A DNA stretch of 64,000 nucleotides from contig NZ_CP065958.1 in the NCBI RefSeq assembly GCF_041270065.1, forward strand, positions 868,001 to 932,000, written 5' to 3'. Positions 1-64,000 of this stretch are shown piece after piece; position 1 is the stretch's first letter, and the number at the start of each line of letters is the position of its first letter. The DNA comes from Streptomyces fradiae (GTDB lineage Bacteria; Actinomycetota; Actinomycetes; Streptomycetales; Streptomycetaceae). The translations under genes and the position numbers were made by a program. The notes below the pieces were generated by a model. It did not search any database and was not told the DNA's origin. It saw only the letters and a list, made by a program, of their open reading frames with translations.

Positions 1-1
1 G

Positions 2-631
2 GCCGCGTACCGGCGCATCTTCGGCAGCCGTACCTGGATCGGCACCACCGTCGCGTACTTCACCAGCTACTGGGTCGTCGCCCTGATGCTCGTGTGGATG
101 CCGTCCTACCTGAGGAACGGCCTCGGCCACTCGTCGGAGACGGCCGGCAAGCTGGTGGCCGTCCCCTGGGCGCTCGGCGCCGTGGCACTGCTCGCTCAGG
201 CCGCGCTCACCGGGTGGCTGATGCGCCGTGGGGTGAGCAGCCGCTGGGCACGCGGCCGGGTCGGCGCCGGACTTCTCCTCGTCGCCGCACTGTGCTTCCT
301 CGCCGTTCCGTTCGTCGCCGGCACCGGGGCGAAGACGGCGCTGCTCGTGGCCGGCTTCGGCATCGGCGGCTCCTTCGCGACCGTCGCGATCACCACGGTC
401 GCCGAACTCGCCCCGGCCGAGCGGCGCGGCGGCGCGCTCGGCACGATGAACGCGGTCGTGACCACCGCGGGCCTGATCGCCCCGACCGTGGTCGGCCGCA
501 TGATCGACAGCCAGGGCGGCAGCGGCTACCAGAACGCCGTCGTGCTCTCGGCCGTCCTGCTCCTGCTGGGCGCCGTCGCGGCCTTCGCCCTCATCGACCC
601 GGCGCGAGATGCCACACCTGCGGACGCCTGA
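2..631 (+). CDS. MFS transporter, C-terminal part (5' end outside window)
   Basis: The frame is open from the left edge of the window and ends at 631, giving about 209 residues of a larger protein. It is almost entirely hydrophobic with roughly six membrane helices, as expected for the C-terminal half of a 12-helix major facilitator. A basic loop between helices (around RRGVSSRWARGR) and a second Glu/Arg loop (AELAPAERRGGALG) fit the MFS pattern. It lies 41 bases upstream of an aldehyde dehydrogenase and an acyl-CoA ligase on the same strand. I infer uptake of the aldehyde or acid those enzymes handle; the substrate is not visible. Confidence 0.8.
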   Translation, partial: AAYRRIFGSRTWIGTTVAYFTSYWVVALMLVWMPSYLRNGLGHSSETAGKLVAVPWALGAVALLAQAALTGWLMRRGVSSRWARGRVGAGLLLVAALCFLAVPFVAGTGAKTALLVAGFGIGGSFATVAITTVAELAPAERRGGALGTMNAVVTTAGLIAPTVVGRMIDSQGGSGYQNAVVLSAVLLLLGAVAAFALIDPARDATPADA

Positions 632-672
632 CTCCTCCGCCCGCCCCCCCGATCCCCTGAAGGAGCCCGACC

Positions 673-2436
<1,764 letters not shown>

Positions 2437-2465
2437 ACGCAACGCCCCAGAAGGAGACCCTCCTC

Positions 2466-3950
2466 GTGAACATCGCCGACTTCCTCAGCCGCAGCGCGGC
2501 GGACCACGGCCCTCGCATCGCTGTCGAGCTGGGAGAGGACGCACTGACCTACTCCGAGCTCGACGCCCTCGCCGGCCGGACGGCCGCGTTCCTCAGAGCA
2601 CAGGGCATCCTGCCCGGTGACCGGGTCGGCATCATGCTGCCCAACACACTGGAATTCCCCGTCCTCTATTACGGTGCGCTGCGCGCCGGCGCCGTCGTCG
2701 TCCCGATGAACCCGCTGCTGAAGGCCCGCGAGATCGCCCACTACCTCAAGGACTCCGGCGCGGTGCTGCTGCTCGCGCACGACGGGGTCCTGGGCGCGGC
2801 GGTCGAGGGGAAGAGCGCCGCCGGCACGGAGGTCGCGATCGTCCCGATCGCGGACGGGTCGCTCACCGAACTGCTCGCCGACCACCCCGAGTCCGCCCGC
2901 GCCGCGGTCGGTGGCGACGAGGACACCGCCGTCATCCTCTACACCTCCGGCACCACGGGCCTGCCCAAGGGCGCCGAGCTCACCCACACCAACCTGGCCC
3001 GAAATTCCGAGATCGCCGCACGGTCGCTGTTCCACCTCACCGCCGAGGACGTGGTGCTCGGCTGCCTGCCGCTGTTCCACGCCTTCGGCCAGGCCGTCGC
3101 CATGAACACCACCATCAGCGTCGGCGCCCGCTTCACCCTGCTCCCCCGCTTCGAGCCGGCGCTCGCGCTGCGGACCGTCGAGCAGCGGCGGGTCACCCTG
3201 TTCGCCGGCGTGCCGACGATGTACGCGGCGATGCTCGGCGTGCACGCCCAGGAGCCCGGCACCCACGACACCTCCGCCCTGCGCCTGTGCGTCTCCGGCG
3301 GCGCCTCGCTGCCCGTCGAGGTCCTGCACGGCTTCGAGAAGGCCTTCGGCTGCCCCGTCCTGGAAGGCTTCGGCATGTCCGAGACCTCGCCCGTCGCCTC
3401 CTTCAACCATCCGGACCGCCCGCGCAAGGCCGGTTCGATCGGCACTCCGATCGAGGGTGTCGAGATGTGCCTCGTCGATGTGGTCGACGGCGTCGGCGAG
3501 CTGTGCGTCCGCGGCCACAACGTCATGAAGGGCTACTGGAACCGCCCGGAAGCCACCGCCGAGACGGTGAGGGACGGCTGGCTGCACACCGGCGACCTCG
3601 CCCGCGTCGACGAGGAGGGCTACTACTCCATCGTCGACCGCAAGAAGGACCTCGTCATCCGCGGCGGCTACAACGTCTACCCCCGCGAGATCGAGGAGGT
3701 GCTCTACGAGCACCCCGCCGTCGCCGAGGCCGCCGTGATCGGACTGCCCGACGACGTGCTCGGCGAGGAGGTCGCCGCCGCGATCGCCCTGCGCCCCGGC
3801 ACCTCGGCCACCCCGGAGGAGCTGCGGGACTTCGTCCGCGCCCAGGTCGCCCCGTACAAGTACCCGCGGATCGTCTGGCTGGTCGACGCGCTCCCCAAGG
3901 GCGCCACGGGCAAGATCCTCAAGCGGGAGATCGCGGCCACCCGTCCTTGA
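2466..3950 (+). CDS. AMP-forming acyl-CoA ligase (long-chain fatty acid/aryl acid type)
   Basis: It activates a carboxylic acid with ATP and joins it to CoA. The GTG at 2466, after an AAGGAGA ribosome site, gives 494 residues, normal for the ANL superfamily. Visible motifs in order are YTSGTTGLPKG (from about residue 159, P-loop-like A3), GFGMSET (A5), GWLHTGDLA (A7), DRKKDLVIRGGYNVYP (A8) and PKGATGKILKRE with the A10 catalytic lysine near the C-terminus. It follows the aldehyde dehydrogenase by 29 bases and probably shares its transcript. The motifs resemble long-chain fatty-acid ligases, but chain length cannot be decided from sequence. Confidence 0.92.
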   Translation: MNIADFLSRSAADHGPRIAVELGEDALTYSELDALAGRTAAFLRAQGILPGDRVGIMLPNTLEFPVLYYGALRAGAVVVPMNPLLKAREIAHYLKDSGAVLLLAHDGVLGAAVEGKSAAGTEVAIVPIADGSLTELLADHPESARAAVGGDEDTAVILYTSGTTGLPKGAELTHTNLARNSEIAARSLFHLTAEDVVLGCLPLFHAFGQAVAMNTTISVGARFTLLPRFEPALALRTVEQRRVTLFAGVPTMYAAMLGVHAQEPGTHDTSALRLCVSGGASLPVEVLHGFEKAFGCPVLEGFGMSETSPVASFNHPDRPRKAGSIGTPIEGVEMCLVDVVDGVGELCVRGHNVMKGYWNRPEATAETVRDGWLHTGDLARVDEEGYYSIVDRKKDLVIRGGYNVYPREIEEVLYEHPAVAEAAVIGLPDDVLGEEVAAAIALRPGTSATPEELRDFVRAQVAPYKYPRIVWLVDALPKGATGKILKREIAATRP

Positions 3951-4171
3951 GGGCGGGGCGACGCCGCCGCCGGCGTGCACGCCGTCTCCGGCGCGAAGGC
4001 GTCGGACGCTCCCCGGACGGCAGCACCTGAAGGGCGCCGCTTCCCACCCGCCACACACCGAGATCCTCGCTGGTCAACACGGTGAGGGCGACGACTGCTC
4101 ACCCGGCAGCAGGCAGCCGGCGCCGATCCGTCAGAGCGCCGTGCCATCGTCACGCGGATATGGTGTGAAAT

Positions 4172-5263
4172 GTGATCGAGTCTGGACGGCCGCGGCTCCG
4201 TCGGCTCCCCGGGCCCGGAGGGCTTGTGCGGTTGTCGCCGGTCATCCTGACCATCGCCATTGCCGGCCTGGCCTACGCCACCCCGCCAGACATGGCCTTC
4301 AGCCGCCTCCTGCCCGCGGCGCCGGCCCTGGCCGCCTCCATGTGGCCGGTCCTTCCGACCGTGCTGCTCGGGACGGTCTGCCTCCTCCTGATGATCGGCC
4401 TCAGCCTCGTCTTCCCCGATCTGGGGACGTGGTGGACAGCCGCGGGGATCATCGCGGTCACCGTGGCCGCCGCGTACGGAAGCCATGTCCGGCTCCAGCG
4501 GGAGCGCACCCTCTTCCAGGTACGGCTCGTCGCCGACGCGGCGCAGCAAGTCGTGCTGAGTCCTGTACCGCGCCGCTTTCGGAACGTCGAGATCGAGTCG
4601 CTGTACCTCGCGGCCGCGGCGGAGGCCCGCATCGGCGGGGACTTCTACGAGGTCGTCGACACGCCGTACGGCCTCAGGCTGCTCATCGGAGACGTACGGG
4701 GCAAGGGCCTGCCGGCCGTGGGGGCGGCCGCGGCCATCGTCAACGCCTTCCGCGAGGCGGCCTACGGCGAGAAGGACATGGTAGACGTCGCGCGCCGGCT
4801 GGACGCCAGCAGCACCCGCTACAACGCCGCGTTTCCCCCCGAGGGCCCGATGGAGCGCTTCGCGACCGCCCTTCTCGTCGAGATCCCGCACGAGGGCAGA
4901 CGTATCGACATCCTCAACTGCGGACACCCCCCGCCGCTGTTCCTCAACCGCGGGAAACTCCGCGTCCTGGAACCCGCCACCCCCTCGCCGCTGCTCAGCC
5001 TCGCGGAGCTGATCGGCCATCACTACAACGTCGACACCTACGACTTCACCCCCGGCGACCTGCTGCTCCTCTACACGGACGGGATCGCCGAGACCCGCGC
5101 GCGCGACGGCGAGTTCTTCCCGCTGGCAGCCTGGATGCGCGACCAGCCCCCGACACCTCCCCGCGAACTGCTCACGGCCCTTCACCGCGACCTCCTCCGC
5201 TACAGCAGAGGACGCCTCGACGACGACATCGCCGCCCTCGCCGTACGCCTGCGCGAGCGCTGA
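4172..5263 (+). CDS. Membrane-bound PP2C/SpoIIE-family serine/threonine phosphatase
   Basis: The 363-residue protein has an N-terminal membrane region of about three helices (residues 15-105), a short basic linker and a C-terminal PP2C_SIG/SpoIIE phosphatase domain. Metal-binding motifs are visible: GGDFYE (about 155), IGDVRGKG, and YTDGIAE with a following Asp-rich DDDIAAL near the end. Family members dephosphorylate anti-sigma-factor antagonists and are common in Streptomyces. No anti-sigma partner is adjacent, so its target is unknown. The GTG at 4172 is used because translation then runs straight into the first membrane helix. Confidence 0.85.
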   Translation: MIESGRPRLRRLPGPGGLVRLSPVILTIAIAGLAYATPPDMAFSRLLPAAPALAASMWPVLPTVLLGTVCLLLMIGLSLVFPDLGTWWTAAGIIAVTVAAAYGSHVRLQRERTLFQVRLVADAAQQVVLSPVPRRFRNVEIESLYLAAAAEARIGGDFYEVVDTPYGLRLLIGDVRGKGLPAVGAAAAIVNAFREAAYGEKDMVDVARRLDASSTRYNAAFPPEGPMERFATALLVEIPHEGRRIDILNCGHPPPLFLNRGKLRVLEPATPSPLLSLAELIGHHYNVDTYDFTPGDLLLLYTDGIAETRARDGEFFPLAAWMRDQPPTPPRELLTALHRDLLRYSRGRLDDDIAALAVRLRER

Positions 5264-5275
5264 ACGCCCATCGGC

Positions 5276-5602
5276 CTCGAAGCGTCGGTCCGAGAGCATC
5301 ACCTCGGCCGACCCGTCAGCGGCGCCCTCGTCCAGGTCGAGTTCGCCGGCGGGACGACGTCCTGGAAGCCCGACTCTGCCGTGGTCTTCTCCGGCGCCCC
5401 TGTCGACGGCGGAAGCGGCTCGGCAAGGGGCTCAGCAGAGGACGTGTGCTGCGGATACCTGCGGTTCTTCACCGATCGCACCACCGCCGGGCAGTGGGCC
5501 CGGCAGCAGACCGGGCTCCGTGGCGCCGTCATGGGCCAGGCGGAAGCCGAGCACCTCGGCGCGCACATCTTCGGCCCCTTGCTGAACACCACGGACCGAT
5601 AG
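5276..5602 (+). pseudogene. merB: Remnant of an organomercurial (alkylmercury) lyase gene, N-terminus missing
   Basis: Reading one frame from 5276 to the stop at 5602 gives about 108 residues that match the MerB core: a TSWKPDSAVVFSG stretch, then CCGYLRFFTDR, then an Ala/Glu-rich helix and a terminal IFGPLL. The paired cysteines CC lie where MerB carries an active-site cysteine. The N-terminal winged-helix domain and a start are absent, and the fragment begins right after the phosphatase stop. No merA, merR or merT is nearby. I take it as a relic of a mercury-resistance gene, based on recalled family patterns rather than a search. Confidence 0.6.
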
Positions 5603-5606
5603 CCCG

Positions 5607-6809
5607 TCACCCGAGGAAGTGGAATCCCGGCCGGGGGTGCATGAGGAAGTCGTGGTGCGAGATGTTCCACGCGTACGCGCCCGCGAGGCCGAAGGCCACC
5701 CGGTCGCCCGCCCGTAGGCCCCGCGCCGGGACGTGCCGGGCGAGGAGGTCCTTGGGGGTGCAGAGCTGGCCGGTCAGGGTGACCGTGTCGGATCCCGCGA
5801 CGGGGCGGGGCCAGGGGTGGGGCCAGGAGTGCACGGGCAGTACCGAGCAGGGCTGGTCGTGGCCCTTGGCCGCGGGGGTGCGCAGGTGGTGGGTGCCGCC
5901 GCGGACGACGGCGAAGTCCTCGCCGTGGCTGCGCTTCACGTCCAGGACCTCGGTGGCGTACCAGCCGCAGTACGCGGTGAGGGCGCGGCCCGGCTCGATG
6001 CGCAAGGTGAGGTCCGGGTGGTCGTCCAGGAGCCGGGCGAGGCCCTTGCCGTAGGTGGACCAGTCGTAGCGGCGCTCGGGGGTCGTGTAGTCGACGTGCA
6101 TGCCGCCGCCGACGTTGACCTCGGCGAGGCGGACGCGGTGCCGGGCGGCGAGTCGGGTGGCCCAGGTGACCACGGATTCGGCGACGCCGATCTGTTCCTC
6201 GGCCTCCAGACCGCTGGCGAGGTGGGCGTGGACGCCCAGAAGCCGCAGCTGCGGGAGGGTGCCGTCGGTCAGCAGGGCGACGGCGGTGTCGGCATCGGCG
6301 GGGTCGAGGCCGAAGGGGGTCGGCCGGCCGCCCATGGCGAGGGAGCTGCCCTCCAGGGACGCGGCGGACAGGGGAAGGTTGAAGCGGAGGAGGACTCCCA
6401 CCGGAGTGTCCGGGGCCCGGTCGGCGGCCAGGTCGGCGAGGACGCGCAGCTCGTGGAGGCTCTCCACGTGGAAGCGTTCCACCCCGAGGTCCAGGGCTGC
6501 GGCGATCTCCGCCGGGGTCTTGCCGGGCCCGCCGAACGCGAGGGGGCGGCCGGGCACGGCGCGGCCCACGTGGGCCAGTTCGCCGCCCGACGAGACCTCG
6601 TACCCGTCGACGTACGGCGAGAGCGCGGAGAGCAGTTCCGGTTCGGGGTTGGCCTTGGCGGCGTAGTACAGCTCGACGCGCTCGGGCAGCGCGGCCCGGA
6701 CCCCGGCGGCGTGCTCGCGCAGCGCCGTCAGGTCGTAGACGTAGGCGGGCAGGCCGTCGGAGGGCAGGTCGAGGACGAGGTCGCGCACGGCGCGGGTGGG
6801 GGCGGTCAT
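5607..6809 (-). CDS. Fold type III PLP-dependent decarboxylase of siderophore synthesis (PvsE/SbnH-like)
   Basis: This 400-residue alanine-racemase-fold enzyme resembles diaminopimelate/ornithine decarboxylases. Visible elements are the PLP lysine in AAKANP (Lys52), the HAHLASG motif (194-200), the phosphate-binding GGG (234-236), EPGR (272-275) and a Cys350/Asp354 pair in GQLCTPKD. It is the last gene of the siderophore operon and its ATG overlaps the stop of the upstream NIS synthetase by four bases. In vibrioferrin assembly the equivalent enzyme PvsE supplies the ethanolamine unit from serine; in staphyloferrin B, SbnH acts on citryl-diaminopropionate. The actual substrate here is inferred, not shown. 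Confidence 0.88.
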   Translation of the reverse strand: MTAPTRAVRDLVLDLPSDGLPAYVYDLTALREHAAGVRAALPERVELYYAAKANPEPELLSALSPYVDGYEVSSGGELAHVGRAVPGRPLAFGGPGKTPAEIAAALDLGVERFHVESLHELRVLADLAADRAPDTPVGVLLRFNLPLSAASLEGSSLAMGGRPTPFGLDPADADTAVALLTDGTLPQLRLLGVHAHLASGLEAEEQIGVAESVVTWATRLAARHRVRLAEVNVGGGMHVDYTTPERRYDWSTYGKGLARLLDDHPDLTLRIEPGRALTAYCGWYATEVLDVKRSHGEDFAVVRGGTHHLRTPAAKGHDQPCSVLPVHSWPHPWPRPVAGSDTVTLTGQLCTPKDLLARHVPARGLRAGDRVAFGLAGAYAWNISHHDFLMHPRPGFHFLG

Positions 6810-8581
6810 CGGGCGTGGCTCCACGAGTCGTCGGATGCTCCGGACAGCACGTCCTCGGCGAAAGGGGAGGGAAGCCGGACGTACCCCGCTTCGCGGTCGG
6901 CCTTGCGCTCCCAGCGGGTGAGCAGGTTGGCCTTGGCGGGCAGCGGGACGCCGGCGAGGAGCGCGGCGAGCCGGGGCGGGCAGCCGTGGCGGTCGGCGTA
7001 CGTCTGGAGGGTCACTCGGACCTGGGCCCACAGGGCGGGCTCGGTCTCGGGGTGCAGGTCGGCGACGGCGGCCAGCATCTCGGCGATGTGGTTGACGAAC
7101 AGGCAGTACACGACGCGGTCCCAGCCGCGCTCCGCGTCGTACGTCATGGGCCCGGCCACTTCGGCGGGCAGCGCGGCGAGGGTGTCGGCGTGGTGCTCGG
7201 GCAGCAGCTTGGTGCCCTCCAGGTCCCGGAAGAGCACCTGGGCGGGCATGGAGTCGTCGTCGACGCAGACGACCACGTTCTGCAGGTGGGGTTCCAAGAC
7301 CAGGCCGTGGTCGAAGTAGGCGGCCAGGACGGGCGGCACGAGGAGCCTGAGGTACGCGCTCCACCAGGCGAGCGCGGTGCCGGGGCCCGCACCCCCGAGC
7401 AGGCGCGAGAGGTGACCGGGGCCGCTGGGGTACTCGTCGGCGACGGCGGCGGCGAGCAGTGGCGAGGTGCCGGGGAGGATCCGGGTGGCGAGCCCTTCGC
7501 GGACGATCACGCCGAAGCCTTCGAGCAGACCGCGGTCGGGGTTTCCGTCGGGGCCGGGGAGGGCGAGGCTGCGGTAGGCCGGCTCGCGGAGCATGGCGCT
7601 GCCGGGGAATCGGACGGTGAGCTCGTCGAGTACGGGCGCGAGGAGCCGGGTCAGGGCGACGGCACCGGTCAGCTCGTAACTGGCGTTCTTCCGGAGGCAG
7701 TTGGTGATCCGGACGTTCAGGCTGAACTTGAGGAAGGTCTCGCCGTCGTAGAGGGTGCGAACGGAGGCCGTGGCGGCGAAGGGGGTGCCGCCGGTCCCGA
7801 GGTCCAGGATGTCGCCGCGATCGAGGGCGGCACGCAGTGCGGGGTGGCCGGCGAGCATCTCGTACTGCCAGGGGTGCGCGGGCAGCAGCCGGTATCCCTC
7901 CGGCAGGCCTCCCGGCCGGGCGTCGGCGAGCCGGTCGAGAGGTGTGGTCGCCGCCGGTGCGGCGGTCTCCTCGATGATCAGGTCCTCCCGGACCGCGAGA
8001 TGGCGCAGCGGGAAGGCGGCGCCGATCTCCGGGGCGTACGCGAGCCAGGAGGCGGCGTCGCCGGTACGGGCCTTGGGGGTGGGGTGGAAACGGTGGCCGA
8101 AGAGCAGGGACTGCTCGGAGGCGAGGTAGGTGTCCTGGCCGGCCGTGTCCTGGTCGTCGCCCGTGCCGGTCGTGCGGGCGGCGAGCGCCGCCGTGACGGC
8201 CTGGTGGCTGGAGGCGATCTGGTCGAGGAACTCGTCGTTGCGCACCCCGGTACGCGCCGACAGCTCGTCCTGGACGTGTCCCGCGAGGCGCCGCCATTCG
8301 ATGCGCTCCCAGGTCCCGTCGCGCTGCTCGTGGACCGGTCCGGTGAAGCGGTGCGCGCCGAGCAGCGACGTACGCCGCAGCGCCACGCGCAGCACCACGC
8401 CACGGCGGGGCAGGCGCAACAGGAGGTGGCCGTCGCTGGCGGCTGTCTGGTGCTCCGGTCCGGAGACCTCGCGCAGCAGGCAGTTGAGGAGGGTGTGCGC
8501 CACGACCGTGTCCGCGTCCGGCAGTTCGGCGGCGGCTGGGGTGTGGTGGGCGGTGCCCTGCGTTCGGGTCGGCGACATCAT
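6806..8581 (-). CDS. NRPS-independent siderophore (NIS) synthetase, IucA/IucC family (second, PvsD-like)
   Basis: It should condense a citrate- or 2-oxoglutarate-type carboxylate with an amine or alcohol through an acyl-adenylate. The 591-residue protein carries the IucA/IucC ATP-binding signature GHRFHPTPK (162-170), HPWQYE (236-241), the basic KFSLNVRITNCLRKN block (285-299) and a later LEPHLQN motif preceding a FhuF-like C-terminal half. The ATG at 8581 overlaps the stop of the upstream MFS gene, and a second ATG follows at once. Position four of five in the operon matches pvsD of the vibrioferrin system. Confidence 0.92.
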   Translation of the reverse strand: MMSPTRTQGTAHHTPAAAELPDADTVVAHTLLNCLLREVSGPEHQTAASDGHLLLRLPRRGVVLRVALRRTSLLGAHRFTGPVHEQRDGTWERIEWRRLAGHVQDELSARTGVRNDEFLDQIASSHQAVTAALAARTTGTGDDQDTAGQDTYLASEQSLLFGHRFHPTPKARTGDAASWLAYAPEIGAAFPLRHLAVREDLIIEETAAPAATTPLDRLADARPGGLPEGYRLLPAHPWQYEMLAGHPALRAALDRGDILDLGTGGTPFAATASVRTLYDGETFLKFSLNVRITNCLRKNASYELTGAVALTRLLAPVLDELTVRFPGSAMLREPAYRSLALPGPDGNPDRGLLEGFGVIVREGLATRILPGTSPLLAAAVADEYPSGPGHLSRLLGGAGPGTALAWWSAYLRLLVPPVLAAYFDHGLVLEPHLQNVVVCVDDDSMPAQVLFRDLEGTKLLPEHHADTLAALPAEVAGPMTYDAERGWDRVVYCLFVNHIAEMLAAVADLHPETEPALWAQVRVTLQTYADRHGCPPRLAALLAGVPLPAKANLLTRWERKADREAGYVRLPSPFAEDVLSGASDDSWSHAR

Positions 8582-9843
8582 CGGCTCCAGCGGGTGCGGA
8601 GGGGGTTCAGGAGGGGCAGAACGGTGGGCACGACGGTGGCCAGGGCCACGGCGGTGCCCGTGAGGACCGGGGCGGCCGGTCCGAAGAAGCTGTTGCCGAC
8701 GGCGGCGGCGACACCTGCCACGACGGCGCCGCCCTTCGAGAAGAACTCGAGCGAGCCGAACATGCCGCCGGGGGCCCGGCCCTTGGCGCAGTCGGCGGCC
8801 AGCGCGGACAGGCAGACGAGCCCGAGGGTGAGGCCGGCCCCGAGCACGAGACGTACCGCGGTGAGGGCGGGCAGCGAGTCGGCCGCACCGTGACCGGCGA
8901 GACCGAGCGCTATGCAGAGGAAGCCGAGGGCGAGGCCGAGCCGGGGGCGGTGGTGGAAGGACCTGTGCACCGCCATCGCCGTGGCCAGATAGCACAGGTG
9001 GGGCAGGGCGAACAGCACACCGGAGGCGGCCGGGGAGGTGCCGGGGATACGGTGCTCGATGAGCGAGATGAGGTACGGGAAGGAGATGACGGTGGAGAAG
9101 ACGAAGGCGAACTCCAGGGCGTACAGCGCCCGCAGGGAGGTCGCCGGCGCCCCTGCCTCCGGTTTCGCGGCCTCCGGTGCCTCCTCGGGAGCGTCCTTTG
9201 CCGTCGGCGTCTCGGCGTGCCCGCCCCGCGACTCCGGCAGCGCCCCGATCAGCAGGGCGGCGGTGAGCGGCAGCACGGCCAGCAGGGCGTACTGGCGGTG
9301 CGGCGAGAGCCAGGGCGACAGGGAGCCGACGACGATCGGCGCGAGGACGAGGGCGGCGCGCGCCGCACCCTGCATGAGGGTGAGGGCCTTCGACAGGGCC
9401 GGTCCCTCCAGTGCTGCGCCGAGGTAGCCGTTGGACGCGGCGAACGTGCCTCCGAGGATGCCCTGGAGGACGAGGGCGGCGGTGAAGGTCGCGATCGAGT
9501 CGGCCCAGCCGGCGAGCAGGAACGCCACGGCCAGCCCGAGTTGGGCGCGCAGCAGCAGCCGCTTGCGGCCGTAGCGGTCCGCGAGACGGCCCCAGAAGGG
9601 CGCGCCGACGGCGCCGAAGACGGTCGGGACGATGTAGAGGACGCCGGCCCAGCGGGCGGTGGGATCGCCGAGTTCGGGCAGGATCTGGGTCAGGAAGGGC
9701 GGCAGGCCGAGCGCGGCGAAGGACGCCACGAAGTAGCACCCGGCCACGGCGTGCACCTGCCGGCGGGCGAGGACGGGGCCCGCCGCGGGCGCGACGGCCG
9801 CTGCCGCGGTGGCGCCGTTCGGCGGGGCGGTGGTTGCACTCAT
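8578..9843 (-). CDS. MFS siderophore exporter (PvsC-like)
   Basis: A 421-residue protein with about 12 predicted membrane helices. The classical MFS loop between helices 2 and 3 reads GRLADRYGRKR, and the middle of the protein has a charged, Ala/Glu-rich linker (PTAKDAPEEAPEAAKPEAG). It lies between two NIS synthetases and overlaps both by four bases, so export of the finished siderophore is the natural role. In the vibrioferrin operon the MFS exporter PvsC takes exactly this middle place. Confidence 0.88.
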   Translation of the reverse strand: MSATTAPPNGATAAAAVAPAAGPVLARRQVHAVAGCYFVASFAALGLPPFLTQILPELGDPTARWAGVLYIVPTVFGAVGAPFWGRLADRYGRKRLLLRAQLGLAVAFLLAGWADSIATFTAALVLQGILGGTFAASNGYLGAALEGPALSKALTLMQGAARAALVLAPIVVGSLSPWLSPHRQYALLAVLPLTAALLIGALPESRGGHAETPTAKDAPEEAPEAAKPEAGAPATSLRALYALEFAFVFSTVISFPYLISLIEHRIPGTSPAASGVLFALPHLCYLATAMAVHRSFHHRPRLGLALGFLCIALGLAGHGAADSLPALTAVRLVLGAGLTLGLVCLSALAADCAKGRAPGGMFGSLEFFSKGGAVVAGVAAAVGNSFFGPAAPVLTGTAVALATVVPTVLPLLNPLRTRWSR

Positions 9844-11657
9844 CGTTCGGCCGTCCTCAGGTAGTTGGGGCCGGTGGTGTAGTGCTTGTTGATGTCCGCC
9901 GCGCCCGATCGCTCCTTGGACAGCAGCGTGCCGGCGGTGACCATGGCCTTGACGGGGAGTTCCGCCGCGTCCAGGACGTGCGCGCGCAGCACGGCGCCGG
10001 GCTCGCCCGGACCGGTGCCGAGCCGCCCGACGGTCTCGGCGAGCCGGTCCCGTATCAGGGTCAGCAGCGTCATGAGCGGGGCGCGGCCGTGGTGGGCGAG
10101 GCCGAAGGCGTAGGCGCCCGCGCACAGGTGCACGGTGATGGTGGTGAACAGGTCGGTGACGGCCCGGTCGTCGTCGCCGAAGATCCGGGCGTCGTCGAAG
10201 ACGGCCGCGTCGAAGGCGTCGGCGCCCAGGGTGTCCCGCAGCCGCCCGGTGTGGATGCGTGGGCCGTCGTTGTCCTTCAGCAGCAGCCGGAGCCGGGTGG
10301 CGCCGTCCGCCGCCCGGTCGAGGACGAGCGAGATGTTCTGCTGGTGGGACTCCAGGGCGATGCCGTAGCCGAACAGGGTGGTCTGCCAGTCGAACAGCAG
10401 GGTGAGCACGGCGTCGAGCAGGGCCACGGGGTCCCCGCCGTGGAAGCGGTCCGCGAGGTGGTCGATCACCAGCCGGCCTCCGGCGGCTTCGGCGAGCAGC
10501 GCCGCCATGGGGACGACGACGCAGTCGTCGAGGCCGGCCGGGTAGTGGCGGCACAGGACGGCCAGGAGTTCGTGCCCGGCGTGGGCGTACACCGTCTCGT
10601 CGGCGTGCAGGATCGTTTCGCGGAACCGTGGCTCCCGGGCGATCACGGTTTCCAGGAGCCGCTGACCCGCAGCGCCGTCGACGAGCGTTCCCGGCTTGAT
10701 GGTGCGCCGATTGCGCAGTCCCAGGGTCGCGGTGGCCAGCGGCAGCTTGAGGTGCAGGGAGGGGTCATCGGCCAGGGCGACCGTCCGCATGGACAGTGTC
10801 GGTACGACCTCGAGGTGGGGGCGCGGAGCAGGCACCGCCCGCTCATGCAGGCCGGTCGCCCGCAGGGCCTCCTCCAGCGGCGCGCCCGCGGTCAGCGGAT
10901 GGACGGGCAGCGCGAGGTGGGTACGGGACAGCTCCGGCAGCCCCAGCTCGGACGGCGACGGCCAGCAGGCGGGCAGGCGGTCGGCGCCGCCCGGCACGGT
11001 GACGGCCTCACGGGGCAGGGCGACCCAGCGCAGGGCGAAGCGCGGGTGGAACTCGGGGGCGTACGCGCGCACCTGATCGTCGTCCAGTCCCGAGCGGCCC
11101 CGGGCGGTGGGGTACACCGGGTGGTCGAGGCGGGCGGCGAGCGTGTCGTGCGCGAGACCTCCGGCGTACCCGGTCCAGCGGGCGGGGTCGTCCCCGTGGA
11201 GGTCGGTGAGCCGCGCTGCGGTCTCCTCGCGGGTCCGCTCGTGCAGCCGCATGGTGGCGAGGGTCTGCCGGCATTCCTCGGTGTACGCGTCGAAGCCGGG
11301 GTGGTCGACCGGCTCGGCCAGGGCCTTGAGGGCGGCGAGGATCTCGTCGTACGTGGTGAGCGTGCCGCCGTCCGGCTCTCGTACGAGCAGCGGCAGCCGG
11401 GCCGCGTGCGTGCTCTGGAAGCCGTCCTCTGTGACCGGCAGCAGCAGTGCGCCGCCGTCTTCGGTGGCCCGGCGCAGCCATGGGCCGTCGGTCCGCCGGA
11501 CGAGGGCGCTGCGGCTGCGCAGCCCGACGACGTCCTCTCGCAGCAGCGCGGACAACACCCGTAGGAGCAGGTCCCGTTCAGCTCTGCCCGTGCCCGTGCC
11601 CGTGCCCGTGCCCGTGCCCATGCCCACGACAGAAGCCTTTGCGGCGGTGGTCGTCAC
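9840..11657 (-). CDS. NIS siderophore synthetase, IucA/IucC family (first, PvsB-like)
   Basis: The 605-residue protein has IucA/IucC features: HPLTAGAPLEEA, the basic LKLPLATATLGLRNRRTIKPG block, ALESHQQNISLVLD and LLKDNDGPRI. It is only distantly similar to the other synthetase of this operon, which suggests the two use different carboxylate/amine pairs. The GTG at 11657 overlaps the ATP-grasp stop (GTGA). The first 25 residues include a Gly-Thr dipeptide run coded by a hexanucleotide repeat, and an in-frame ATG just before that run (residue 13) could be an alternative start. Confidence 0.92.
   Translation of the reverse strand: MTTTAAKASVVGMGTGTGTGTGTGRAERDLLLRVLSALLREDVVGLRSRSALVRRTDGPWLRRATEDGGALLLPVTEDGFQSTHAARLPLLVREPDGGTLTTYDEILAALKALAEPVDHPGFDAYTEECRQTLATMRLHERTREETAARLTDLHGDDPARWTGYAGGLAHDTLAARLDHPVYPTARGRSGLDDDQVRAYAPEFHPRFALRWVALPREAVTVPGGADRLPACWPSPSELGLPELSRTHLALPVHPLTAGAPLEEALRATGLHERAVPAPRPHLEVVPTLSMRTVALADDPSLHLKLPLATATLGLRNRRTIKPGTLVDGAAGQRLLETVIAREPRFRETILHADETVYAHAGHELLAVLCRHYPAGLDDCVVVPMAALLAEAAGGRLVIDHLADRFHGGDPVALLDAVLTLLFDWQTTLFGYGIALESHQQNISLVLDRAADGATRLRLLLKDNDGPRIHTGRLRDTLGADAFDAAVFDDARIFGDDDRAVTDLFTTITVHLCAGAYAFGLAHHGRAPLMTLLTLIRDRLAETVGRLGTGPGEPGAVLRAHVLDAAELPVKAMVTAGTLLSKERSGAADINKHYTTGPNYLRTAER
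11585..11626 (-). repeat. In-frame hexanucleotide repeat at the 5' end of a NIS synthetase gene
   Basis: Seven six-base units (plus-strand unit TGCCCG, the last two ending in A) code Gly-Thr repeats near the N-terminus. The array is perfect over its first five units. Confidence 0.85.
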
Positions 11658-12844
11658 GGCGCGATCTCCCAGCGCTGCGCGGCCAGGAAGTCCGCGACGA
11701 CCCGGTCGACGGTCGCCTGGTCGGTGCCGGTGGCCCGCAGCACGCCGAGGTAGTCACGGTTGGTGCGGTAGAGCTCGTGCCGCTCACCGGTCTCGCGCAG
11801 CGGGCGGTACGTCAGTCGCACTCCGTCGGTGTCGAGGTCGACGGGGCCGGGGGCGGACACGAGCGTTCCGGCGGTCCCGGCGCAGGGGTAGTCCAGGCGG
11901 GCCGCGCCGTCGGTGCGGGCCCCGAGGTCCGCGGGCAGCGGTTCGCCGAGGTGGCTGCGCAGGATGTGTTCGAAGAGCGGGATGTCGAGGAGCTGGGCGA
12001 GCAGCAGGTCGCACTGGTCGCCGATGGCCCGGTAGTTCACCTCGATGATGCGGGCCCGGCCGTCGTGGACGACGAACTCGGTGTGGCAGGCGCCGAAGCC
12101 GACGCCGAGGGCGTCGAGCTGGGCGAGGATCTGCTCGACGACCGGCTCGGGGTGGGCCGGGACGAAGGTCAGCCGCTCCTCGATGAAGTACGGCGGCGGC
12201 GACAGCTCGGTGTGGAATCCGCCGAGGACGTGCCGGATCCGTCCGTCGCCCAGCGTCTCCAGGGTGTACAGCTCACCGGCCAGGAACTCCTCCACGACCA
12301 GCGCGGCCTCGGGCCGCCGGGTCTGTATCTCCTTGCAGCGCAACGGGAGTTCCTCGCCGCTCCCGACCAGGACGACGTCCTCGCTGGCGACCCCCTCGCG
12401 CGGCTTGACCACGCACGGGTAGGGCACGTCGAGTGCGGCGAGCGAGGACGGGTCCTGCCCGGCGGGGAGTTCGGTGGACCAGACGGTGTCGGCGCCGGTC
12501 AGGGCGAGATGGCGGCGCAGGTGCGCCTTGTCCTTGGCGCGCAGCGCGGCCCGCCAGTCCTTGGCGGGCAGGCCGAAGTAATCGGCGGCCAGCGCGGCCT
12601 GGGTCTGGAGGTGGTCGCTGTTGGTGAAGACCGCGTCGGGCCGGTGGTGGGTGGAGATCCGGGTGATGACGGCCCGGAAGTCGCGTACGTCGCACTCCAG
12701 GATCTCGATGTCCGGGTAGGTCCGGCGATGGGAATCCGGCTGGTCCGTCAGGACGGTGACGTCCAGGCCGAGGCGGGCCGCTGCGGGGAGGAACCCCTCC
12801 GTGACCGAGTCTGTGGGATTCAGGGCGAGCAGATACAGCCGCAT
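11654..12844 (-). CDS. ATP-grasp amino-acid/peptide ligase of siderophore synthesis (PvsA-like)
   Basis: A 396-residue ATP-grasp enzyme forming an amide with an ADP-type acyl-phosphate. Visible motifs are VVKPREGVASEDVVLV (glycine-rich ATP loop), EEFLAGELYTLE and the metal-binding ACHTEFVVHDGRARIIEVNYR. The ATG at 12844 begins an N-terminal beta strand (MRLYLLALNP) typical of the fold; an upstream extension to 12913 would add a Pro-rich tail of no likely function. It is the first gene of the five-gene operon, 83 bases downstream of a strong iron box. In vibrioferrin synthesis PvsA, also ATP-grasp, adds alanine; that role here is inferred. Confidence 0.88.
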   Translation of the reverse strand: MRLYLLALNPTDSVTEGFLPAAARLGLDVTVLTDQPDSHRRTYPDIEILECDVRDFRAVITRISTHHRPDAVFTNSDHLQTQAALAADYFGLPAKDWRAALRAKDKAHLRRHLALTGADTVWSTELPAGQDPSSLAALDVPYPCVVKPREGVASEDVVLVGSGEELPLRCKEIQTRRPEAALVVEEFLAGELYTLETLGDGRIRHVLGGFHTELSPPPYFIEERLTFVPAHPEPVVEQILAQLDALGVGFGACHTEFVVHDGRARIIEVNYRAIGDQCDLLLAQLLDIPLFEHILRSHLGEPLPADLGARTDGAARLDYPCAGTAGTLVSAPGPVDLDTDGVRLTYRPLRETGERHELYRTNRDYLGVLRATGTDQATVDRVVADFLAAQRWEIAP

Positions 12845-12926
12845 GGGAATGCCGGGGCCTTCCGGGGAGGGGACGTGTGGTGCGGTGGCGGGGAGGCACG
12901 CCCCGCACGGCACCGCGACGACGAGT

Positions 12927-12945
12927 TTAGGTTAGGCAACCCTAA
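12927..12945 (-). promoter_or_regulatory. Iron box (DmdR1/IdeR-type operator) of the siderophore biosynthesis operon
   Basis: The 19 bases TTAGGTTAGGCAACCCTAA match the actinobacterial iron-box consensus TTAGGTTAGGCTAACCTAA at 17 of 19 positions. It lies 83 bases upstream of the ATP-grasp start, where a promoter for the minus-strand operon would be. Confidence 0.9.
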
Positions 12946-13027
12946 GTTATCAACAGTCCCTCACTCCAACGGCCCATGTGCGTACGGCCGATGGGGCGCG
13001 CCGATCTACGCTTACCCCGATGTCCAC

Positions 13028-13046
13028 TAAGGTAAGCCTGACCTCA
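13028..13046 (+). promoter_or_regulatory. Probable second iron box, in front of the 2Fe-2S reductase-like gene
   Basis: TAAGGTAAGCCTGACCTCA matches the iron-box consensus at about 14 of 19 positions and ends 23 bases upstream of the ATG at 13070. With the stronger box at 12927 it makes the divergent promoter region iron controlled on both sides. Confidence 0.7.
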
Positions 13047-13069
13047 CTTACTCGCGAGAAGGAGCTTCG

Positions 13070-13954
13070 ATGAGCAAGGATCCGGGGCCGTGGACCACCA
13101 CCGCGGGCACGGTCGGGCGCCATGCCCTCGTCGAGGCGTCTCCCCTCACGTGCACCTATCGGCGGACCATCGCGGCCTGCGACGCGCTCGATGTCCGGAT
13201 CGTCGACCCCGGGGCGATGGGCGACTCCGCCGCCTTCCTGCCCGACGGGGCGGACCTGGCCTGCGCCCCCGGCGTCCTCGACGCGTTCCTCGACGCCTCG
13301 GCGGCCCGTATCCGCGCACGCCACGGCCGCACTCCGCGCAGAGACGTCGCCGCCTCCCGGGCGCTGCACGACTACCTGTGGTCCGTCAGCCTCCTGATGA
13401 GCGGGGCCTGGTACCTGGATCGCCGCGTGCCGCGCATCGCGCCACGTGACATCCGTGTGGACCTGACGACGGGCGCGATCGGCATCGTCCCCGGGCAGGA
13501 CTTCGCATGCCTGCCGGACGACCCGGCGGCGGGCACGGCCGCTGCCCGGCTCGTGGGCCACGAGAACGAACTGCGGGCCGAGTTGCGGGCCGCGGTCGTC
13601 GATCACGTGCGTCCGCTGCTCGCCGCGATCGGCCCGACGATCCGGCGCGGACCGCGCGCCCTGTGGGGGATGGTGGCCGACGATCTGCTCTCCGGCATCT
13701 GGCACCTCGGCCGGATGCTGGGCCAGGAGGAACGCGCGGTGCGCGAGGCGACCGAGCTGCTTCCGACGGCGATCCCGCCCTTTCCGGGAGGGGCCGACTT
13801 CCGGCGCCTCAGCGGCCGCGACGGGCACCGCCACCCGACCCGCACACGCGCCGGCTGCTGCCTGTACTACACGATCGAACCGGACCGGGCCTGCCTGACC
13901 TGCCCGAGGACCTGCGACGCCGAGCGGCTGCGCCGGATCGAGGGCGAGGACTGA
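13070..13954 (+). CDS. (2Fe-2S)-binding ferric-siderophore reductase-like protein (FhuF type C-terminus)
   Basis: The 294-residue protein ends in a cysteine cluster, GCC followed ten residues later by CLTC, the CC-x10-C-x2-C arrangement of FhuF-family 2Fe-2S reductases. These reduce Fe(III)-siderophore in the cytoplasm to release iron. The rest is helical, with a conserved-looking HDYLWSVSLLMSGAWYL segment. The ATG at 13070 follows an AAGGAG site. It is transcribed away from the siderophore operon behind its own iron box, and it faces the siderophore-binding protein gene, so a role in unloading this siderophore is likely. Confidence 0.83.
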   Translation: MSKDPGPWTTTAGTVGRHALVEASPLTCTYRRTIAACDALDVRIVDPGAMGDSAAFLPDGADLACAPGVLDAFLDASAARIRARHGRTPRRDVAASRALHDYLWSVSLLMSGAWYLDRRVPRIAPRDIRVDLTTGAIGIVPGQDFACLPDDPAAGTAAARLVGHENELRAELRAAVVDHVRPLLAAIGPTIRRGPRALWGMVADDLLSGIWHLGRMLGQEERAVREATELLPTAIPPFPGGADFRRLSGRDGHRHPTRTRAGCCLYYTIEPDRACLTCPRTCDAERLRRIEGED

Positions 13955-13980
13955 GCGCCGTACCGCACCCGGGGTACGGC

Positions 13981-14037
13981 GACGGGCCGGCGCCCGCGGC
14001 CGTACGGTCTCGTACGCCCGCCGGCAACCGGCCCGTC
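13981..14037. terminator. Putative bidirectional terminator between converging genes
   Basis: A perfect 10-base inverted repeat (GACGGGCCGG at 13981-13990 with CCGGCCCGTC at 14028-14037) spans further self-complementary sequence around CCGTACGG/CGTACG. It lies between the stops of the reductase-like gene and the binding-protein gene. Confidence 0.45.
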
Positions 14038-14053
14038 AGGAACGGCCCCGCGA

Positions 14054-15052
14054 CTACTTCGCCGGGTCGACCTTGAAGATCTTCGCCATGTCGTCGAGCA
14101 CCAGGTCGGCACCCTGGAGCGAGACGGAGGTCATCCAGACGGCGTCCTCGACCTCGTGGACGTTGCCCTTCTGCACCGCGTTCAGGCGCTTCCACAGCGG
14201 GTTGGCGAGGAACTTCTTCTTGCGCTCCTCACCGCCCGAGAAGGTCGTCATGAAGATGTGGTCGGCGTCCGCCTGCGCGATCTGCTCCTCGCTGATCTCG
14301 ATGTTGAACTTCTCCTGGTCCTGCTGGTTGGCGGGCCGGGCGAGCCCCATGTCGGTCAGGATGATGCCGCTGAAGGTCTTGGGCAGGTAGATGCGCGTCG
14401 GCCCGTCGAGAAAGCGCGTCAGCGAGTAGGTCTGCCCGGGGTTCTTGGCGTTGATCGCGTCGCCGATCTTCTTCGCGCGCGTCTGGTACGCCGCGAGCTT
14501 GTCGGCGGCCTTCTTCTCCTCGCCGAGAGCCGTGCCCAGGAAGGTGATGTTCTCCTTCCAGATCGGGCCGGTGGTCTTCACGAAGACCGTCGGCGCGATC
14601 TTGCTCAGCTGGTCGTAGAGGTCCTCGTGACGGACCGTCGCCGAAACGATGAGGTCCGGCTTGAGGGCGGCGATCGCCTCCAGGTTCGGGCTGTCGAGCG
14701 GGCCGACGTCCTTGGTGTCCTTCACCGCGTCACCGAGGTACGGGGGGAAGCCCTTCTGGTCGCGGTACGAGCCGATGCCGCCCACGAGCGGGGCGTCGAG
14801 GGCGACGACGGCCTCGACGAGGCTGTTGTCGAGCGCCACGACGCGCTTGGGCTTCGTCTTGATCTCGGTCTTGCCCTTGTCGTGAGTGACGGTCCGGGGG
14901 AAGCCCGCCTCGGAGGCGGCGGCCGGCTTGTCGGCGGCGGACTTGCCGTCGTCGCTCGTACCGCCGCAGGCGGCGACGGAGAAGGCCAGGGCCGCGGTGA
15001 GCAGGGCAGCGGCGAGCCGGCCGGGCCGGCGGCGCTGGGTGAGGGTGTTCAT
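14054..15052 (-). CDS. Iron-siderophore ABC transporter substrate-binding lipoprotein
   Basis: A 332-residue FecB/FepB-type binding protein. The signal peptide is a lipoprotein type: basic start, hydrophobic stretch, then the lipobox SVAAC with Cys29 as the lipidated residue. The two-lobed helical-backbone fold is indicated by RVVALDNSLVEAVVALD, LEAIAALKPDLIV and ADADHIFM segments. The ATG at 15052 follows a GGGAG site; an upstream ATG would only lengthen the signal peptide. It is divergent from the permease genes, with an iron box 26 bases upstream of its start. It should capture Fe-siderophore at the outer face of the membrane. Confidence 0.92.
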   Translation of the reverse strand: MNTLTQRRRPGRLAAALLTAALAFSVAACGGTSDDGKSAADKPAAASEAGFPRTVTHDKGKTEIKTKPKRVVALDNSLVEAVVALDAPLVGGIGSYRDQKGFPPYLGDAVKDTKDVGPLDSPNLEAIAALKPDLIVSATVRHEDLYDQLSKIAPTVFVKTTGPIWKENITFLGTALGEEKKAADKLAAYQTRAKKIGDAINAKNPGQTYSLTRFLDGPTRIYLPKTFSGIILTDMGLARPANQQDQEKFNIEISEEQIAQADADHIFMTTFSGGEERKKKFLANPLWKRLNAVQKGNVHEVEDAVWMTSVSLQGADLVLDDMAKIFKVDPAK

Positions 15053-15077
15053 GGGTCTCCCATACACGGACTGTCGC

Positions 15078-15096
15078 TTAGGTAAGGCTTACCTGA
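15078..15096 (-). promoter_or_regulatory. Iron box of the siderophore-binding-protein gene
   Basis: TTAGGTAAGGCTTACCTGA matches the iron-box consensus at 16 of 19 positions and is close to a perfect palindrome. It lies 26 bases upstream of the binding-protein ATG, in the 119-base divergent region. Confidence 0.88.
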
Positions 15097-15165
15097 GCGG
15101 GCGCTGTGAGGATAGCGCCTCTCCGTGACCGGATCCATACGGTGGGATAGTCGTACACTCAACCG

Positions 15166-15184
15166 TTAGGCATGCCTTACCTTA
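15166..15184 (+). promoter_or_regulatory. Probable iron box overlapping the start of the permease operon
   Basis: TTAGGCATGCCTTACCTTA matches the iron-box consensus at about 13 of 19 positions. It overlaps the first possible ATG of the permease gene (15172), which would place repressor directly over the transcription start or early leader. Confidence 0.6.
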
Positions 15185-16260
15185 TGCAGGTGTCTGTGAA
15201 GCCCGTCGCCGAAGGGGCGGCCACCGCGCCCCCACCTGCCCCACCACGCCCCCGACCCCCACGAGTTGCGGCGCGCGCCGTCATAGCGGCCCTGCTCGTC
15301 GCCGCGCTGATCGCGGCGGTCTGCGCCTCGCTCGCCATCGGCACCAAGTCCGTGCCGCTCTCCGACGTCCTGCACGCGATCGGCGGCGGGACGGACGGCG
15401 ACGCGGTCATCGTCCGCGAACTGCGCATGCCCCGCACCTTCCTGGGCCTGCTCGTCGGTCTCGCGCTCGGCGCGGCCGGAGCCGTCGCCCAGGACATCAC
15501 CCGCAACCCGCTGGGCGACCCCGGTCTCATCGGGATCAGCGCGGGCGGCTCGTTCGCCGTCGCGGCCGGTATCGGAGCGTTCGGGCTGACCAGTTCATAC
15601 CAGTACATCTGGTTCGCCTTCCTCGGCGGGGCGCTGGCCGGGCTGCTCGCCTACGCGGTCGGCGGCACCGGGTACGGCGGCGCCACCCCCGCCAAACTCG
15701 CCCTGGCCGGCGCGGCGGTGACCGTTCTCCTCGACGCCGGCACCAACACCCTGGTCCTCCTCGACGTCCGGACCCTGGACCAGTACCGCTTCTGGGCCGT
15801 CGGCTCGCTGGCCGGACGCGACGCCCACCTCGGCCTGGAACTCCTCCCGTTCGTCGTCGTCGGTCTCCTGCTGGCGATCGGACTGAGCGGCCGGCTCAAC
15901 GCCCTCGCCCTCGGCGACGACCTCGCCACCACCCTCGGCACCAAGGTCCGCACCACCCGGCTCCTCGGCGCCGTCGCCGTGATCCTGCTGACCGGCGCCG
16001 CCGTCGCCGCGGCCGGGCCCGTCACCTTCGTCGGCCTGGTCGTCCCCCATGTCGTCCGGGCGTTCACCGGGCCCGACGCCCGCTGGCTGGTGCCCTGTTC
16101 GGCGCTCGGCGGCGCCACGCTGATGCTCAGCGCCGATGTCGTCGGGCGCATGGTCGCCCGCCCGGGCGAGCTGGAGGCCGGCGTGGTCACCGCGATGCTC
16201 GGCGCCCCGTTCCTCGCCCTGCTGGTCAAGCGCGGCAAGCTCAAGGAGCACACCCGATGA
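15172..16260 (+). CDS. FecCD-family siderophore ABC transporter permease (first)
   Basis: A 362-residue FecCD/BtuC-type inner-membrane permease with about ten helices. Family landmarks are RELRMPRTFLGLLVG near the start of the transmembrane core, DITRNPLGDPGLIGISAGG, and GPVTFVGLVVPHVVR before the last helices. The start is uncertain: ATG at 15172 or 15184 (or GTG codons just after) all lack a good ribosome site and the first lies inside an iron box, so the message may be nearly leaderless. Its stop overlaps the second permease by four bases. It forms the channel with that partner. Confidence 0.9.
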   Translation: MPYLMQVSVKPVAEGAATAPPPAPPRPRPPRVAARAVIAALLVAALIAAVCASLAIGTKSVPLSDVLHAIGGGTDGDAVIVRELRMPRTFLGLLVGLALGAAGAVAQDITRNPLGDPGLIGISAGGSFAVAAGIGAFGLTSSYQYIWFAFLGGALAGLLAYAVGGTGYGGATPAKLALAGAAVTVLLDAGTNTLVLLDVRTLDQYRFWAVGSLAGRDAHLGLELLPFVVVGLLLAIGLSGRLNALALGDDLATTLGTKVRTTRLLGAVAVILLTGAAVAAAGPVTFVGLVVPHVVRAFTGPDARWLVPCSALGGATLMLSADVVGRMVARPGELEAGVVTAMLGAPFLALLVKRGKLKEHTR

Positions 16261-17345
16261 GCCTGCCCCGTACGACCACCCCGCGCATGGCCACCACTCT
16301 GCGCCTGGAGTTCGGCCCCTTCGGCGCGGCCCTGCGCCTCAGGGTCGCCCTCACCGCCGTCGCCCTCGTCCTGATCGGCTTCGCGGGCCTTGTCGCCTCG
16401 GTGTCGCTCGGTACGTACGCCATCCCCGTCGGCGACGCCCTGAACGCCGTCCTCGGCACCGGCGAAGGCGCCGCGGACCTGATCATCCACGAGCTGCGCC
16501 TCCCGCGCGCGCTGACGGCCCTCATGGTCGGCGCCGCGTTCGGCCTGGCCGGCGCCGTCTACCAGGCCGTCACCCGCAACCCGCTCGCCAGCCCCGACCT
16601 CATCGGCATCGCGGCGGGATCCGGCGTCGGCGCGGTCGGTGCCATACTCGTCGGCGGCGTCACCGCCGCCGGTGCGGGAACGTTCGTGGCCGTGCCCTTC
16701 GGCGCCCTGGCCGGCGCGCTGCTCACCTCCGCCGCCATCTACCTGCTGGCCTTCCGGGACGGCACCATCACCGGCTACCGCTTCGTCCTCGTCGGCATCG
16801 CCGCCAACGGCGCACTGGTCGCCCTCACCCGCTGGATGCTCGCCCGCGCCGACATCGACCAGGCGTCCCGGGCCATGGTGTGGCTCACCGGCAGCCTCAA
16901 CGGACGCGGCTACGAGCACGTCCAGTGGGCCGGGCTCGCCCTCGCGCTGCTGCTGCCGCTGACCGTGGCGCTGGCCCGCCCGTACCAACTGCTCCAGTAC
17001 GACGACGACACCGCCCGCAGCCTCGGCATCCCGCTGCGGTACGCCCGCATCGCGCTGCTCGTCCTCGCCACCTGCCTGACCGCCCTGGCCACCTCGGCGG
17101 CCGGCCCGATCGCCTTCGTCGCCCTCGGCGCACCGCAGATCGCCCGCCGGCTCGCGGGCACCCCCGGCATCCCGATGGTGTGCAGCGCGCTCACCGGGGC
17201 CGTCCTGCTCATCCTGGCCGACCTCGCCGCCCGGACCGTCCTCGCCCCGACGGAACTGCCCGTCGGCGTGCTCACCGGCGCCGTCGGCGCCCCGTACCTG
17301 CTGCTGCTCCTCGCCCGCACCAACCGGGCCGGAAAGGGAGGCTGA
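16257..17345 (+). CDS. FecCD-family siderophore ABC transporter permease (second)
   Basis: A 362-residue paralogue of the preceding permease. It shows the same landmarks, HELRLPRALTALMVGAAFG, AVTRNPLASPDLIGIAAG and GPIAFVALGAPQIAR. The ATG at 16257 overlaps the upstream stop (ATGA). The two subunits should form the heterodimeric membrane channel of the Fe-siderophore importer. About ten helices are predicted. Confidence 0.92.
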   Translation: MSLPRTTTPRMATTLRLEFGPFGAALRLRVALTAVALVLIGFAGLVASVSLGTYAIPVGDALNAVLGTGEGAADLIIHELRLPRALTALMVGAAFGLAGAVYQAVTRNPLASPDLIGIAAGSGVGAVGAILVGGVTAAGAGTFVAVPFGALAGALLTSAAIYLLAFRDGTITGYRFVLVGIAANGALVALTRWMLARADIDQASRAMVWLTGSLNGRGYEHVQWAGLALALLLPLTVALARPYQLLQYDDDTARSLGIPLRYARIALLVLATCLTALATSAAGPIAFVALGAPQIARRLAGTPGIPMVCSALTGAVLLILADLAARTVLAPTELPVGVLTGAVGAPYLLLLLARTNRAGKGG

Positions 17346-17346
17346 C

Positions 17347-18183
17347 ATGACCTCACAGGGCATGACCTCACAGCTCACCGAAGCCACGTCCGCCGCCCTG
17401 ACCGGGACCGGCCTGCGCCTCGGCTACGGCGACCGCCTCGTCGCCGAGGACCTCGACCTGAGCATCCCGGCGGGGAAGGTCACCGCGCTCGTCGGCCCCA
17501 ACGCCTGCGGCAAGTCCACCGCCCTGCGCGCCCTCGCCCGGCTCCTGAAGCCGGCCGGCGGCACCGTCCACCTGGAGGGCGAGGACATCGCCGGCCTGTC
17601 CGCCCGCGACTTCGCGCTGCGCCTCGCCCTGCTCCCCCAGACCCCCAGCGCGCCCGACGGCATCACCGTCCGCGACCTGGTGGCCCGCGGCCGCACCCCG
17701 CACCAGCGCTGGTGGCGCCAGTGGTCCTCCACCGACGAGGCCGCCGTCGACGCCGCCCTGACGGCCACCGGGGCGGCCGACCTGGCCACCCGCTCCATCG
17801 ACGAGCTCTCCGGAGGGCAGCGCCAGCGCGTCTGGATCGCCATGGCCCTCGCCCAGGACACCCCCGTCCTGCTCCTCGACGAGCCGACGACCTACCTCGA
17901 CCTGGCCCACCAGGTCGACGTCCTCGAACTCGTCGCGGAACTCAACCGCGTGGACGGACGCACGGTCGTGATGGTCCTGCACGAACTGAACCTCGCCTGC
18001 CGCTACGCGGACCATCTCATCGCCATGCGCGACGGCCAGGTCATCGCTGCGGGCACCCCCTCGGACGTCGTCACCCCGGACCTCGTCCAGGACGTCTTCG
18101 GGCTGCGCGCGGCCGTCATCGACTGCCCCGTGGCGGGCACCCCGCTCGTCATCCCGGAGGGAGGTCACCGAGCGGCGCGGTGA
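17347..18183 (+). CDS. Siderophore ABC transporter ATP-binding protein (FecE type)
   Basis: A 278-residue ATPase subunit with Walker A GPNACGKST (about residues 50-58), Q-loop LLPQTPS, signature LSGGQRQR, Walker B VLLLDEPTT and the switch histidine in VMVLHELN. It starts one base after the permease stop. The first 12 bases of the gene are directly repeated 15 bases later (ATGACCTCACAG at 17347 and 17362), so either ATG may initiate. It energises import by the binding protein and two permeases. Confidence 0.92.
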   Translation: MTSQGMTSQLTEATSAALTGTGLRLGYGDRLVAEDLDLSIPAGKVTALVGPNACGKSTALRALARLLKPAGGTVHLEGEDIAGLSARDFALRLALLPQTPSAPDGITVRDLVARGRTPHQRWWRQWSSTDEAAVDAALTATGAADLATRSIDELSGGQRQRVWIAMALAQDTPVLLLDEPTTYLDLAHQVDVLELVAELNRVDGRTVVMVLHELNLACRYADHLIAMRDGQVIAAGTPSDVVTPDLVQDVFGLRAAVIDCPVAGTPLVIPEGGHRAAR

Positions 18184-18197
18184 CCGCCGTGCGGTCG

Positions 18198-19367
18198 TCA
18201 CCTCCGCGGGGCGGCGGTCCGCAGGGCGGCGAGCAGCACCACGGCGAGGGCCTGGACGGTGACGACCACGGTGATCAGCACGGGGATCGAGTAGCCGTAC
18301 AGCCCACCGACCAGCGCGCCGCCGGCCAGGCTCGCGACACCGACCACACCGGCGAACAGCCCGTACGCGGTCGCCCGCCGACCGCTCGGCACCAGGTCCG
18401 CGACGACGGCGCGCAGCGTGGACTCCTGGATCCCCATGGCCGCACCCCACACGAGCGACCCTGCCACCGCGACGGCGACCGTGTCGGTGAACCCCAGCGT
18501 CACGACGCCCGCGGTCAGCACCGGCAGGGCGATCAGGACGCGGGCACCGTGGCGGTCGTACAGCCAGCCGGTGGCCAGCGCCGCGACGGCGTCCACCGCC
18601 ATCGCCGCCGCGTACAGCACCGGCACCCACGCTGCGGACAGCAGCTGACGCTCGACCAGATGGAAGGAGAGGACACCGAAGGTGGCGAGACCGGTCGTGG
18701 TGGCGGCGGTGAAGGCGGCGTACGTCCAGAACGCCCTCGGCAGCCGCCCACCCCGCATCTCCGGTGGGTCGGCTGCCGTCGCCTCACGCTCGTAGGCTTC
18801 CGGATCCGGCACCCGGGCCCGCAGCCAGAACAGGAGTCCCAGGACCGCGAGGCCGGGTACGGCGAGCACACCGAGCGCCGGCCCGTAGTCGCCACCGGTC
18901 AGCGCGAGCATGCCGGCCACGATCAGCGGGCCGACCAGGGCGCCGATCTGGTCCATCGCCTCGTGCACGGCGAAGCCCCGGCCCCGCCCGGTCGCGGCCG
19001 TGGCGTGGGACAGCATGGTGTCCTTCGCCGGGGAACGGACCGCCTTGCCGACCCGTTCGGCGATCACCAGCGCGCACGCGACCCACAGGGTCCCGGTCGC
19101 GCCAAGGAGCGGAACCGAGACGACCGTCAGCGCGTACCCGGCGATCGCCAGCCCCCAGAACCGGCGGGTACGGTCGGCCAGCGGGCCGGACACCAGCCGC
19201 AGCCCCAGCGCCGCCGCCTCACCGGCACCCGTGACCACCCCGACGACCAGTGCGGTCGCCCCCAACGAGGCCAGCAGCGGCCCCGTGACCGACCGGGCGC
19301 CCTCGTACACGAAGTCCGCGAGCAGGCTCACAGTGCCGAACCACAGAACGAACCGCCACGGCCGCAT
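18198..19367 (-). CDS. MFS transporter
   Basis: A 389-residue major facilitator with about 12 helices. Loop motifs VSGPLADRTRR and, in the second half, TGWLYDRHGAR are the MFS signatures. The ATG at 19367, ten bases after a GAGGAG site, is preferred to upstream codons. It converges on the siderophore ATPase gene, only 14 bases apart. The substrate is unknown. A role in siderophore traffic is possible from position alone, but no iron box precedes it. Confidence 0.82.
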   Translation of the reverse strand: MRPWRFVLWFGTVSLLADFVYEGARSVTGPLLASLGATALVVGVVTGAGEAAALGLRLVSGPLADRTRRFWGLAIAGYALTVVSVPLLGATGTLWVACALVIAERVGKAVRSPAKDTMLSHATAATGRGRGFAVHEAMDQIGALVGPLIVAGMLALTGGDYGPALGVLAVPGLAVLGLLFWLRARVPDPEAYEREATAADPPEMRGGRLPRAFWTYAAFTAATTTGLATFGVLSFHLVERQLLSAAWVPVLYAAAMAVDAVAALATGWLYDRHGARVLIALPVLTAGVVTLGFTDTVAVAVAGSLVWGAAMGIQESTLRAVVADLVPSGRRATAYGLFAGVVGVASLAGGALVGGLYGYSIPVLITVVVTVQALAVVLLAALRTAAPRR

Positions 19368-19433
19368 GCCTGCCGGTCTCCTCACGTCCACCTCGTCCCC
19401 GCACCTGCGACGTCCGTAGCCGGCAGCGTGCCA

Positions 19434-19640
19434 CAACAGGCCCTCAGAGGGCGGTTACCGGCCTCGGGGAACATCGGTACGTGCAGATCGCCAAGACCGT
19501 GCACTTGCTGCGCGTGGTCGACCCGGTCGACGACACCTACCGGCGGCAGACGAACCAACAGCTCACCGTGCAGGAGTCCCGCCACAAGCTTGCCCGGGAC
19601 ATGTGCCACGGCAAGCGCGGCACCATCCAGCGGCAGAGCG
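19434..19640 (+). pseudogene. Fragment of a Tn3-family transposase, frameshifted
   Basis: Frame 3 codes a RLPASGNIGT peptide up to about 19479; frame 2 continues YVQIAKTVHLLRVVDP, TYRRQTNQQLTVQESRH and ARDMCHGKRGTIQR. Read together they match the conserved C-terminal part of Tn3-family DDE transposases. One frameshift near 19479 breaks it, and neither the catalytic core nor the true C-terminus is present. It lies just upstream of the FAD monooxygenase/TetR pair, with a decayed serine resolvase on the other side, as expected for a decayed Tn3-like transposon. Family assignment rests on recalled motif patterns. Confidence 0.65.
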
Positions 19641-19822
19641 ACGATGTCCGGCCCGCGAGGAGGATCGGACCGGATCTCGGCGGTAGCGGAAAGAGGGCTC
19701 AGTTCGGTGCAGGGCGTCCTTGCGTTCGCCTACGGCGGCTTTGCCGGAAGGGACTGCGCGGTGCCGCACTGTCCTGTGAAGCCGTGGCGAGCTGTTGGTG
19801 CTGGTGCTCTCGCGCTCGGCAG

Positions 19823-20941
19823 TCAGGACGGCTGGACTTGGTCGAAAAGGGCGAGGGCTTCGGCGGGGTCCGGGCTCACCAAGCGTTCCAGACCGACCGT
19901 CGTCATCCTCGCCCACCTGCCGGCCCGCGCCCACATCCGTTCCTCGAAGGCGCGGACGACCTCGTCCAGATCTCCAAGGCCGGTGGCGATGGACTCGCCG
20001 AGTTCAGCGCCCTCCAGCATCGCGAGGTTCGCGCCTGCCCCCAGCGGGGGCATCAGATGGGCGGCGTCGCCCAGGAGCGTCACCCCGGGGACGTGGGTCC
20101 AGGTGTGGGACACCGGCAGGACGTAGAGGGGGCGGTGGACGAAAGCGGTGCCGTGGCGGAGGAGGTCGAGGACGGGAGCGGCCCAGCCGTCGAGCAGAGC
20201 CAGCAGGCTCGACCGCACGGCCTCGACGTCGGCCAGGTCCAGGTCCGTGTGCCAGTCCAGCGGCGCACGGAACTGGGCGTACACCTTGACGTGGCCGCCG
20301 CTGTTGCGCTGGGCGACGAGAGCCCGGTTCACGCCGTACACCGCGAGGGAACCGTCCCCGATCAACCGCGCGAGGTCAGGGTGGCGGGTGCCGACGTCGT
20401 TCAGGGAGGTCTCGACCGTGGTGACACCGGTGTAGTGCGGCTTCACCGACGAGACTGCCGAGCGGGTCCGGGACCAGGCGCCGTCCGCACCGACCACGAG
20501 GTCGAACGTCTCCTGCCGCCCGTCAGCGAAATGGACCGCGACGCCGTCCCGGCCCCCGGGCACCACCTGAGTCACACCCCGCCCCCACTGGATGTCGAGA
20601 GGGCCGAGCAGCATGTCACGCAGTTGCCCGCGGTCGATCTCGGGATTGGCCCGGTCGTCCGGGCGGGGTCGCCAGTCACGCAGAACGGTTCCGTCCGTGT
20701 CCAGGATGCGCATGGCCTGCCCCTCGGGGCGAGACAGCGCCTGGAACTCCGCCAGCAGCCCTGCCTTGTCCAGCGCAAGCTGTCCCAGCCCTTCGTGCAG
20801 GTCCAGCGTGCCGCCCGGGGGGCGGGCATCGGGAGCCGGATCACGTTCGAAGACGGCGACGGGGTGGCCATGGCGGTGCAGGACACGGGCGAAGGTAAGG
20901 CCGCCAGGGCCGCCTCCGATGACTGCGATACGTTGCCTCAT
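19823..20941 (-). CDS. FAD-dependent aromatic/tetracycline-type monooxygenase (TetX/PHBH family)
   Basis: A 372-residue class A flavoprotein monooxygenase. It has the N-terminal FAD dinucleotide motif IAVIGGGPGG (residues 5-14), the middle DLVVGADGAWS motif contacting FAD and NAD(P)H, and the late GDAAHLMPPLGAGAN FAD-ribityl motif. Length and arrangement fit TetX-like enzymes that hydroxylate small aromatic or polyketide molecules. The ATG at 20941 abuts a palindrome shared with the divergent TetR gene, so the repressor probably controls it. The pair is flanked by transposon relics, suggesting it came in as cargo. Substrate unknown; drug inactivation is one possibility. Confidence 0.85.
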   Translation of the reverse strand: MRQRIAVIGGGPGGLTFARVLHRHGHPVAVFERDPAPDARPPGGTLDLHEGLGQLALDKAGLLAEFQALSRPEGQAMRILDTDGTVLRDWRPRPDDRANPEIDRGQLRDMLLGPLDIQWGRGVTQVVPGGRDGVAVHFADGRQETFDLVVGADGAWSRTRSAVSSVKPHYTGVTTVETSLNDVGTRHPDLARLIGDGSLAVYGVNRALVAQRNSGGHVKVYAQFRAPLDWHTDLDLADVEAVRSSLLALLDGWAAPVLDLLRHGTAFVHRPLYVLPVSHTWTHVPGVTLLGDAAHLMPPLGAGANLAMLEGAELGESIATGLGDLDEVVRAFEERMWARAGRWARMTTVGLERLVSPDPAEALALFDQVQPS

Positions 20942-20942
20942 A

Positions 20943-20959
20943 TCAATACACCGTATTGA
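20943..20959. promoter_or_regulatory. Probable TetR operator 1 (palindrome)
   Basis: TCAATAC and GTATTGA form a perfect 7-base inverted repeat around a 3-base centre. It begins one base upstream of the monooxygenase ATG and lies within the divergent region with the TetR gene. Confidence 0.7.
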
Positions 20960-20965
20960 ATCGAT

Positions 20966-20977
20966 GCGATGCATCGC
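20966..20977. promoter_or_regulatory. Probable regulatory palindrome 2 in the monooxygenase/TetR divergent region
   Basis: GCGATGCATCGC is a perfect 12-base palindrome, 18 bases upstream of the TetR ATG. It may be a second repressor site or part of one extended operator with the palindrome at 20943. Confidence 0.55.
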
Positions 20978-20994
20978 AACAGTACGATGTGCCC

Positions 20995-21681
20995 ATGACT
21001 GTGTGGGACCGACCGGAGCCGCCGACTCGCCCCGTGCCGCTCGACCGGGAGCGGATCGTGGCCGCCGCCATCGCGCTGGCCGACGAAGGCGGGCTGGAGG
21101 CGGTGTCGCTGCGCAAGGTCGCCGGTCGGCTGAATGCCGGCCCGATGCGGCTGTACGGATACATCTCCACCAAGGAGGAGTTGTTCGACCTCATGGTGGA
21201 CGAGGTCTACGCCGAGATTCTTCCCGAGGAGCAGCCCGGTGACTGGCGGGAGGCGCTGCGCATCCTCGCCCACCGCACCAGGCAGGCCGCTCTCCGCCAC
21301 GAGTGGCTGGCCGACCTGCTCGGCCGCCGCCCGGCCCTGGGCCCGAACGGCCTCGCCGTGACCGAGGCCACGCTGGCTGCCCTCGACGGCCTCACCGACA
21401 TCGACACCGTCATGCGAGCCGTGGAGACGGTCAGCGCCTACTTCACCGGCGCCATCAGGCGCGAGATCACGAACCTGCGGGCCGAGCGCGCCACAGGCCT
21501 GTCCAAGCACGACTGGCAGCGCACCCACGGCCCGCATCTGACAAGAATGCTGGCCACGGGCCGCTTCCCGGCACTGGCCAAGGCCGTCCATGACGGCACG
21601 GACATGGACCCCGAAACATCCTTCGCGACCGGCCTGGACTGGGTACTCGACGCCGTGGCCGCCAAACTCACCCGGCCGTAG
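20995..21681 (+). CDS. TetR-family transcriptional regulator (TetR_C type)
   Basis: A 228-residue repressor. The N-terminal helix-turn-helix reads from RERIVAAAIALADEGG to LRKVAGRLNAGPMRLYGYISTKEELFDLM (about residues 20-70), followed by the TetR_C ligand domain, like regulators of tetracycline-type resistance genes. The ATG at 20995 is chosen because the upstream extension would run through the operator palindromes. It is divergent from the FAD monooxygenase and presumably releases it when the ligand is present, while also controlling itself. Confidence 0.88.
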   Translation: MTVWDRPEPPTRPVPLDRERIVAAAIALADEGGLEAVSLRKVAGRLNAGPMRLYGYISTKEELFDLMVDEVYAEILPEEQPGDWREALRILAHRTRQAALRHEWLADLLGRRPALGPNGLAVTEATLAALDGLTDIDTVMRAVETVSAYFTGAIRREITNLRAERATGLSKHDWQRTHGPHLTRMLATGRFPALAKAVHDGTDMDPETSFATGLDWVLDAVAAKLTRP

Positions 21682-21820
21682 GCGTGACGCTCTACTCCTG
21701 CCGAATGTGAGCGAGGCCGGGGTCGGAGTCCACAGGCCGCTCAGGCTGGCCGCCACCCATGCTCTGGGTTGCGCCCCTCAAGGCGTAGTCACTGCGCCTG
21801 ACACGGGATGACGGTACTCA

Positions 21821-22733
21821 GTGTCAGAAGACGATCGTTTGACGCCAGATGGGGTCCGATCCTCCGTACGGAAGGGGCCTTCGGTGGCGGACCTGGTCGA
21901 CAAGCGGGTTTCGACCGGCCAGCAGTCGACCGCCCGGCAGAACCTCGTCCTGGACGAGGCCGGCATCGAGGACCCGGTCGTCTTCGGGGAGGACCCGGGC
22001 ACATCCAGCCGCCTCCACCCCTCCAGCGCCCGAAGTTCCGCGAACTGCTCAGCTGCGCGCGGCTGGGCGACACTGTGTACATCTCCGAGATGTTCGCCTC
22101 GTACACGGCACCGGACACATCCTCCACGTGCTCGGCATCCTCCACCCCGACCGTCTCGCGCTGCGTATCCACGACGGCGCGTTCTCCGCCATGGGCCTCA
22201 CCGCCCGTCACCCGCGCACTGGGGAGTTGCTGTCCACCGTGAAGTTCACGGTGCAGACCCTCACCCCCGCCGGCGAACTCCAGCGCGACCTCCAACGGGA
22301 GCTGACGTACGACGTGCTGCAGGCCGCCGAGACCAAGGGCAGCAGGGGCGGGCACCACCCCGCCGTGGCGGCGGCGCGATCCGCATGGCCGTCGCGGACC
22401 TCATGCCCGACCACACCGCCGGAGGAGGATGTCCCCGCCTCGGAGCTGCCAGCCACCCTCGACGTGCCGGGCAAGGTCGCCGACTTCCTCCACGCGGTCG
22501 ACCTGGAGCCCGCCGAGCGGGCCGCGCTCGACCAGGGGCCGCCGTACGGCGAGGTCAGGGCTATACCCTGCGTGTCACCGCCGTGCCCGCGGTCCACCGC
22601 CGCCTTCACGACCTCCCCCAGCCTCTCGACGGCGAAACCTCGTGCTCACGACCGACCACATCCACCAGAACAGCCGGGGCGCCACCCTGATCGCTGAGGT
22701 CATCGACGCCGGTCTCCTGGCCCAGAACGCGTA
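21821..22733 (+). pseudogene. Shattered serine recombinase/resolvase gene with at least four frameshifts
   Basis: Pieces in successive frames join into a resolvase-like protein. Frame 2 has DLVDKRVSTGQQSTARQN and EDPGTSSRLHP; frame 1 has LQRPKFRELLSCARLGDTVYISEMF; frame 3 has RDVRLVHGTGHIL, DRLALRIHDGAFSAMG, ARHPRTGELLSTVKF and QRDLQRELTYDVL. Later frames carry AIRMAVADLMPDHT, LPATLDVPGKVADFLHAVDL and RRGQGYTLRVTAVPAVHR. The usual HTH segment is partly deleted. The last part, after about 22430, may be a second, unrecognised gene. With the Tn3 transposase fragment at 19434 it brackets the monooxygenase/TetR pair. Confidence 0.65.
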
Positions 22734-22875
22734 GCCGGTTCCGGCGGCGGCCCCTTTCGACCGGACCTCTCGGCTACCACGACAAAACCACCACCCGCCG
22801 GCTCAACGAGACCGGGGGCCGATTTCGGGCTCTCGGCGGCCATGGTCAACGAGGATGAGCCGACGGCGAGCTGTG

Positions 22876-23301
22876 TCAGCCGGTCGTGGAGGTGTCACCC
22901 GCGCGGAGGAGTCCGGTCAGGCGCGCCAGGGCGGTGAAGCCGTCGTCGGTGCCGGGCCAGTGGGCGCGTACTGCGTCGATGCCGGCTCGGCGTACGACGG
23001 AGCGCAGAGTGAAGGCGACAATGATGGCGTCGTCGGCGTAGCCGATGACGGGGAGGAAGTCGGGGATGAGGTCGATGGGCAGGGCCAGATAGACCATCAG
23101 CGCGCCGAGGCGGATCCGTACGCCGCGGGGCAGGGTCTTGTCGGCGGCCAGGCGGCGCAGCAGGCGGATCAGGTCCGGAAGGAGCCGAATCGCCTCGGTG
23201 AGAAGGGCGCCGTTGGGCCGGATGAGGAGCAGGGTGATCATCAGGGCGAGCCAGGTGGCCAGCAGGCCGGCGGCGATCGCGAGGAGTATGTCCCACCACA
23301 T
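22876..23301 (-). CDS. DUF1232 (YkvA-type) small membrane protein
   Basis: A 141-residue protein. Residues 3-28 form a membrane helix, then a basic RLLPDLIRLLRRLAADKTLPRGVRIRLG segment, then the DUF1232 core YLALPIDLIPDFLPVIGYADDAIIVAFTLR with the invariant Pro-Ile-Asp-Leu-Ile-Pro-Asp. Function of the family is not established. It sits intact between two decayed recombinase genes and is read on the minus strand. Confidence 0.88.
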   Translation of the reverse strand: MWWDILLAIAAGLLATWLALMITLLLIRPNGALLTEAIRLLPDLIRLLRRLAADKTLPRGVRIRLGALMVYLALPIDLIPDFLPVIGYADDAIIVAFTLRSVVRRAGIDAVRAHWPGTDDGFTALARLTGLLRAGDTSTTG

Positions 23302-23316
23302 GGGCTGACCTGCTTT

Positions 23317-24462
23317 CTATTCGACGGCGCGCAGCGTCGCCGATGCGGGCAGCGCGCCGGTGTCGGCCTGGTGGGTGGGGTGAATGCCGGCCTGCGCGGC
23401 GATGGCGGCGTCCTCGAACGCGGCCAGCGCCCTACGGCACCGCTCGACCGCTTCGCGCGCCGCGATGCCACCGGGGGCGCCGAAGTAGTCGCGGGCGGCG
23501 ATCTTCGCTAGCCACTTGTCGAACCGTTCCAGGTCCGCCTCGGACTCCTCGACCTCCGCGTAGGTGGCGTTGCCCCGGGCGGTCTCCTTCTCCAACTCGG
23601 CGAGGAGTTCGGGGGCGCGTTCAACGACTTCGCCGTACTCGGTGTCACGCTCGGCGTTGAACTCCGCGACCAGCTGCGCGTACTCGGCCTCGTCCACGAT
23701 GGCCACGGCGAGGTGCCGGGCGGTGCCCCCGTCGGCCCGGACGGAGGTCAGCAGTCGCGCTACCTGGCGGACCACCGGCGCACGGTCGGGGAGCAGGCAC
23801 ACCGACTGCTGCAGGTACAGCGCGCCTAGCGAGCGCAGCTTCCGCCACACCCGTACACGGGTCGCCGCCGGCGCGTCGCAGGACCTCAGCCGCGTGCGGG
23901 TGCAGCTCGACGCGCTCGACCCGGCCGTTCGGCACGGTGCGGACGTACTGGAAGCCGTACGACGGCTTGCCCTTCGGACGGCCGGCAGCGCGTATCTTCT
24001 TCGTCGCGTCGCGGTTGCGCCGCTGGATGGCACGCAGCTCCATCTGCGCGCCCCAGGCTTCCATCGTGAAGCGGTTCTCGTCGTTCGGGTCGTCGAGGTT
24101 CCAGTGTCCTCGTGCCCGTAGGTGACGAGGAGCTTGCCCTCGTCGCGCATCTTGTAGCCGGTGTTGAGACAGTCGACCACGTTGCGGCCGAGCCGGTCGA
24201 CCGCTGCGGCGACCAGCCCGTCGTATGCGCCCCGCTCGTCGCGGAGCCACGGGCCGAGCTTCGGACGGGTCATCGGGTCGGTGGCGCCGGACACCTCCCA
24301 GTCGTCCGCCAGTCGATGATGTGACCGCCGACCGCAGCCGCCGCAGCCAGCACGTCCTCGCGCTGACGCTCCGGCGAGGTCGTGGCGGCTTGACCCGCGA
24401 CAACCGACGTACTCCGAGCAGGCAATTTCGCAGCCGTCGTACGGCCGCTCGATCTCTTCCAT
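23317..24462 (-). pseudogene. Decayed large serine recombinase (phage/integrative-element integrase)
   Basis: From the ATG at 24462 the frame opens with MEEIERPYDGCEIACSEYVG. Another frame then codes VVAGQAATTSPERQRED and AAAAAVGGHIIDW. The first frame resumes with DDWEVSGATDPMTRPKLGP and YDGLVAAAVDRLGRN, typical of serine-recombinase catalytic domains. Another frame gives NDENRFTMEAWGAQMELRAI and KPSYGFQYVRTVPNGR. Most of the recombinase and zinc-ribbon region is deleted before a coiled-coil-like tail rich in Glu/Ala (VEESEADLERFDKWLAKIAARD) and the stop at 23317. At least three frameshifts and a deletion rule out function. Confidence 0.75.
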
Positions 24463-24546
24463 GGTGGTGCCGCGCGCCCTTCTCCCGTTTCGCCGGAGCG
24501 TAAGGAGATTCGGCGGCCACACCCAGGACGATCTTGATCGACCTGA

Positions 24547-24963
24547 TCAGCCCAGGAAGCTCAACCGCACCTGACGGCTGGGATTGTCGACATTGGTGTC
24601 CACCAGGCAGATCGACTGCCAGGTGCCCAGTTCCATGCGGCCCGCCAGGACCGGGACCGTCGCGTGGGGCGGCACCAGGGCCGGGAGGACGTGGTCGCGG
24701 CCGTGGCCCGGGGAGCCGTGGCGGTGTTGCCAGCGGTTGTCGGCGGGGAGGAGGTGGTGAAGGGCGGTCAGGAGGTCGGTGTCGCTGCCGGAGCCGGTTT
24801 CGAGGAGGGCCAGGCCGGCGGTGGCGTGGGGGACGAAGAGGTGGAGGAGGCCGTCGCGGCCGGAGGCGGTGTCGGCGAGGAACTGTTCGCAGTCGCGGGT
24901 GAGGTCGGTGACCGTCTCGGACGAGCCGGTGGTGACGGTGAGGAGGGTGCTGGTGAAGGACAT
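24547..24963 (-). CDS. YjbQ (UPF0047) family protein
   Basis: A 138-residue protein with the family signature HLFVPHATAGLALLETGSG, HLLP and the conserved HGRDHVLPALVPPHATVPV and ELGTWQSICLVD segments with their metal-site histidines. YjbQ proteins have been assigned weak thiamine-phosphate synthase activity; the true role is unclear. It lies upstream of, and divergent from, the sulfur operon, with that operon's promoter in the shared gap. Confidence 0.9.
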   Translation of the reverse strand: MSFTSTLLTVTTGSSETVTDLTRDCEQFLADTASGRDGLLHLFVPHATAGLALLETGSGSDTDLLTALHHLLPADNRWQHRHGSPGHGRDHVLPALVPPHATVPVLAGRMELGTWQSICLVDTNVDNPSRQVRLSFLG

Positions 24964-25018
24964 GGGGGCATCTTGCCGTTCACCGGGCGGGATTGCGCGT
25001 CCACGCTCCGAGACGGCG

Positions 25019-25048
25019 TTGACCGGCCGCCGAACGGGTCGCTAGGTT
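25019..25048 (+). promoter_or_regulatory. Vegetative (HrdB-type) promoter of the sulfonate operon
   Basis: TTGACC (25019-25024) and TAGGTT (25043-25048) are separated by 18 bases, a close fit to the Streptomyces housekeeping promoter. Transcription starting seven bases after the -10 would begin at 25055, the A of the leader-peptide ATG. Confidence 0.75.
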
Positions 25049-25054
25049 CGCGCC

Positions 25055-25141
25055 ATGTTGCGTACAGCACTGCTCACCACGCGCGGTCACATCGACCTGC
25101 TGCGGGTGGCCTCCGCCGCGTGTTCCCGCCGCGGCCGCTGA
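25055..25141 (+). CDS. Cys-containing leader peptide of the sulfur/sulfonate operon (28 residues, probably leaderless)
   Basis: The 28-residue peptide MLRTALLTTRGHIDLLRVAS, followed by AACSRRGR, matches the actinobacterial leader peptides (pattern RxHIDLLRV..A.C.RR) found before sulfur-assimilation genes. A single cysteine near the end suggests that slow translation at low cysteine reports sulfur status to the operon. No ribosome site precedes the ATG, but the promoter at 25019-25048 predicts transcription starting on the ATG itself, so translation should be leaderless. The first transporter gene starts 143 bases downstream. Confidence 0.8.
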   Translation: MLRTALLTTRGHIDLLRVASAACSRRGR

Positions 25142-25284
25142 CGCCCTTCTCCGCTTTCCTCGGCGTCTTCTTCGGCGTTCTCTTCAGCGCCTTCTTCTGT
25201 CTTTCCTCCGCGGCGTCCTGACGGACCGGCCGCCGCGCCCTCGCGCCTTCGTGCGCCCCCTCCACCTTCCCCGGAGCCTCCTTC
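25142..25284 (+). promoter_or_regulatory. Pyrimidine-rich leader between leader peptide and ssuC (possible attenuator)
   Basis: This 143-base leader is unusually rich in C and T and poor in A for the window, with repeated CTTC/CGGCGTC blocks. No strong hairpin followed by a U tract is seen. An unstructured C-rich tract after a short ORF would suit Rho-dependent attenuation when the leader peptide is completed. This is inference. Confidence 0.35.
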
Positions 25285-26145
25285 ATGACCCTCGGGCATG
25301 CACCGGCGCATTCTCCGCCGGATATTTCCGCTATTTCAGAGCTTGAATCGCTCGTCTCCGACCGGCGCGCCCGCCGGCTGCCGCGCCCGCCGCGCTGGCT
25401 GCGGCGCGCCGTCGGGCCCGTGCTTCTCCTCGTCCTCTGGCAGGTGTTGAGCGCCACCGGCGTGCTGAGCGGTGACGTGCTCGCGTCGCCCGGGACGGTA
25501 GCGCGGGCCGGCGGCGAGCTGGTGCGGGACGGGACGCTGCCGCACGCGATGCTGGTCTCCCTGCAGCGGGTCGCCGTGGGGCTGCTGATCGGCGGGGCGG
25601 CCGGGGTGTCCCTCGCGCTGATGTCCGGGCTCTCGCGGCTCGGCGAGGACCTGGTGGACGCGAGCGTGCAGATGCTGCGCACCGTGCCGTGGGTGGGGCT
25701 GATCCCGCTGTTCATCATCTGGCTCGGGATCGGCGAGGCCCCCAAGGTCGCGCTGATCGCGCTCGGCGTCGCCTTCCATCTCTACCTCAACGTGTACGCG
25801 GGGATCCGGGGCGTCGACGCCCAACTCGTCGAGGCGGGCGGGTCCTTGGGGCTCGGGCGCTGGGGGCTGATCCGGCACGTGGTGCTGCCCGGAGCGCTGC
25901 CGGGGGCCATGACCGGGCTGCGCTACTCGCTCGCCACGGCCTGGCTGGCCCTGGTCTTCGGCGAGTCCGTGAACGCCGACGCCGGCATCGGCTTCCTGAT
26001 GAACCAGGCCCGCGAGTTCTTCCGCACCGACGTCATCGTCGTCTGCCTCGTCGTCTACGCCCTCCTCGGCCTCCTCGCCGACGCCCTCGTCCGCTCGCTC
26101 GAAAGGCTGCTGCTGCAATGGCGACCGACCTTCACCGGACAGTGA
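25285..26145 (+). CDS. ssuC: Aliphatic sulfonate ABC transporter permease
   Basis: A 286-residue inner-membrane permease with six predicted helices. The EAA loop that contacts the ATPase is visible as [25 protein letters not shown] (about residues 192-216). The N-terminal 40 residues are cytosolic and basic. The ATG at 25285 follows a CGGAG site. It overlaps the ATPase gene by 28 bases and is the first structural gene after the leader peptide. Sulfonate specificity is inferred from the ssuD monooxygenase in the operon. Confidence 0.9.
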
Positions 26146-26894
26146 CCGTCCGCGGCCTGACCCGCTCCTTCGACGGGCGGGCCGTCGTCGACGGACTCGA
26201 TCTCACCCTGCGCGCGGGCCAGTTCACCGCTCTCCTCGGCCACAGCGGCTGCGGCAAGTCGACCCTGCTGCGCGTCCTCGCCGGCCTCGACCGGGAGATC
26301 AGCGGCACCGTGCTCGTGCCGAAGCGGCGGGCCGTCGCCTTCCAGGCGCCGCGGCTGATGCCGTGGAAGCGGGTCTGGCGCAATGTGCTCCTCGGGCTGC
26401 CCGGCCGCCCGGACCGCGAGCGCGCCGAACGGGCCCTCGCCGAGGTCGGCCTCGGACACCGGTCCGGCGCCTGGCCGAAGACGCTGTCCGGCGGCGAGGC
26501 CCAACGCGCCTCGCTCGCCCGTGCGTTGGTACGGGAACCCGATCTGCTGCTGCTCGACGAGCCGTTCGGCGCGCTCGACGCGCTGACCCGGATCAAGGCC
26601 CAGCGTCTGGTGGGCGAGTTGTGGCGGCGACGCGGCTGCACGGTGCTGCTCGTGACCCACGACGTCGACGAGGCGCTGCTGCTCGCCGACCGGGCGCTGG
26701 TGATGCGGGACGGTGTCATCGCCTACGACACCCCGGTCGCCCTCGACCGGCCCCGCGACCCCGCCGACCCCGGCTTCGCCGCCCTCCGCGCCCGGCTGCT
26801 CTCCGAACTCGGCGTCCACGACGCCCCGGACACCCTCCGGGACGCCCCCGCGACCGCGGAGACCCCCGCCCCGCCCGTACCCCAGACCGTCTGA
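26118..26894 (+). CDS. ssuB: Aliphatic sulfonate ABC transporter ATP-binding protein
   Basis: A 258-residue ATPase subunit with Walker [11 protein letters not shown]-loop FQAPRLMPW, signature LSGGEAQR, Walker [14 protein letters not shown] and switch histidine [10 protein letters not shown]. The PRLMPW and DEPFGALD patterns are typical of the nitrate/taurine/sulfonate branch. The ATG at 26118 overlaps the end of ssuC by 28 bases. Confidence 0.92.
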
Positions 26895-26922
26895 TCCGCC
26901 CCACTTCCCGAAGGTCACCGCG

Positions 26923-27955
26923 ATGACACGCCTCCGCTTCCTCCGCCCCGCCGCCGCCCTCCTGCTCCCCCCTCGCCCTCCTCTCCTCCGCCTGCTCCCC
27001 CACGCCCTCCGCCGCCGCGGGCGACTCGTCCTCGGTCCTGCTGCGCGTGGGCGACCAGAAGGGCGGCGCCGAGGCCGTGCTGCGCGCGGCCGGGGAGCTC
27101 GACCACCTGCCGTACCGCGTCACCTGGTCGACCTTCACCTCGGGACCGCCACTCCTCGAAGCGATCAACGCGAAAGCCGTCGACTTCGGCGGCGTCGGCA
27201 ACACCCCGCCCGTCTTCGCGGCCGGCGCCGGCTCGAAGATCACCGTGGTGGCGGCCACCCACGGCGATCCGGCCGGCGAGGCCATCCTCGTCCCGCGTGA
27301 CTCGCCGCTGCGCTCCGCGGCCGACCTCAAGGGCCGTTCGATCGCCGTCGCGCAGGGCAGCTCCGCGCACTTCCAGCTGATCGCCTCGCTTGCGAAGGCC
27401 GGGCTCCGGCTCTCCGACGTCCAGGTGAAGCTGCTCCAACCGGCCGACGCGCTCGCCGCGTTCACCAGCGGCAAGGTCGACGCGTGGGCGGTCTGGGACC
27501 CGTACACCTCACAGGTCCTGGAGAGCGGCAGGGGCCGGGTGCTCACCGACGGGCGCGGGGTGGTCAACGGGCTCGGCTTCCAGGTGGCAGCGCCCGCCGC
27601 GCTCGCCGACGCGAAGAAGGCGGCGGCGATCGGCGACTTCGTCGAGCGGCTGCGGCGCGCGCAGGACTGGGTGTACCGGCATCCGGAGGCGTGGGCGAAG
27701 GTCTGGTCGAAGGAGACCGGCCTGCCGTACGAGGTGGCGCTCGCCTCGGTGAAGCGCAGCAACGGCACCCGGATCGCGGTCGCGCTCGACCCGGCGGCCG
27801 TCGCCTCCGAGCAGAAGATCGCCGACACCTTCGCCGAACTCCGGATGATTCCACGGAAGTTCCGCTTCGCGGACTTCGTCGACACCCGCTTCGACAAGAA
27901 CCTGCCGCCGTCCACCACCCCGGCGCGCTCCTACGGAATGGACTCCTCCCGATGA
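26923..27955 (+). CDS. ssuA: Sulfonate-binding lipoprotein with a frameshift in its signal peptide
   Basis: The mature region (in frame from about 26972) is a normal SsuA-type binding protein: RVGDQKGGAEAVLRAAGE, NAKAVDFGGVGNTPPVFA, KAGLRLSDVQVKLL and DAWAVWDPYTSQ. The only good start, ATG at 26923 after an AAGG site, lies in another frame. Removing one C from the six-C run at 26967-26972 restores a perfect lipoprotein signal peptide ending in the lipobox LSSAC. As written the gene is broken; an internal GTG at 27047 would give a protein without an export signal. This is a real mutation, phase variation or a base-calling error. The end overlaps ssuD by four bases. Confidence 0.82.
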
Positions 27956-29172
27956 CCGTGCATCTCCACTGGTTCCTGCCGACCGGCGGCGACGGCCGCA
28001 CCCTGGTCGACCGGCACGCCTACACCGACGGCGGCATCGGCCGCGCGTCGCGCACCGCGAGCGGGGTGCGCCCGCCGGACATCGAGTATCTGGCGCAGAT
28101 CGCCAAGGCGGCCGAGCAGTTGGGCTTCGAGGCCGTCCTGACGCCGACCGGCACGTGGTGCGAGGACGCCTGGCTGACCACGGCGGCGCTGGCCCAGCAC
28201 ACCGAACGCCTGAAGTTCCTGGTGGCGTTCCGGCCTGGGGTGCTTTCGCCGGTGCTCGCCGCGCAGATGGCGGCCACGTACCAGCGGATCACCCGGGGCC
28301 GGCTCCTCCTGAACGTGGTGACCGGCGGCGACTCGGCCGAGCAGCGGCGCTTCGGCGACTTCCTGGACCACGACCGGCGCTATGCGCGGACCTCCGAGTT
28401 CCTGGAGATCGTGCGCGGGGTGTGGAGCGGCCGGCCGTACGACTTCCAGGGCGAGCACTACGAGGTCGAGGGCGGACTGACGGCGCTGCCGCCGGATCCG
28501 CTGCCGGAGATCTTCTTCGGCGGCTCGTCGGCGGCGGCCGGGCCGGTCGCCGCGGCGCACGCGGATGTGTATCTCACGTGGGGCGAGCCGCCCTGGCAGG
28601 TCAAGGAGAAGATCGACTGGATCCGCCGGCTTGCCGAGGAGCGGGGCCGTACGGTGCGCTTCGGCATCCGGCTGCACACCATCTCGCGGGACTCGGCGCG
28701 CGAGGCGTGGGCGACGGCGGACCGGCTGCTCGCGGATCTCGACCCGGAGACGGTGGCGACGGCGCAGTCGGCGCTCGGGCGCAGCGAGTCGGTGGGCCAG
28801 CAGCGGATGCTGGCGCTGCACGGCGGCGGCTCCCTCGACCGGGACCGGCTGGAGATCGCGCCGAACCTGTGGGCGGGCATCGGTCTCGTACGGGGCGGGG
28901 CGGGCACCGCGCTGGTGGGCAGCCACTCGGACGTGGCCGACCGGGTCGAGGAGTACCACGACCTGGGCGTGGAGCACTTCGTGCTCTCGGGCTATCCGCA
29001 TCTGGAGGAGGCGTACTGGTTCGGTGAGGGCGTGACGCCGGAGCTCGCGGCGCGCGGCCTGCTGCCGACCCTGCCCGCCTCGCCGCTGCTCGGCGGCGGC
29101 CCGGCCGCGAACGGGCGCCCGGCCTCGGCCCCGGGCGGGGCGCCGCTGCTTGTCGCGGGCGGCGGGCGGTAG
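27952..29172 (+). CDS. ssuD: FMNH2-dependent alkanesulfonate monooxygenase (LLM class)
   Basis: It cleaves alkanesulfonates to an aldehyde and sulfite using reduced FMN. The 406-residue protein shows the SsuD pattern: HWFLPTGGDGR at the N-terminus, FEAVLTPTGTWCEDAW with the family active-site cysteine, FRPGVLSPVLAAQMAAT, LLLNVVTGGD and YLTWGEPP. The last 30 residues are a Gly/Pro/Ala-rich tail that the core enzyme does not need. The ATG overlaps the ssuA stop. No SsuE reductase is in the operon, but the flavoprotein gene downstream may be functionally linked. Confidence 0.9.
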   Translation: MTVHLHWFLPTGGDGRTLVDRHAYTDGGIGRASRTASGVRPPDIEYLAQIAKAAEQLGFEAVLTPTGTWCEDAWLTTAALAQHTERLKFLVAFRPGVLSPVLAAQMAATYQRITRGRLLLNVVTGGDSAEQRRFGDFLDHDRRYARTSEFLEIVRGVWSGRPYDFQGEHYEVEGGLTALPPDPLPEIFFGGSSAAAGPVAAAHADVYLTWGEPPWQVKEKIDWIRRLAEERGRTVRFGIRLHTISRDSAREAWATADRLLADLDPETVATAQSALGRSESVGQQRMLALHGGGSLDRDRLEIAPNLWAGIGLVRGGAGTALVGSHSDVADRVEEYHDLGVEHFVLSGYPHLEEAYWFGEGVTPELAARGLLPTLPASPLLGGGPAANGRPASAPGGAPLLVAGGGR

Positions 29173-29194
29173 CCCGTATCGCAACGCCCTCATG

Positions 29195-29236
29195 ACCGTG
29201 GGCGGGGCGCGGGAAGATCCCTGCCCCGCCCACGGT
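29195..29236 (+). terminator. Strong hairpin between ssuD and the flavoprotein gene
   Basis: ACCGTGGGCGGGGC (29195-29208) pairs perfectly with GCCCCGCCCACGGT (29223-29236), and the loop can form a further GGGA/TCCC stem. It ends ten bases before the next GTG, close to its ribosome site, so it may terminate the ssu message or reduce read-through. Confidence 0.6.
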
Positions 29237-29246
29237 TGGTGGAATC

Positions 29247-30383
29247 GTGAACGATTTCGAGGTACACGACGTGGGCGGGGCTGACCGGACGACGCCGGGC
29301 GGCGCGGTGCGCTCCGTCGACGTGGTGGTCATCGGGGCCGGGCAGGCCGGCCTGTCCGCCGCCTACCACCTGCGGCGCACCGGCTTCGAGCCCGACCGGG
29401 ACTTCGTGGTCCTCGACCACGCCCCGCGGCCGGGCGGCGCCTGGCAGTTCCGCTGGCCCTCGCTCACGTACGGCAAGGTGCACGGGATGCACGCGCTGCC
29501 CGGCATGGAGCTGACCGGCGCGGACCCGGCGCGGCCGTCCTCCGAGGTGATCGGCGGGTACTTCACCACGTACGAGGAGACCTTCGACCTGCGGGTGCAC
29601 CGCCCGGTGGACGTCACCGCGGTCCGGGAAGGGGAGCACGGGCGGCTGCTCGTGGAGACCTCGGAGGGCACGTACGCCACCCGGGCGCTGATCAACGCCA
29701 CCGGCACCTGGGACCGGCCGTTCTGGCCGCGCTATCCCGGGCAGGAGACCTTCCGGGGGCGCCAGCTGCACACCGCCCAGTACCCGGGGCCGCAGGCCTT
29801 CGCCGGGCAGCGGGTGATCGTGGTCGGCGGCGGCGCCTCCGGCACCCAGCATCTGATGGAGATCGCCGACGTCGCCGCCGCGACGACCTGGGTCACCCGG
29901 CGCGAGCCGGTCTTCCGCGAGGGCCCGTTCGGCGAGGTCGAGGGGCGGGCCGCGGTCGCCCTCGTGGAGGAGCGGGTACGGCAGGGGCTGCCGCCGCGCA
30001 GCGTCGTGTCGGTCACCGGCCTTCCGCTCAACGACGCCATTCGCGACGCCCGCGCCCGCGGCATCCTCGACCGGCTGCCGATGTTCGACCGGATCACCCC
30101 GACCGGGGTGGCCTGGGACGACGGGCGGACCGTGGACGCGGACGTGATCCTCTGGGCCACCGGTTTCCGCGCCGTGATCGACCATCTCGCACCGCTGCGG
30201 CTGCGCGAGCCGGGCGGCGGCATCCGGGTCGAGGGGACACGGGCGGTCCGCGACCCGCGGATCCATCTCGTCGGTTACGGTCCCTCCGCGTCCACCATCG
30301 GCGCCAACCGGGCCGGCCGGGCGGCGGTCGCCGACATCCGGCGGCTGCTCAGGAACGCCCCGCGGCCCGTCGCTGCTCGTTGA
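29247..30383 (+). CDS. FAD/NAD(P)-binding flavoprotein monooxygenase-like oxidoreductase
   Basis: A 378-residue protein with two dinucleotide folds: VVVIGAGQAGLSAAYHL near residues 25-41 for FAD and VIVVGGGASGTQH in the middle for NAD(P)H, plus the late ILWATGFRAV motif. It resembles single-component flavin monooxygenases of the CzcO/YpeA type. The GTG at 29247 follows a GGTGGA site. Its position after ssuD suggests work on organosulfur compounds or flavin supply, which is inference. Its last 35 bases overlap the converging mltG gene. Confidence 0.8.
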   Translation: MNDFEVHDVGGADRTTPGGAVRSVDVVVIGAGQAGLSAAYHLRRTGFEPDRDFVVLDHAPRPGGAWQFRWPSLTYGKVHGMHALPGMELTGADPARPSSEVIGGYFTTYEETFDLRVHRPVDVTAVREGEHGRLLVETSEGTYATRALINATGTWDRPFWPRYPGQETFRGRQLHTAQYPGPQAFAGQRVIVVGGGASGTQHLMEIADVAAATTWVTRREPVFREGPFGEVEGRAAVALVEERVRQGLPPRSVVSVTGLPLNDAIRDARARGILDRLPMFDRITPTGVAWDDGRTVDADVILWATGFRAVIDHLAPLRLREPGGGIRVEGTRAVRDPRIHLVGYGPSASTIGANRAGRAAVADIRRLLRNAPRPVAAR

Positions 30384-31224
30384 AGTCGGCGACGTTCGCC
30401 TGGTGTTCGGCGTAGCTGCCGGTGAAGCGGGTGTCGCCGTGGCGCACGGTCACGAAGTACAGCCAGTCGCCGTCCGCCGGGGCGACGGCCGCGCCCATGG
30501 CCTGGTCGCCGGGGTTGCCGATGGGTGACGGGGGCAGGCCGCGCCGCTCGTAGGTGTTGTAGGGGCTGTCGACGCGGGTGTCCTGGTGGGTGGTGTCGAC
30601 GGTGTCCCGGCCCAGGGCGTAGTTGATGGTGGAGTCCATCTGCAGCGGCATGCCCTGGGCGAGCCGGTTGTAGACGACCCGGGCCACCTTGCCCATGTCC
30701 TCGGGGGTGTCGGCCTCGGCCTGGACGATGCTGGCGACGATGACCATCTGGTGCACACTCAGCCCGTGGCGGCGGGCGCCGTCGGCGATGCGCGGGTCAC
30801 CGAAGCGCTTGGCGGCGGTGGCGACCATGTAGCGGAGCAGGCCGTCGACGGTGGTGGCCTTGTCGACCGGGTAGGTGGCGGGGAAGAGATAGCCCTCGGG
30901 GTTGCCCGCGGCGGCGGCCGGCAGGGCGAGCTTGGTGGCCGGGGCCTGGGCGGTCTTGCGTGCGGTGCCCTGGGGGAGCTTGAGGGAGCGGTCGACGGCC
31001 GCGTACACCTCGCCGTCGCGCCAGCCCTCCGGGATGAGGAGGGTGCGCTGCTTCTCGGGGACGGGGCGGGGCGCGGGGGCGTCGCCGCCGGTGAACAGCA
31101 GCAGCGGCACGGTGATGGCCGTGGCGGCGGCGAGCAGGCCGCCGAGCAGCAACGCGAGCTTCCCGCGCCGGGTGAGCCGGGTGCGGCGGCGACGGGGGTC
31201 GGGCTGCCAGGTCCGGTACGTCAT
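30349..31224 (-). CDS. mltG: Endolytic murein transglycosylase MltG-like
   Basis: A 291-residue membrane-anchored enzyme that cuts nascent peptidoglycan glycan strands. A basic N-terminus and one helix (about residues 22-44) precede the YceG/MltG domain. That domain has EGYLFPATYPV, ASIVQAEADTPEDMGKVARV, YNRLAQGMPLQMDSTINYALG and the closing SPYNTYERRGLPPSPIGNPG. The catalytic Glu of the family lies in the AEAD position. It is shorter than the primary MltG of most actinomycetes and lacks the usual aroE/ruvX neighbours, so it may be a second copy. Confidence 0.88.
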   Translation of the reverse strand: MTYRTWQPDPRRRRTRLTRRGKLALLLGGLLAAATAITVPLLLFTGGDAPAPRPVPEKQRTLLIPEGWRDGEVYAAVDRSLKLPQGTARKTAQAPATKLALPAAAAGNPEGYLFPATYPVDKATTVDGLLRYMVATAAKRFGDPRIADGARRHGLSVHQMVIVASIVQAEADTPEDMGKVARVVYNRLAQGMPLQMDSTINYALGRDTVDTTHQDTRVDSPYNTYERRGLPPSPIGNPGDQAMGAAVAPADGDWLYFVTVRHGDTRFTGSYAEHQANVADFNEQRRAAGRS

Positions 31225-31276
31225 GCGCGCACGCTAACCCGCCCCGTACCCGATTCCGCGGAACCCGCGCACGCGG

Positions 31277-31315
31277 CAGCGCCGCCGGTCCCTGGGACGG
31301 GGGCCGACGGCGCTG
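31277..31315 (-). terminator. Hairpin terminator downstream of the micro-ORF
   Basis: CAGCGCCG (31277-31284) and CGGCGCTG (31308-31315) form a perfect 8-base stem around a loop that can itself pair (GGTCCC/GGGACG). It lies 26 bases past the stop of the 19-residue ORF. Confidence 0.5.
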
Positions 31316-31340
31316 TGCTCTTCAGCAGACCTGCCAAGGG

Positions 31341-31400
31341 TCAGACGAGCCAGCCCAGGAAGTGGAGGACGCCGGCGAGCAGGTTGGTGATGACGTTCAT
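31341..31400 (-). CDS. Micro-ORF: 19-residue hydrophobic peptide
   Basis: The minus strand from 31400 codes MNVITNLLAGVLHFLGWLV and a stop. A near-perfect ribosome site (GAGGAG, nine bases upstream) and a hairpin after the stop frame it as a real small gene. The peptide is a single hydrophobic, partly amphipathic helix with no charged residues, like small membrane-active or regulatory peptides. It is not an obvious leader of mltG, whose ATG is 117 bases further on with the hairpin between. I do not recognise a family and give no function. Confidence 0.6.
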   Translation of the reverse strand: MNVITNLLAGVLHFLGWLV

Positions 31401-31522
31401 GGTGGTGCTTCTCCTCGTACAGAGCTTTCTGTGGGACTGCGCGGTCGCGGTCTGCAGCCCGTCGCTCGCGCACCGTAATCATCCGACGCCGTACGGGAGT
31501 TGGGCAACGAAATCCGGAACGA

Positions 31523-33358
31523 TCACACGTTCCGGGGAACAACCGCTCCCACGTTCGTGTGTTCGTCGCGGCGCACCAGGGCCGCGTACCGCCCGTCGAG
31601 GGCGAGCAGCTCCTCGTGGGTGCCGCGCTCGACGATGCGGCCGGCGTCCAGGACGACGATCTGGTCGGCGTCGCGGACGGTGGAGAGGCGGTGGGCGATG
31701 GTGATGGTGGTGCGGCCGGCCGAGAGCGCGTCGATGGCCTGCTGGACGGCGTGTTCGGTACGGGTGTCGAGGGCGCTGGTCGCCTCGTCGAGGATCAGCA
31801 CCGGCGGGTCGCGCAGGATGGTGCGGGCGATGGCCAGGCGCTGCTTCTCGCCGCCCGAGAAGCGGTAGCCGCGCTCGCCGACCAGCGTGTCGTAGCCGTC
31901 GGGCAGCGAGGCGATGTGGTCGTGGATCTGGGCGGCGCGGGCGGCGGCTTGTATCTCCTCGTCGGTGGCGTCGGGCTTGGCGAAGCGCAGGTTGTCCGCG
32001 ACGGAGGCGTGGAAGAGGTAGGTCTCCTGGGAGACCACGCCGACGGCGCGGGCGAGGGTGTCGAAGTCGAGGTCGCGCACGTCGACGCCGTCGAGGGTGA
32101 CCCGGCCGTCGGTCACGTCGTAGAGCCGGGGGACGAGGTAGCTGAGGGTGGACTTGCCGGAGCCGGTGGGGCCGACCACGGCGAGGCTGCCGCCGGCCGG
32201 GACGGTGAGGTCGATCGCGTCGAGGGTGGGGCGGCCCTCGCCCTCGGGCTCGTAACGGAAGGTGGCCTTGTCGAAGGAGACCTCGCCGGCGACCTTGGAG
32301 AGGCGCACGGGCTCGTCGGGTTCGCTGATCTCGACGGGCAGGTCGAGGTACTCGAAGATGCGCTGGAAGAGGGCGAGCGAGGTCTGCATCTGCACGCCGG
32401 TGGACAGCAGGCTCACGGTGGGCCGGAAGAGGCCCTGCTGGAGCGAGACGAAGGCGACCAGGGTGCCGAGCGAGATCGCGGGGCCGCCGACCTGGAGGGC
32501 GAGGCCGGCCGCCCAGTAGAGCAGGGCGGGCATGGCGGCCATGACGATGCCTATCGTCGACATCCGCCAGCGGCCGGCCATGGAGGAGCGCACTTCGAGG
32601 TCGACCAGGCGCTCGGACTCGTCGGCGAAGGACTTCGTCAGGGAGTCGGCGCGGCCCATGGTGCGGCCGAGCAGGATGCCGCTGACGGAGAGCGACTCGG
32701 TGACGGTGGCGGCCATGGCGGCCATCTGCTTCTGGCGCCGGGTGGTGATCCGCTTGCGCTCGCGGCCGACCCGTCGGCTGATCCAGACGAAGAGGGGGAG
32801 CAGCAGCAGCGAGACCAGGGTGAGCCGCCAGTCGAGCGCGAGCATGGCGACGACGCTGGCGACGACGGCGGTGAGGTTGGAGACGAGCGAGGTGGCGGTC
32901 GAGGTGACCGTGGCCTGCATGCCGCCGATGTCGTTGGCGATCCGGGACTGGACCTCGCCGGTGCGGGTGCGGGTGAAGAAGGCCAGCGGCATGCGCTGCA
33001 GCTGGGCGTAGACCGCGGTGCGCAGGTCGTGCATGACGCGCTGGCCGACGGTGGTGGAGATGAGGGTCTGGAGCACGCCGAAGACGCCGGAGGTCACGGC
33101 GGTGAGGATCATGCCGAGGGCGAGCAGGCTGAGCAGCCCGGTGCGGCCCTGCGGGATGGCGGTGTCCAGGATCTCGCGGAGCAGGAAGGGCGAGGCGACG
33201 GACACCAGCGACGAGGCGGCCACGAGCAGTCCGACCACGGCGAGGCGGCCGCGATAGGGGCGGAAGAGCCGGAGGATGCGCCGCAGCTGGGCGGGTTCCT
33301 TGGGCTCCTTGGGATCACGGGCGGGGGGCGTCCAGGTGGACTCGTCGTGCGGATGCAT
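31523..33358 (-). CDS. ABC exporter half-transporter (TMD-NBD fusion)
   Basis: A 611-residue multidrug/lipid-type exporter. Six membrane helices occupy about residues 35-320. The nucleotide-binding domain has Walker A GPTGSGKST, Q-loop VVSQETYLFHASV, signature FSGGEKQR, Walker B VLILDEATSALD and the switch histidine IAHRLS, all intact, so a homodimer can be active. It is divergent from a MarR regulator gene and the two share a palindromic operator, suggesting control by an exported toxic compound. Substrate unknown. Confidence 0.92.
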   Translation of the reverse strand: MHPHDESTWTPPARDPKEPKEPAQLRRILRLFRPYRGRLAVVGLLVAASSLVSVASPFLLREILDTAIPQGRTGLLSLLALGMILTAVTSGVFGVLQTLISTTVGQRVMHDLRTAVYAQLQRMPLAFFTRTRTGEVQSRIANDIGGMQATVTSTATSLVSNLTAVVASVVAMLALDWRLTLVSLLLLPLFVWISRRVGRERKRITTRRQKQMAAMAATVTESLSVSGILLGRTMGRADSLTKSFADESERLVDLEVRSSMAGRWRMSTIGIVMAAMPALLYWAAGLALQVGGPAISLGTLVAFVSLQQGLFRPTVSLLSTGVQMQTSLALFQRIFEYLDLPVEISEPDEPVRLSKVAGEVSFDKATFRYEPEGEGRPTLDAIDLTVPAGGSLAVVGPTGSGKSTLSYLVPRLYDVTDGRVTLDGVDVRDLDFDTLARAVGVVSQETYLFHASVADNLRFAKPDATDEEIQAAARAAQIHDHIASLPDGYDTLVGERGYRFSGGEKQRLAIARTILRDPPVLILDEATSALDTRTEHAVQQAIDALSAGRTTITIAHRLSTVRDADQIVVLDAGRIVERGTHEELLALDGRYAALVRRDEHTNVGAVVPRNV

Positions 33359-33402
33359 GGGCTCCTACGAGGGTTCGAGAGTGGGGCGATGAGAGCATAG
33401 CT

Positions 33403-33425
33403 CATTGTTACCTATACTCACAATG
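33403..33425. promoter_or_regulatory. Probable MarR operator in the ABC exporter/MarR divergent region
   Basis: CATTGT (33403-33408) and ACAATG (33420-33425) form an inverted repeat around an AT-rich centre, the only such region for several hundred bases. It lies 26 bases upstream of the MarR ATG and 45 bases upstream of the exporter ATG. Confidence 0.6.
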
Positions 33426-33450
33426 CACGTGGTCCTGATATTGTTCCGTC

Positions 33451-33912
33451 ATGAGTACCCCGGTCCTCCCCGACTCCCCCGACCCCGACGGTGTCCTCGC
33501 CGAGCAGCTGCTGCGGCTCACCCGCCGGCTGCACCGCCATCACAAGCGGTATCTGGAGCCGGTCGGGATCACCCCGGCGCAGTTCCGGCTGCTCCGGACG
33601 GTCGCGCACTACGAGGAGCCGCCGCGGATGGCCGATCTCGCGGCCCGGCTCGAGGTGGTCCCGCGCGCGGTGACGAGTCTGGTGGACGGCCTGGAGGCCG
33701 CCGGCCGGGTGCGCCGGGTGCCCGATCCGACCAATCGCCGGGTGGTCCGGATCGAGCTCACCGACGCCGGCCGCGACACGCTGAGGGAGCTGCGCAGCGC
33801 GCGCCGTGCCGCCGCAGAGGACATCCTTGCCCCACTGACCGTCGAACAGCGCGAAGTGCTCGGAGGTCTGCTGTCCGCCCTGGTCGACGGCGGTGCTGAG
33901 CGGGCCTGCTGA
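33451..33912 (+). CDS. MarR-family transcriptional regulator
   Basis: A 153-residue winged-helix repressor: RLTRRLHRHHKRYLEP, then the DNA-recognition part MADLAARLEVVPRAVTSLVDGLEAAG and the wing VRRVPDPTNRRVVRIELTDAG. It is divergent from the ABC exporter gene and probably represses it and itself through the palindrome between them. Its stop is 40 bases before the next gene on the same strand, which may be co-transcribed. Confidence 0.92.
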   Translation: MSTPVLPDSPDPDGVLAEQLLRLTRRLHRHHKRYLEPVGITPAQFRLLRTVAHYEEPPRMADLAARLEVVPRAVTSLVDGLEAAGRVRRVPDPTNRRVVRIELTDAGRDTLRELRSARRAAAEDILAPLTVEQREVLGGLLSALVDGGAERAC

Positions 33913-33952
33913 GATCGCCGGGCACGCCGCGCGCCGGAGGGGAGCGCTGGCC

Positions 33953-36877
33953 ATGCCCGTACGGGAGCCGAACCCGCAGTCGCTGCGAGCCGGTACGAAG
34001 CGACGGGCGGCGCCCGACCGTGTGCCGGACCTCCAGGCCCGCGGCACCCCGAAGCATCTGCGCGAGGAGCTGGTGGCCGTCCTCGGCCCCGGGAAGGTGC
34101 TCTCGAAGGTCTCCGACCTGGTGCGTTACGCCTCCGACGCGAGCCCCTACCGCTTCCTGCCGCAGGCCGTGGTGGTGGCCGAGGACCTCGACGACATCTC
34201 GGCCGTCCTGTCGTACGCGCACGGCAAGGGCCGCGAGGTGGTGTTCCGGGCCGCAGGGACCAGCCTCAACGGGCAGGCGCAGGGCGAGGACATCCTGGTC
34301 GACGTGCGCCGGCACTGGGCGGGCGTGGAGGTCCTGGACGGCGGCGCCCGGGCCCGGATCCGGCCCGGCACGACCGTGGTCCGGGCGAACGCGGCGCTCG
34401 CGCCGTACGGCCGGGTGCTCGGTCCCGATCCGGCGAGCGCCCTCGCCTGCACGATCGGCGGGGTGGTCGCCAACAACGCCTCCGGCATGACGGCCGGCAC
34501 CACCCGGAACTCCTACCGGACGCTCGCCTCGCTCACCTTCGTGCTGCCGAGCGGCACCGTGGTCGACACCGGCGACCCGGCGGCCGACGAGGAGCTGGCC
34601 CGGGCCGAGCCGCGGCTCTGCGCCGGTCTCATGGCCCTGAAGGCGGAGATCGAGGCGGACCCGGAGCTGACGGCCCGGATCCGCGCCAAGTACGCGATCA
34701 AGAACACCAACGGGTACCGGCTCGACGCCTTCCTCGACGGCGCCACCCCGGTGGAGATCCTGCGCGGTCTGATGGTGGGCTCCGAGGGCACCTTCGGCTT
34801 CATCGCCGAGACCGTCTTCGACACCGTCCCCCTGGACCGGATGGTGTCCACGGCCCTGCTCTTCTTCCCCTCGCTGCCGGCCGCCGCGGCCGCCGTGCCC
34901 CGCTTCAACGAGGCGGGCGCGCTCGCCGTGGAGCTGATGGACGGCAACACCCTGCGCGCCTCGGTGAGCGTGCCCGGAGTGCCGGGCGACTGGGCGGAGC
35001 TGCCGAAGGAGACCGCCGCGCTGCTTGTGGAGTTCCGGGCGCCGGACGAGGCCGGGCTTCGGGCGTACGAGGAGGCGGCGGCCGCCGTCCTGGCGGAGCT
35101 TGAGCCGGTCGCGCCGGTGGCCTCCGTGGACAATGCCTTCACCCGCGACCCGGGGACGATCGGCGGGTACTGGAAGGCGCGCAAGGCCTTCGTGACGGCG
35201 GTCGGCGGCTCCCGCCCGTCGGGGACGACGCTGATCACCGAGGACTTCGCGGTGCCGCCGGAGCGGCTCGCCGAGGCTTGCGCGGAGCTGCTCGACCTGC
35301 AGGCCCGGCACGGCTTCGACGCCGCCGTCGCCGGGCACGCCGCGCACGGCAATCTGCACTTCCTGCTCGCCTTCGACGCGGGCGACCCGGCCGACGTCGA
35401 GCGCTACGCGTCCTTCATGGACGAGTTCTGCAAGCTCACCGTGGAGCGTTTCGACGGCTCGCTGAAGGCCGAGCACGCCACCGGCCGCAACATCGCGCCG
35501 TTCCTGGAGCTGGAGTGGGGGCCGAGGGCGACCGAGCTGATGTGGCGGACCAAGGAGGTCATCGACCCGGACGGGGTGCTCGCGCCGCGGGTCGTCCTGG
35601 ACCGCGACCCGCAGGCCCATCTGCGCGGCCTGAAGACCATCCCCACCGTGGAGGCGGTCGCCGACCCGTGCATCGAGTGCGGCTTCTGCGAACCCACCTG
35701 CCCCAGCCACGATCTGACGACCACACCGCGCCAACGGATCGTGCTGCGCCGGGAGATGATGCGGCAGGCGGACGGATCGCCGGTCGAGACGGCCCTGTTG
35801 GAGTCGTACGGCTATGACGCCGTCGACACCTGCGCCGGCGACTCCACCTGCGCTCTCGCCTGCCCGGTCGGCATCGACACCGGTGCGATGATGAAGGCGT
35901 TCCGGCACGAGCGGCACTCGCCGGCCGAGGAGCGGGTGGCGGCGCTCGCGGCGCGCCGGTTCAAGGCCGTGGAGGCCTCGGCGCGGCTCGCGGTGGCGGC
36001 GGCCGCCCGGATGGGCGACGGATTCCTGGCGTCGGTGACGGGCCTGGCGCGCAGGGCGGCGCGGCCGGACCTGGTGCCCGAGTGGCTGCCCGAGATCCCC
36101 GGCGCGGCCGGCCGCCGGCTGCCGCGCACCCACCGGCCGGCCGCCGTCGCCGTCTACTACCCGGCCTGCGTGAACCGGATCTTCGGCAATCCGGTCGGAC
36201 TTGACGGTCCGTCACTGCCGGAGGCGGTGGTGGCGCTCTCGGCCCGCGCCGGGCGGCCGGTGTGGATCCCGGACGACGTGGCGGGCACCTGCTGCGCCAC
36301 CATCTGGCACTCCAAGGGCTACGAGCGTGGCGACGAGGTGATGGCCAACCGGATCGTGGAGGCAGCCTGGGGCTGGACCGCCGGGGGCCGGCTGCCGCTG
36401 GTGGTCGACGCCTCGTCCTGCACGCTGGGCATCGCGCGCGAGGTCGTGCCGTACCTCACCGACGAGAACCGGGAGTTGCACGCGGAGCTCACCGTCGTGG
36501 ACTCGCTGGTGTGGGCGGCCGACGAGCTGCTGCCCCGCCTCGACGTGCGCCACCGGGCCGGCTCGGCCGTGGTCCACCCGACCTGTTCCATGCGGCACCT
36601 GGGCGACGAGGAGAAGCTGACGGAGCTCGCCGGGGCCTGCGCGGAGGAGGTCGTCGTCCCGGTCGACGCGGGCTGCTGCGCCTTCGCCGGCGACCGGGGC
36701 ATGCTCCATCCGGAGCTGACCGCCTCGGCCACCGCGCGGGAGGCCGCCGAGGTGACCGCCCGGAGCTTCGACCTGCATCTCTCGGCCAACCGGATGTGCG
36801 AGGTCGGCATGGACCGCGCGACGGGCCGCACGTACTACTCGGCGCTCATCGCCCTGGAGCACGCGACCCGCCCCTGA
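33953..36877 (+). CDS. FAD-binding and (Fe-S)-binding oxidoreductase (D-lactate/D-2-hydroxy-acid dehydrogenase fusion)
   Basis: A 974-residue fusion. The N-terminal half is a VAO-type FAD domain: VVFRAAGTSLNGQAQGED and CTIGGVVANNASGMTAG bind the flavin, followed by the FAD-oxidase C-terminal part with GHAAHGNLHFLL. The second half is GlpC/LutA-like, with two 4Fe-4S cysteine motifs, CIECGFCEPTC and CAGDSTCALACPVG. It also has CCG domains ending in GTCCATIWHSKG and VDAGCCAFAGDRG. It should oxidise a D-2-hydroxy acid and pass electrons through the clusters to the quinone pool. The ATG at 33953 follows GGAGGGGAG; an upstream frame-mate at 33893 would overlap marR. Confidence 0.88.
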   Translation: MPVREPNPQSLRAGTKRRAAPDRVPDLQARGTPKHLREELVAVLGPGKVLSKVSDLVRYASDASPYRFLPQAVVVAEDLDDISAVLSYAHGKGREVVFRAAGTSLNGQAQGEDILVDVRRHWAGVEVLDGGARARIRPGTTVVRANAALAPYGRVLGPDPASALACTIGGVVANNASGMTAGTTRNSYRTLASLTFVLPSGTVVDTGDPAADEELARAEPRLCAGLMALKAEIEADPELTARIRAKYAIKNTNGYRLDAFLDGATPVEILRGLMVGSEGTFGFIAETVFDTVPLDRMVSTALLFFPSLPAAAAAVPRFNEAGALAVELMDGNTLRASVSVPGVPGDWAELPKETAALLVEFRAPDEAGLRAYEEAAAAVLAELEPVAPVASVDNAFTRDPGTIGGYWKARKAFVTAVGGSRPSGTTLITEDFAVPPERLAEACAELLDLQARHGFDAAVAGHAAHGNLHFLLAFDAGDPADVERYASFMDEFCKLTVERFDGSLKAEHATGRNIAPFLELEWGPRATELMWRTKEVIDPDGVLAPRVVLDRDPQAHLRGLKTIPTVEAVADPCIECGFCEPTCPSHDLTTTPRQRIVLRREMMRQADGSPVETALLESYGYDAVDTCAGDSTCALACPVGIDTGAMMKAFRHERHSPAEERVAALAARRFKAVEASARLAVAAAARMGDGFLASVTGLARRAARPDLVPEWLPEIPGAAGRRLPRTHRPAAVAVYYPACVNRIFGNPVGLDGPSLPEAVVALSARAGRPVWIPDDVAGTCCATIWHSKGYERGDEVMANRIVEAAWGWTAGGRLPLVVDASSCTLGIAREVVPYLTDENRELHAELTVVDSLVWAADELLPRLDVRHRAGSAVVHPTCSMRHLGDEEKLTELAGACAEEVVVPVDAGCCAFAGDRGMLHPELTASATAREAAEVTARSFDLHLSANRMCEVGMDRATGRTYYSALIALEHATRP

Positions 36878-37014
36878 CGATCCGCCCCCGACGGCCCTCC
36901 CCCGCCCGGTCGCCCCCCGGCCCGTCACCCGACGATTCGTTGATACAGTTCCGGATCTCTCCCCGGCGCACGGCTGTTCGACGCCCAGGGGACCACCAAG
37001 AGGAGAGACCGACC

Positions 37015-37581
37015 GTGGGGACTGACGTCGACGACGCCGCCTCCGTGGAGTTCCATGCCTTCTTCGAGCGCCACTACGCCGAACTGGCCCGCCTCGCCCA
37101 TCTGTTGACCGGTGAGGCGGACGCCGCCGACGACCTGGCGGCGGACGCGCTGCTCGCGCTGTGGCACCGCTGGGACCGGGTGCGCGCCGCGGAGCATCCG
37201 GTGGCGTACGCGCGCGGGGTCGTCGCGAATCTCGCCCGCACCCGGATCCGCGGCGCGGTGCGGGAGCGGCGCCGGATCGCCCTGTTCTGGTCGCAGCGCG
37301 AGGAGCGGGCTGAGAACCCGGATGTCGCCGGGGTCGTCGACGTCCAGGCCGCGCTGCGCCGGCTGCCGTTCCGCAAGCGGGCCTGCGTGGTCCTTCGGCA
37401 CGCCTTCGACCTCTCGGAGAAGGACACCGCGCTGGCCCTGGGCGTGTCGGTGGGTACGGTGAAGAGCCAGACCTCGAAGGGGATGGCCGAGCTGCAGCGG
37501 CTGCTCGGGACAGGCGGAGCGCCGCAGCGGTTGCAGGCGGCGATGGCGCGCGGCGGCGAGGCCGGAGGAAGGGACCGATGA
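37015..37581 (+). CDS. ECF RNA polymerase sigma factor (SigE-type family)
   Basis: A 188-residue sigma-70-like factor. Region 2 is FEAFFERHYAELARLAHLLTG-like (residues 12-35) continuing to ADDLAADALLALWHRW. Region 4 contains LRRLPFRKRACVVLRHAFDLSEKDTALALGVSVGTVKSQTSKG with its helix-turn-helix. The GTG at 37015 follows AGGAGAG. It overlaps the next gene by four bases, the usual arrangement of a sigma factor with its membrane anti-sigma partner. Confidence 0.9.
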   Translation: MGTDVDDAASVEFHAFFERHYAELARLAHLLTGEADAADDLAADALLALWHRWDRVRAAEHPVAYARGVVANLARTRIRGAVRERRRIALFWSQREERAENPDVAGVVDVQAALRRLPFRKRACVVLRHAFDLSEKDTALALGVSVGTVKSQTSKGMAELQRLLGTGGAPQRLQAAMARGGEAGGRDR

Positions 37582-38465
37582 CGCGGGACGTGGACGACGA
37601 GCTGCGGGCCCGGCTGCGCGAGGCGGCCGCGGCGCATCGGCCGGACCGCGCCCGGATCCTGGCCAGGGTCGAGCGCGGCATGGCCGGGCCGGCCGGCGCG
37701 GAGCGCGGCGCGCGCCTGCGGCCGGCGGCCGGCCGACTGCGGCTCGCGGGCGTCACGGCCGCGGTCGCGGGTGTGCTCGCGGTCGGCGGCTTCGCCGTCG
37801 CCGCCGCGGTGAAGGAGGACGTCCCCACGCCGCCGCAGGGCACGGTCTCCATGCCGCCCACGCCCGCGCCGTCGGCGTCACCGAAGGAGACGGGCCACCC
37901 GCCCGTCGTCCCGACGGGTCCGACGCCGGGGGCGACGGACGGGCGTACCACCGACCCGAAGCAGCCCGACCGGACCGCCGCCGCACCCCCGACCACCACC
38001 CCGGTCGCGGGCGGCGACTCCTCCGCCTCCGCCCCGCCCCCGGGCGGGACCGCCGGCGTCGCGGACGGGCCGCTGTGGTCGGACGGCTCGGTGGACCCGC
38101 ACAGCAACGCGTACTGGGCGCAGAGCAACGTCACCCTGAAGACGACCGCGGAGCTGTCCGCGCTCACGGTCCGGCTCCGGGTCGCGCAGACCGGCGGGGT
38201 GGCCTCGACGGGCGCCTGGCGCTCGCTGCCGGAGCAGGACTTCGCCCTCACCGTCGAGGAGCGGGACGGCTTCGTCGTCTACACCTGGGTGCTGAAGCAG
38301 GGCCGTACGGTCCCGGCGGGCGAGTGGGTGTTCGCCGGGCAGTACGACCACCGGAGCGGCGGCCGGGACGCCAAGGACGACCGGTACACGGCCACGGCGA
38401 CGACCTCCGCGGGTGCCGAAAGCCGTTCCGTTTCGGGGGACTTCGCGCCGCACGGCGACAACTGA
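37578..38465 (+). CDS. Probable membrane partner (anti-sigma-like) of the ECF sigma factor
   Basis: A 295-residue protein with a 58-residue cytosolic start, one membrane helix (about residues 56-77), a long Pro/Thr/Ser-rich linker (about 78-165) and an extracellular beta-rich domain. The linker is typical of actinobacterial wall-spanning regions. The ATG overlaps the sigma stop (ATGA). No zinc-binding HxxxCxxC anti-sigma motif is present, so the anti-sigma role rests on position and topology. The outer domain may sense a wall or sugar signal. Confidence 0.7.
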   Translation: MTRDVDDELRARLREAAAAHRPDRARILARVERGMAGPAGAERGARLRPAAGRLRLAGVTAAVAGVLAVGGFAVAAAVKEDVPTPPQGTVSMPPTPAPSASPKETGHPPVVPTGPTPGATDGRTTDPKQPDRTAAAPPTTTPVAGGDSSASAPPPGGTAGVADGPLWSDGSVDPHSNAYWAQSNVTLKTTAELSALTVRLRVAQTGGVASTGAWRSLPEQDFALTVEERDGFVVYTWVLKQGRTVPAGEWVFAGQYDHRSGGRDAKDDRYTATATTSAGAESRSVSGDFAPHGDN

Positions 38466-38507
38466 AAGAACCCCGGCGGGTCTTCGTAAAAAATCTTCCT
38501 CGGCACG

Positions 38508-38536
38508 GCAACCCTTTCCGCACCGGTGGCGACTAC
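38508..38536 (+). promoter_or_regulatory. Possible ECF-type promoter of the pectate lyase gene
   Basis: GGCAACC (38508-38514) and CGACTA (38531-38536) are separated by 16 bases from the AACC core, matching the general AAC...CGA architecture of ECF promoters. An ECF sigma gene lies directly upstream. This is a pattern match only. Confidence 0.45.
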
Positions 38537-38572
38537 GGGGCGCAAGCATCCCCCACCACTCAAGGAATGGGT

Positions 38573-39439
38573 ATGACAGTCCAGCCCGAACGGCCCATAC
38601 GCCGGCACCGTCGCAGCCTCACCAGGCGGCGCGCGGTCATCGGCGGCGCCGCCGCGTTCGGCCTCCTCGGGACGGCGATCGTCACCACGACGATGCTGTC
38701 CTCGGCAGGTGCCGCCTCCACCTCCGCTGCCGCCTCCGCCGCCGCCTCCGCCTGGCCGAAGGCCACCGGCACGAAGCCCGTCAGCAGCACCCTCAAGGTG
38801 ACGGGCACGTACGACGGCAAGTACCAGCGCTTCCAGGGCAGCGGCCCGCTCGGCGGCAGCGGCCAGGACGAGGGCCAGGACCCGGTGTTCCAGCTCGCGG
38901 ACGGCGCGGTCCTGAAGAACGTCATCCTCGGCACTCCCGCCGCCGACGGCATCCACTGCCTGGGCAGCTGCACGCTGCAGAACGTCTGGTGGGAGGATGT
39001 CGGCGAGGACGCCGCCACCTTCAAGGGGAAGTCGGCGTCGTCCGTCTACACGGTCTACGGCGGCGGCGCGCGGCACGCGAGCGACAAGGTGTTCCAGTTC
39101 AACGGCGCCGGCAAGCTCGTGGTGACCAAGTTCCAGGTGTCGGACTTCGGCAAGCTGGTGCGCACCTGCGGCAACTGCAAGACGCAGTACAAGAACCGCC
39201 AGGTGATCGTCAACGACGTGGACGTGACCGCGCCGGGCAACTCGATCGTCGGCATCAACGCCAACTACGGCGACACCGCGGCCCTGCGCAATGTGCGCAT
39301 CAGCGGCGACGCCGGCAAGAAGATCAAGCCGTGCACGCGCTTCCAGGGCAACAACACGGGCGCCGAGCCCAAGGTCCTGGGCACCGGCCCCGACGGCACG
39401 CACTGCCGGTACACGGCGGCGGACCTCACCTACAAGTAG
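38573..39439 (+). CDS. Secreted pectate lyase (polysaccharide lyase family 3-like)
   Basis: It cleaves polygalacturonate by beta-elimination, with calcium. The 288-residue product has a basic N-terminus with RRSLTRRRAVIGG and a hydrophobic stretch to AGAASTSA, a signal peptide that may be Tat type. The mature part is a short beta-helix enzyme: DPVFQLADGAVLKNVILG, HCLGSCTLQNVWWEDVGEDAATFKG and FQFNGAGKLVVTKFQVSDFGKLVR. The CxxxC pairs are typical of the family. The ATG at 38573 is six bases after AAGGA, better placed than the ATG at 38567. Confidence 0.88.
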   Translation: MTVQPERPIRRHRRSLTRRRAVIGGAAAFGLLGTAIVTTTMLSSAGAASTSAAASAAASAWPKATGTKPVSSTLKVTGTYDGKYQRFQGSGPLGGSGQDEGQDPVFQLADGAVLKNVILGTPAADGIHCLGSCTLQNVWWEDVGEDAATFKGKSASSVYTVYGGGARHASDKVFQFNGAGKLVVTKFQVSDFGKLVRTCGNCKTQYKNRQVIVNDVDVTAPGNSIVGINANYGDTAALRNVRISGDAGKKIKPCTRFQGNNTGAEPKVLGTGPDGTHCRYTAADLTYK

Positions 39440-39474
39440 GCCCTACCAGTAAGCCCTACCAGTAAGCCCTACAG
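39436..39474 (+). repeat. Three 13-base direct repeats starting at the pectate lyase stop codon
   Basis: Units GTAGGCCCTACCA, GTAAGCCCTACCA and GTAAGCCCTACAG run head to tail; the first contains the TAG stop. The later units keep TAA in the same phase or one base off, so they look like a duplicated stop region. Function unknown. Confidence 0.8.
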
Positions 39475-39494
39475 GTTATCCGCCCCGCATGAGC

Positions 39495-39528
39495 GGTGTC
39501 CGGGCCCTCGGCGGACGGCCCGGACACC
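39495..39528. terminator. Bidirectional terminator between pectate lyase and PNGase A genes
   Basis: GGTGTCCGGGCC (39495-39506) and GGCCCGGACACC (39517-39528) are perfect complements with a 10-base loop, placed between converging stops at 39439 and 39547. Confidence 0.7.
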
Positions 39529-39546
39529 ACACCGGTCCCGCGGCGC

Positions 39547-41148
39547 TCAGCAGCGCCGCAGGTCCTCGACCAGGGTCCCCTGGACGGTCTTCAGGGACCG
39601 GTCGTAGCAGCCGCCGGACCCGTAAGTGCGGTAGCGCTCGGCGCTGGTGCCGACCGCGTGCCGCTGCTCGCGCGGGACGCCGAGGGTGAAGGCGGCGTCG
39701 CCGGTGTAGGTGTCGTCGAGCCGCGACCAGGACAGCCGCCGGCCGTCGCGGACGACGTCGACGGAGGCGCGGTCGCCGATGGTGAGGACGGTCCGCAGCC
39801 GGTTGCCGGCGTCGATGGTGATCTCGCCGTCCATCGTGTACGCGCGGTGGGTGCGGGTCGCCGTCCGGCCGACCGTCACCGTCTCGTCGTCGCGCCAGGC
39901 GGCGGTGAGCGCGTCGGGGTTCTCGTCGGCGCCCCAGCGGTGCGTCGAGGTGTTCTCCACGGTGCGGGTGACCGTGGTGGAGACCCGGCCGTGCGAGGTG
40001 TTCAGATGGCCGGCGACGGTGAGCGTGTGCCCGCCGGCGGCTTCCAGGACGTCCGGCGAACCGGCCTTGTACACCGCGGAGTTGTGCGGGACTCCGGCCT
40101 CGTGCCGGTCGAGGGCGCCGTTGACGACCTTGCTGCCCTCGTCCTGCCAGAGCAGCACGTTCGCGGGCACGCTCCAGCCGCTCTGCCCGGCGGGCACGCC
40201 GGCCACGGACACCTCGACGCGGTGGGCGCGCCCGTCGTTGAGCACGGCGGCGAAGGGGGTGAGGTCGTAGACGACCGGCTGCACGTCGAAGGCGCGCGGG
40301 GCGGGCGTCACGTACCAGAGGAAGGGGTTGGACCAGCCGCCGGTCCACACGTGCGGGAAGGGCGCGGCGATGCCGGCGAGCTGCCCGTCGACGGAGATCT
40401 GCACTTCGCGGTACGGGCCGTCGGTGGCCTTGCAGGAGTAGGGCGCCGCGTCGGGGACGGTGAGGTACCAGAACTCCTCGCAGCCGCCGCCCGAGCCGGT
40501 CGCGTACACCTCGGCGAGCACGCGTTCGGTGTTCCGCGGGGTGGTGAGGGTGCCGTCGGTGAGCGGCAGCACGCGGTCGGGGGTGCCGGCGGCGGGCTTC
40601 ACCGGGCCCTGGGCGGTGTGGAAGGCGAGGGTGACGCGGACGTCGATGACGCCGGTGTAGGTCTCGTTGACGACGTTGCCGATGAGCATCTCGACGGGCT
40701 GGGGGCGGCTGAGGACGTCGCGGTAGCGGGTGACGTCCTTCTCGACCGTCCAGGCGATGCCGTCGGGCGAGGGTTCGGGGGTGGAGGTGCGGAGGATCTC
40801 GACGCCGCCGACGCTGAGGTGGCCGAGGCGGTCGTACTGACGCCCCTTCACCTTGCCCTCCAGGCGCAGCACGACCTTGTTCCAGCGGGTGCCGCACTCC
40901 TTGGGCGGGGCGTAACTCCCCTTGTACGGCGTGAAGTCGCGGAACTGGGCCTCGGCGAGGGTGACTTCGCAGCTGCGGGTGCCGGGGACGGCGACCGGCG
41001 GGGCGGCGGTGACCGGGTCGTGCCAGTCGGTGGTGAACTCGGCGGGCGGGGTGGGCGCCTGGTCCGCGTGCGCCGCCGGGGCGGCGAGCAGCAGTCCGGC
41101 GGCCAGGGTGAGGCCGCCGATCATGCTCATGATCTTCCGTTGTCTCAT
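39547..41148 (-). CDS. Secreted peptide-N4-asparagine amidase A-like glycoamidase
   Basis: PNGase A enzymes release N-glycans, including plant-type core-fucosylated ones, from glycoproteins. The 533-residue protein starts with a Sec signal peptide (basic start, hydrophobic core, cleavage near AHA/DQ at about residue 29). The mature part has paired beta-domains with RWNKVVLRLEGKVKGRQYDRLGHLSVGGVEILRTS, VEKDVTRY and FPHVWTGGWSNPFLWYV segments of the PNGase A family. Several cysteines could form disulfides. It converges on the secreted pectate lyase, so the pair may act on plant cell-wall material. Confidence 0.8.
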   Translation of the reverse strand: MRQRKIMSMIGGLTLAAGLLLAAPAAHADQAPTPPAEFTTDWHDPVTAAPPVAVPGTRSCEVTLAEAQFRDFTPYKGSYAPPKECGTRWNKVVLRLEGKVKGRQYDRLGHLSVGGVEILRTSTPEPSPDGIAWTVEKDVTRYRDVLSRPQPVEMLIGNVVNETYTGVIDVRVTLAFHTAQGPVKPAAGTPDRVLPLTDGTLTTPRNTERVLAEVYATGSGGGCEEFWYLTVPDAAPYSCKATDGPYREVQISVDGQLAGIAAPFPHVWTGGWSNPFLWYVTPAPRAFDVQPVVYDLTPFAAVLNDGRAHRVEVSVAGVPAGQSGWSVPANVLLWQDEGSKVVNGALDRHEAGVPHNSAVYKAGSPDVLEAAGGHTLTVAGHLNTSHGRVSTTVTRTVENTSTHRWGADENPDALTAAWRDDETVTVGRTATRTHRAYTMDGEITIDAGNRLRTVLTIGDRASVDVVRDGRRLSWSRLDDTYTGDAAFTLGVPREQRHAVGTSAERYRTYGSGGCYDRSLKTVQGTLVEDLRRC

Positions 41149-41315
41149 GGGTCGGCAGTGAAGCGCGGGCCCGGTGGGGCGCGCCAGAGGGCGTGGGCCC
41201 GGCTTGGCGGGATCTGTTCGGAGTTGCCGGAAAATCGTTTGCCGGGGTGCGGCGCGCGGCGCAAACCTTGAAGGTCCGGGGGTTGTGAAGGCCCCGTCAC
41301 GACCGTTGGGGCGTC

Positions 41316-43148
41316 ATGCAGATCAAAGACCTACCGTACGCCGACCCAGGGGTTCCGGACGTCCGCTCGGGCTTCCGCTTCCTCCTCTGGCTCGGCCGGC
41401 GCCAGCTGGGCGCACAGCTGGCGTGCCTGTTCTGGGGCCTGCTGCTGCAGCTGGGCATCGCCGGGCTTCCGCTCGGCGTCGGTCTGTCCGTGCAGGCGGT
41501 GGTGGACCGCGACGGCGGCCGGTTCGCCCTCGGCCTCGGGCTGCTGGCCGGCTGCGGCCTGGCCATCGCGGTCGGCGACACGATGGTCCACCGGGTGGCC
41601 GTGACCAACTGGATCACCGCCGCCGCCCGGGTCCAGCAGCTGCTCGCCCGCAAGACCGCGGAGCTCGGCTCCGTCCTGACCCGCCGGGTCGCGGCGGGCG
41701 AGGTCGTGGCGGTCTCCACGGCCGACGTGGAGAAGATCGGCTGGTTCGTCGAGGCGGTGTCCCGCTTCGCGTCCGCCGCCGTCGCCCTGGTCGCGGTCTG
41801 CGTCGGCCTCGTGCTGTACCAGCCGGAGCTCGGCCCGCTGGTCGCGCTCGCCGTGCCCGTGCTCGCCCTCGCCGCGCTGCCGCTGCTCCCCCGGGCCACC
41901 CGGCGGGCCGACGAGCAGCGCGAGAAGGCCGGGCGGGCCACCGAGCTGGCCTCGGACACGGTCGCCGGGCTCCGGGTGCTGCGCGGCATCGGCGGCGAGG
42001 AGCTGTTCCTGCGCCGCTACCGGACCGCCTCCCAGGAGGTGCGCCGGGCCGCGGTGCGCAGCGCCCGGATGTGGGCGCTGATCGCGGCGCTCCAGGTGCT
42101 GCTGCCGGGCCTGCTGCTCGTCGGAGTGGTGGTGTACGGGGCGCGGCTCGCGCTCGACGGGCAGATCTCGGTGGGCGCCCTGGTCACCGTCTACGGCGCG
42201 GTGGCCCTGATCCATCATCCGCTGCGCGTGTTCGAGGAGATCGCCATGGCGTACTCCTTCTCGCGCCCGTCGGCCCGGCGCGCCGCCCGGGTGCTCGCCC
42301 TGTCCCGTACGACGACCGTGCGGGCCGGGACGAGCGGGACGGATGTGGCGGTGGTCGCGGTGCCGGACGGGGATCTGTACGACCCGGTGACGGGGGTACG
42401 GGCGCCCGCGGGGGCTTTCACCGCGGTGGTGTGCGGCGACCCGGACGCGGCCGGCCGGCTCGCGGACCGGCTCGGCGGGCATCCGGCGGAGCCGGCGGAG
42501 GGGCACGCCTCGGCGCTGCTCGGCGGGGTCGCGCTCGACGAGCTGCCCCTGGACACCGCGCGGACCGCCGTCCTGGTGCAGGACAAGGATCCGGTGCTGC
42601 TCTCGGGCAGCCTCGCGGAGCTGCTCGACGTGCCGTCCTCCGGCAAGGTGCCGGCGGCCGACGCGCTGGACGCGGCCCGCTGCGCCGACGTCCTCGACGC
42701 GCTCGCGCAGGCCTCCGTGGACACCGGCGGCGACCCGATGCGGACCCGGATCACCGAGCGCGGCCGGTCGCTGTCCGGCGGGCAGCGGCAGCGCCTCGCC
42801 CTGGCCCGTTCGCTGGTCACCGACCCGGACGTGCTGGTGCTCGACGAGCCGACCTCGGCGGTCGACGCGCACACCGAGGCGCGGGTGGCGGCCGGGATCA
42901 AGCGGCTGCGGGCCGGCCGGACCACCGTGGTCCTGGCCTCCTCGCCGCTGCTGCTCGACCTCGCGGACCGGGTGGTCCTGGTCGACGACGGCACGGCCGT
43001 CGCCGTCGGCACCCACCGTGAGCTGCTGGCCCGCGAGCCCCGCTACCGGGCGGTGGTGACCCGCGAGACCGAACCGGAAGCCGCCCTCGACGGGGACCGC
43101 GACGGCGGCCTCGTCCCCCTCGACGCACTGGAAGGAGAGAGCGCGTGA
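41316..43148 (+). CDS. ABC exporter subunit 1 with degenerate Walker A (heterodimer partner)
   Basis: A 610-residue TMD-NBD fusion with six helices (about residues 20-290). In the nucleotide domain the phosphate loop reads GDPDAAGRL (374-382), so the Walker A lysine is replaced by Gly380. The signature LSGGQRQRLALARS and Walker B VLVLDEPTSAVD are intact, but the switch histidine is replaced (VLASSPLLL). It therefore cannot bind ATP normally by its own Walker A but can supply a good signature to the partner. The partner gene overlaps by four bases. Confidence 0.9.
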   Translation: MQIKDLPYADPGVPDVRSGFRFLLWLGRRQLGAQLACLFWGLLLQLGIAGLPLGVGLSVQAVVDRDGGRFALGLGLLAGCGLAIAVGDTMVHRVAVTNWITAAARVQQLLARKTAELGSVLTRRVAAGEVVAVSTADVEKIGWFVEAVSRFASAAVALVAVCVGLVLYQPELGPLVALAVPVLALAALPLLPRATRRADEQREKAGRATELASDTVAGLRVLRGIGGEELFLRRYRTASQEVRRAAVRSARMWALIAALQVLLPGLLLVGVVVYGARLALDGQISVGALVTVYGAVALIHHPLRVFEEIAMAYSFSRPSARRAARVLALSRTTTVRAGTSGTDVAVVAVPDGDLYDPVTGVRAPAGAFTAVVCGDPDAAGRLADRLGGHPAEPAEGHASALLGGVALDELPLDTARTAVLVQDKDPVLLSGSLAELLDVPSSGKVPAADALDAARCADVLDALAQASVDTGGDPMRTRITERGRSLSGGQRQRLALARSLVTDPDVLVLDEPTSAVDAHTEARVAAGIKRLRAGRTTVVLASSPLLLDLADRVVLVDDGTAVAVGTHRELLAREPRYRAVVTRETEPEAALDGDRDGGLVPLDALEGESA

Positions 43149-44926
43149 TCCGCGTGGCACCGCCCGCCCACGACCCGGCCGCGCCCCGGTCGGCCACCAC
43201 CCTGCCGGTCGCCGGCGCGGTCACCGTCCGCGGCTACGTACGGGAGCTGCTGCGCCGCCACCGGCGCGCGTTCGCCGTCCTCGTCGCGGTCAACGCGATC
43301 GCCGTGACGGCGTCGATGGCCGGCCCGTATCTGCTCGGCTCGGTGGTGGACGCGCTCACCGCCGGGGCCCGGGAGCTCCATCTGGAGCGCACCGCCGCCC
43401 TGTTCGCGGTGGCGCTGCTCGCCCAGACGGTGTTCACGCGCCTGGTCCGGCTGCGCGGCGCGATGCTCGGCGAGGAGATGCTCGCCGATCTGCGCGAGGA
43501 CTTCCTGGTGCGGTCGGTGGCGCTGCCGCCGGGCGTCCTGGAGCGGGCGGGCACCGGCGATCTGCTGTCCCGGATCACCACCGACATCGACCGGCTCGCC
43601 AACGCGATGCGCGAGGCGGTGCCGCAGCTCGTCATCGGCGTGGTGTGGGCGGGGCTGCTCGTCGCCGGCATCGCGGTCACGGCGCCGCCGCTCGCGCTCG
43701 CGCTGCTGCTCGCCGCGCCGCTGCTGATCACCGGCTGCCGCTGGTACTTCCGGCGCGCGCCCGCCGCGTATCGCTCGGAGGCCGCCGGTTACGCGGCCGT
43801 GGCCGCCGCCCTCGCGGAGACCGTGGACGCGGGCCGTACGGTCGAGGCGCACCGGCTCGGCCGGCGCCGGGTCGAGCTGTCGGACCAGCGGGTCCGGGAG
43901 TGGACCCGGTGGGAGCGCTACACCCTGTATCTGCGCGCGGTGCTGTTCCCGGTGGTCAACCTCACCCACACCGTGGTGCTCATCGGCGTCCTCTCGATCG
44001 GCGGCACCCTCGTCTTCTGGGGCCGGATGGACGTGGGGCAGCTGACCACGGGCGCGCTGCTCGCGCAGATGCTGGTCGACCCGATCGGCATCGTGCTGCG
44101 CTGGTACGACGAGCTCCAGGTCGCCCAGGTGTCGCTGGCCCGGCTCGTGGGCGTGCGGGAGATCGAGCCCGCGGCGGGCGAGGAGTCCGTACGGCCCGAG
44201 GGACGCGCGGTGCGCGCGGATGAGGTGCGCTTCGGCTATCGGGAGGGCGTGGACGTGCTGCACCGGGTGTCGATGGACGTCGCCCCGGGCACCCGGCTCG
44301 CCCTGGTCGGCCCGTCCGGCGCCGGGAAGTCGACCCTCGGCCGGCTGCTCGCCGGGGTGTACGCCCCGCGCGCGGGCACGGTCACCCTGGGCGCGGCCGA
44401 GCTGGCCCGGATGCCGGCCGAGCGGGTCCGCGAACACGTCGCCCTGGTCAACCAGGAGCACCATGTCTTCGTGGGCTCGCTCCGGGACAATCTGCTGCTC
44501 GCGCGGGCGGGCGCCGGGGACGCCGAGCTGTGGGCGGCGCTCACGGCGGTCGACGCCGAGGAGTGGGCGCGGGCGCTCGACGCGGGCCTGGACACCGAGG
44601 TCGGCTCGGGCGGGCAGGCGCTCACCCCGGCCCAGGCCCAGCAGGTGGCGCTCGCCCGGCTCGTCCTGGCCGACCCGCACACCCTGGTCCTGGACGAGGC
44701 GACCTCGCTCCTCGACCCGCGTGCGGCCCGGCATCTGGAGCGCTCGCTGGCCCGGGTCCTGGACGGCCGCACGGTCGTGGCGATCGCGCACCGGCTGCAC
44801 ACGGCGCACGACGCCGATCTGATCGCGGTGGTCGAGGACGGCCGGATCAGCGAACTGGGCAGCCACGACGAGCTGGTGGCGGCGGACGGCGCGTACGCGG
44901 CGCTGTGGCGCTCCTGGCACGGCTGA
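43145..44926 (+). CDS. ABC exporter subunit 2 with intact Walker A and degenerate signature
   Basis: A 593-residue TMD-NBD fusion. The nucleotide domain has a normal Walker A GPSGAGKST (about residues 390-398), Walker B LVLDEATSLLD and switch histidine IAHRLH. Its signature reads LTPAQAQQVALAR in place of LSGGQ. With subunit 1 this makes one complete ATP site (Walker A here, LSGGQ from the partner) and one dead site, the layout of asymmetric exporters such as TM287/288 and TAP. The GTG at 43145 overlaps the partner stop. Substrate unknown. Confidence 0.9.
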   Translation: MIRVAPPAHDPAAPRSATTLPVAGAVTVRGYVRELLRRHRRAFAVLVAVNAIAVTASMAGPYLLGSVVDALTAGARELHLERTAALFAVALLAQTVFTRLVRLRGAMLGEEMLADLREDFLVRSVALPPGVLERAGTGDLLSRITTDIDRLANAMREAVPQLVIGVVWAGLLVAGIAVTAPPLALALLLAAPLLITGCRWYFRRAPAAYRSEAAGYAAVAAALAETVDAGRTVEAHRLGRRRVELSDQRVREWTRWERYTLYLRAVLFPVVNLTHTVVLIGVLSIGGTLVFWGRMDVGQLTTGALLAQMLVDPIGIVLRWYDELQVAQVSLARLVGVREIEPAAGEESVRPEGRAVRADEVRFGYREGVDVLHRVSMDVAPGTRLALVGPSGAGKSTLGRLLAGVYAPRAGTVTLGAAELARMPAERVREHVALVNQEHHVFVGSLRDNLLLARAGAGDAELWAALTAVDAEEWARALDAGLDTEVGSGGQALTPAQAQQVALARLVLADPHTLVLDEATSLLDPRAARHLERSLARVLDGRTVVAIAHRLHTAHDADLIAVVEDGRISELGSHDELVAADGAYAALWRSWHG

Positions 44927-44959
44927 GGCCACGCAGACGCCGCCGCTTCCGCGGGCAGG

Positions 44960-45010
44960 CGTACGGAAAGGGGCCGCACCGGTCGATCCGGTGCGGCCCC
45001 TTTCCGTACG
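44960..45010. terminator. Very strong bidirectional terminator (23-bp perfect stem)
   Basis: The arms at 44960-44982 and 44988-45010 are perfect complements over 23 bases around a 5-base loop. Both ends contain an A/T-rich run (GGAAAGGGG, CCCCTTTCC). It lies between the converging exporter and membrane-protein genes. Confidence 0.85.
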
Positions 45011-45029
45011 GCCATAAGGCCCCGTGCGG

Positions 45030-45821
45030 CTAGAAGACCCCGAGCGCCGAGGCTCCGCCGACCCCGCCGAGGAGCATGAAGACCGGCATGAGGACCTTCA
45101 GCTCGACCCAGCTGCCGGCGCGGAAGCGCATGCCCTTCGGCGGGCCGATCGGGTACCAGCGCTTGCGGCCGACGGGGATCGGCCACAGGATCGGGCAGCC
45201 GGAGACGGTCAGGGCGTCGCCGATGTCGTGGACGAGGGCGCCGAGGACGATCGGCAGGCCCAGCCACAGGTACTCCTGGCCGGGCTGGGTGAACAGCCAG
45301 TCCGAGCCGTTGCCCGGCTGGTCCAGGACGCCGGCGAGGATCCAGGCGCTGGTGGCGCCGAGCAGCCACACCAGGACGTCGCTGGACATCCGCGCGGCCC
45401 GCCACAGCAGGCCTTCCACGGCGAGGACCAGGTGTACGAAGAGGATCGCGAGGACCGCCCAGCGGCCGCCGGTGACGGCCGCGACCGAGCAGCCGCCGCC
45501 GATCAGGACCGCCCACACCCAGGTGTGGGTGAGGGTGCGGTGCCCGCCGGAGCGGCGCGGGTCGGCGGTGGAGCGGGTGGCCTTGTAGACGGCGTACGAC
45601 AGCTTGTCGACGATCTCGCACAGCCACCGGGAGACCGGTCCGAAGGCCCGCGAGATGGTGGCCGCCTTGTGGTCGAGGTCGGGTGCGAGGGCCGCGCCCG
45701 CGCAGATGAGCGCGCCGACGACGAGAACCGGCCAGGGCATCGGGTGGTCGAAGGCCGCGGCGGCCGCTCCGATCCCCAGCCAGGCCGCCGCTCCGGACAG
45801 CGAGTGCGCCGGTCCCATCAT
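45030..45821 (-). CDS. Metal-dependent hydrolase-like membrane protein (YdjM/DUF457 family)
   Basis: A 263-residue membrane protein with about six helices. Conserved metal-ligand-like residues are visible: MGPAHSLSG at the N-terminus, APDLDHKAA (residues about 46-54), GGHRTLTHTWVW and VHDIGDALTVSGCPILWPIP. These match the family related to LexA-regulated YdjM and phospholipase-C-like membrane hydrolases. Enzyme activity is unproven. It converges on the exporter genes and is divergent from the helicase. Confidence 0.83.
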   Translation of the reverse strand: MMGPAHSLSGAAAWLGIGAAAAAFDHPMPWPVLVVGALICAGAALAPDLDHKAATISRAFGPVSRWLCEIVDKLSYAVYKATRSTADPRRSGGHRTLTHTWVWAVLIGGGCSVAAVTGGRWAVLAILFVHLVLAVEGLLWRAARMSSDVLVWLLGATSAWILAGVLDQPGNGSDWLFTQPGQEYLWLGLPIVLGALVHDIGDALTVSGCPILWPIPVGRKRWYPIGPPKGMRFRAGSWVELKVLMPVFMLLGGVGGASALGVF

Positions 45822-45997
45822 GATTGTTTCCCGCCCCGTCTCTCGCCGTGTCGCGCCGTTTCTCGTGCCCCGGCGCCCAGTTGACGTCCGGTCGGCAGTC
45901 CGGCCGCACGGCCGGCCGGCGGGTCAGCCTATCGTCCGTGATCTTCGATCCGATGGCCGGTTCCCTCATCCGAGCGGAATCCAGGCAAGATGGGGTC

Positions 45998-48511
45998 GTG
46001 ACCCTTATCGATCAGCTGCCGCCGACCGCCGACCCCGATGCCCTCTTCGAGGCCTTCTCCTCATGGGCGGAGGGCCGGGGCATCACGCTCTACCCGGCCC
46101 AGGAGGAGGCGCTGATCGAGGTGGTCTCCGGGGCCAACGTGATCCTTTCCACCCCCACCGGCTCCGGAAAGTCGCTGGTCGCGGCGGGTGCGCACTTCAC
46201 GGCCCTGGCCAATGACCAGGTCACCTTCTACACCGCGCCGATCAAGGCGCTGGTGTCGGAGAAGTTCTTCGAGCTGTGCAAGATCTTCGGCACCGAGAAC
46301 GTCGGCATGCTGACCGGCGACGCGTCCGTGAACGCGGACGCGCCGGTCATCTGCTGCACCGCCGAGGTGCTCGCCTCGATCGCGCTGCGTGACGGCAAGG
46401 ACGCCGACATCGGCCAGGTCGTCATGGACGAGTTCCACTTCTACGCGGAGCAGGACCGCGGCTGGGCCTGGCAGATCCCGATCCTGGAGCTCCCGCAGGC
46501 GCAGTTCGTCCTCATGTCGGCGACGCTCGGCGACGTGTCGATGTTCGAGAAGGACCTGACCCGGCGCACCGGCCGGCCCACCTCGGTGGTCCGCTCGGCG
46601 ACCCGGCCGGTGCCGCTCTCGTACGAGTACCGGCTCACGCCGATCACCGACACCCTCACCGAGCTCCTGCAGACCAAGCAGGCGCCGGTGTACATCGTCC
46701 ACTTCACGCAGGCGCAGGCGGTGGAGCGCGCCCAGTCGCTGATGAGCATCAACATGTGCTCGCGCGAGGAGAAGGACGCCATCGCCGAGATGATCGGCAA
46801 CTTCCGCTTCACCACCAAGTTCGGCAAGAACCTGTCCCGTTACGTCCGGCACGGCATCGGCGTGCACCACGCGGGCATGCTGCCGAAGTACCGGCGTCTG
46901 GTGGAGAAGCTGGCGCAGGCGGGCCTGTTGAAGGTCATCTGCGGTACGGACACCCTGGGCGTCGGCGTCAACGTGCCGATCCGCACGGTGCTTTTCACCG
47001 CCCTGACCAAGTACGACGGCAACCGGGTGCGCACGCTGCGGGCCCGGGAGTTCCACCAGATCGCGGGCCGGGCCGGCCGGGCCGGTTTCGACACCGCCGG
47101 TTTCGTGGTGGCGCAGGCGCCCGAGCACGTCATCGAGAACGAGAAGGCGCTGGCGAAGGCCGGCGACGACCCGAAGAAGCGCCGCAAGGTGGTCCGCAAG
47201 AAGGCCCCGGAGGGCTTCGTCGGCTGGACCGAGAACAGCTTCGAGAAGCTGATCGCCGCCGAGCCGGAGCCGCTGACCTCCCGCTTCCGGGTCACCCACA
47301 CCATGCTGCTCTCGGTGATCGCGCGCCCCGGGAACGCCTTCGAGGCGATGCGCAAGCTCCTGGAGGACAACCACGAGCCGCGCCGCAACCAGCTCAAGCA
47401 CATCCGCCGGGCCATCGCGATCTACCGCTCGCTGCTTGACGGCGGCGTCGTGGAGCAGCTCGACACCCCGGACGCCGAGGGCCGCACGATCCGGCTGACC
47501 GTCGACCTCCAGCAGGACTTCGCGCTCAACCAGCCGCTGTCGACCTTCGCGCTCGCCGCGTTCGACCTGCTCGACCCGGAATCCCCCTCGTACGCCCTCG
47601 ACATGGTGTCGGTGGTCGAGTCGACCCTCGACGACCCGCGGCAGATCCTGCACGCCCAGCAGAACAAGGCGCGCGGCGAGGCGGTCGGCGCGATGAAGGC
47701 CGACGGCGTCGAGTACGAGGAGCGGATGGAGCGGCTCCAGGAGGTCACGTACCCGAAGCCGCTCGAAGAGCTGCTCTGGCACGCGTACAACGTCTACCGG
47801 AAGTCGCACCCGTGGGTCGGCGACCACCCGGTGTCGCCGAAGTCGGTCATCCGGGACATGTACGAACGGGCGCTCTCCTTCACGGAGTTCACCTCCTTCT
47901 ACGAGCTGGCGCGCACCGAGGGCATCGTCCTGCGCTATCTGGCGAGCGCGTTCAAGGCGCTCGACCACACGATCCCGGACGACCTGAAGACCGAGGACCT
48001 CCAGGACCTGATCGCCTGGCTGGGCGAGATGGTGCGCCAGGTGGACTCCTCGCTGCTCGACGAGTGGGAGCAGCTGGCCAACCCGGAGCTGGAGTCCGCG
48101 GAGGAGGCGCAGGAGAAGGCCGACCAGGTCAAGCCGGTCACCGCGAACGCGCGCGCCTTCCGGGTGCTCGTGCGCAACGCGATGTTCCGGCGGGTGGAGC
48201 TGGCGGCGCTCGACAACGTGGCCGAGCTGGGCGAGCTGGACGGCGAGGCCGGCTGGGACGCGGACGCGTGGGGCGAGGCGATGGACGGGTACTGGGACGA
48301 GTACGACGACCTCGGTACGGGTCCGGACGCGCGCGGTCCGAAGCTGCTCGCCATCGAGGAGGACCCGGCGCACGGCGTCTGGCGCGTCCGGCAGACCTTC
48401 GCCGACCCGAACGGCGACCACGACTGGGGCATCAGCGCGGAGGTGGACCTGGCGGCCTCGGACGAGGAGGGCCGGGCGGTCGTGCGGGTGACGTCGGTCG
48501 GCCAGCTGTAG
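45998..48511 (+). CDS. DEAD/DEAH-box superfamily 2 RNA helicase (HelY/Ski2-like) with DUF3516-type tail
   Basis: An 837-residue helicase. Motif I is TPTGSGKSLVAAG, motif II MDEFHFY, motif III SATLGD, motif IV-V region VHHAGMLPKYRR with GTDTLGVGVNVP, and motif VI QIAGRAGRAG. After about residue 480 it has a long helical region and a tail rich in acidic residues, like actinobacterial DUF3516 helicases. It likely remodels RNA or nucleoprotein in the cytoplasm. The GTG at 45998 follows a weak GGGG site and matches the start of the domain; longer frames would enter the divergent promoter. Confidence 0.9.
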   Translation: MTLIDQLPPTADPDALFEAFSSWAEGRGITLYPAQEEALIEVVSGANVILSTPTGSGKSLVAAGAHFTALANDQVTFYTAPIKALVSEKFFELCKIFGTENVGMLTGDASVNADAPVICCTAEVLASIALRDGKDADIGQVVMDEFHFYAEQDRGWAWQIPILELPQAQFVLMSATLGDVSMFEKDLTRRTGRPTSVVRSATRPVPLSYEYRLTPITDTLTELLQTKQAPVYIVHFTQAQAVERAQSLMSINMCSREEKDAIAEMIGNFRFTTKFGKNLSRYVRHGIGVHHAGMLPKYRRLVEKLAQAGLLKVICGTDTLGVGVNVPIRTVLFTALTKYDGNRVRTLRAREFHQIAGRAGRAGFDTAGFVVAQAPEHVIENEKALAKAGDDPKKRRKVVRKKAPEGFVGWTENSFEKLIAAEPEPLTSRFRVTHTMLLSVIARPGNAFEAMRKLLEDNHEPRRNQLKHIRRAIAIYRSLLDGGVVEQLDTPDAEGRTIRLTVDLQQDFALNQPLSTFALAAFDLLDPESPSYALDMVSVVESTLDDPRQILHAQQNKARGEAVGAMKADGVEYEERMERLQEVTYPKPLEELLWHAYNVYRKSHPWVGDHPVSPKSVIRDMYERALSFTEFTSFYELARTEGIVLRYLASAFKALDHTIPDDLKTEDLQDLIAWLGEMVRQVDSSLLDEWEQLANPELESAEEAQEKADQVKPVTANARAFRVLVRNAMFRRVELAALDNVAELGELDGEAGWDADAWGEAMDGYWDEYDDLGTGPDARGPKLLAIEEDPAHGVWRVRQTFADPNGDHDWGISAEVDLAASDEEGRAVVRVTSVGQL

Positions 48512-48542
48512 TCCCGTAGCGGCGCCTGAAGGAGGACCAGAG

Positions 48543-49406
48543 GTGACCAACCCCGCCGAGAGGCTCGTGGATCTGCTCGACCTGGAGCGGATCGAGGTGA
48601 ACATCTTCCGTGGCCGCAGCCCGCAGGAGTCGCTCCAGCGGGTCTTCGGCGGGCAGGTCGCCGGCCAGGCCCTGGTGGCGGCCGGGCGCACCGTGGACGA
48701 CGAGCGCCCGGTGCACTCGCTGCACGCCTACTTCCTGCGGCCGGGGCGCCCGGGCGTGCCGATCGTCTACCAGGTCGAGCGGGTGCGCGACGGGCGGTCC
48801 TTCACCACCCGCCGGGTGACGGCGGTCCAGGAGGGCCGGACGATCTTCAATCTGACGGCCTCCTTCCACCTCCCGGAGGAGGGCGCCTTCGAGCACCAGC
48901 TCCCGCCACGCCACCTCACCGACCCGGAGAGCCTGCCGAAGCTCCCGGACGAGATCCGCGACCATCTGGGCACCCTCCCGGAGGCCCTGGAGCGGATGGC
49001 CCGCCGCCAGCCCTTCGACATCCGCTACGTGGACCGGCTGCGCTGGACGAAGGACGAGGTCACCGGCGCGGACCCGCGCAGCGCGGTGTGGATGCGGGCG
49101 GTGGGCCCGCTGGGCGACGACCCGCTGGTGCACACCTGCGCGCTCACGTACGCCTCGGACATGACCCTGCTCGACGCGGTCCGGATCCCGGTGGAGCCGC
49201 TGTGGGGTCCGCGCGGCTTCGACATGGCGTCCCTGGACCACGCGATGTGGTTCCACCGCCCCTTCCGAGCCGACGAGTGGTTCCTGTACGACCAGGAGTC
49301 CCCGATCGCGACCGGCGGGCGCGGCCTTGCGCGCGGCCGGATCTACGACCGCGAGGGGCGGCTGCTGGTGTCGGTCGTGCAGGAGGGGCTGTTCCGGAAG
49401 CTCTGA
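48543..49406 (+). CDS. tesB: Acyl-CoA thioesterase II (TesB)
   Basis: It hydrolyses acyl-CoA to free acid and CoA. The 287-residue double-hotdog protein has VFGGQVAGQALVAAGRTV in the first half, VHSLHAYFLRPGRP and SFTTRRVTAVQEG, and the second-half signature SLDHAMWFHRPFRADEW. The closing part, [23 protein letters not shown], also fits the family. The GTG follows GGAGGACCAGAG and lies 32 bases after the helicase stop, so the two may share a transcript. The last 64 bases overlap the converging kinase gene. Confidence 0.92.
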   Translation: MTNPAERLVDLLDLERIEVNIFRGRSPQESLQRVFGGQVAGQALVAAGRTVDDERPVHSLHAYFLRPGRPGVPIVYQVERVRDGRSFTTRRVTAVQEGRTIFNLTASFHLPEEGAFEHQLPPRHLTDPESLPKLPDEIRDHLGTLPEALERMARRQPFDIRYVDRLRWTKDEVTGADPRSAVWMRAVGPLGDDPLVHTCALTYASDMTLLDAVRIPVEPLWGPRGFDMASLDHAMWFHRPFRADEWFLYDQESPIATGGRGLARGRIYDREGRLLVSVVQEGLFRKL

Positions 49407-50383
49407 AAGCTGGAGCTGGTCAGAGCCTCGGTTCCCGCCGTGCCGTACGTGGCGGTGAGGCGTTCGGCCAGGGCGTCCGGCGAAAGGGTGTAGCCCTGGG
49501 CGCCCCGCCCCTCCAGGGCGAACGACGCGACGGCGCACCCCAGCCGGGCCGCGGACTCGGCTTCCGCGCCCCGGCTCGTCGCGGCCAGGAAGCCGGCCCG
49601 GAAGGCGTCGCCCGCTCCGGTCGGCTCCAGCTCCATGGCCCCCGTCGGCGGTACGGCGGGGATGGTACGGTCCGGCTCGCCCGCGCGCTCGATGCGCACA
49701 CCCCGCGCACCCAGGGTGGTGAGCCACACGCCCACCCGGGACAGGATCTCGGCCTGCCGCCAGCCGGTGCGCTCGCGCAGCAGGGACGCCTCGTACTCGT
49801 TGGAGAAGAGCCACCGCGCGCCGGTCACCAGCTCCCTGGCCGCGTCCCGGCCGATCCGGGCGAGCTGCTGGGAGGGGTCGGCGGCGAAGGGGATGCCGAG
49901 CGTCCTGGCCTGTGCCGTGTGGCGCAGCATGGCGGCGGGGTCGTTCGGCGAGACCACCACGATGCCGATGTCCGCGACCCGCTCGACGATCCGGCGGAGG
50001 TCGATGGCGGGCGCCTCCGCCATGGCGCCCGCGTAGAACGAGGCGATCTGGTTCTGCGCGCGGTCGGTCAGACAGACGAAGCGGGCGGTCTGCCGGTCGG
50101 CCGAGCGAAGGACGGAGTCCGTGTCGACGCCGGCCTTCCGCAGGCGGGTCTCGTAGGCGGCGAAGTCGCGGCCGGCCGCTCCGACGAGCACCGGGGCGAG
50201 GCCCAGACTCCCCAGCCCGTACGAGATGTTGGCGGCGACTCCGCCGTGCCGGATCTCCAGCTCGTCGACCAGGAAGGAGAGCGAGACCCGGTCCAGGCTC
50301 TCCGCGATCAGCTGGTCCGTGAAGGTGCCGGGGAAGGCCATGAGGTGGTCGGTGGCGATGGAGCCCGAGACCGCTATCCGCAC
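49343..50383 (-). CDS. PfkB-family carbohydrate/nucleoside kinase (adenosine kinase-like)
   Basis: A 346-residue kinase. The family signature at the N-terminal side is [15 protein letters not shown] (residues 47-61), and the C-terminal signature is [16 protein letters not shown], with the catalytic Asp and anion hole GAGD. Bacterial relatives act on adenosine, ribose or other sugars. The usual end of the family comes about 30 residues earlier; here the frame runs on into the reverse of tesB as a Ser-rich tail, suggesting loss of the original stop. The GTG at 50383 overlaps the chorismate synthase end by ten bases, so it is translated with that gene. Its role there is unknown. Confidence 0.83.
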
Positions 50384-51573
50384 GGCAACTCCTGATGCGC
50401 GAGGTTGTCGAGGTACGACTGGACGTTGCGGCGGGTCTCGGTGACCGAGTCGCCGCCGAACTTCTCCACCACGGCGTCCGCGAGCACCAGCGCGACCATC
50501 GCCTCCGCGACGATCCCCGCCGCCGGAACCGCGCAGACGTCGGAGCGCTGGTGGTGGGCGGCCGCGACCTCGCCGGTGGCGACGTCGATGGTGGCAAGCG
50601 CCCGCGGGACGGTCGCGATCGGCTTCATCGCCGCCCGCACCCGCAGCAACTCACCGGTGGTCAGACCACCCTCCGTACCGCCGGAGCGGCCGGAGGTGCG
50701 CTTGATGCCGTCCCCGGTCCGCACGATCTCGTCGTGAGCCTGCGAGCCGGGCACGCGGGCGAGGTCGAAGCCGTCGCCGACCTCGACACCCTTGATCGCC
50801 TGGATGCCCATCAGCGCAGCGGCGAGCCGCGCATCCAGCCGCCGGTCCCAGTGCACATGCGAGCCCAGACCCACCGGCACGCCGTAGGCGAGGACCTCGA
50901 CCACGCCGCCGAGGGTGTCGCCGTCCTTGTGGGCCTGGTCGATCTCCGCGACCATCGCCTTCGACGCATCCGCGTCCAGGCAGCGCACCGGATCCGCGTC
51001 GAGCCTCTCGACATCGGCCGGGGTCGGGTAGACGCCGTACGGGGCCTTCGCCGCCGCCAGCTCCACCACATGCGAGACGATCTCGATCCCGGCCGCCTCC
51101 TTCAGGAACGACCGCGCCACCGCGCCCAGCGCCACACGAGCCGCCGTCTCCCGGGCACTCGCGCGCTCCAGGATCGGCCGGGCCTCGTCGAAACCGTACT
51201 TCTGCATACCGGCCAGATCGGCGTGACCGGGACGCGGCCGGGTCAGCGGCGCGTTACGACCGGTCTCCTTCAGCTCGGCGGGGTCGACCGGATCGGCCGA
51301 CATCACCTTCTCCCACTTCGGCCACTCCGTGTTGCCGACCATGACCGCGACCGGCGAGCCCAGCGAAAGACCGTGCCGGACACCACCGAGGAAGGTGACC
51401 TCGTCCCGCTCGAACTTCATCCGCGCACCGCGCCCATAGCCGAGCCGCCGCCGCGCGAGATGATCCGCCACCAGCTCCGTGGTCACCGGAACACCGGCCG
51501 GAAGTCCCTCAAGGGTTGCAACCAGCGCGGGACCGTGCGACTCCCCCGCCGTCAGCCAACGCAACCTGCTCAC
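50374..51573 (-). CDS. aroC: Chorismate synthase
   Basis: It converts 5-enolpyruvylshikimate-3-phosphate to chorismate with reduced FMN. The 399-residue protein has the first signature [14 protein letters not shown], then [45 protein letters not shown] and [12 protein letters not shown]. The GTG at 51573 overlaps the DAHP synthase stop. It stands beside a class II DAHP synthase and tailoring enzymes rather than aroK/aroB, so it is probably a duplicate dedicated to secondary metabolism; the genome would need checking for another copy. Confidence 0.93.
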
Positions 51574-52997
51574 CGGCGCTCCTCGGCCGGGCGGGCGGAG
51601 CCGCGCGCGTCCCGTCGCCGGGCCCGGTACATCTCGGCGATGAGGAAGGCGAGTTCGAGCGACTGACTGCGGTTGAGCCGCGGGTCGCAGGCGGTCTCGT
51701 AGCGGGTGCGGAGGTCCTCGTCCCCGATCGCGTTCGCCCCGCCGACGCATTCGGTGACGTCGTCGCCGGTCAGCTCGACGTGGATGCCTCCGGGGTGGGT
51801 GCCCAGCTGGTGGTGCACCTCGAAGAAGCCCTTGATCTCCTCCATGATCCGGCTGAACTGACGGGTCTTGAATCCGCTCGCCGACTCGTAGGTGTTCCCG
51901 TGCATCGGGTCGCACGTCCACACCGGCTGGGCCCCGGACGCCGTGACCTTCTCCACGAGTCCCGGCAGGACGTCCGTGATCCGTTCCGCGCCCATGCGGG
52001 TGATGAAGGTGAGCCGGCCCGGGCGGCGCTCGGGGTCGAGCCGGTCGATCAGCGCGAGCACGTCGTCGGTGGTCGTGGACGGCCCCAGCTTGACCCCGAT
52101 CGGATTCCTGATGCCGGCCGCGAACGCGACGTGGGCGCCGTCGAGTCGGCGGGTGCGCTCGCCGATCCACACCATGTGCGCGGACACGTCGTAGAGGTGG
52201 CCCGTCCGGGAGTCCTCGCGGGTCAGCGCGTCCTCGTAGTCGAGGAGCAGCGCCTCGTGGCTGGCGTAGAACTCGACCGTCTCCAGCTCCGTCGGCAGCG
52301 TGCCGCAGGAGCGCATGAAGGCCAGGGCCGAGTCGATCTCGCGGGCCAGCCGCTCGTAGCGCTCACCGGCCGGGGAGAGCGCCACGAAGTCCCGGTTCCA
52401 TGCGTGCACCCGGCGCAGGTCGGCGTATCCACCGGTGGTGAAGGCCCTGACCAGGTTCAGCGTGGCGGCCGACGCGTGGTACATCTGCCGCAGCCGCCGC
52501 GGGTCGGGCCGCCGGGACGCCTCGGTGAACGCGAGGCCGTTGACGGCGTCGCCGCGGTACGACGGGAGGGCGACGCCGTCGCGCGTCTCGACGGCGCTGG
52601 AGCGCGGCTTGGCGTACTGGCCGGCCATCCGGCCGAGTTTGACCACGGGTACGGAGGCGGCGTAGGTGAGCACCGCCGCCATCTGGAGGATCGTCCTGAG
52701 CTTGTTGTCGATCTGGTCGACGCCCACGCCGTCGAAGGTCTCGGCGCAGTCGCCCGCCTGGAGGAGGAAGGCCTCGCCCCTGGCCACCGCGGCGAGCCGC
52801 TCGGTGAGCCGGTCGCACTCCGCCGCGTAGACCAGTGGCGGACAGGAGCGCAGGAAGGCCCGGGTCTCCCCCAGGGCGCCGGGGTCCGGCCAGGCCGGCT
52901 GCTGCGCCGCGGACAGCGCCCGCCAGTCGCGTGCTGTGTCTCCGTCCATGACGCCGTCCTTGACGCCGTCCATGACACCGTCCATGACACCGTCCAT
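51570..52997 (-). CDS. Class II (plant-type) 3-deoxy-7-phosphoheptulonate (DAHP) synthase
   Basis: It joins phosphoenolpyruvate and erythrose-4-phosphate, the first shikimate-pathway step. The 475-residue protein shows class II features: [47 protein letters not shown] and [18 protein letters not shown]. Metal-site Cys, His and Glu are in these motifs. Class II enzymes often feed antibiotic or phenazine pathways. The N-terminus is a MDGV-type tetrapeptide repeat with several possible ATG starts; the first at 52997 has GGAAGG five bases upstream. It overlaps aroC by four bases. Confidence 0.93.
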
Positions 52998-52998
52998 G
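52944..52998 (-). repeat. Tandem 12-base repeat carrying multiple ATG codons at the DAHP synthase start
   Basis: Four 12-base units and a partial fifth (plus-strand form GTCCATGACACC with single-base variants) code Met-Asp-Gly-Val repeats. Four of the five positions keep ATG, so each unit is a possible start codon. Confidence 0.88.
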
Positions 52999-53045
52999 TC
53001 TGCCTTCCGTCGATGGCTCGGGGGCCCGGGTGGGCCCGGTTGTGG

Positions 53046-54059
53046 TCAGCCGGCGGCCGGCCCCAGGCGCCTGAGGACGTCGAGGACGGTCTCCTGGCTG
53101 TAGAACGCGTCGGGGGGCAGCGAGACGAACAGCTGGATGCTCGTCACCCCGGGCAGGTGGTAGCGCATGATCTGCTCCCGGCACTCCTCGGGCGAGCCGC
53201 TGATGAACAGCGCGTCGACCAGGTCGTCCGGGAGCGCCTTCTGGGCGCCCGCCGGGTCTCCCGACGCCCAGAACTCGTTGCACTCGCGGAGCAGTTCGCC
53301 GTGGCCGAGCCACTCGTGGAACTTGCGGTAGGGCTCGCGGTTGAGGATCCAGGCGAGGAAGGGGCGGGCGTTGGCGCGTGCGTACGCCTTGTCCTCGGTC
53401 GGACAGACGAAGAGCTTGACCACCAGCTCCTTGCCGAGCGGCTGGGGCCCCACGGCCTCCAGGATCGTGGGGACGTCCTCGGGGAGGAGCAGGTTGGTGA
53501 TGGCTCCGTCGCCCTCGCCGAAACCGAGCCTGAGCATGTTGGGGCGCAGCGCGCCCAGGATGACCTTGACCGGTTCGGTCGGCGGGTGCGGCAGCCGGTA
53601 ACCGGTGATGGAGAAGGTGTCGAAGTCGTCGCCGACGTACTCGCCGCGCAGGGCCCGGGTGACGAACCGCAGCACGTCGCGGGTGCGCTTGAACGGCTCC
53701 TCGAACGGGATGCCGTTGATGTCGCTGACGTGCGCGGGCACCGAGGAGCCGAGCCCGAGCAGCAGGCGGCCGGGGGCGAGTTGGGCCAGGGTGGCCGCGG
53801 TCTGGGCGATCAGGGCCGGGCCCCGGGTGAAGACGGGGATGATGCCGGTGCCGAGGCGCAGCGTCGGGGACCAGGCCGCGGTCGCCGCGAGCGGGGTGAA
53901 GGCGTCGGTGCCGCCGCCCTCCGCCGTCCACACGTCGGAGTATCCGATGTCGGGCAGCCGCTCGACGATGTGCTGGTGGTGGCCGATCGTGATGCCGGGG
54001 AGCGGCAGGGTGACGCCCCACTTGGGCTGCGCGTGCGGAGGGCGGTCGCTGGTGGGCAC
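53046..54059 (-). CDS. LLM-class (F420- or flavin-dependent) oxidoreductase
   Basis: A 337-residue bacterial-luciferase-fold enzyme: WGVTLPLPGITIGHHQHIVERL at the N-terminus, TDAFTPLAATAAWSPTLRLGTGI, APGRLLLGLGSSVPAHV and the F420-binding-like VILGALRPNMLRLGFGEGDGAI. The fold and length fit F420-dependent reductases or monooxygenases common in actinomycete biosynthesis. The GTG at 54059 follows AAAGGA. It is 48 bases upstream of the DAHP synthase on the same strand and probably starts that operon. Substrate unknown. Confidence 0.85.
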   Translation of the reverse strand: MPTSDRPPHAQPKWGVTLPLPGITIGHHQHIVERLPDIGYSDVWTAEGGGTDAFTPLAATAAWSPTLRLGTGIIPVFTRGPALIAQTAATLAQLAPGRLLLGLGSSVPAHVSDINGIPFEEPFKRTRDVLRFVTRALRGEYVGDDFDTFSITGYRLPHPPTEPVKVILGALRPNMLRLGFGEGDGAITNLLLPEDVPTILEAVGPQPLGKELVVKLFVCPTEDKAYARANARPFLAWILNREPYRKFHEWLGHGELLRECNEFWASGDPAGAQKALPDDLVDALFISGSPEECREQIMRYHLPGVTSIQLFVSLPPDAFYSQETVLDVLRRLGPAAG

Positions 54060-54156
54060 GTCTGACGGGTCCTTTCAGGAGGTCGTGCGTCTCCCGGGGA
54101 CTGGACTACGGGAGCGGCGGGTCGGCTCCCAGCGTCCGGGGCGGCCCGGCCGACAA

Positions 54157-54209
54157 CCAGCCAGGCGTTCATGCGGTGACTCGTACTAACAGGACCAACG
54201 CCTGGCTGG
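54157..54209. promoter_or_regulatory. Perfect 13-base inverted repeat in the LLM/MFS divergent promoter region
   Basis: CCAGCCAGGCGTT (54157-54169) and AACGCCTGGCTGG (54197-54209) are exact complements with a 27-base spacer that is AT-richer than its surroundings. A spacing near 40 bases centre to centre would suit two half-sites of a regulator, or a cruciform. It lies in the 238-base gap between divergent operons. Confidence 0.6.
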
Positions 54210-54297
54210 CTGGCCTCCGGTGGGCGGTCCAGGGTGAGTGGGCCGGCACCGACGTCCCCGGAATTCGTGAACCTCGCTCGAAAGGCAACCCGTCGTC

Positions 54298-55554
54298 ATG
54301 GACAGTCCGCCCACCTCGCCCGCAGCCCCGACCGCAGCCCCGGCGCGGTTCCGGTGGGGGCCCTACGCCTCCGTGTTCGTCCTGCTGTTCCTCTTCGGCA
54401 CCGAGACCTTCCTGGTGTCGCCGCTGCTCCCGACGATCGCCTCGGATCTGCGGATCGCGGAGTCGGCGGCGGCGTACAGCGTCACGGCGTACGTGCTCGT
54501 GTACGCGATCTGCGCGCCGTTCCTCGGTCTGGTGAGCGACCGGGTCGGGCGCCGTCGCACCCTCCTCGCCGGTTCGGTCCTCTTCCTGCTGTCGAACGTG
54601 GCCGCCGCGCTCTCCGATGGCCTCACCCTGCTCGTGGTGTCGCGTGCGCTGGCCGGCCTCGCGGCCGCGGCGGCCGGTCCGGCGATCTGGGCGCACATCG
54701 CGGAGACCACCGCGGACACGGTGCGCGGCCGGGCCCTGGGTCTCGGCATGGCGTTCTTCTCCTGCGGCCAGGTGCTCGGCGTGCCGCTCGGCAGCTTCCT
54801 GGCGGGCGCGGCCGGCTGGCCGGCGGCGTTCTGGGCGATGGCCGTCGGCACGCTGATCGTGGTCCCGCTGCTGCTGGCGCAGATCCCGGCCGCCGCGGCG
54901 GCGGCTCCGCCCGCGGACGGCATCGGGGCCGGTGCGGTGTTCGCGGCCTGGGGCCACGGCGCGCTGCGCCGCTCGCTGCTGGTCAACACCGCCTTCAACG
55001 CGGCGAACCTGGGGGCCTACACCTTCATGGGCGTGGTGCTCGCGGAGCGTTTCGACCTGTCGGTGACGGTGCTCGGTCTGATCGGGGTCCTCGTCGGTGC
55101 CGGCAGCATCGTCGGCTCGACCCTGGGCGGCCGGCTCGGCGACAAGGCCCGGGCCCAGGGCCGTACGGACCAGCCGATGCTGGCCGTGTGGGGTCTGCTG
55201 CTCGCCGTGGGCATCGCGCTGACGGTGTGGGGTCCCGGCCTGGTCGTGGCTCTGGCCGGCGTGGTCGTCTGGTTCGTCGCCAGCGGCGGCTTCGTCACCG
55301 ACCAGCAGACGCTCGCCGGCACGGCCGCGCCCGAACTGCGGGCGACGTCCAGCGCGTGGCTGACGTCCACCATGTACGCCGGGACGGGCATCGGCGCCTG
55401 GGCGGTGGGTCTCTTCGGCGACCTGTCGCTGGGCACGGCGCTGATCGGTGTGGCGTTCGCGGTGGTCGCGGCGCTCGGTGGCCTGCTGGTGAGCGCGCAG
55501 CTGCGCCGTGGCACGCCGAGTGCCGGTGCGGTGGGCGCGCCGGAGAGCGCCTGA
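54298..55554 (+). CDS. MFS drug/metabolite efflux transporter
   Basis: A 418-residue 12-helix facilitator of the DHA1-like group. The loop 2-3 motif is GLVSDRVGRRR and helix 5 contains GQVLGVPLGSFLAG, the antiporter-type motif C region. The ATG at 54298 follows AAAGG. It is divergent from the chorismate-supply operon and converges on an XRE regulator. Export of the cluster's product, giving self-resistance, is the likely role. Confidence 0.88.
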   Translation: MDSPPTSPAAPTAAPARFRWGPYASVFVLLFLFGTETFLVSPLLPTIASDLRIAESAAAYSVTAYVLVYAICAPFLGLVSDRVGRRRTLLAGSVLFLLSNVAAALSDGLTLLVVSRALAGLAAAAAGPAIWAHIAETTADTVRGRALGLGMAFFSCGQVLGVPLGSFLAGAAGWPAAFWAMAVGTLIVVPLLLAQIPAAAAAAPPADGIGAGAVFAAWGHGALRRSLLVNTAFNAANLGAYTFMGVVLAERFDLSVTVLGLIGVLVGAGSIVGSTLGGRLGDKARAQGRTDQPMLAVWGLLLAVGIALTVWGPGLVVALAGVVVWFVASGGFVTDQQTLAGTAAPELRATSSAWLTSTMYAGTGIGAWAVGLFGDLSLGTALIGVAFAVVAALGGLLVSAQLRRGTPSAGAVGAPESA

Positions 55555-55609
55555 GCCGGAGCGGGTCCGCGCGGTGGGTGACCGCCGGCGCCCCGCACCC
55601 CCTGTGACC

Positions 55610-55653
55610 GGCTGAAGGCGCGGCTGCCCTCCCCCGCCGTCGCGCCTTCAGCC
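55610..55653. terminator. Terminator between the MFS and XRE genes
   Basis: GGCTGAAGGCGCG (55610-55622) pairs perfectly with CGCGCCTTCAGCC (55641-55653) around an 18-base loop. The right arm includes the stop of the XRE gene, so it serves both converging genes. Confidence 0.7.
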
Positions 55654-56511
55654 CGCTTTCCGTGCGGAGCCGACAGGACGCAGCGGACGGTCGACGAGAT
55701 CGGCGACCGCCGCGCCGTCCTGCCGGCTCTTCGGCGTGCAGAGCAGGATCAGGGAGGCGGGGGCGTCCAGCGGGCGCAGCGAGGAGAGCGACATCCGGAT
55801 CGGGTCGCCGCCGGCGGGTGTGGCGGTGACGACCCGGGTGGTGAGCCCGCCCACCGAGTGGCAGCCCCACCAGTGGCTCAGCTCGGGCACGTCGGCGGCG
55901 AGCTGGCGGTACAGCTCGTCGACCCGCTCGTCGGCGGGACCGGCTCCGGCCTGGGCCCGGAAGTGCTGGAAGACGCTCATGGCGAGGGGCTCCCAGTCGC
56001 TGTCCCGCAGCACGGCGCGCAGCCGTTCGTCGGCCGCGACGAGCCACATCAGGTTGCGCCGGCCGGCCGGTACGGCCGTGGGTTCGCCCCAGACCGCCGC
56101 CCAGGCCTCGTTCCAGGCGACGACGTCGAAGTTGCGGTCGACCAGGACGGCCGGGCTGGTGGGCCAGGAGTCGAGTACGGCCTTGAGGGAGTCGCCCCAG
56201 TGCTCCTGGGCGCGGGCGGTCTCGGGCTCGTAGTAGCCGCCGAGGCGCAGGACGTGGCGCAGTTCCGCCTCGTCGAGCCGCAGCACCCGTGCGACGGACT
56301 CCAGGACCTGCCGTGAGGCGGTGACCCGGCCCTGTTCGAGCCAGGTGTACCAGGCGATGCTCACGCCGGAGAGGGAGGCGACCTCCTCGCGGCGCAGCCC
56401 GGGGGTGCGGCGGCGGGACGTCGCGGGCAGGCCCACGTCCTCGGGCTTCAGCAGGGCGCGGTGGGCCCGTAAGAACGCACCGAGCTCTCGGCCGGCTGCG
56501 GGAGTTGACAT
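55648..56511 (-). CDS. XRE-type helix-turn-helix regulator with MmyB-like ligand domain
   Basis: A 287-residue regulator. The DNA-binding domain contains RTPGLRREEVASLSGVSIAWYTWLEQGR (about residues 34-61). The C-terminal two thirds is the MmyB-like PAS-type domain with NFDVVAWNEAWAAVWG, NLMWLVAADERLR and ADVPELSHWWGCHSVGG. Relatives control antibiotic or fatty-acid linked genes in Streptomyces. The ATG follows AAGGAG by eight bases. It lies 116 bases downstream of the biosynthetic operon on the same strand and may be partly co-transcribed. Confidence 0.9.
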   Translation of the reverse strand: MSTPAAGRELGAFLRAHRALLKPEDVGLPATSRRRTPGLRREEVASLSGVSIAWYTWLEQGRVTASRQVLESVARVLRLDEAELRHVLRLGGYYEPETARAQEHWGDSLKAVLDSWPTSPAVLVDRNFDVVAWNEAWAAVWGEPTAVPAGRRNLMWLVAADERLRAVLRDSDWEPLAMSVFQHFRAQAGAGPADERVDELYRQLAADVPELSHWWGCHSVGGLTTRVVTATPAGGDPIRMSLSSLRPLDAPASLILLCTPKSRQDGAAVADLVDRPLRPVGSARKAG

Positions 56512-56627
56512 GGAGTGACTCCTTCACACGTGCCCGGGCTGGACCCGGACATGATAGTTCGCACGGGCGCGGCCCGCCGGGTCGCCCGTGGTGGGGCGCC
56601 CCGGCGGGCCGTGCGGTGGGCGCCGGT

Positions 56628-57473
56628 TCAGTCGCGTGTGGTCAGCTTCCAGAGCCGTACCGGCATGTGGCTGACGTGGCCGCGCTCCTGCTGGCGGCGC
56701 CACGCGGCCTCGCCCACGGCCCGGAAGAAGGCCTGCCGCAGCGGGGGTTCGACAAGGCGGCTGTAGTAGTCGCCGAAGGTGGCGGCGTGGAAGTGCTCGT
56801 ACTCGGCCGCGCTGCCGACCCGGACGACGGCGTCCCGCTCCGCCGTCGACACGATCCGCAGGCCGCGTTCGAGGAGGTCGCGCAGGCCCTCGGTGTCGCG
56901 GGTGCGGGTGGCGATGGGCAGGACGTCACCGGCGGCGAGGAAGCCGGGCACGAGCGCCCGGTCCCGGCCCAGGGCGGCCAGGGCGTCGCGGACGATGTCG
57001 TCCTCGCCGCCGAGGCCGTACTCGTCGCGCTCCGGGTGGTAGGTGGTGAGCAGGAAGGTGCCGCCGGGGGCCATGGTCCGGGCGACCCAGTCGAAGAGCC
57101 GGAACTCGACCGGGTAGAGCCAGTGGAGCACCGACGTCATGGTGATCAGGTCGGGGCTGAGTTCCAGCGGCTCGGGGGCCATGAGGTCGGCGTGGCGCAG
57201 GAGGACCCGGTCGCCGTAGGGCTGGAGCCGGCTGGCGGCCTCGGACAGCCGGAACGCGGACTGCTCCAGGCCGATGGCGGTCTCCAGGGACGGGAAGCGT
57301 TCCAGGCAGGCCTGCAGCAGCTGGCCGATGCCGCTGCCGAGATCGGCGTGGACGCGGGGGGCGGCGGGTGCCTGCGCGAGCACCCAGTCCTGGTCGTTGG
57401 CCTGGCGGAGCCGGCTCGCGTCGGAGTAGCCGGCGAGGGTGCTGGCCTGGATTTCGACGGCGGAGTGGGTCAC
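56628..57473 (-). CDS. Class I SAM-dependent methyltransferase
   Basis: A 281-residue Rossmann methyltransferase. Motif I is VHADLGSGIGQLLQAC, the acidic end of strand 2 is IGLEQS, and the post-motif regions are HADLMAPEPLELSPDLITM and the YPVEFRLFDWVARTMAPGGTFLLTTYHPE loop. The GTG at 57473 overlaps the hydroxylase stop (GTGA). It is the last gene of the five-gene coupled operon. It would methylate an oxygen, nitrogen or carbon of the hydroxylated aromatic product; which is not visible. Confidence 0.87.
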   Translation of the reverse strand: MTHSAVEIQASTLAGYSDASRLRQANDQDWVLAQAPAAPRVHADLGSGIGQLLQACLERFPSLETAIGLEQSAFRLSEAASRLQPYGDRVLLRHADLMAPEPLELSPDLITMTSVLHWLYPVEFRLFDWVARTMAPGGTFLLTTYHPERDEYGLGGEDDIVRDALAALGRDRALVPGFLAAGDVLPIATRTRDTEGLRDLLERGLRIVSTAERDAVVRVGSAAEYEHFHAATFGDYYSRLVEPPLRQAFFRAVGEAAWRRQQERGHVSHMPVRLWKLTTRD

Positions 57474-58978
57474 GGGTGTGCGCCTTCCTGGAGCTGGGTG
57501 TCGGCGGGGGCGCCGGGGCCGGCGATCAGCCGTTCGAGGCGGCCGCGGGTCTCGCTCTGGTCGTGCCGCAGGTAGAGGTTGATGCGGTTGCGGGCGAGGT
57601 CGCCGCGGTGCACGTACTCGTAGAGGTCCTGGCGCTGTCCGAAGCTGTCGCCGGTCAGGTCCCAGGCGAGCCGGAACAGCCGGGACTTCTGGTCCGCGGG
57701 GATGTTCTTGCCGCGCATGTAGCGGTCGAGGTGCGGGCGCAGCCGGGGGTGCGCCAGGTCGTTGGGGGTGGGCTGCATGAGGACGCCGGCCGAGCCGATG
57801 TTGCGTACGGCCGCCACGGCGCTCGCGGCGACCTCGGCGGACCACACGCGGGCGGCGGCGGTGTCGCCCGGGGCGAGCAGTCCGCTGTCGGTGGTGGTGG
57901 CCCGTGCCTCGGCGGCGTCGATGAAGTACTCGGTCAGCTCGACGTAGCTCGCGAGCTTGCCGAGTTCCTCCTGTACGTTGCGGAAGCCGTCGACACCGAT
58001 GCTCTCGGCGACCATGGTGGCCGTGGCGAGCAGGGTGCGCAGCCGTTCGCGGTAGCGGATGTGGCCGATGTACGCGCTCCACGCGTTGATCCGGCCGAGT
58101 CCGGTACGGGCCAGGGCTCCGTCGCGCAGCAGGAACACCCGGTCCCAGGGGACCAGCACGTCGTCGAAGAACAGCATGGCGTCCTGCTCGTCGAAGCGCC
58201 GGGCGAGCGGGTGCTCGTGGCCGAACGGCTCGGCCCCGAAGGGCTCGCGGCACAGCGTGACGAGGCCGGGGGTGTTGAGCGGCAGCGCGCACCAGACGAC
58301 GAACTGTTCGGCGCTGCGCTGGGTGAAGGAGGCGGAGAGGTAGACGAGCACCTCGTGCGCGGTCGGCGCGAGGGTGGTGAGCTGCTTGGCGCCGCGCACC
58401 ACGATGCCCTTGTCGTTCTCCTCGATCACCCGCAGGGCGAGGTCGGGGTCGTCCACGGGATCCGCCGACCGGTCGATCTGCGGGTCGCCCAGGGCGTGGG
58501 TGAGGACGAGGTCGTGGGTGGCGCAGTGGCGGTACCAGGCCTCGGCGTTGGCACCGAACCCGGTCCTGTTGGCTTCCAGCCGGTGCCGGAAGTCGTACAG
58601 GCCGAGCGCGATGGACGACATGAAGGCCGGGGAGCGGCCGTGCTGGCCGAGGCTCTCGCTCAGCCAGAGCTCGGCGCTGGCGCGTTGGGCGCGCAGGTCC
58701 TCCAGGGTGCGGGTGGGCTGGTAGGCGCGGCCGAGGGTGAGGCCGCTCTGCGGGTCCTTCCAGGTCATGACGGGGGCGTGCGCGGGGTCGTGCTGGAGGT
58801 CGAAGAGCCGGGCGAGTTCGTCGACCGAGGCCTTGAACGCGGGGTGGGAGGCGGGGTCGGTGACGCGCTTTCCGTCCAGGTAGAGCTCCCTGCCGTCGTC
58901 GAGGCTCGCCCGGTAGGCGTCGCCGGTCCGGATGCCCAGGGGGCCGGTCGGGCCGGTCGTCGTGGTGGGTTCGCTCAT
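57470..58978 (-). CDS. 4-hydroxyphenylacetate 3-hydroxylase (HpaB)-type FADH2-dependent monooxygenase
   Basis: A 502-residue acyl-CoA-dehydrogenase-fold flavoprotein that uses reduced FAD from a partner reductase to ortho-hydroxylate a phenol or a related group. HpaB-family features are IRTGDAYRASLDDGRELYLDGKRV at the start, MTWKDPQSGLTLGRAYQPTRT, HDLVLTHALGDPQIDRS, VRGAKQLTTLAPTAHEVLVY and DVLVPWDRVFLLRD. Its flavin reductase partner lies directly upstream and overlaps by four bases. In antibiotic clusters such enzymes act on free or carrier-bound tyrosine derivatives and aminohydroxybenzoates. Confidence 0.9.
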   Translation of the reverse strand: MSEPTTTTGPTGPLGIRTGDAYRASLDDGRELYLDGKRVTDPASHPAFKASVDELARLFDLQHDPAHAPVMTWKDPQSGLTLGRAYQPTRTLEDLRAQRASAELWLSESLGQHGRSPAFMSSIALGLYDFRHRLEANRTGFGANAEAWYRHCATHDLVLTHALGDPQIDRSADPVDDPDLALRVIEENDKGIVVRGAKQLTTLAPTAHEVLVYLSASFTQRSAEQFVVWCALPLNTPGLVTLCREPFGAEPFGHEHPLARRFDEQDAMLFFDDVLVPWDRVFLLRDGALARTGLGRINAWSAYIGHIRYRERLRTLLATATMVAESIGVDGFRNVQEELGKLASYVELTEYFIDAAEARATTTDSGLLAPGDTAAARVWSAEVAASAVAAVRNIGSAGVLMQPTPNDLAHPRLRPHLDRYMRGKNIPADQKSRLFRLAWDLTGDSFGQRQDLYEYVHRGDLARNRINLYLRHDQSETRGRLERLIAGPGAPADTQLQEGAHP

Positions 58979-59559
58979 GTACGGACTCCAGGTGCGGTGG
59001 GCGCCCGGTCCGGGCGCGCGGGCGAGGGCGGGGTGAGGGGGGTCGGGGCGTGGTAGCCGCCCTCGTGGTAGAGGAGCGGCAGGCCCGTCGGGCCGGCGGC
59101 GGCGGCGAGGGGAAGACCGATGAGGATGGTGTGGTCGCCTCCGGGGAGGACGCTGTGCAACCGGCAGTCGAACCAGGTGAGGCAGTCCTCGACGACCGGG
59201 GCCCCGGTGACCTCGGTGCGGGTGGGCACGTCGGCGAAGGAGCCGGTGGCGCGGCCCGCGCCGGGGGTGGCGAACCGCTGGGAGAGGCGTTCCTGCCCGA
59301 CCCGGAGCACGCTGAGCGCGAGCCGGCCGGAGTCGCGGGCCGCCCGCACCAGCGGGCTGTGCCGGGTGACCGCCACGCTGATCAGCGGCGGGTTCATGGA
59401 CAGGGTGACGAAGGACGACACGGTCTTGGCGAAGACCTCGTCGCCGGAGCGGGTGGTGAGGACGGCGACACCGGTCGCGCAGGTGCGCGCGGCCAGCCGT
59501 ACGGCATCCGGGTGGACGGCATCGGGGTGGGTGGCGTCGGGGCGGGCGGGTGCGCTCAT
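58975..59559 (-). CDS. Flavin reductase (HpaC/RutF-like) partner of the HpaB monooxygenase
   Basis: A 194-residue split-barrel flavin reductase: TCATGVAVLTTRSGDEVFAKTVSSFVTLSMNPPLISVAV is the family core (about residues 26-64), followed by DCLTWFDCRLHSVLPGGDHTILIG. It makes free FADH2 from NAD(P)H for the adjacent hydroxylase. The N-terminal 20 residues contain a short Asp-Ala-His/Val-Pro repeat, and the C-terminal 25 are Pro-rich. Its ATG overlaps the amidotransferase stop. Confidence 0.9.
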   Translation of the reverse strand: MSAPARPDATHPDAVHPDAVRLAARTCATGVAVLTTRSGDEVFAKTVSSFVTLSMNPPLISVAVTRHSPLVRAARDSGRLALSVLRVGQERLSQRFATPGAGRATGSFADVPTRTEVTGAPVVEDCLTWFDCRLHSVLPGGDHTILIGLPLAAAAGPTGLPLLYHEGGYHAPTPLTPPSPARPDRAPTAPGVRT

Positions 59560-61397
59560 CGGAGGGCCACCTTGTAGGCGCGGAGCCATTCGTCGACCTG
59601 GAGCAGGTGGTCCAGGCCGCCGACCGGGTTGGGGGCGGTGCGCGGGCTCGGCAGCGGCCGTCCGTCCCGCAGGGCCGCCCGGACGACGGAGCGGTCGACC
59701 AGGTCGAACACGGGGGCGGCGGGGTCGTCGAGCAGGTCCCGCATGCGCGCGGTGAGCACCTCGGTGTAGCGCACCGCCGGGGTGGACGGGTAGCCGCTCT
59801 TGGGCCGCTCCACCACCTGCGGGGGCAGCAGGTCCCGTACGGACTCGCGGAGCACTCCCTTGGGCGAGCCGCCGAGCGACTTCAGGTGCCAGGGGATGTT
59901 CCACGCGTACTCCACCAGGCGGTGGTCGCAGAAGGGCACGCGGACCTCCAGGCCGACGGCCATGCTGACCCGGTCGACGCGGTCGAGCAGCGCGGGCAGC
60001 CAGCGGGTCAGCGCGAGGTGGCCGACCTGCCGCAGTCGCCGTTCGGTGCCCTGCTCGCCCGGGAGTTCGGGAGTCCCGGCGAGCGAGTCGCGGTACTGCT
60101 GGGCGGTGTACTCCTCGGGCCGCACCGCGGCCCTGACGTCCGGGCGCAGCAGCGCGGCGGGGGTCTCGCGGCCGTGCAGCCAGGGGAAGGTGTCGGCGGC
60201 GAGGGCCTCGGGGCTGTGGAAGTACGGATAGCCGCCGAAGACCTCGTCGGCCGCCTCGCCGGACAGGGCCACCGTGGACTGCCGCCGGACCTCGCGGAAG
60301 AGCAGGTAGAGCGAGGCGTCCATCTCGCCCCAGCCCGGCCGGTCCCTGGCGCGGAGCACCGCGTCCCGCGCGTCGAGCAGATCGTCGTCGGGGAGGACGA
60401 CGCGGGAGTGCCGGGTGCCGAGGTGGTCGACGACCGCCTGGACGTACGGGGCGTCGTGCGTGGTGCGCCACCGGTCGGGGCGCAGCGCGCCGGCGCTGCC
60501 GGGGAAGTCGACGGAGAAGGTGTCGACCTTGTCGTGGCCGGCCCGCCCGCGGGCGAGGGCGGCGAGCGCGGTGATGGCGCTGGAGTCGATGCCGCCGGAG
60601 AGCAGGGTGCACAGGGGTACGTCGCTGATCAGCTGGCGTTCGACGGTGTCGGTGAGCAGCTCGCGGACGCGCGCGGTGGTGGTGGCGGTGTCGTCCTCGT
60701 GCGGGGCGGAGGTCAGCTGCCAGTAGCGCACCTCGCGGGTGGCGCCGCGGGTGACCCGGAGGAGGTGTCCGGGACGGACCTCCCGCAGGCCGCGGAACAG
60801 GCCGTGCCCGGCGGTGGGCGCCGCGGGCAGGGCGAAGAGCTCCGCGATGCCCTCGCTGTCGAGTTCGGCCCGGAAGCCCGGGTTGGCGAGGACGGCCTTG
60901 GGTTCGGAGCCGAAGAGCAGCCCCGTGGCGTAGGCGTGGTAGTAGAGCGGCTTGATGCCCAGGTGGTCGCGGACGAGGGTGAGCTCCTCGGTCCGGGTGT
61001 CCCAGACGGCGTACGCGTAGATGCCGTTGAGCCGCCGGGGTGCCTCGGCTCCCCACTGGGTGTGGGCGTGCAGGACGACCTCGGTGTCGGACTCGGTGCG
61101 GAAGCGGTGGCCGAGGGACTGGAGTTCGGCGCGCAGCTCCCGGTAGTTGTACAGCTCGCCGTTGTACGAGAGGACGGCGCGCGGCGCCCGCTGGTCCGCG
61201 GTCTCGGTCAGCGGCTGGACGCCGCCGGCGAGGTCGAGGACGGAGAGCCGGCGGTGCCCGAGTGCCGCGTGCGGGGAGAGCCAGGTGCCGCCGGCGTCCG
61301 GTCCCCGGCAGACCAGGGTGTCGGTCATGGCCCGCACGGTCGGCTCCTCGGCGCGCAGGTCGCGCTGCCAGTCGAGCCAGCCGGTGATGCCGCACAT
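59556..61397 (-). CDS. asnB: Asparagine synthetase B-type glutamine-dependent amidotransferase
   Basis: A 613-residue two-domain enzyme. The ATG at 61397 places Cys at residue 2 (MCGITGW), the N-terminal nucleophile of class II glutaminases; the upstream GTG would destroy this, so it is rejected. Glutaminase residues include RGPDAGGTW and LSYNGELYNYREL. The synthetase domain has the PP-loop LLSGGIDSS and LSGEAADEVFGGYPY. In antibiotic clusters AsnB homologues make amides on aryl acids or malonyl units rather than asparagine. Here it is overlapped by a flavin reductase and an unknown gene, which points to a tailoring role. Confidence 0.9.
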   Translation of the reverse strand: MCGITGWLDWQRDLRAEEPTVRAMTDTLVCRGPDAGGTWLSPHAALGHRRLSVLDLAGGVQPLTETADQRAPRAVLSYNGELYNYRELRAELQSLGHRFRTESDTEVVLHAHTQWGAEAPRRLNGIYAYAVWDTRTEELTLVRDHLGIKPLYYHAYATGLLFGSEPKAVLANPGFRAELDSEGIAELFALPAAPTAGHGLFRGLREVRPGHLLRVTRGATREVRYWQLTSAPHEDDTATTTARVRELLTDTVERQLISDVPLCTLLSGGIDSSAITALAALARGRAGHDKVDTFSVDFPGSAGALRPDRWRTTHDAPYVQAVVDHLGTRHSRVVLPDDDLLDARDAVLRARDRPGWGEMDASLYLLFREVRRQSTVALSGEAADEVFGGYPYFHSPEALAADTFPWLHGRETPAALLRPDVRAAVRPEEYTAQQYRDSLAGTPELPGEQGTERRLRQVGHLALTRWLPALLDRVDRVSMAVGLEVRVPFCDHRLVEYAWNIPWHLKSLGGSPKGVLRESVRDLLPPQVVERPKSGYPSTPAVRYTEVLTARMRDLLDDPAAPVFDLVDRSVVRAALRDGRPLPSPRTAPNPVGGLDHLLQVDEWLRAYKVALR

Positions 61398-62197
61398 CAC
61401 GACTCCCGGGCGGTGGTCGGGGCCGCGGCGGGGGCGGCGGCCGAGGGGCCGGCGGGTGTGGCGGGCGGGGTGGTGGCCTCCCAGCGGCAGCCGTGTCCGC
61501 CGCGGTCCTCACTGAGCCGGTAGGAGACCCGGTAGCCCTTGGCGCGGACGTTCGCCGACATGGCCCGGGTGCAGTACGTGCAGGGCGAGGCGAGCGTGAG
61601 GCGTACCCCGTCGCCGCTGCGGGCCTTCTCCCGGTAGTCCCAGATCGCGCAGTGCGTGATGTGCACGGAGGCGGTGGTGGCGGGCCCGTTCGGCCGGTCC
61701 GTGCTCACCTCGTAGGCCGAGCCGTACAGTTCGGCCTGGCGGGCGATCCGCCGGATGGGGTCGGCGGCGCCGCCGCCGCGGTCGGGTTCGACCCAGCGGT
61801 GGACCTCCGCGTTGGCCGCCGCCCACTCGGCGAGCACGTCCTCGCCGTACCGGGCGACGAGGAAACGCTCCATCAGGGCCTGGCCGCGGAAGAAGATCCG
61901 CTGCCAGTCCGCCGCGGAGCCGGTGGATCCGCCGGATCCGGTGGGCAGGTCGGCGAACATCTCCGACTGGAGTCCGAACCAGCCCTCCAGGTCGGCGGCG
62001 AGGCCGAGCCCCACCAGGAACCGGGTCAGTCCGGCCTCGGCCTCGTGCAGTCGCTGCCGCCACAGGGCCGCGCGCTCCGAGTCGGGCATGGCGGCGAACA
62101 CGCTCGCCCGGGTCTCGCTGTCGGTGTCGTCGGACCGGGGTGCCGCGAGGCCGGGGGCCGGCCCCACGGCTATGCCCCCGTTGGCCGCTGCACTCAT
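61397..62197 (-). CDS. Unrecognised Cys-rich protein at the head of the biosynthetic operon
   Basis: A 266-residue soluble protein. The N-terminal 35 and C-terminal 25 residues are low complexity. The middle is helical, with LTRFLVGLGLAADLEGWFGL (58-77) and a FFRGQALMERFLVARYG segment. The C-terminal part carries His182-Cys183 in THCAIWDYRE, a PCTYCT pair (Cys206, Cys209) and HGCRWE (Cys237). This could be a metal site. The Cys pattern loosely recalls L-2-amino-thiazoline-4-carboxylic acid hydrolase-like proteins, but I am not confident. The ATG at 62197 follows GGGAGAAG. It overlaps asnB by one base and is the first gene of the operon. Confidence 0.75.
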   Translation of the reverse strand: MSAAANGGIAVGPAPGLAAPRSDDTDSETRASVFAAMPDSERAALWRQRLHEAEAGLTRFLVGLGLAADLEGWFGLQSEMFADLPTGSGGSTGSAADWQRIFFRGQALMERFLVARYGEDVLAEWAAANAEVHRWVEPDRGGGAADPIRRIARQAELYGSAYEVSTDRPNGPATTASVHITHCAIWDYREKARSGDGVRLTLASPCTYCTRAMSANVRAKGYRVSYRLSEDRGGHGCRWEATTPPATPAGPSAAAPAAAPTTARES

Positions 62198-62441
62198 CAA
62201 CTTCTCCCTCTGCGAAACGGTGACCGGACATCGGGCGCCCGGCCACCGACCACGCTAGGAAGAAGGCCATCGGGCCAGAAGCTCCCTTCGGCCCGGATCG
62301 GGGGAACGTTCGGAGCGCCGGGAGGAGCCCGGGCCCCCCGGACCGCTGGTCCATTGGTCGAATGCCTGTGCGCCCCGAGGATCCCCGGGAGCGGGCAGGC
62401 CCGGGTCGGGCACGCGCCGGGCGCGGGTCGTGGCGACGCAC
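62198..62441. other. Promoter region of the coupled biosynthetic operon
   Basis: With the hairpin downstream of the LuxR gene this forms a 297-base gap. It holds the ribosome site of the unknown protein and a short palindrome (GGACC and GGTCC with 3 bases between, 62340-62352). No clear -35/-10 pair could be assigned on the minus strand. Confidence 0.4.
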
Positions 62442-62472
62442 GAGGGCGGGGCCCTTTGCGGACCCCGCCCTC
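62442..62472 (-). terminator. Hairpin terminator of the LuxR-type regulator gene
   Basis: GAGGGCGGGG (62442-62451) and CCCCGCCCTC (62463-62472) form a perfect 10-base stem with an 11-base loop, 22 bases past the regulator stop. Confidence 0.65.
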
Positions 62473-62494
62473 CACGTGCGGTGTGCGCGCCTCC

Positions 62495-63433
62495 CTACGC
62501 CAGTCCCTGGCGCAGGGCGTAGAGCGCGGCCTTCAGACGGTCCGGCTGGCCGATCTTGCGCAGGGCCCCGGACAGGTACTTCTTGACGGTCGCGACCGAC
62601 AGCGAGAGCTCCCGCCCGATCTCCGCGTTCGACAGTCCGCGGGCCAGCAGGGCGAGGACGGCCCGCTCACGGTCCGTCAGTCCGGCTTCGTCGACGGGGA
62701 GTTCGCCCGGGTCGTCGGCCGGGTGCGGGCCGCCCTCCGCGAGCAGGTCGTCCTCCAGCGGCGCCGGCAGGAAGATCGAACCGCCGGCGGCGACGACCGA
62801 GATGGCCCGGACCACACAGCTCGGGTCCTGGTCGAGCGGGAAGGCACCGCTCACCCCGGCCCGGAGCATCCGCGTGACCTGGGAGGCGCTCTCGGGCTTT
62901 CGCAGCAGAATGATCCGCGCCTGGGCGACCCCCTTGGAGCGGCGCAGGGAGCGGACCGTGGCCAGGTCCTTGGGCAGCGCCCCGGAGGCCCCGAGCAGCA
63001 CCACGTCGGGGCGGTAGCTGGGCATCTCGCGCAGCGCCTGCCACTGGTCCCGCACCGCGCCGACCACGCGGAGGCCCTCCCCCTGCGCCGAGTCGAGCAC
63101 GGTGCGCAGTCCGGCGAGGGCGATCGGGTGCCCGCCGGCGAGCAGCACCCGGGCGGCGATCCACGGGGAGTTGGCGGGGCTGTCGTTCCCCGCCGGATTG
63201 GACAAGGGCGTCAGGCGTAACTCGTACCTCCGTGAGTCCAGCACGGCGGCGTCCTCGCGGAAGAGCCGCTGGTGCCCGGCGGCGCTGTCGAAGGGATTGC
63301 AGGCCTCGGCCTCGATCAGTTCCTGTTCCGAGAGCCTCGCCACCTTCAGCAGCGGCGCACGCCCGGTGCCCTGCTGTGCTCTCCGCTGCGTGGTCCCCGT
63401 CGTGGCTCCGATAACCACGGTCATTCTGTTCAC
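62495..63433 (-). CDS. LuxR-family regulator with an atypical (Asp-less) receiver domain
   Basis: A 312-residue protein with a poorly conserved 90-residue start, a receiver-like domain (about 95-215) and a LuxR/GerE helix-turn-helix (LTDRERAVLALLARGLSNAEIGRELSLSVATVKKYL, 252-286). In the receiver the acidic pair is replaced (LLAGGHPIAL) and the phosphate-accepting Asp is replaced by Gly148 (VVLLGASGALP), so normal phosphorylation is impossible. The GTG at 63433 is eight bases after GGAGGAAA; an ATG at 63424 is an alternative. It is upstream of the biosynthetic operon on the same strand and may be its pathway-specific activator, as for JadR1-like atypical regulators. Confidence 0.87.
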   Translation of the reverse strand: MNRMTVVIGATTGTTQRRAQQGTGRAPLLKVARLSEQELIEAEACNPFDSAAGHQRLFREDAAVLDSRRYELRLTPLSNPAGNDSPANSPWIAARVLLAGGHPIALAGLRTVLDSAQGEGLRVVGAVRDQWQALREMPSYRPDVVLLGASGALPKDLATVRSLRRSKGVAQARIILLRKPESASQVTRMLRAGVSGAFPLDQDPSCVVRAISVVAAGGSIFLPAPLEDDLLAEGGPHPADDPGELPVDEAGLTDRERAVLALLARGLSNAEIGRELSLSVATVKKYLSGALRKIGQPDRLKAALYALRQGLA

Positions 63434-63551
63434 TGCATTTCCTCCCCCGTGAGTCATGGGCATCGCATGGATCCTAAACATCCATTTCAAGCACATCGGA
63501 GCAGAGCGACGGAAGAATCGGCCGAGAACATTCACACCTCCGAAACCGCGC

Positions 63552-64000
63552 TCATCTCAGGGCGACGCCCTTCGTCTCGCGCATTCCGGCGTAGACGAGA
63601 GTCGAAAGCAGGGCGAGGCCGGAGACGTACCACCCGAACCAGGCGGCGTGGCCCCGGTCGATCAGGGTCGTCGCCAGGTACGGGGCGGTGCCGCCGAAGG
63701 CGGCGACGGTGAGCGCGTACGGCACGCCGACGCCCGTCGTACGGACCGCGGCGGGGAACAGCTCGGCCATGACCGCGCCGCTGACGGCGGTGTACCCGGT
63801 GAGCAGCACCATGCCCGCGCACGAGATCAGCAGCAGGCTCCAGAAGGAGTTCCGCAGCAGCCCGAGCAGCGGGACGGTCAGCACCGTGAACCCCACGCCG
63901 AACGCGATCAGCAGGGGCTTGCGGCCCACCCGGTCCGAGAGCAGTCCCGCGAGCGGCTGGAGGACGATGAAGAAAGCGAGCGAGACGGTGCTCGCGGTGA
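63552..64000 (-). CDS. MFS transporter, metabolite:H+ symporter type (N-terminus outside window)
   Basis: The minus-strand frame is open to the right edge and ends at 63552, giving at least 149 C-terminal residues. It has DRVGRKPLLIAFGVGF, the MFS loop signature, then helices and ELFPAAVRTTGVGVPYALTVAAFGGTAPYLATTL, which is typical of the MHS family (ProP, ShiA, KgtP, CitA). Members import osmolytes, shikimate or organic acids. It is 118 bases upstream of the LuxR gene on the same strand. Confidence 0.82.
   Translation of the reverse strand, partial: TASTVSLAFFIVLQPLAGLLSDRVGRKPLLIAFGVGFTVLTVPLLGLLRNSFWSLLLISCAGMVLLTGYTAVSGAVMAELFPAAVRTTGVGVPYALTVAAFGGTAPYLATTLIDRGHAAWFGWYVSGLALLSTLVYAGMRETKGVALR

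Follow-up and report, generated by a model that had tools for sequence, protein, structure and literature searches.

Vibrioferrin-type siderophores have been studied best in marine bacteria, and the locus described here raises the question whether a Streptomyces genome carries an operon of that type and, if it does, what the operon would make. The DNA that was analysed (hereafter the window: 64 kb, bases 868001-932000 of the 7.88 Mb single-contig genome of Streptomyces fradiae) contains five genes that a first-pass annotation had likened to the Vibrio pvsABCDE operon. On sequence comparison the assignment to the pvs type is well supported, and the operon looks intact.

Layout of the operon and its five genes

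The five genes lie on the minus strand, from position 12844 down to 5607, and all frames are open. They encode, in this order: A (11654-12844), an ATP-grasp ligase and the counterpart of PvsA (Pfam ATP-grasp_4, E 2.1e-8); B (9840-11657), an SbnC-like IucA/IucC synthetase and the counterpart of PvsB (Pfam, E 7e-32); C (8578-9843), an MFS exporter and the counterpart of PvsC (Pfam MFS_1, E 2.4e-25); D (6806-8581), an AcsD-like IucA/IucC synthetase and the counterpart of PvsD (Pfam, E 2.6e-48); and E (5607-6809), a fold-type III PLP decarboxylase and the counterpart of PvsE (Pfam Orn_Arg_deC, E 1.3e-25). The Pfam assignments agree with the families and coordinates of the first-pass annotation. 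The claim of four-base overlaps stands for the window, where at all four junctions a gene shares exactly 4 bases with the next, and falls as a trait shared with Vibrio: with the annotated starts in Vibrio sp. THAF190c, successive genes overlap by 4 bases, are 6 bases apart, and overlap by 29 and by 8. Among named genomes, Streptomyces sp. SKN60 (L072) has the operon most similar as a whole, with 95-98% identity over A-E and all genes kept at 95-99%. A near-perfect hexamer repeat (6.8 copies, 11585-11625) gives B a stretch of Gly-Thr close to its start and is not present at the equivalent position in SKN60. The Rfam search of the window gave no matches, and between 5000 and 15300 two terminator-like sites were found, with 1.7 expected.

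The closest solved structures point in the same direction for the individual proteins. For A, the L-amino acid ligase BL00235 came out first by sequence as well as by predicted fold, with BacD/YwfE and RizA also near, and as modelled A is a ligase with the L-amino acid ligase fold. B is closest to SbnC (profile and predicted fold), and D to AcsD (E 5.5e-73), the conserved positions of which it keeps. E is 43% identical to the Vibrio protein, versus 28-32% to three other places in its own genome. A plain diaminopimelate decarboxylase was rejected for E, as it scores 162.7 bits where the LysA cut-off is 297.9 and as it is closer to Vibrio PvsE than to those three places.

Comparison with annotated pvs-type operons

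As a reference we used operons from annotated plasmid records of Vibrio sp. THAF190c, V. fortis, Cupriavidus necator pHG1, Pantoea soli (in which A is annotated as PvsA) and Rhodococcus sp. WAY2. The order A-B-C-D-E is common to the window and all five, and the pvsABCDE order proposed beforehand is thereby confirmed by the two Vibrio records and three further operons. The suggestion to align the proteins with the Pvs set led to the same answer: in BLASTP searches against four pvs-type operons, the best match of each window protein was in every case its positional counterpart, and the five genes are orthologous to these on that basis. Identities for A to E were 38, 33, 35, 33 and 43% with Vibrio and 50, 44, 47, 48 and 57% with Rhodococcus; B and D are 33-36% identical to their Vibrio and Pantoea counterparts.

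The Rhodococcus, Cupriavidus and Pantoea operons carry an aldolase/citrate lyase family gene, perhaps a dedicated citrate synthase like SbnG. No relative of the Rhodococcus and Cupriavidus proteins was found in the window at E 1e-5. The pvs-type operons accompanied by such a gene are L024, L027, L049, L050, L070, L078, L080, L007, L008 and L009.

Phylogeny of the NIS synthetases

A careful NIS tree was made of 40 rows (UFboot/SH-aLRT support), leaving out 6 of the 46 rows of a quick tree, SbnC among them; the two trees agree, and long branches were flagged in both. The Pvs labels were given by the source only for P0031, P0035 (there written PsvB) and P0142, those of P0108, P0144, P0212, P0237 and P0241 being assigned from the match to the Vibrio query. 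It had been predicted that B and D would group with PvsB and PvsD and not with the enzymes of other pathways. For B this was found in full: it shares one clade with the PvsB proteins (100/100). For D it was found in part: the protein falls in one clade with PvsD and AcsD (96/95), apart from IucA, IucC, AlcC and DesD, and AcsD of the achromobactin pathway lies inside the proteobacterial D group (98/92; exact place 90/62). As drawn, AcsD is nearer to Vibrio PvsD than the window D is. A clade of PvsD proteins that excludes AcsD was not recovered and was not rejected either (AU p 0.095). On these sequence trees the D half of the evidence is weaker than the B half. The pvs-type assignment is favoured because two synthetases and an ATP-grasp ligase occur together, in pvs order.

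Several other origins were rejected. The actinobacterial B and D proteins form clades of their own with a deep split from the proteobacterial ones, and a recent transfer from Vibrio was rejected for that reason. A desferrioxamine type is likewise out, as B and D fall outside the DesD/AlcC/IucC clade and the DesD gene of the genome lies at another locus, and the same NIS trees dismiss an aerobactin type.

The genome contains five IucA/IucC domains, two at the operon and the other three megabases off: a second NIS pair at ~6.01 Mb (L095) and the DesD gene at ~2.80 Mb (L096), which brings the number of NIS loci to three. In the tree NIS1 of this genome stands with IucA, while its DesD and NIS2 stand with IucC and AlcC; of the pair at L095, one member thus groups with IucA and the other with the type C enzymes. 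A rhizobactin-like cluster is reported for all eight Streptomyces of PMC3848822, and the 6.01 Mb pair may be that cluster.

The FhuF-like gene, the importer and other neighbours

The feature is probably wider than 5607-12844: it would reach to position 18183 and take in the FhuF-like gene, the importer and four iron boxes. The first of these genes (13070-13954, plus strand) encodes a predicted FhuF-like ferric-siderophore reductase with a C-terminal 2Fe-2S motif (FhuF_C, 24.4 bits versus a cut-off of 20.5); matches to TIGR03950 and TIGR03951 were weak and under the cut-off. It is followed by the gene for a predicted iron-siderophore binding protein on the minus strand (14054-15052, with the start at 15052 or 15067; Peripla_BP_2, E 2.2e-32), for which the top NCBIfam model, under its cut-off, was a Fe(3+)-dicitrate binding protein. 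The set is completed by two FecCD permeases (15184-16260, Pfam E 7.1e-87; and 16257-17345, Pfam E 5.8e-84) and the importer ATPase (17347-18183; ABC_tran, E 2e-31), all encoded on the plus strand. For the ATPase the top NCBIfam models were those of ferric enterobactin and ferric dicitrate ATPases, under their cut-offs. The start of permease 1 is likelier at 15184 than at 15172, where the longest ORF begins, because an iron box covers the ATG at 15172.

The importer of the window is of a minority type, with a binding protein over 80% identical in 4 of 75 loci (L014, L023, L055 and L072). Elsewhere the binding protein was found at 42-47% in 27 of the 75, at 26% in L056 and at 65% in L090 (Plantactinospora). 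It is nearer to the Rhodococcus (71%) and Plantactinospora (65%) proteins than to those of 27 of the 33 classified loci that bear a binding protein (42-47%). The sequence comparison suggests that 14054-18183 is a swapped uptake module, and as its type differs from that beside most relatives that have one, the importer may serve another chelate.

Further observations concern the surroundings. A short Tn3 transposase-like stretch of about 50 residues was seen within 19481-20974, near a FAD monooxygenase ORF on the minus strand. The nearest model for that ORF was Tet(X), far under its cut-off. Adjoining the operon on the other side, 673-5263 contains an aldehyde dehydrogenase-like ORF, an AMP-binding enzyme and a SpoIIE phosphatase-like ORF.

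Iron boxes and a promoter-like pair

For the recognition of iron boxes we scored against the actinobacterial consensus TTAGGTTAGGCTAACCTAA (DmdR/IdeR type). When at most 5 mismatches are allowed, only four sites occur in the 64 kb window (first bases 12927, 13028, 15078 and 15166). Each of them lies at a gene start of the siderophore cluster: 5' of A (12927-12945, 2 of 19 positions mismatched), 5' of the FhuF-like gene (13028-13046, 4 mismatches), 5' of the binding protein gene (15078-15096, 3 mismatches) and at the start of permease 1 (15166-15184, 5 mismatches). In shuffled sequence, 0 boxes with at most 3 mismatches are expected. A promoter-like pair on the minus strand (12953/12924) spans the predicted box 5' of A, and it is the one such pair found between 5000 and 15300, versus 0.3 expected.

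Among relatives, a site with at most 6 mismatches was found within ~260 bp upstream of A in 45 of 77 loci, versus 17 of 1427 control stretches, which were taken from the same loci and may themselves include other true boxes; within the same limits none was found in the remaining 32. In 10 of the 12 box-less loci listed, the gene immediately 5' of A on the same strand encodes a binding protein (L040, L046, L048, L049, L051, L053, L054, L062, L067 and L073), and there a box lying farther upstream could do the same job. The other two, L069 and L074, lack such a gene.

Distribution and prior reports

Relatives of B in named genomes amounted to at least 503 stretches at E 1e-3, from at least 594 pattern matches, a number that may include other NIS enzymes; the 80 loci that were kept (L014-L093) all carry actinobacterial titles, with genera including Streptomyces, Kitasatospora, Nocardia, Kribbella, Arthrobacter, Sinomonas, Actinomadura and Microbispora. 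Within the genus, a B homologue at E ≤1e-50 occurs in 72 of 295 sampled genomes, our own and two weak matches that are perhaps not true PvsB (G087, 5.6e-52; G049, 1.5e-78) included. The rarity in Streptomyces that the first-pass annotation had implied is not supported by this count. In a sample of the phylum, 6 of 396 genomes have a B homologue at 1e-80, namely our own, four others of the genus and one of another family. In the sampled genomes the pvs-type B is therefore frequent in the genus and sparse elsewhere. The kind of operon is already known, and as such gene sets are common in Streptomyces the present one illustrates the type well and is not surprising.

Clusters likened to that of vibrioferrin are already in the literature. 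The avs cluster of S. avermitilis (7320-7323) is termed 'vibrioferrin-like' in PMC9394381, the table of which gives three genes annotated as siderophore synthetase components and a decarboxylase, and no exporter. For S. tunisialbus an antiSMASH match 'vibrioferrin 18%' is given in PMC7385001, and a review table gives FW0622 of Verrucosispora for clusters of Brachybacterium and Brevibacterium. In literature lying mostly outside subscription journals, and in passages of papers that include PMC12096840, PMC12842786, PMC9022529, PMC11219617, PMC5812596, PMC4312078, PMC8776678 and PMC13293324, we found no structure tied to an actinobacterial pvs-type cluster.

Turnover of exporter and importer among relatives

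Of the 80 loci 75 were classified, five being dropped for want of A or D (L020, L022, L048, L059 and L063). Between B and D a full C was found in 35, a partial C of 300-669 bp in three, and none in 37, where B and D are no more than 423 bp apart. The partial copies (L069:10743-11228, 486 bp; L071:10951-11250, 300 bp; and L062, 669 bp matched) look as if the gene had decayed in these strains, or as if the assemblies contained errors.

In a phylogeny of the concatenated A, B, D and E, at least 17 changes are needed to explain where C occurs, and at least 13 to explain where an importer stands nearby. An importer was here defined as at least two of the four importer genes of the window at ≥35% identity, which misses an unrelated importer. 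For 64 of the 80 loci (omitting those in which C was partial, genes were missing or the upstream sequence was short), both were absent in 31 and both present in 28, while C occurred alone in three and the importer alone in two. A sign test on phylogenetically independent pairs gave a median p of 0.039 (range 0.039-0.125). With modest statistical weight, exporter and importer tend to come and go together around a stable A-B-D-E core.

Proposed pathway and alternatives

By analogy, we infer the substrates, the order of reactions, the product, the regulation and the pairing of importer and siderophore as follows. D would esterify citrate with L-serine, as AcsD does, and E would decarboxylate the citrate-linked serine to ethanolamine. 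A would then activate the carboxyl group of L-alanine or another small amino acid (which one cannot be read from the sequence) and join it to the amine of the ethanolamine, after which the SbnC-like B would cap the amine of the amino acid with 2-oxoglutarate, which cyclises. C would export the finished siderophore, the binding protein, the two FecCD permeases and the ATPase would import the ferric complex, the FhuF-like protein would reduce it, and DmdR/IdeR would repress the transcripts via the iron boxes. The roles are assigned otherwise in a review (PMC5577590), which has PvsA as the ester former and PvsB and PvsD as amide formers, and describes the functions of the Pvs enzymes as untested. 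We consider it likely that under iron starvation the operon makes vibrioferrin or a carboxylate closely related to it, likewise composed of citrate and 2-oxoglutarate.

The most probable alternative is that the operon is of the pvs type and its product is not vibrioferrin. A different amino acid or amino alcohol would then be built into a new carboxylate siderophore, which would be a narrower case of the vibrioferrin-or-analogue reading rather than its opposite. We give this a little less than an even chance. In its favour, the actinobacterial and proteobacterial enzymes separated long ago, as is visible in the deeply split clades of B and D and in their identity of 33-36% to the Vibrio and Pantoea proteins; against it, the retention of citrate and a serine-derived ethanolamine is suggested by the common operon skeleton, by the decarboxylase and by the AcsD positions conserved in D. 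A product like achromobactin or staphyloferrin B, made from citrate, 2-oxoglutarate and a diamine, would agree with AcsD and SbnC being the closest solved structures of D and B and with the place of AcsD inside the PvsD group. It is nevertheless very improbable, as the operon combines two synthetases with an ATP-grasp ligase, the other three NIS enzymes are megabases off, and no diamine-synthesis family was present among the window ORFs scanned with Pfam. A silent or decaying remnant that makes no functional product, for which the relatives with a partial exporter (L062, L069 and L071) and the DesD gene of the same genome, as the mark of another siderophore, might plead, is hardly credible in view of the five open frames, the four intact overlaps, the iron boxes and the near relative SKN60, which retains every gene.

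Returning to the vibrioferrin-type reading, a broader picture can be sketched that we regard as possible and rather doubtful: an ancient actinobacterial branch of the pathway with its own, still unisolated carboxylate siderophore in about a quarter of Streptomyces species, in which export and import genes were repeatedly swapped or lost around the stable core. If true, producers and users of one public good could be distinguished genome by genome. The joint occurrence of exporter and importer genes, and their joint absence, provide a natural test of ideas on the evolution of siderophore sharing. With relatives in many actinomycete genera and often in Streptomyces, the pvs pathway is confined neither to marine bacteria nor to proteobacteria. 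Here the operon coexists with a DesD gene in one genome, and harmless Streptomyces hosts would allow each Pvs step to be assayed.

Comparison with known systems

The achromobactin (acs) and staphyloferrin B (sbn) clusters combine three NIS enzymes with diamine genes. AcsD resembles the D of the window and SbnC its B, but the operon has two NIS synthetases with an ATP-grasp ligase and not three synthetases. The xss genes of Xanthomonas (xanthoferrin) presumably have the same order as pvs, and the clade of PvsD and AcsD also contains a Xanthomonas campestris protein. To the vibrioferrin operon of Vibrio itself the likeness extends to the order and all five families, at 33-43% identity only. Unlike the Vibrio pvs and Xanthomonas xss systems, the window has a FecCD importer, a FhuF-like gene and DmdR/IdeR-type boxes, and no TonB-dependent receptor was found among the neighbouring genes scanned. 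To judge from its published table (PMC9394381), the S. avermitilis avs cluster could be the A-B-D-E form without exporter. In the operon of Rhodococcus sp. WAY2 (plasmid pRWAY01) the genes overlap by 4 bases at all four junctions, as they do in the window, and its binding protein is 71% identical to the one described here.
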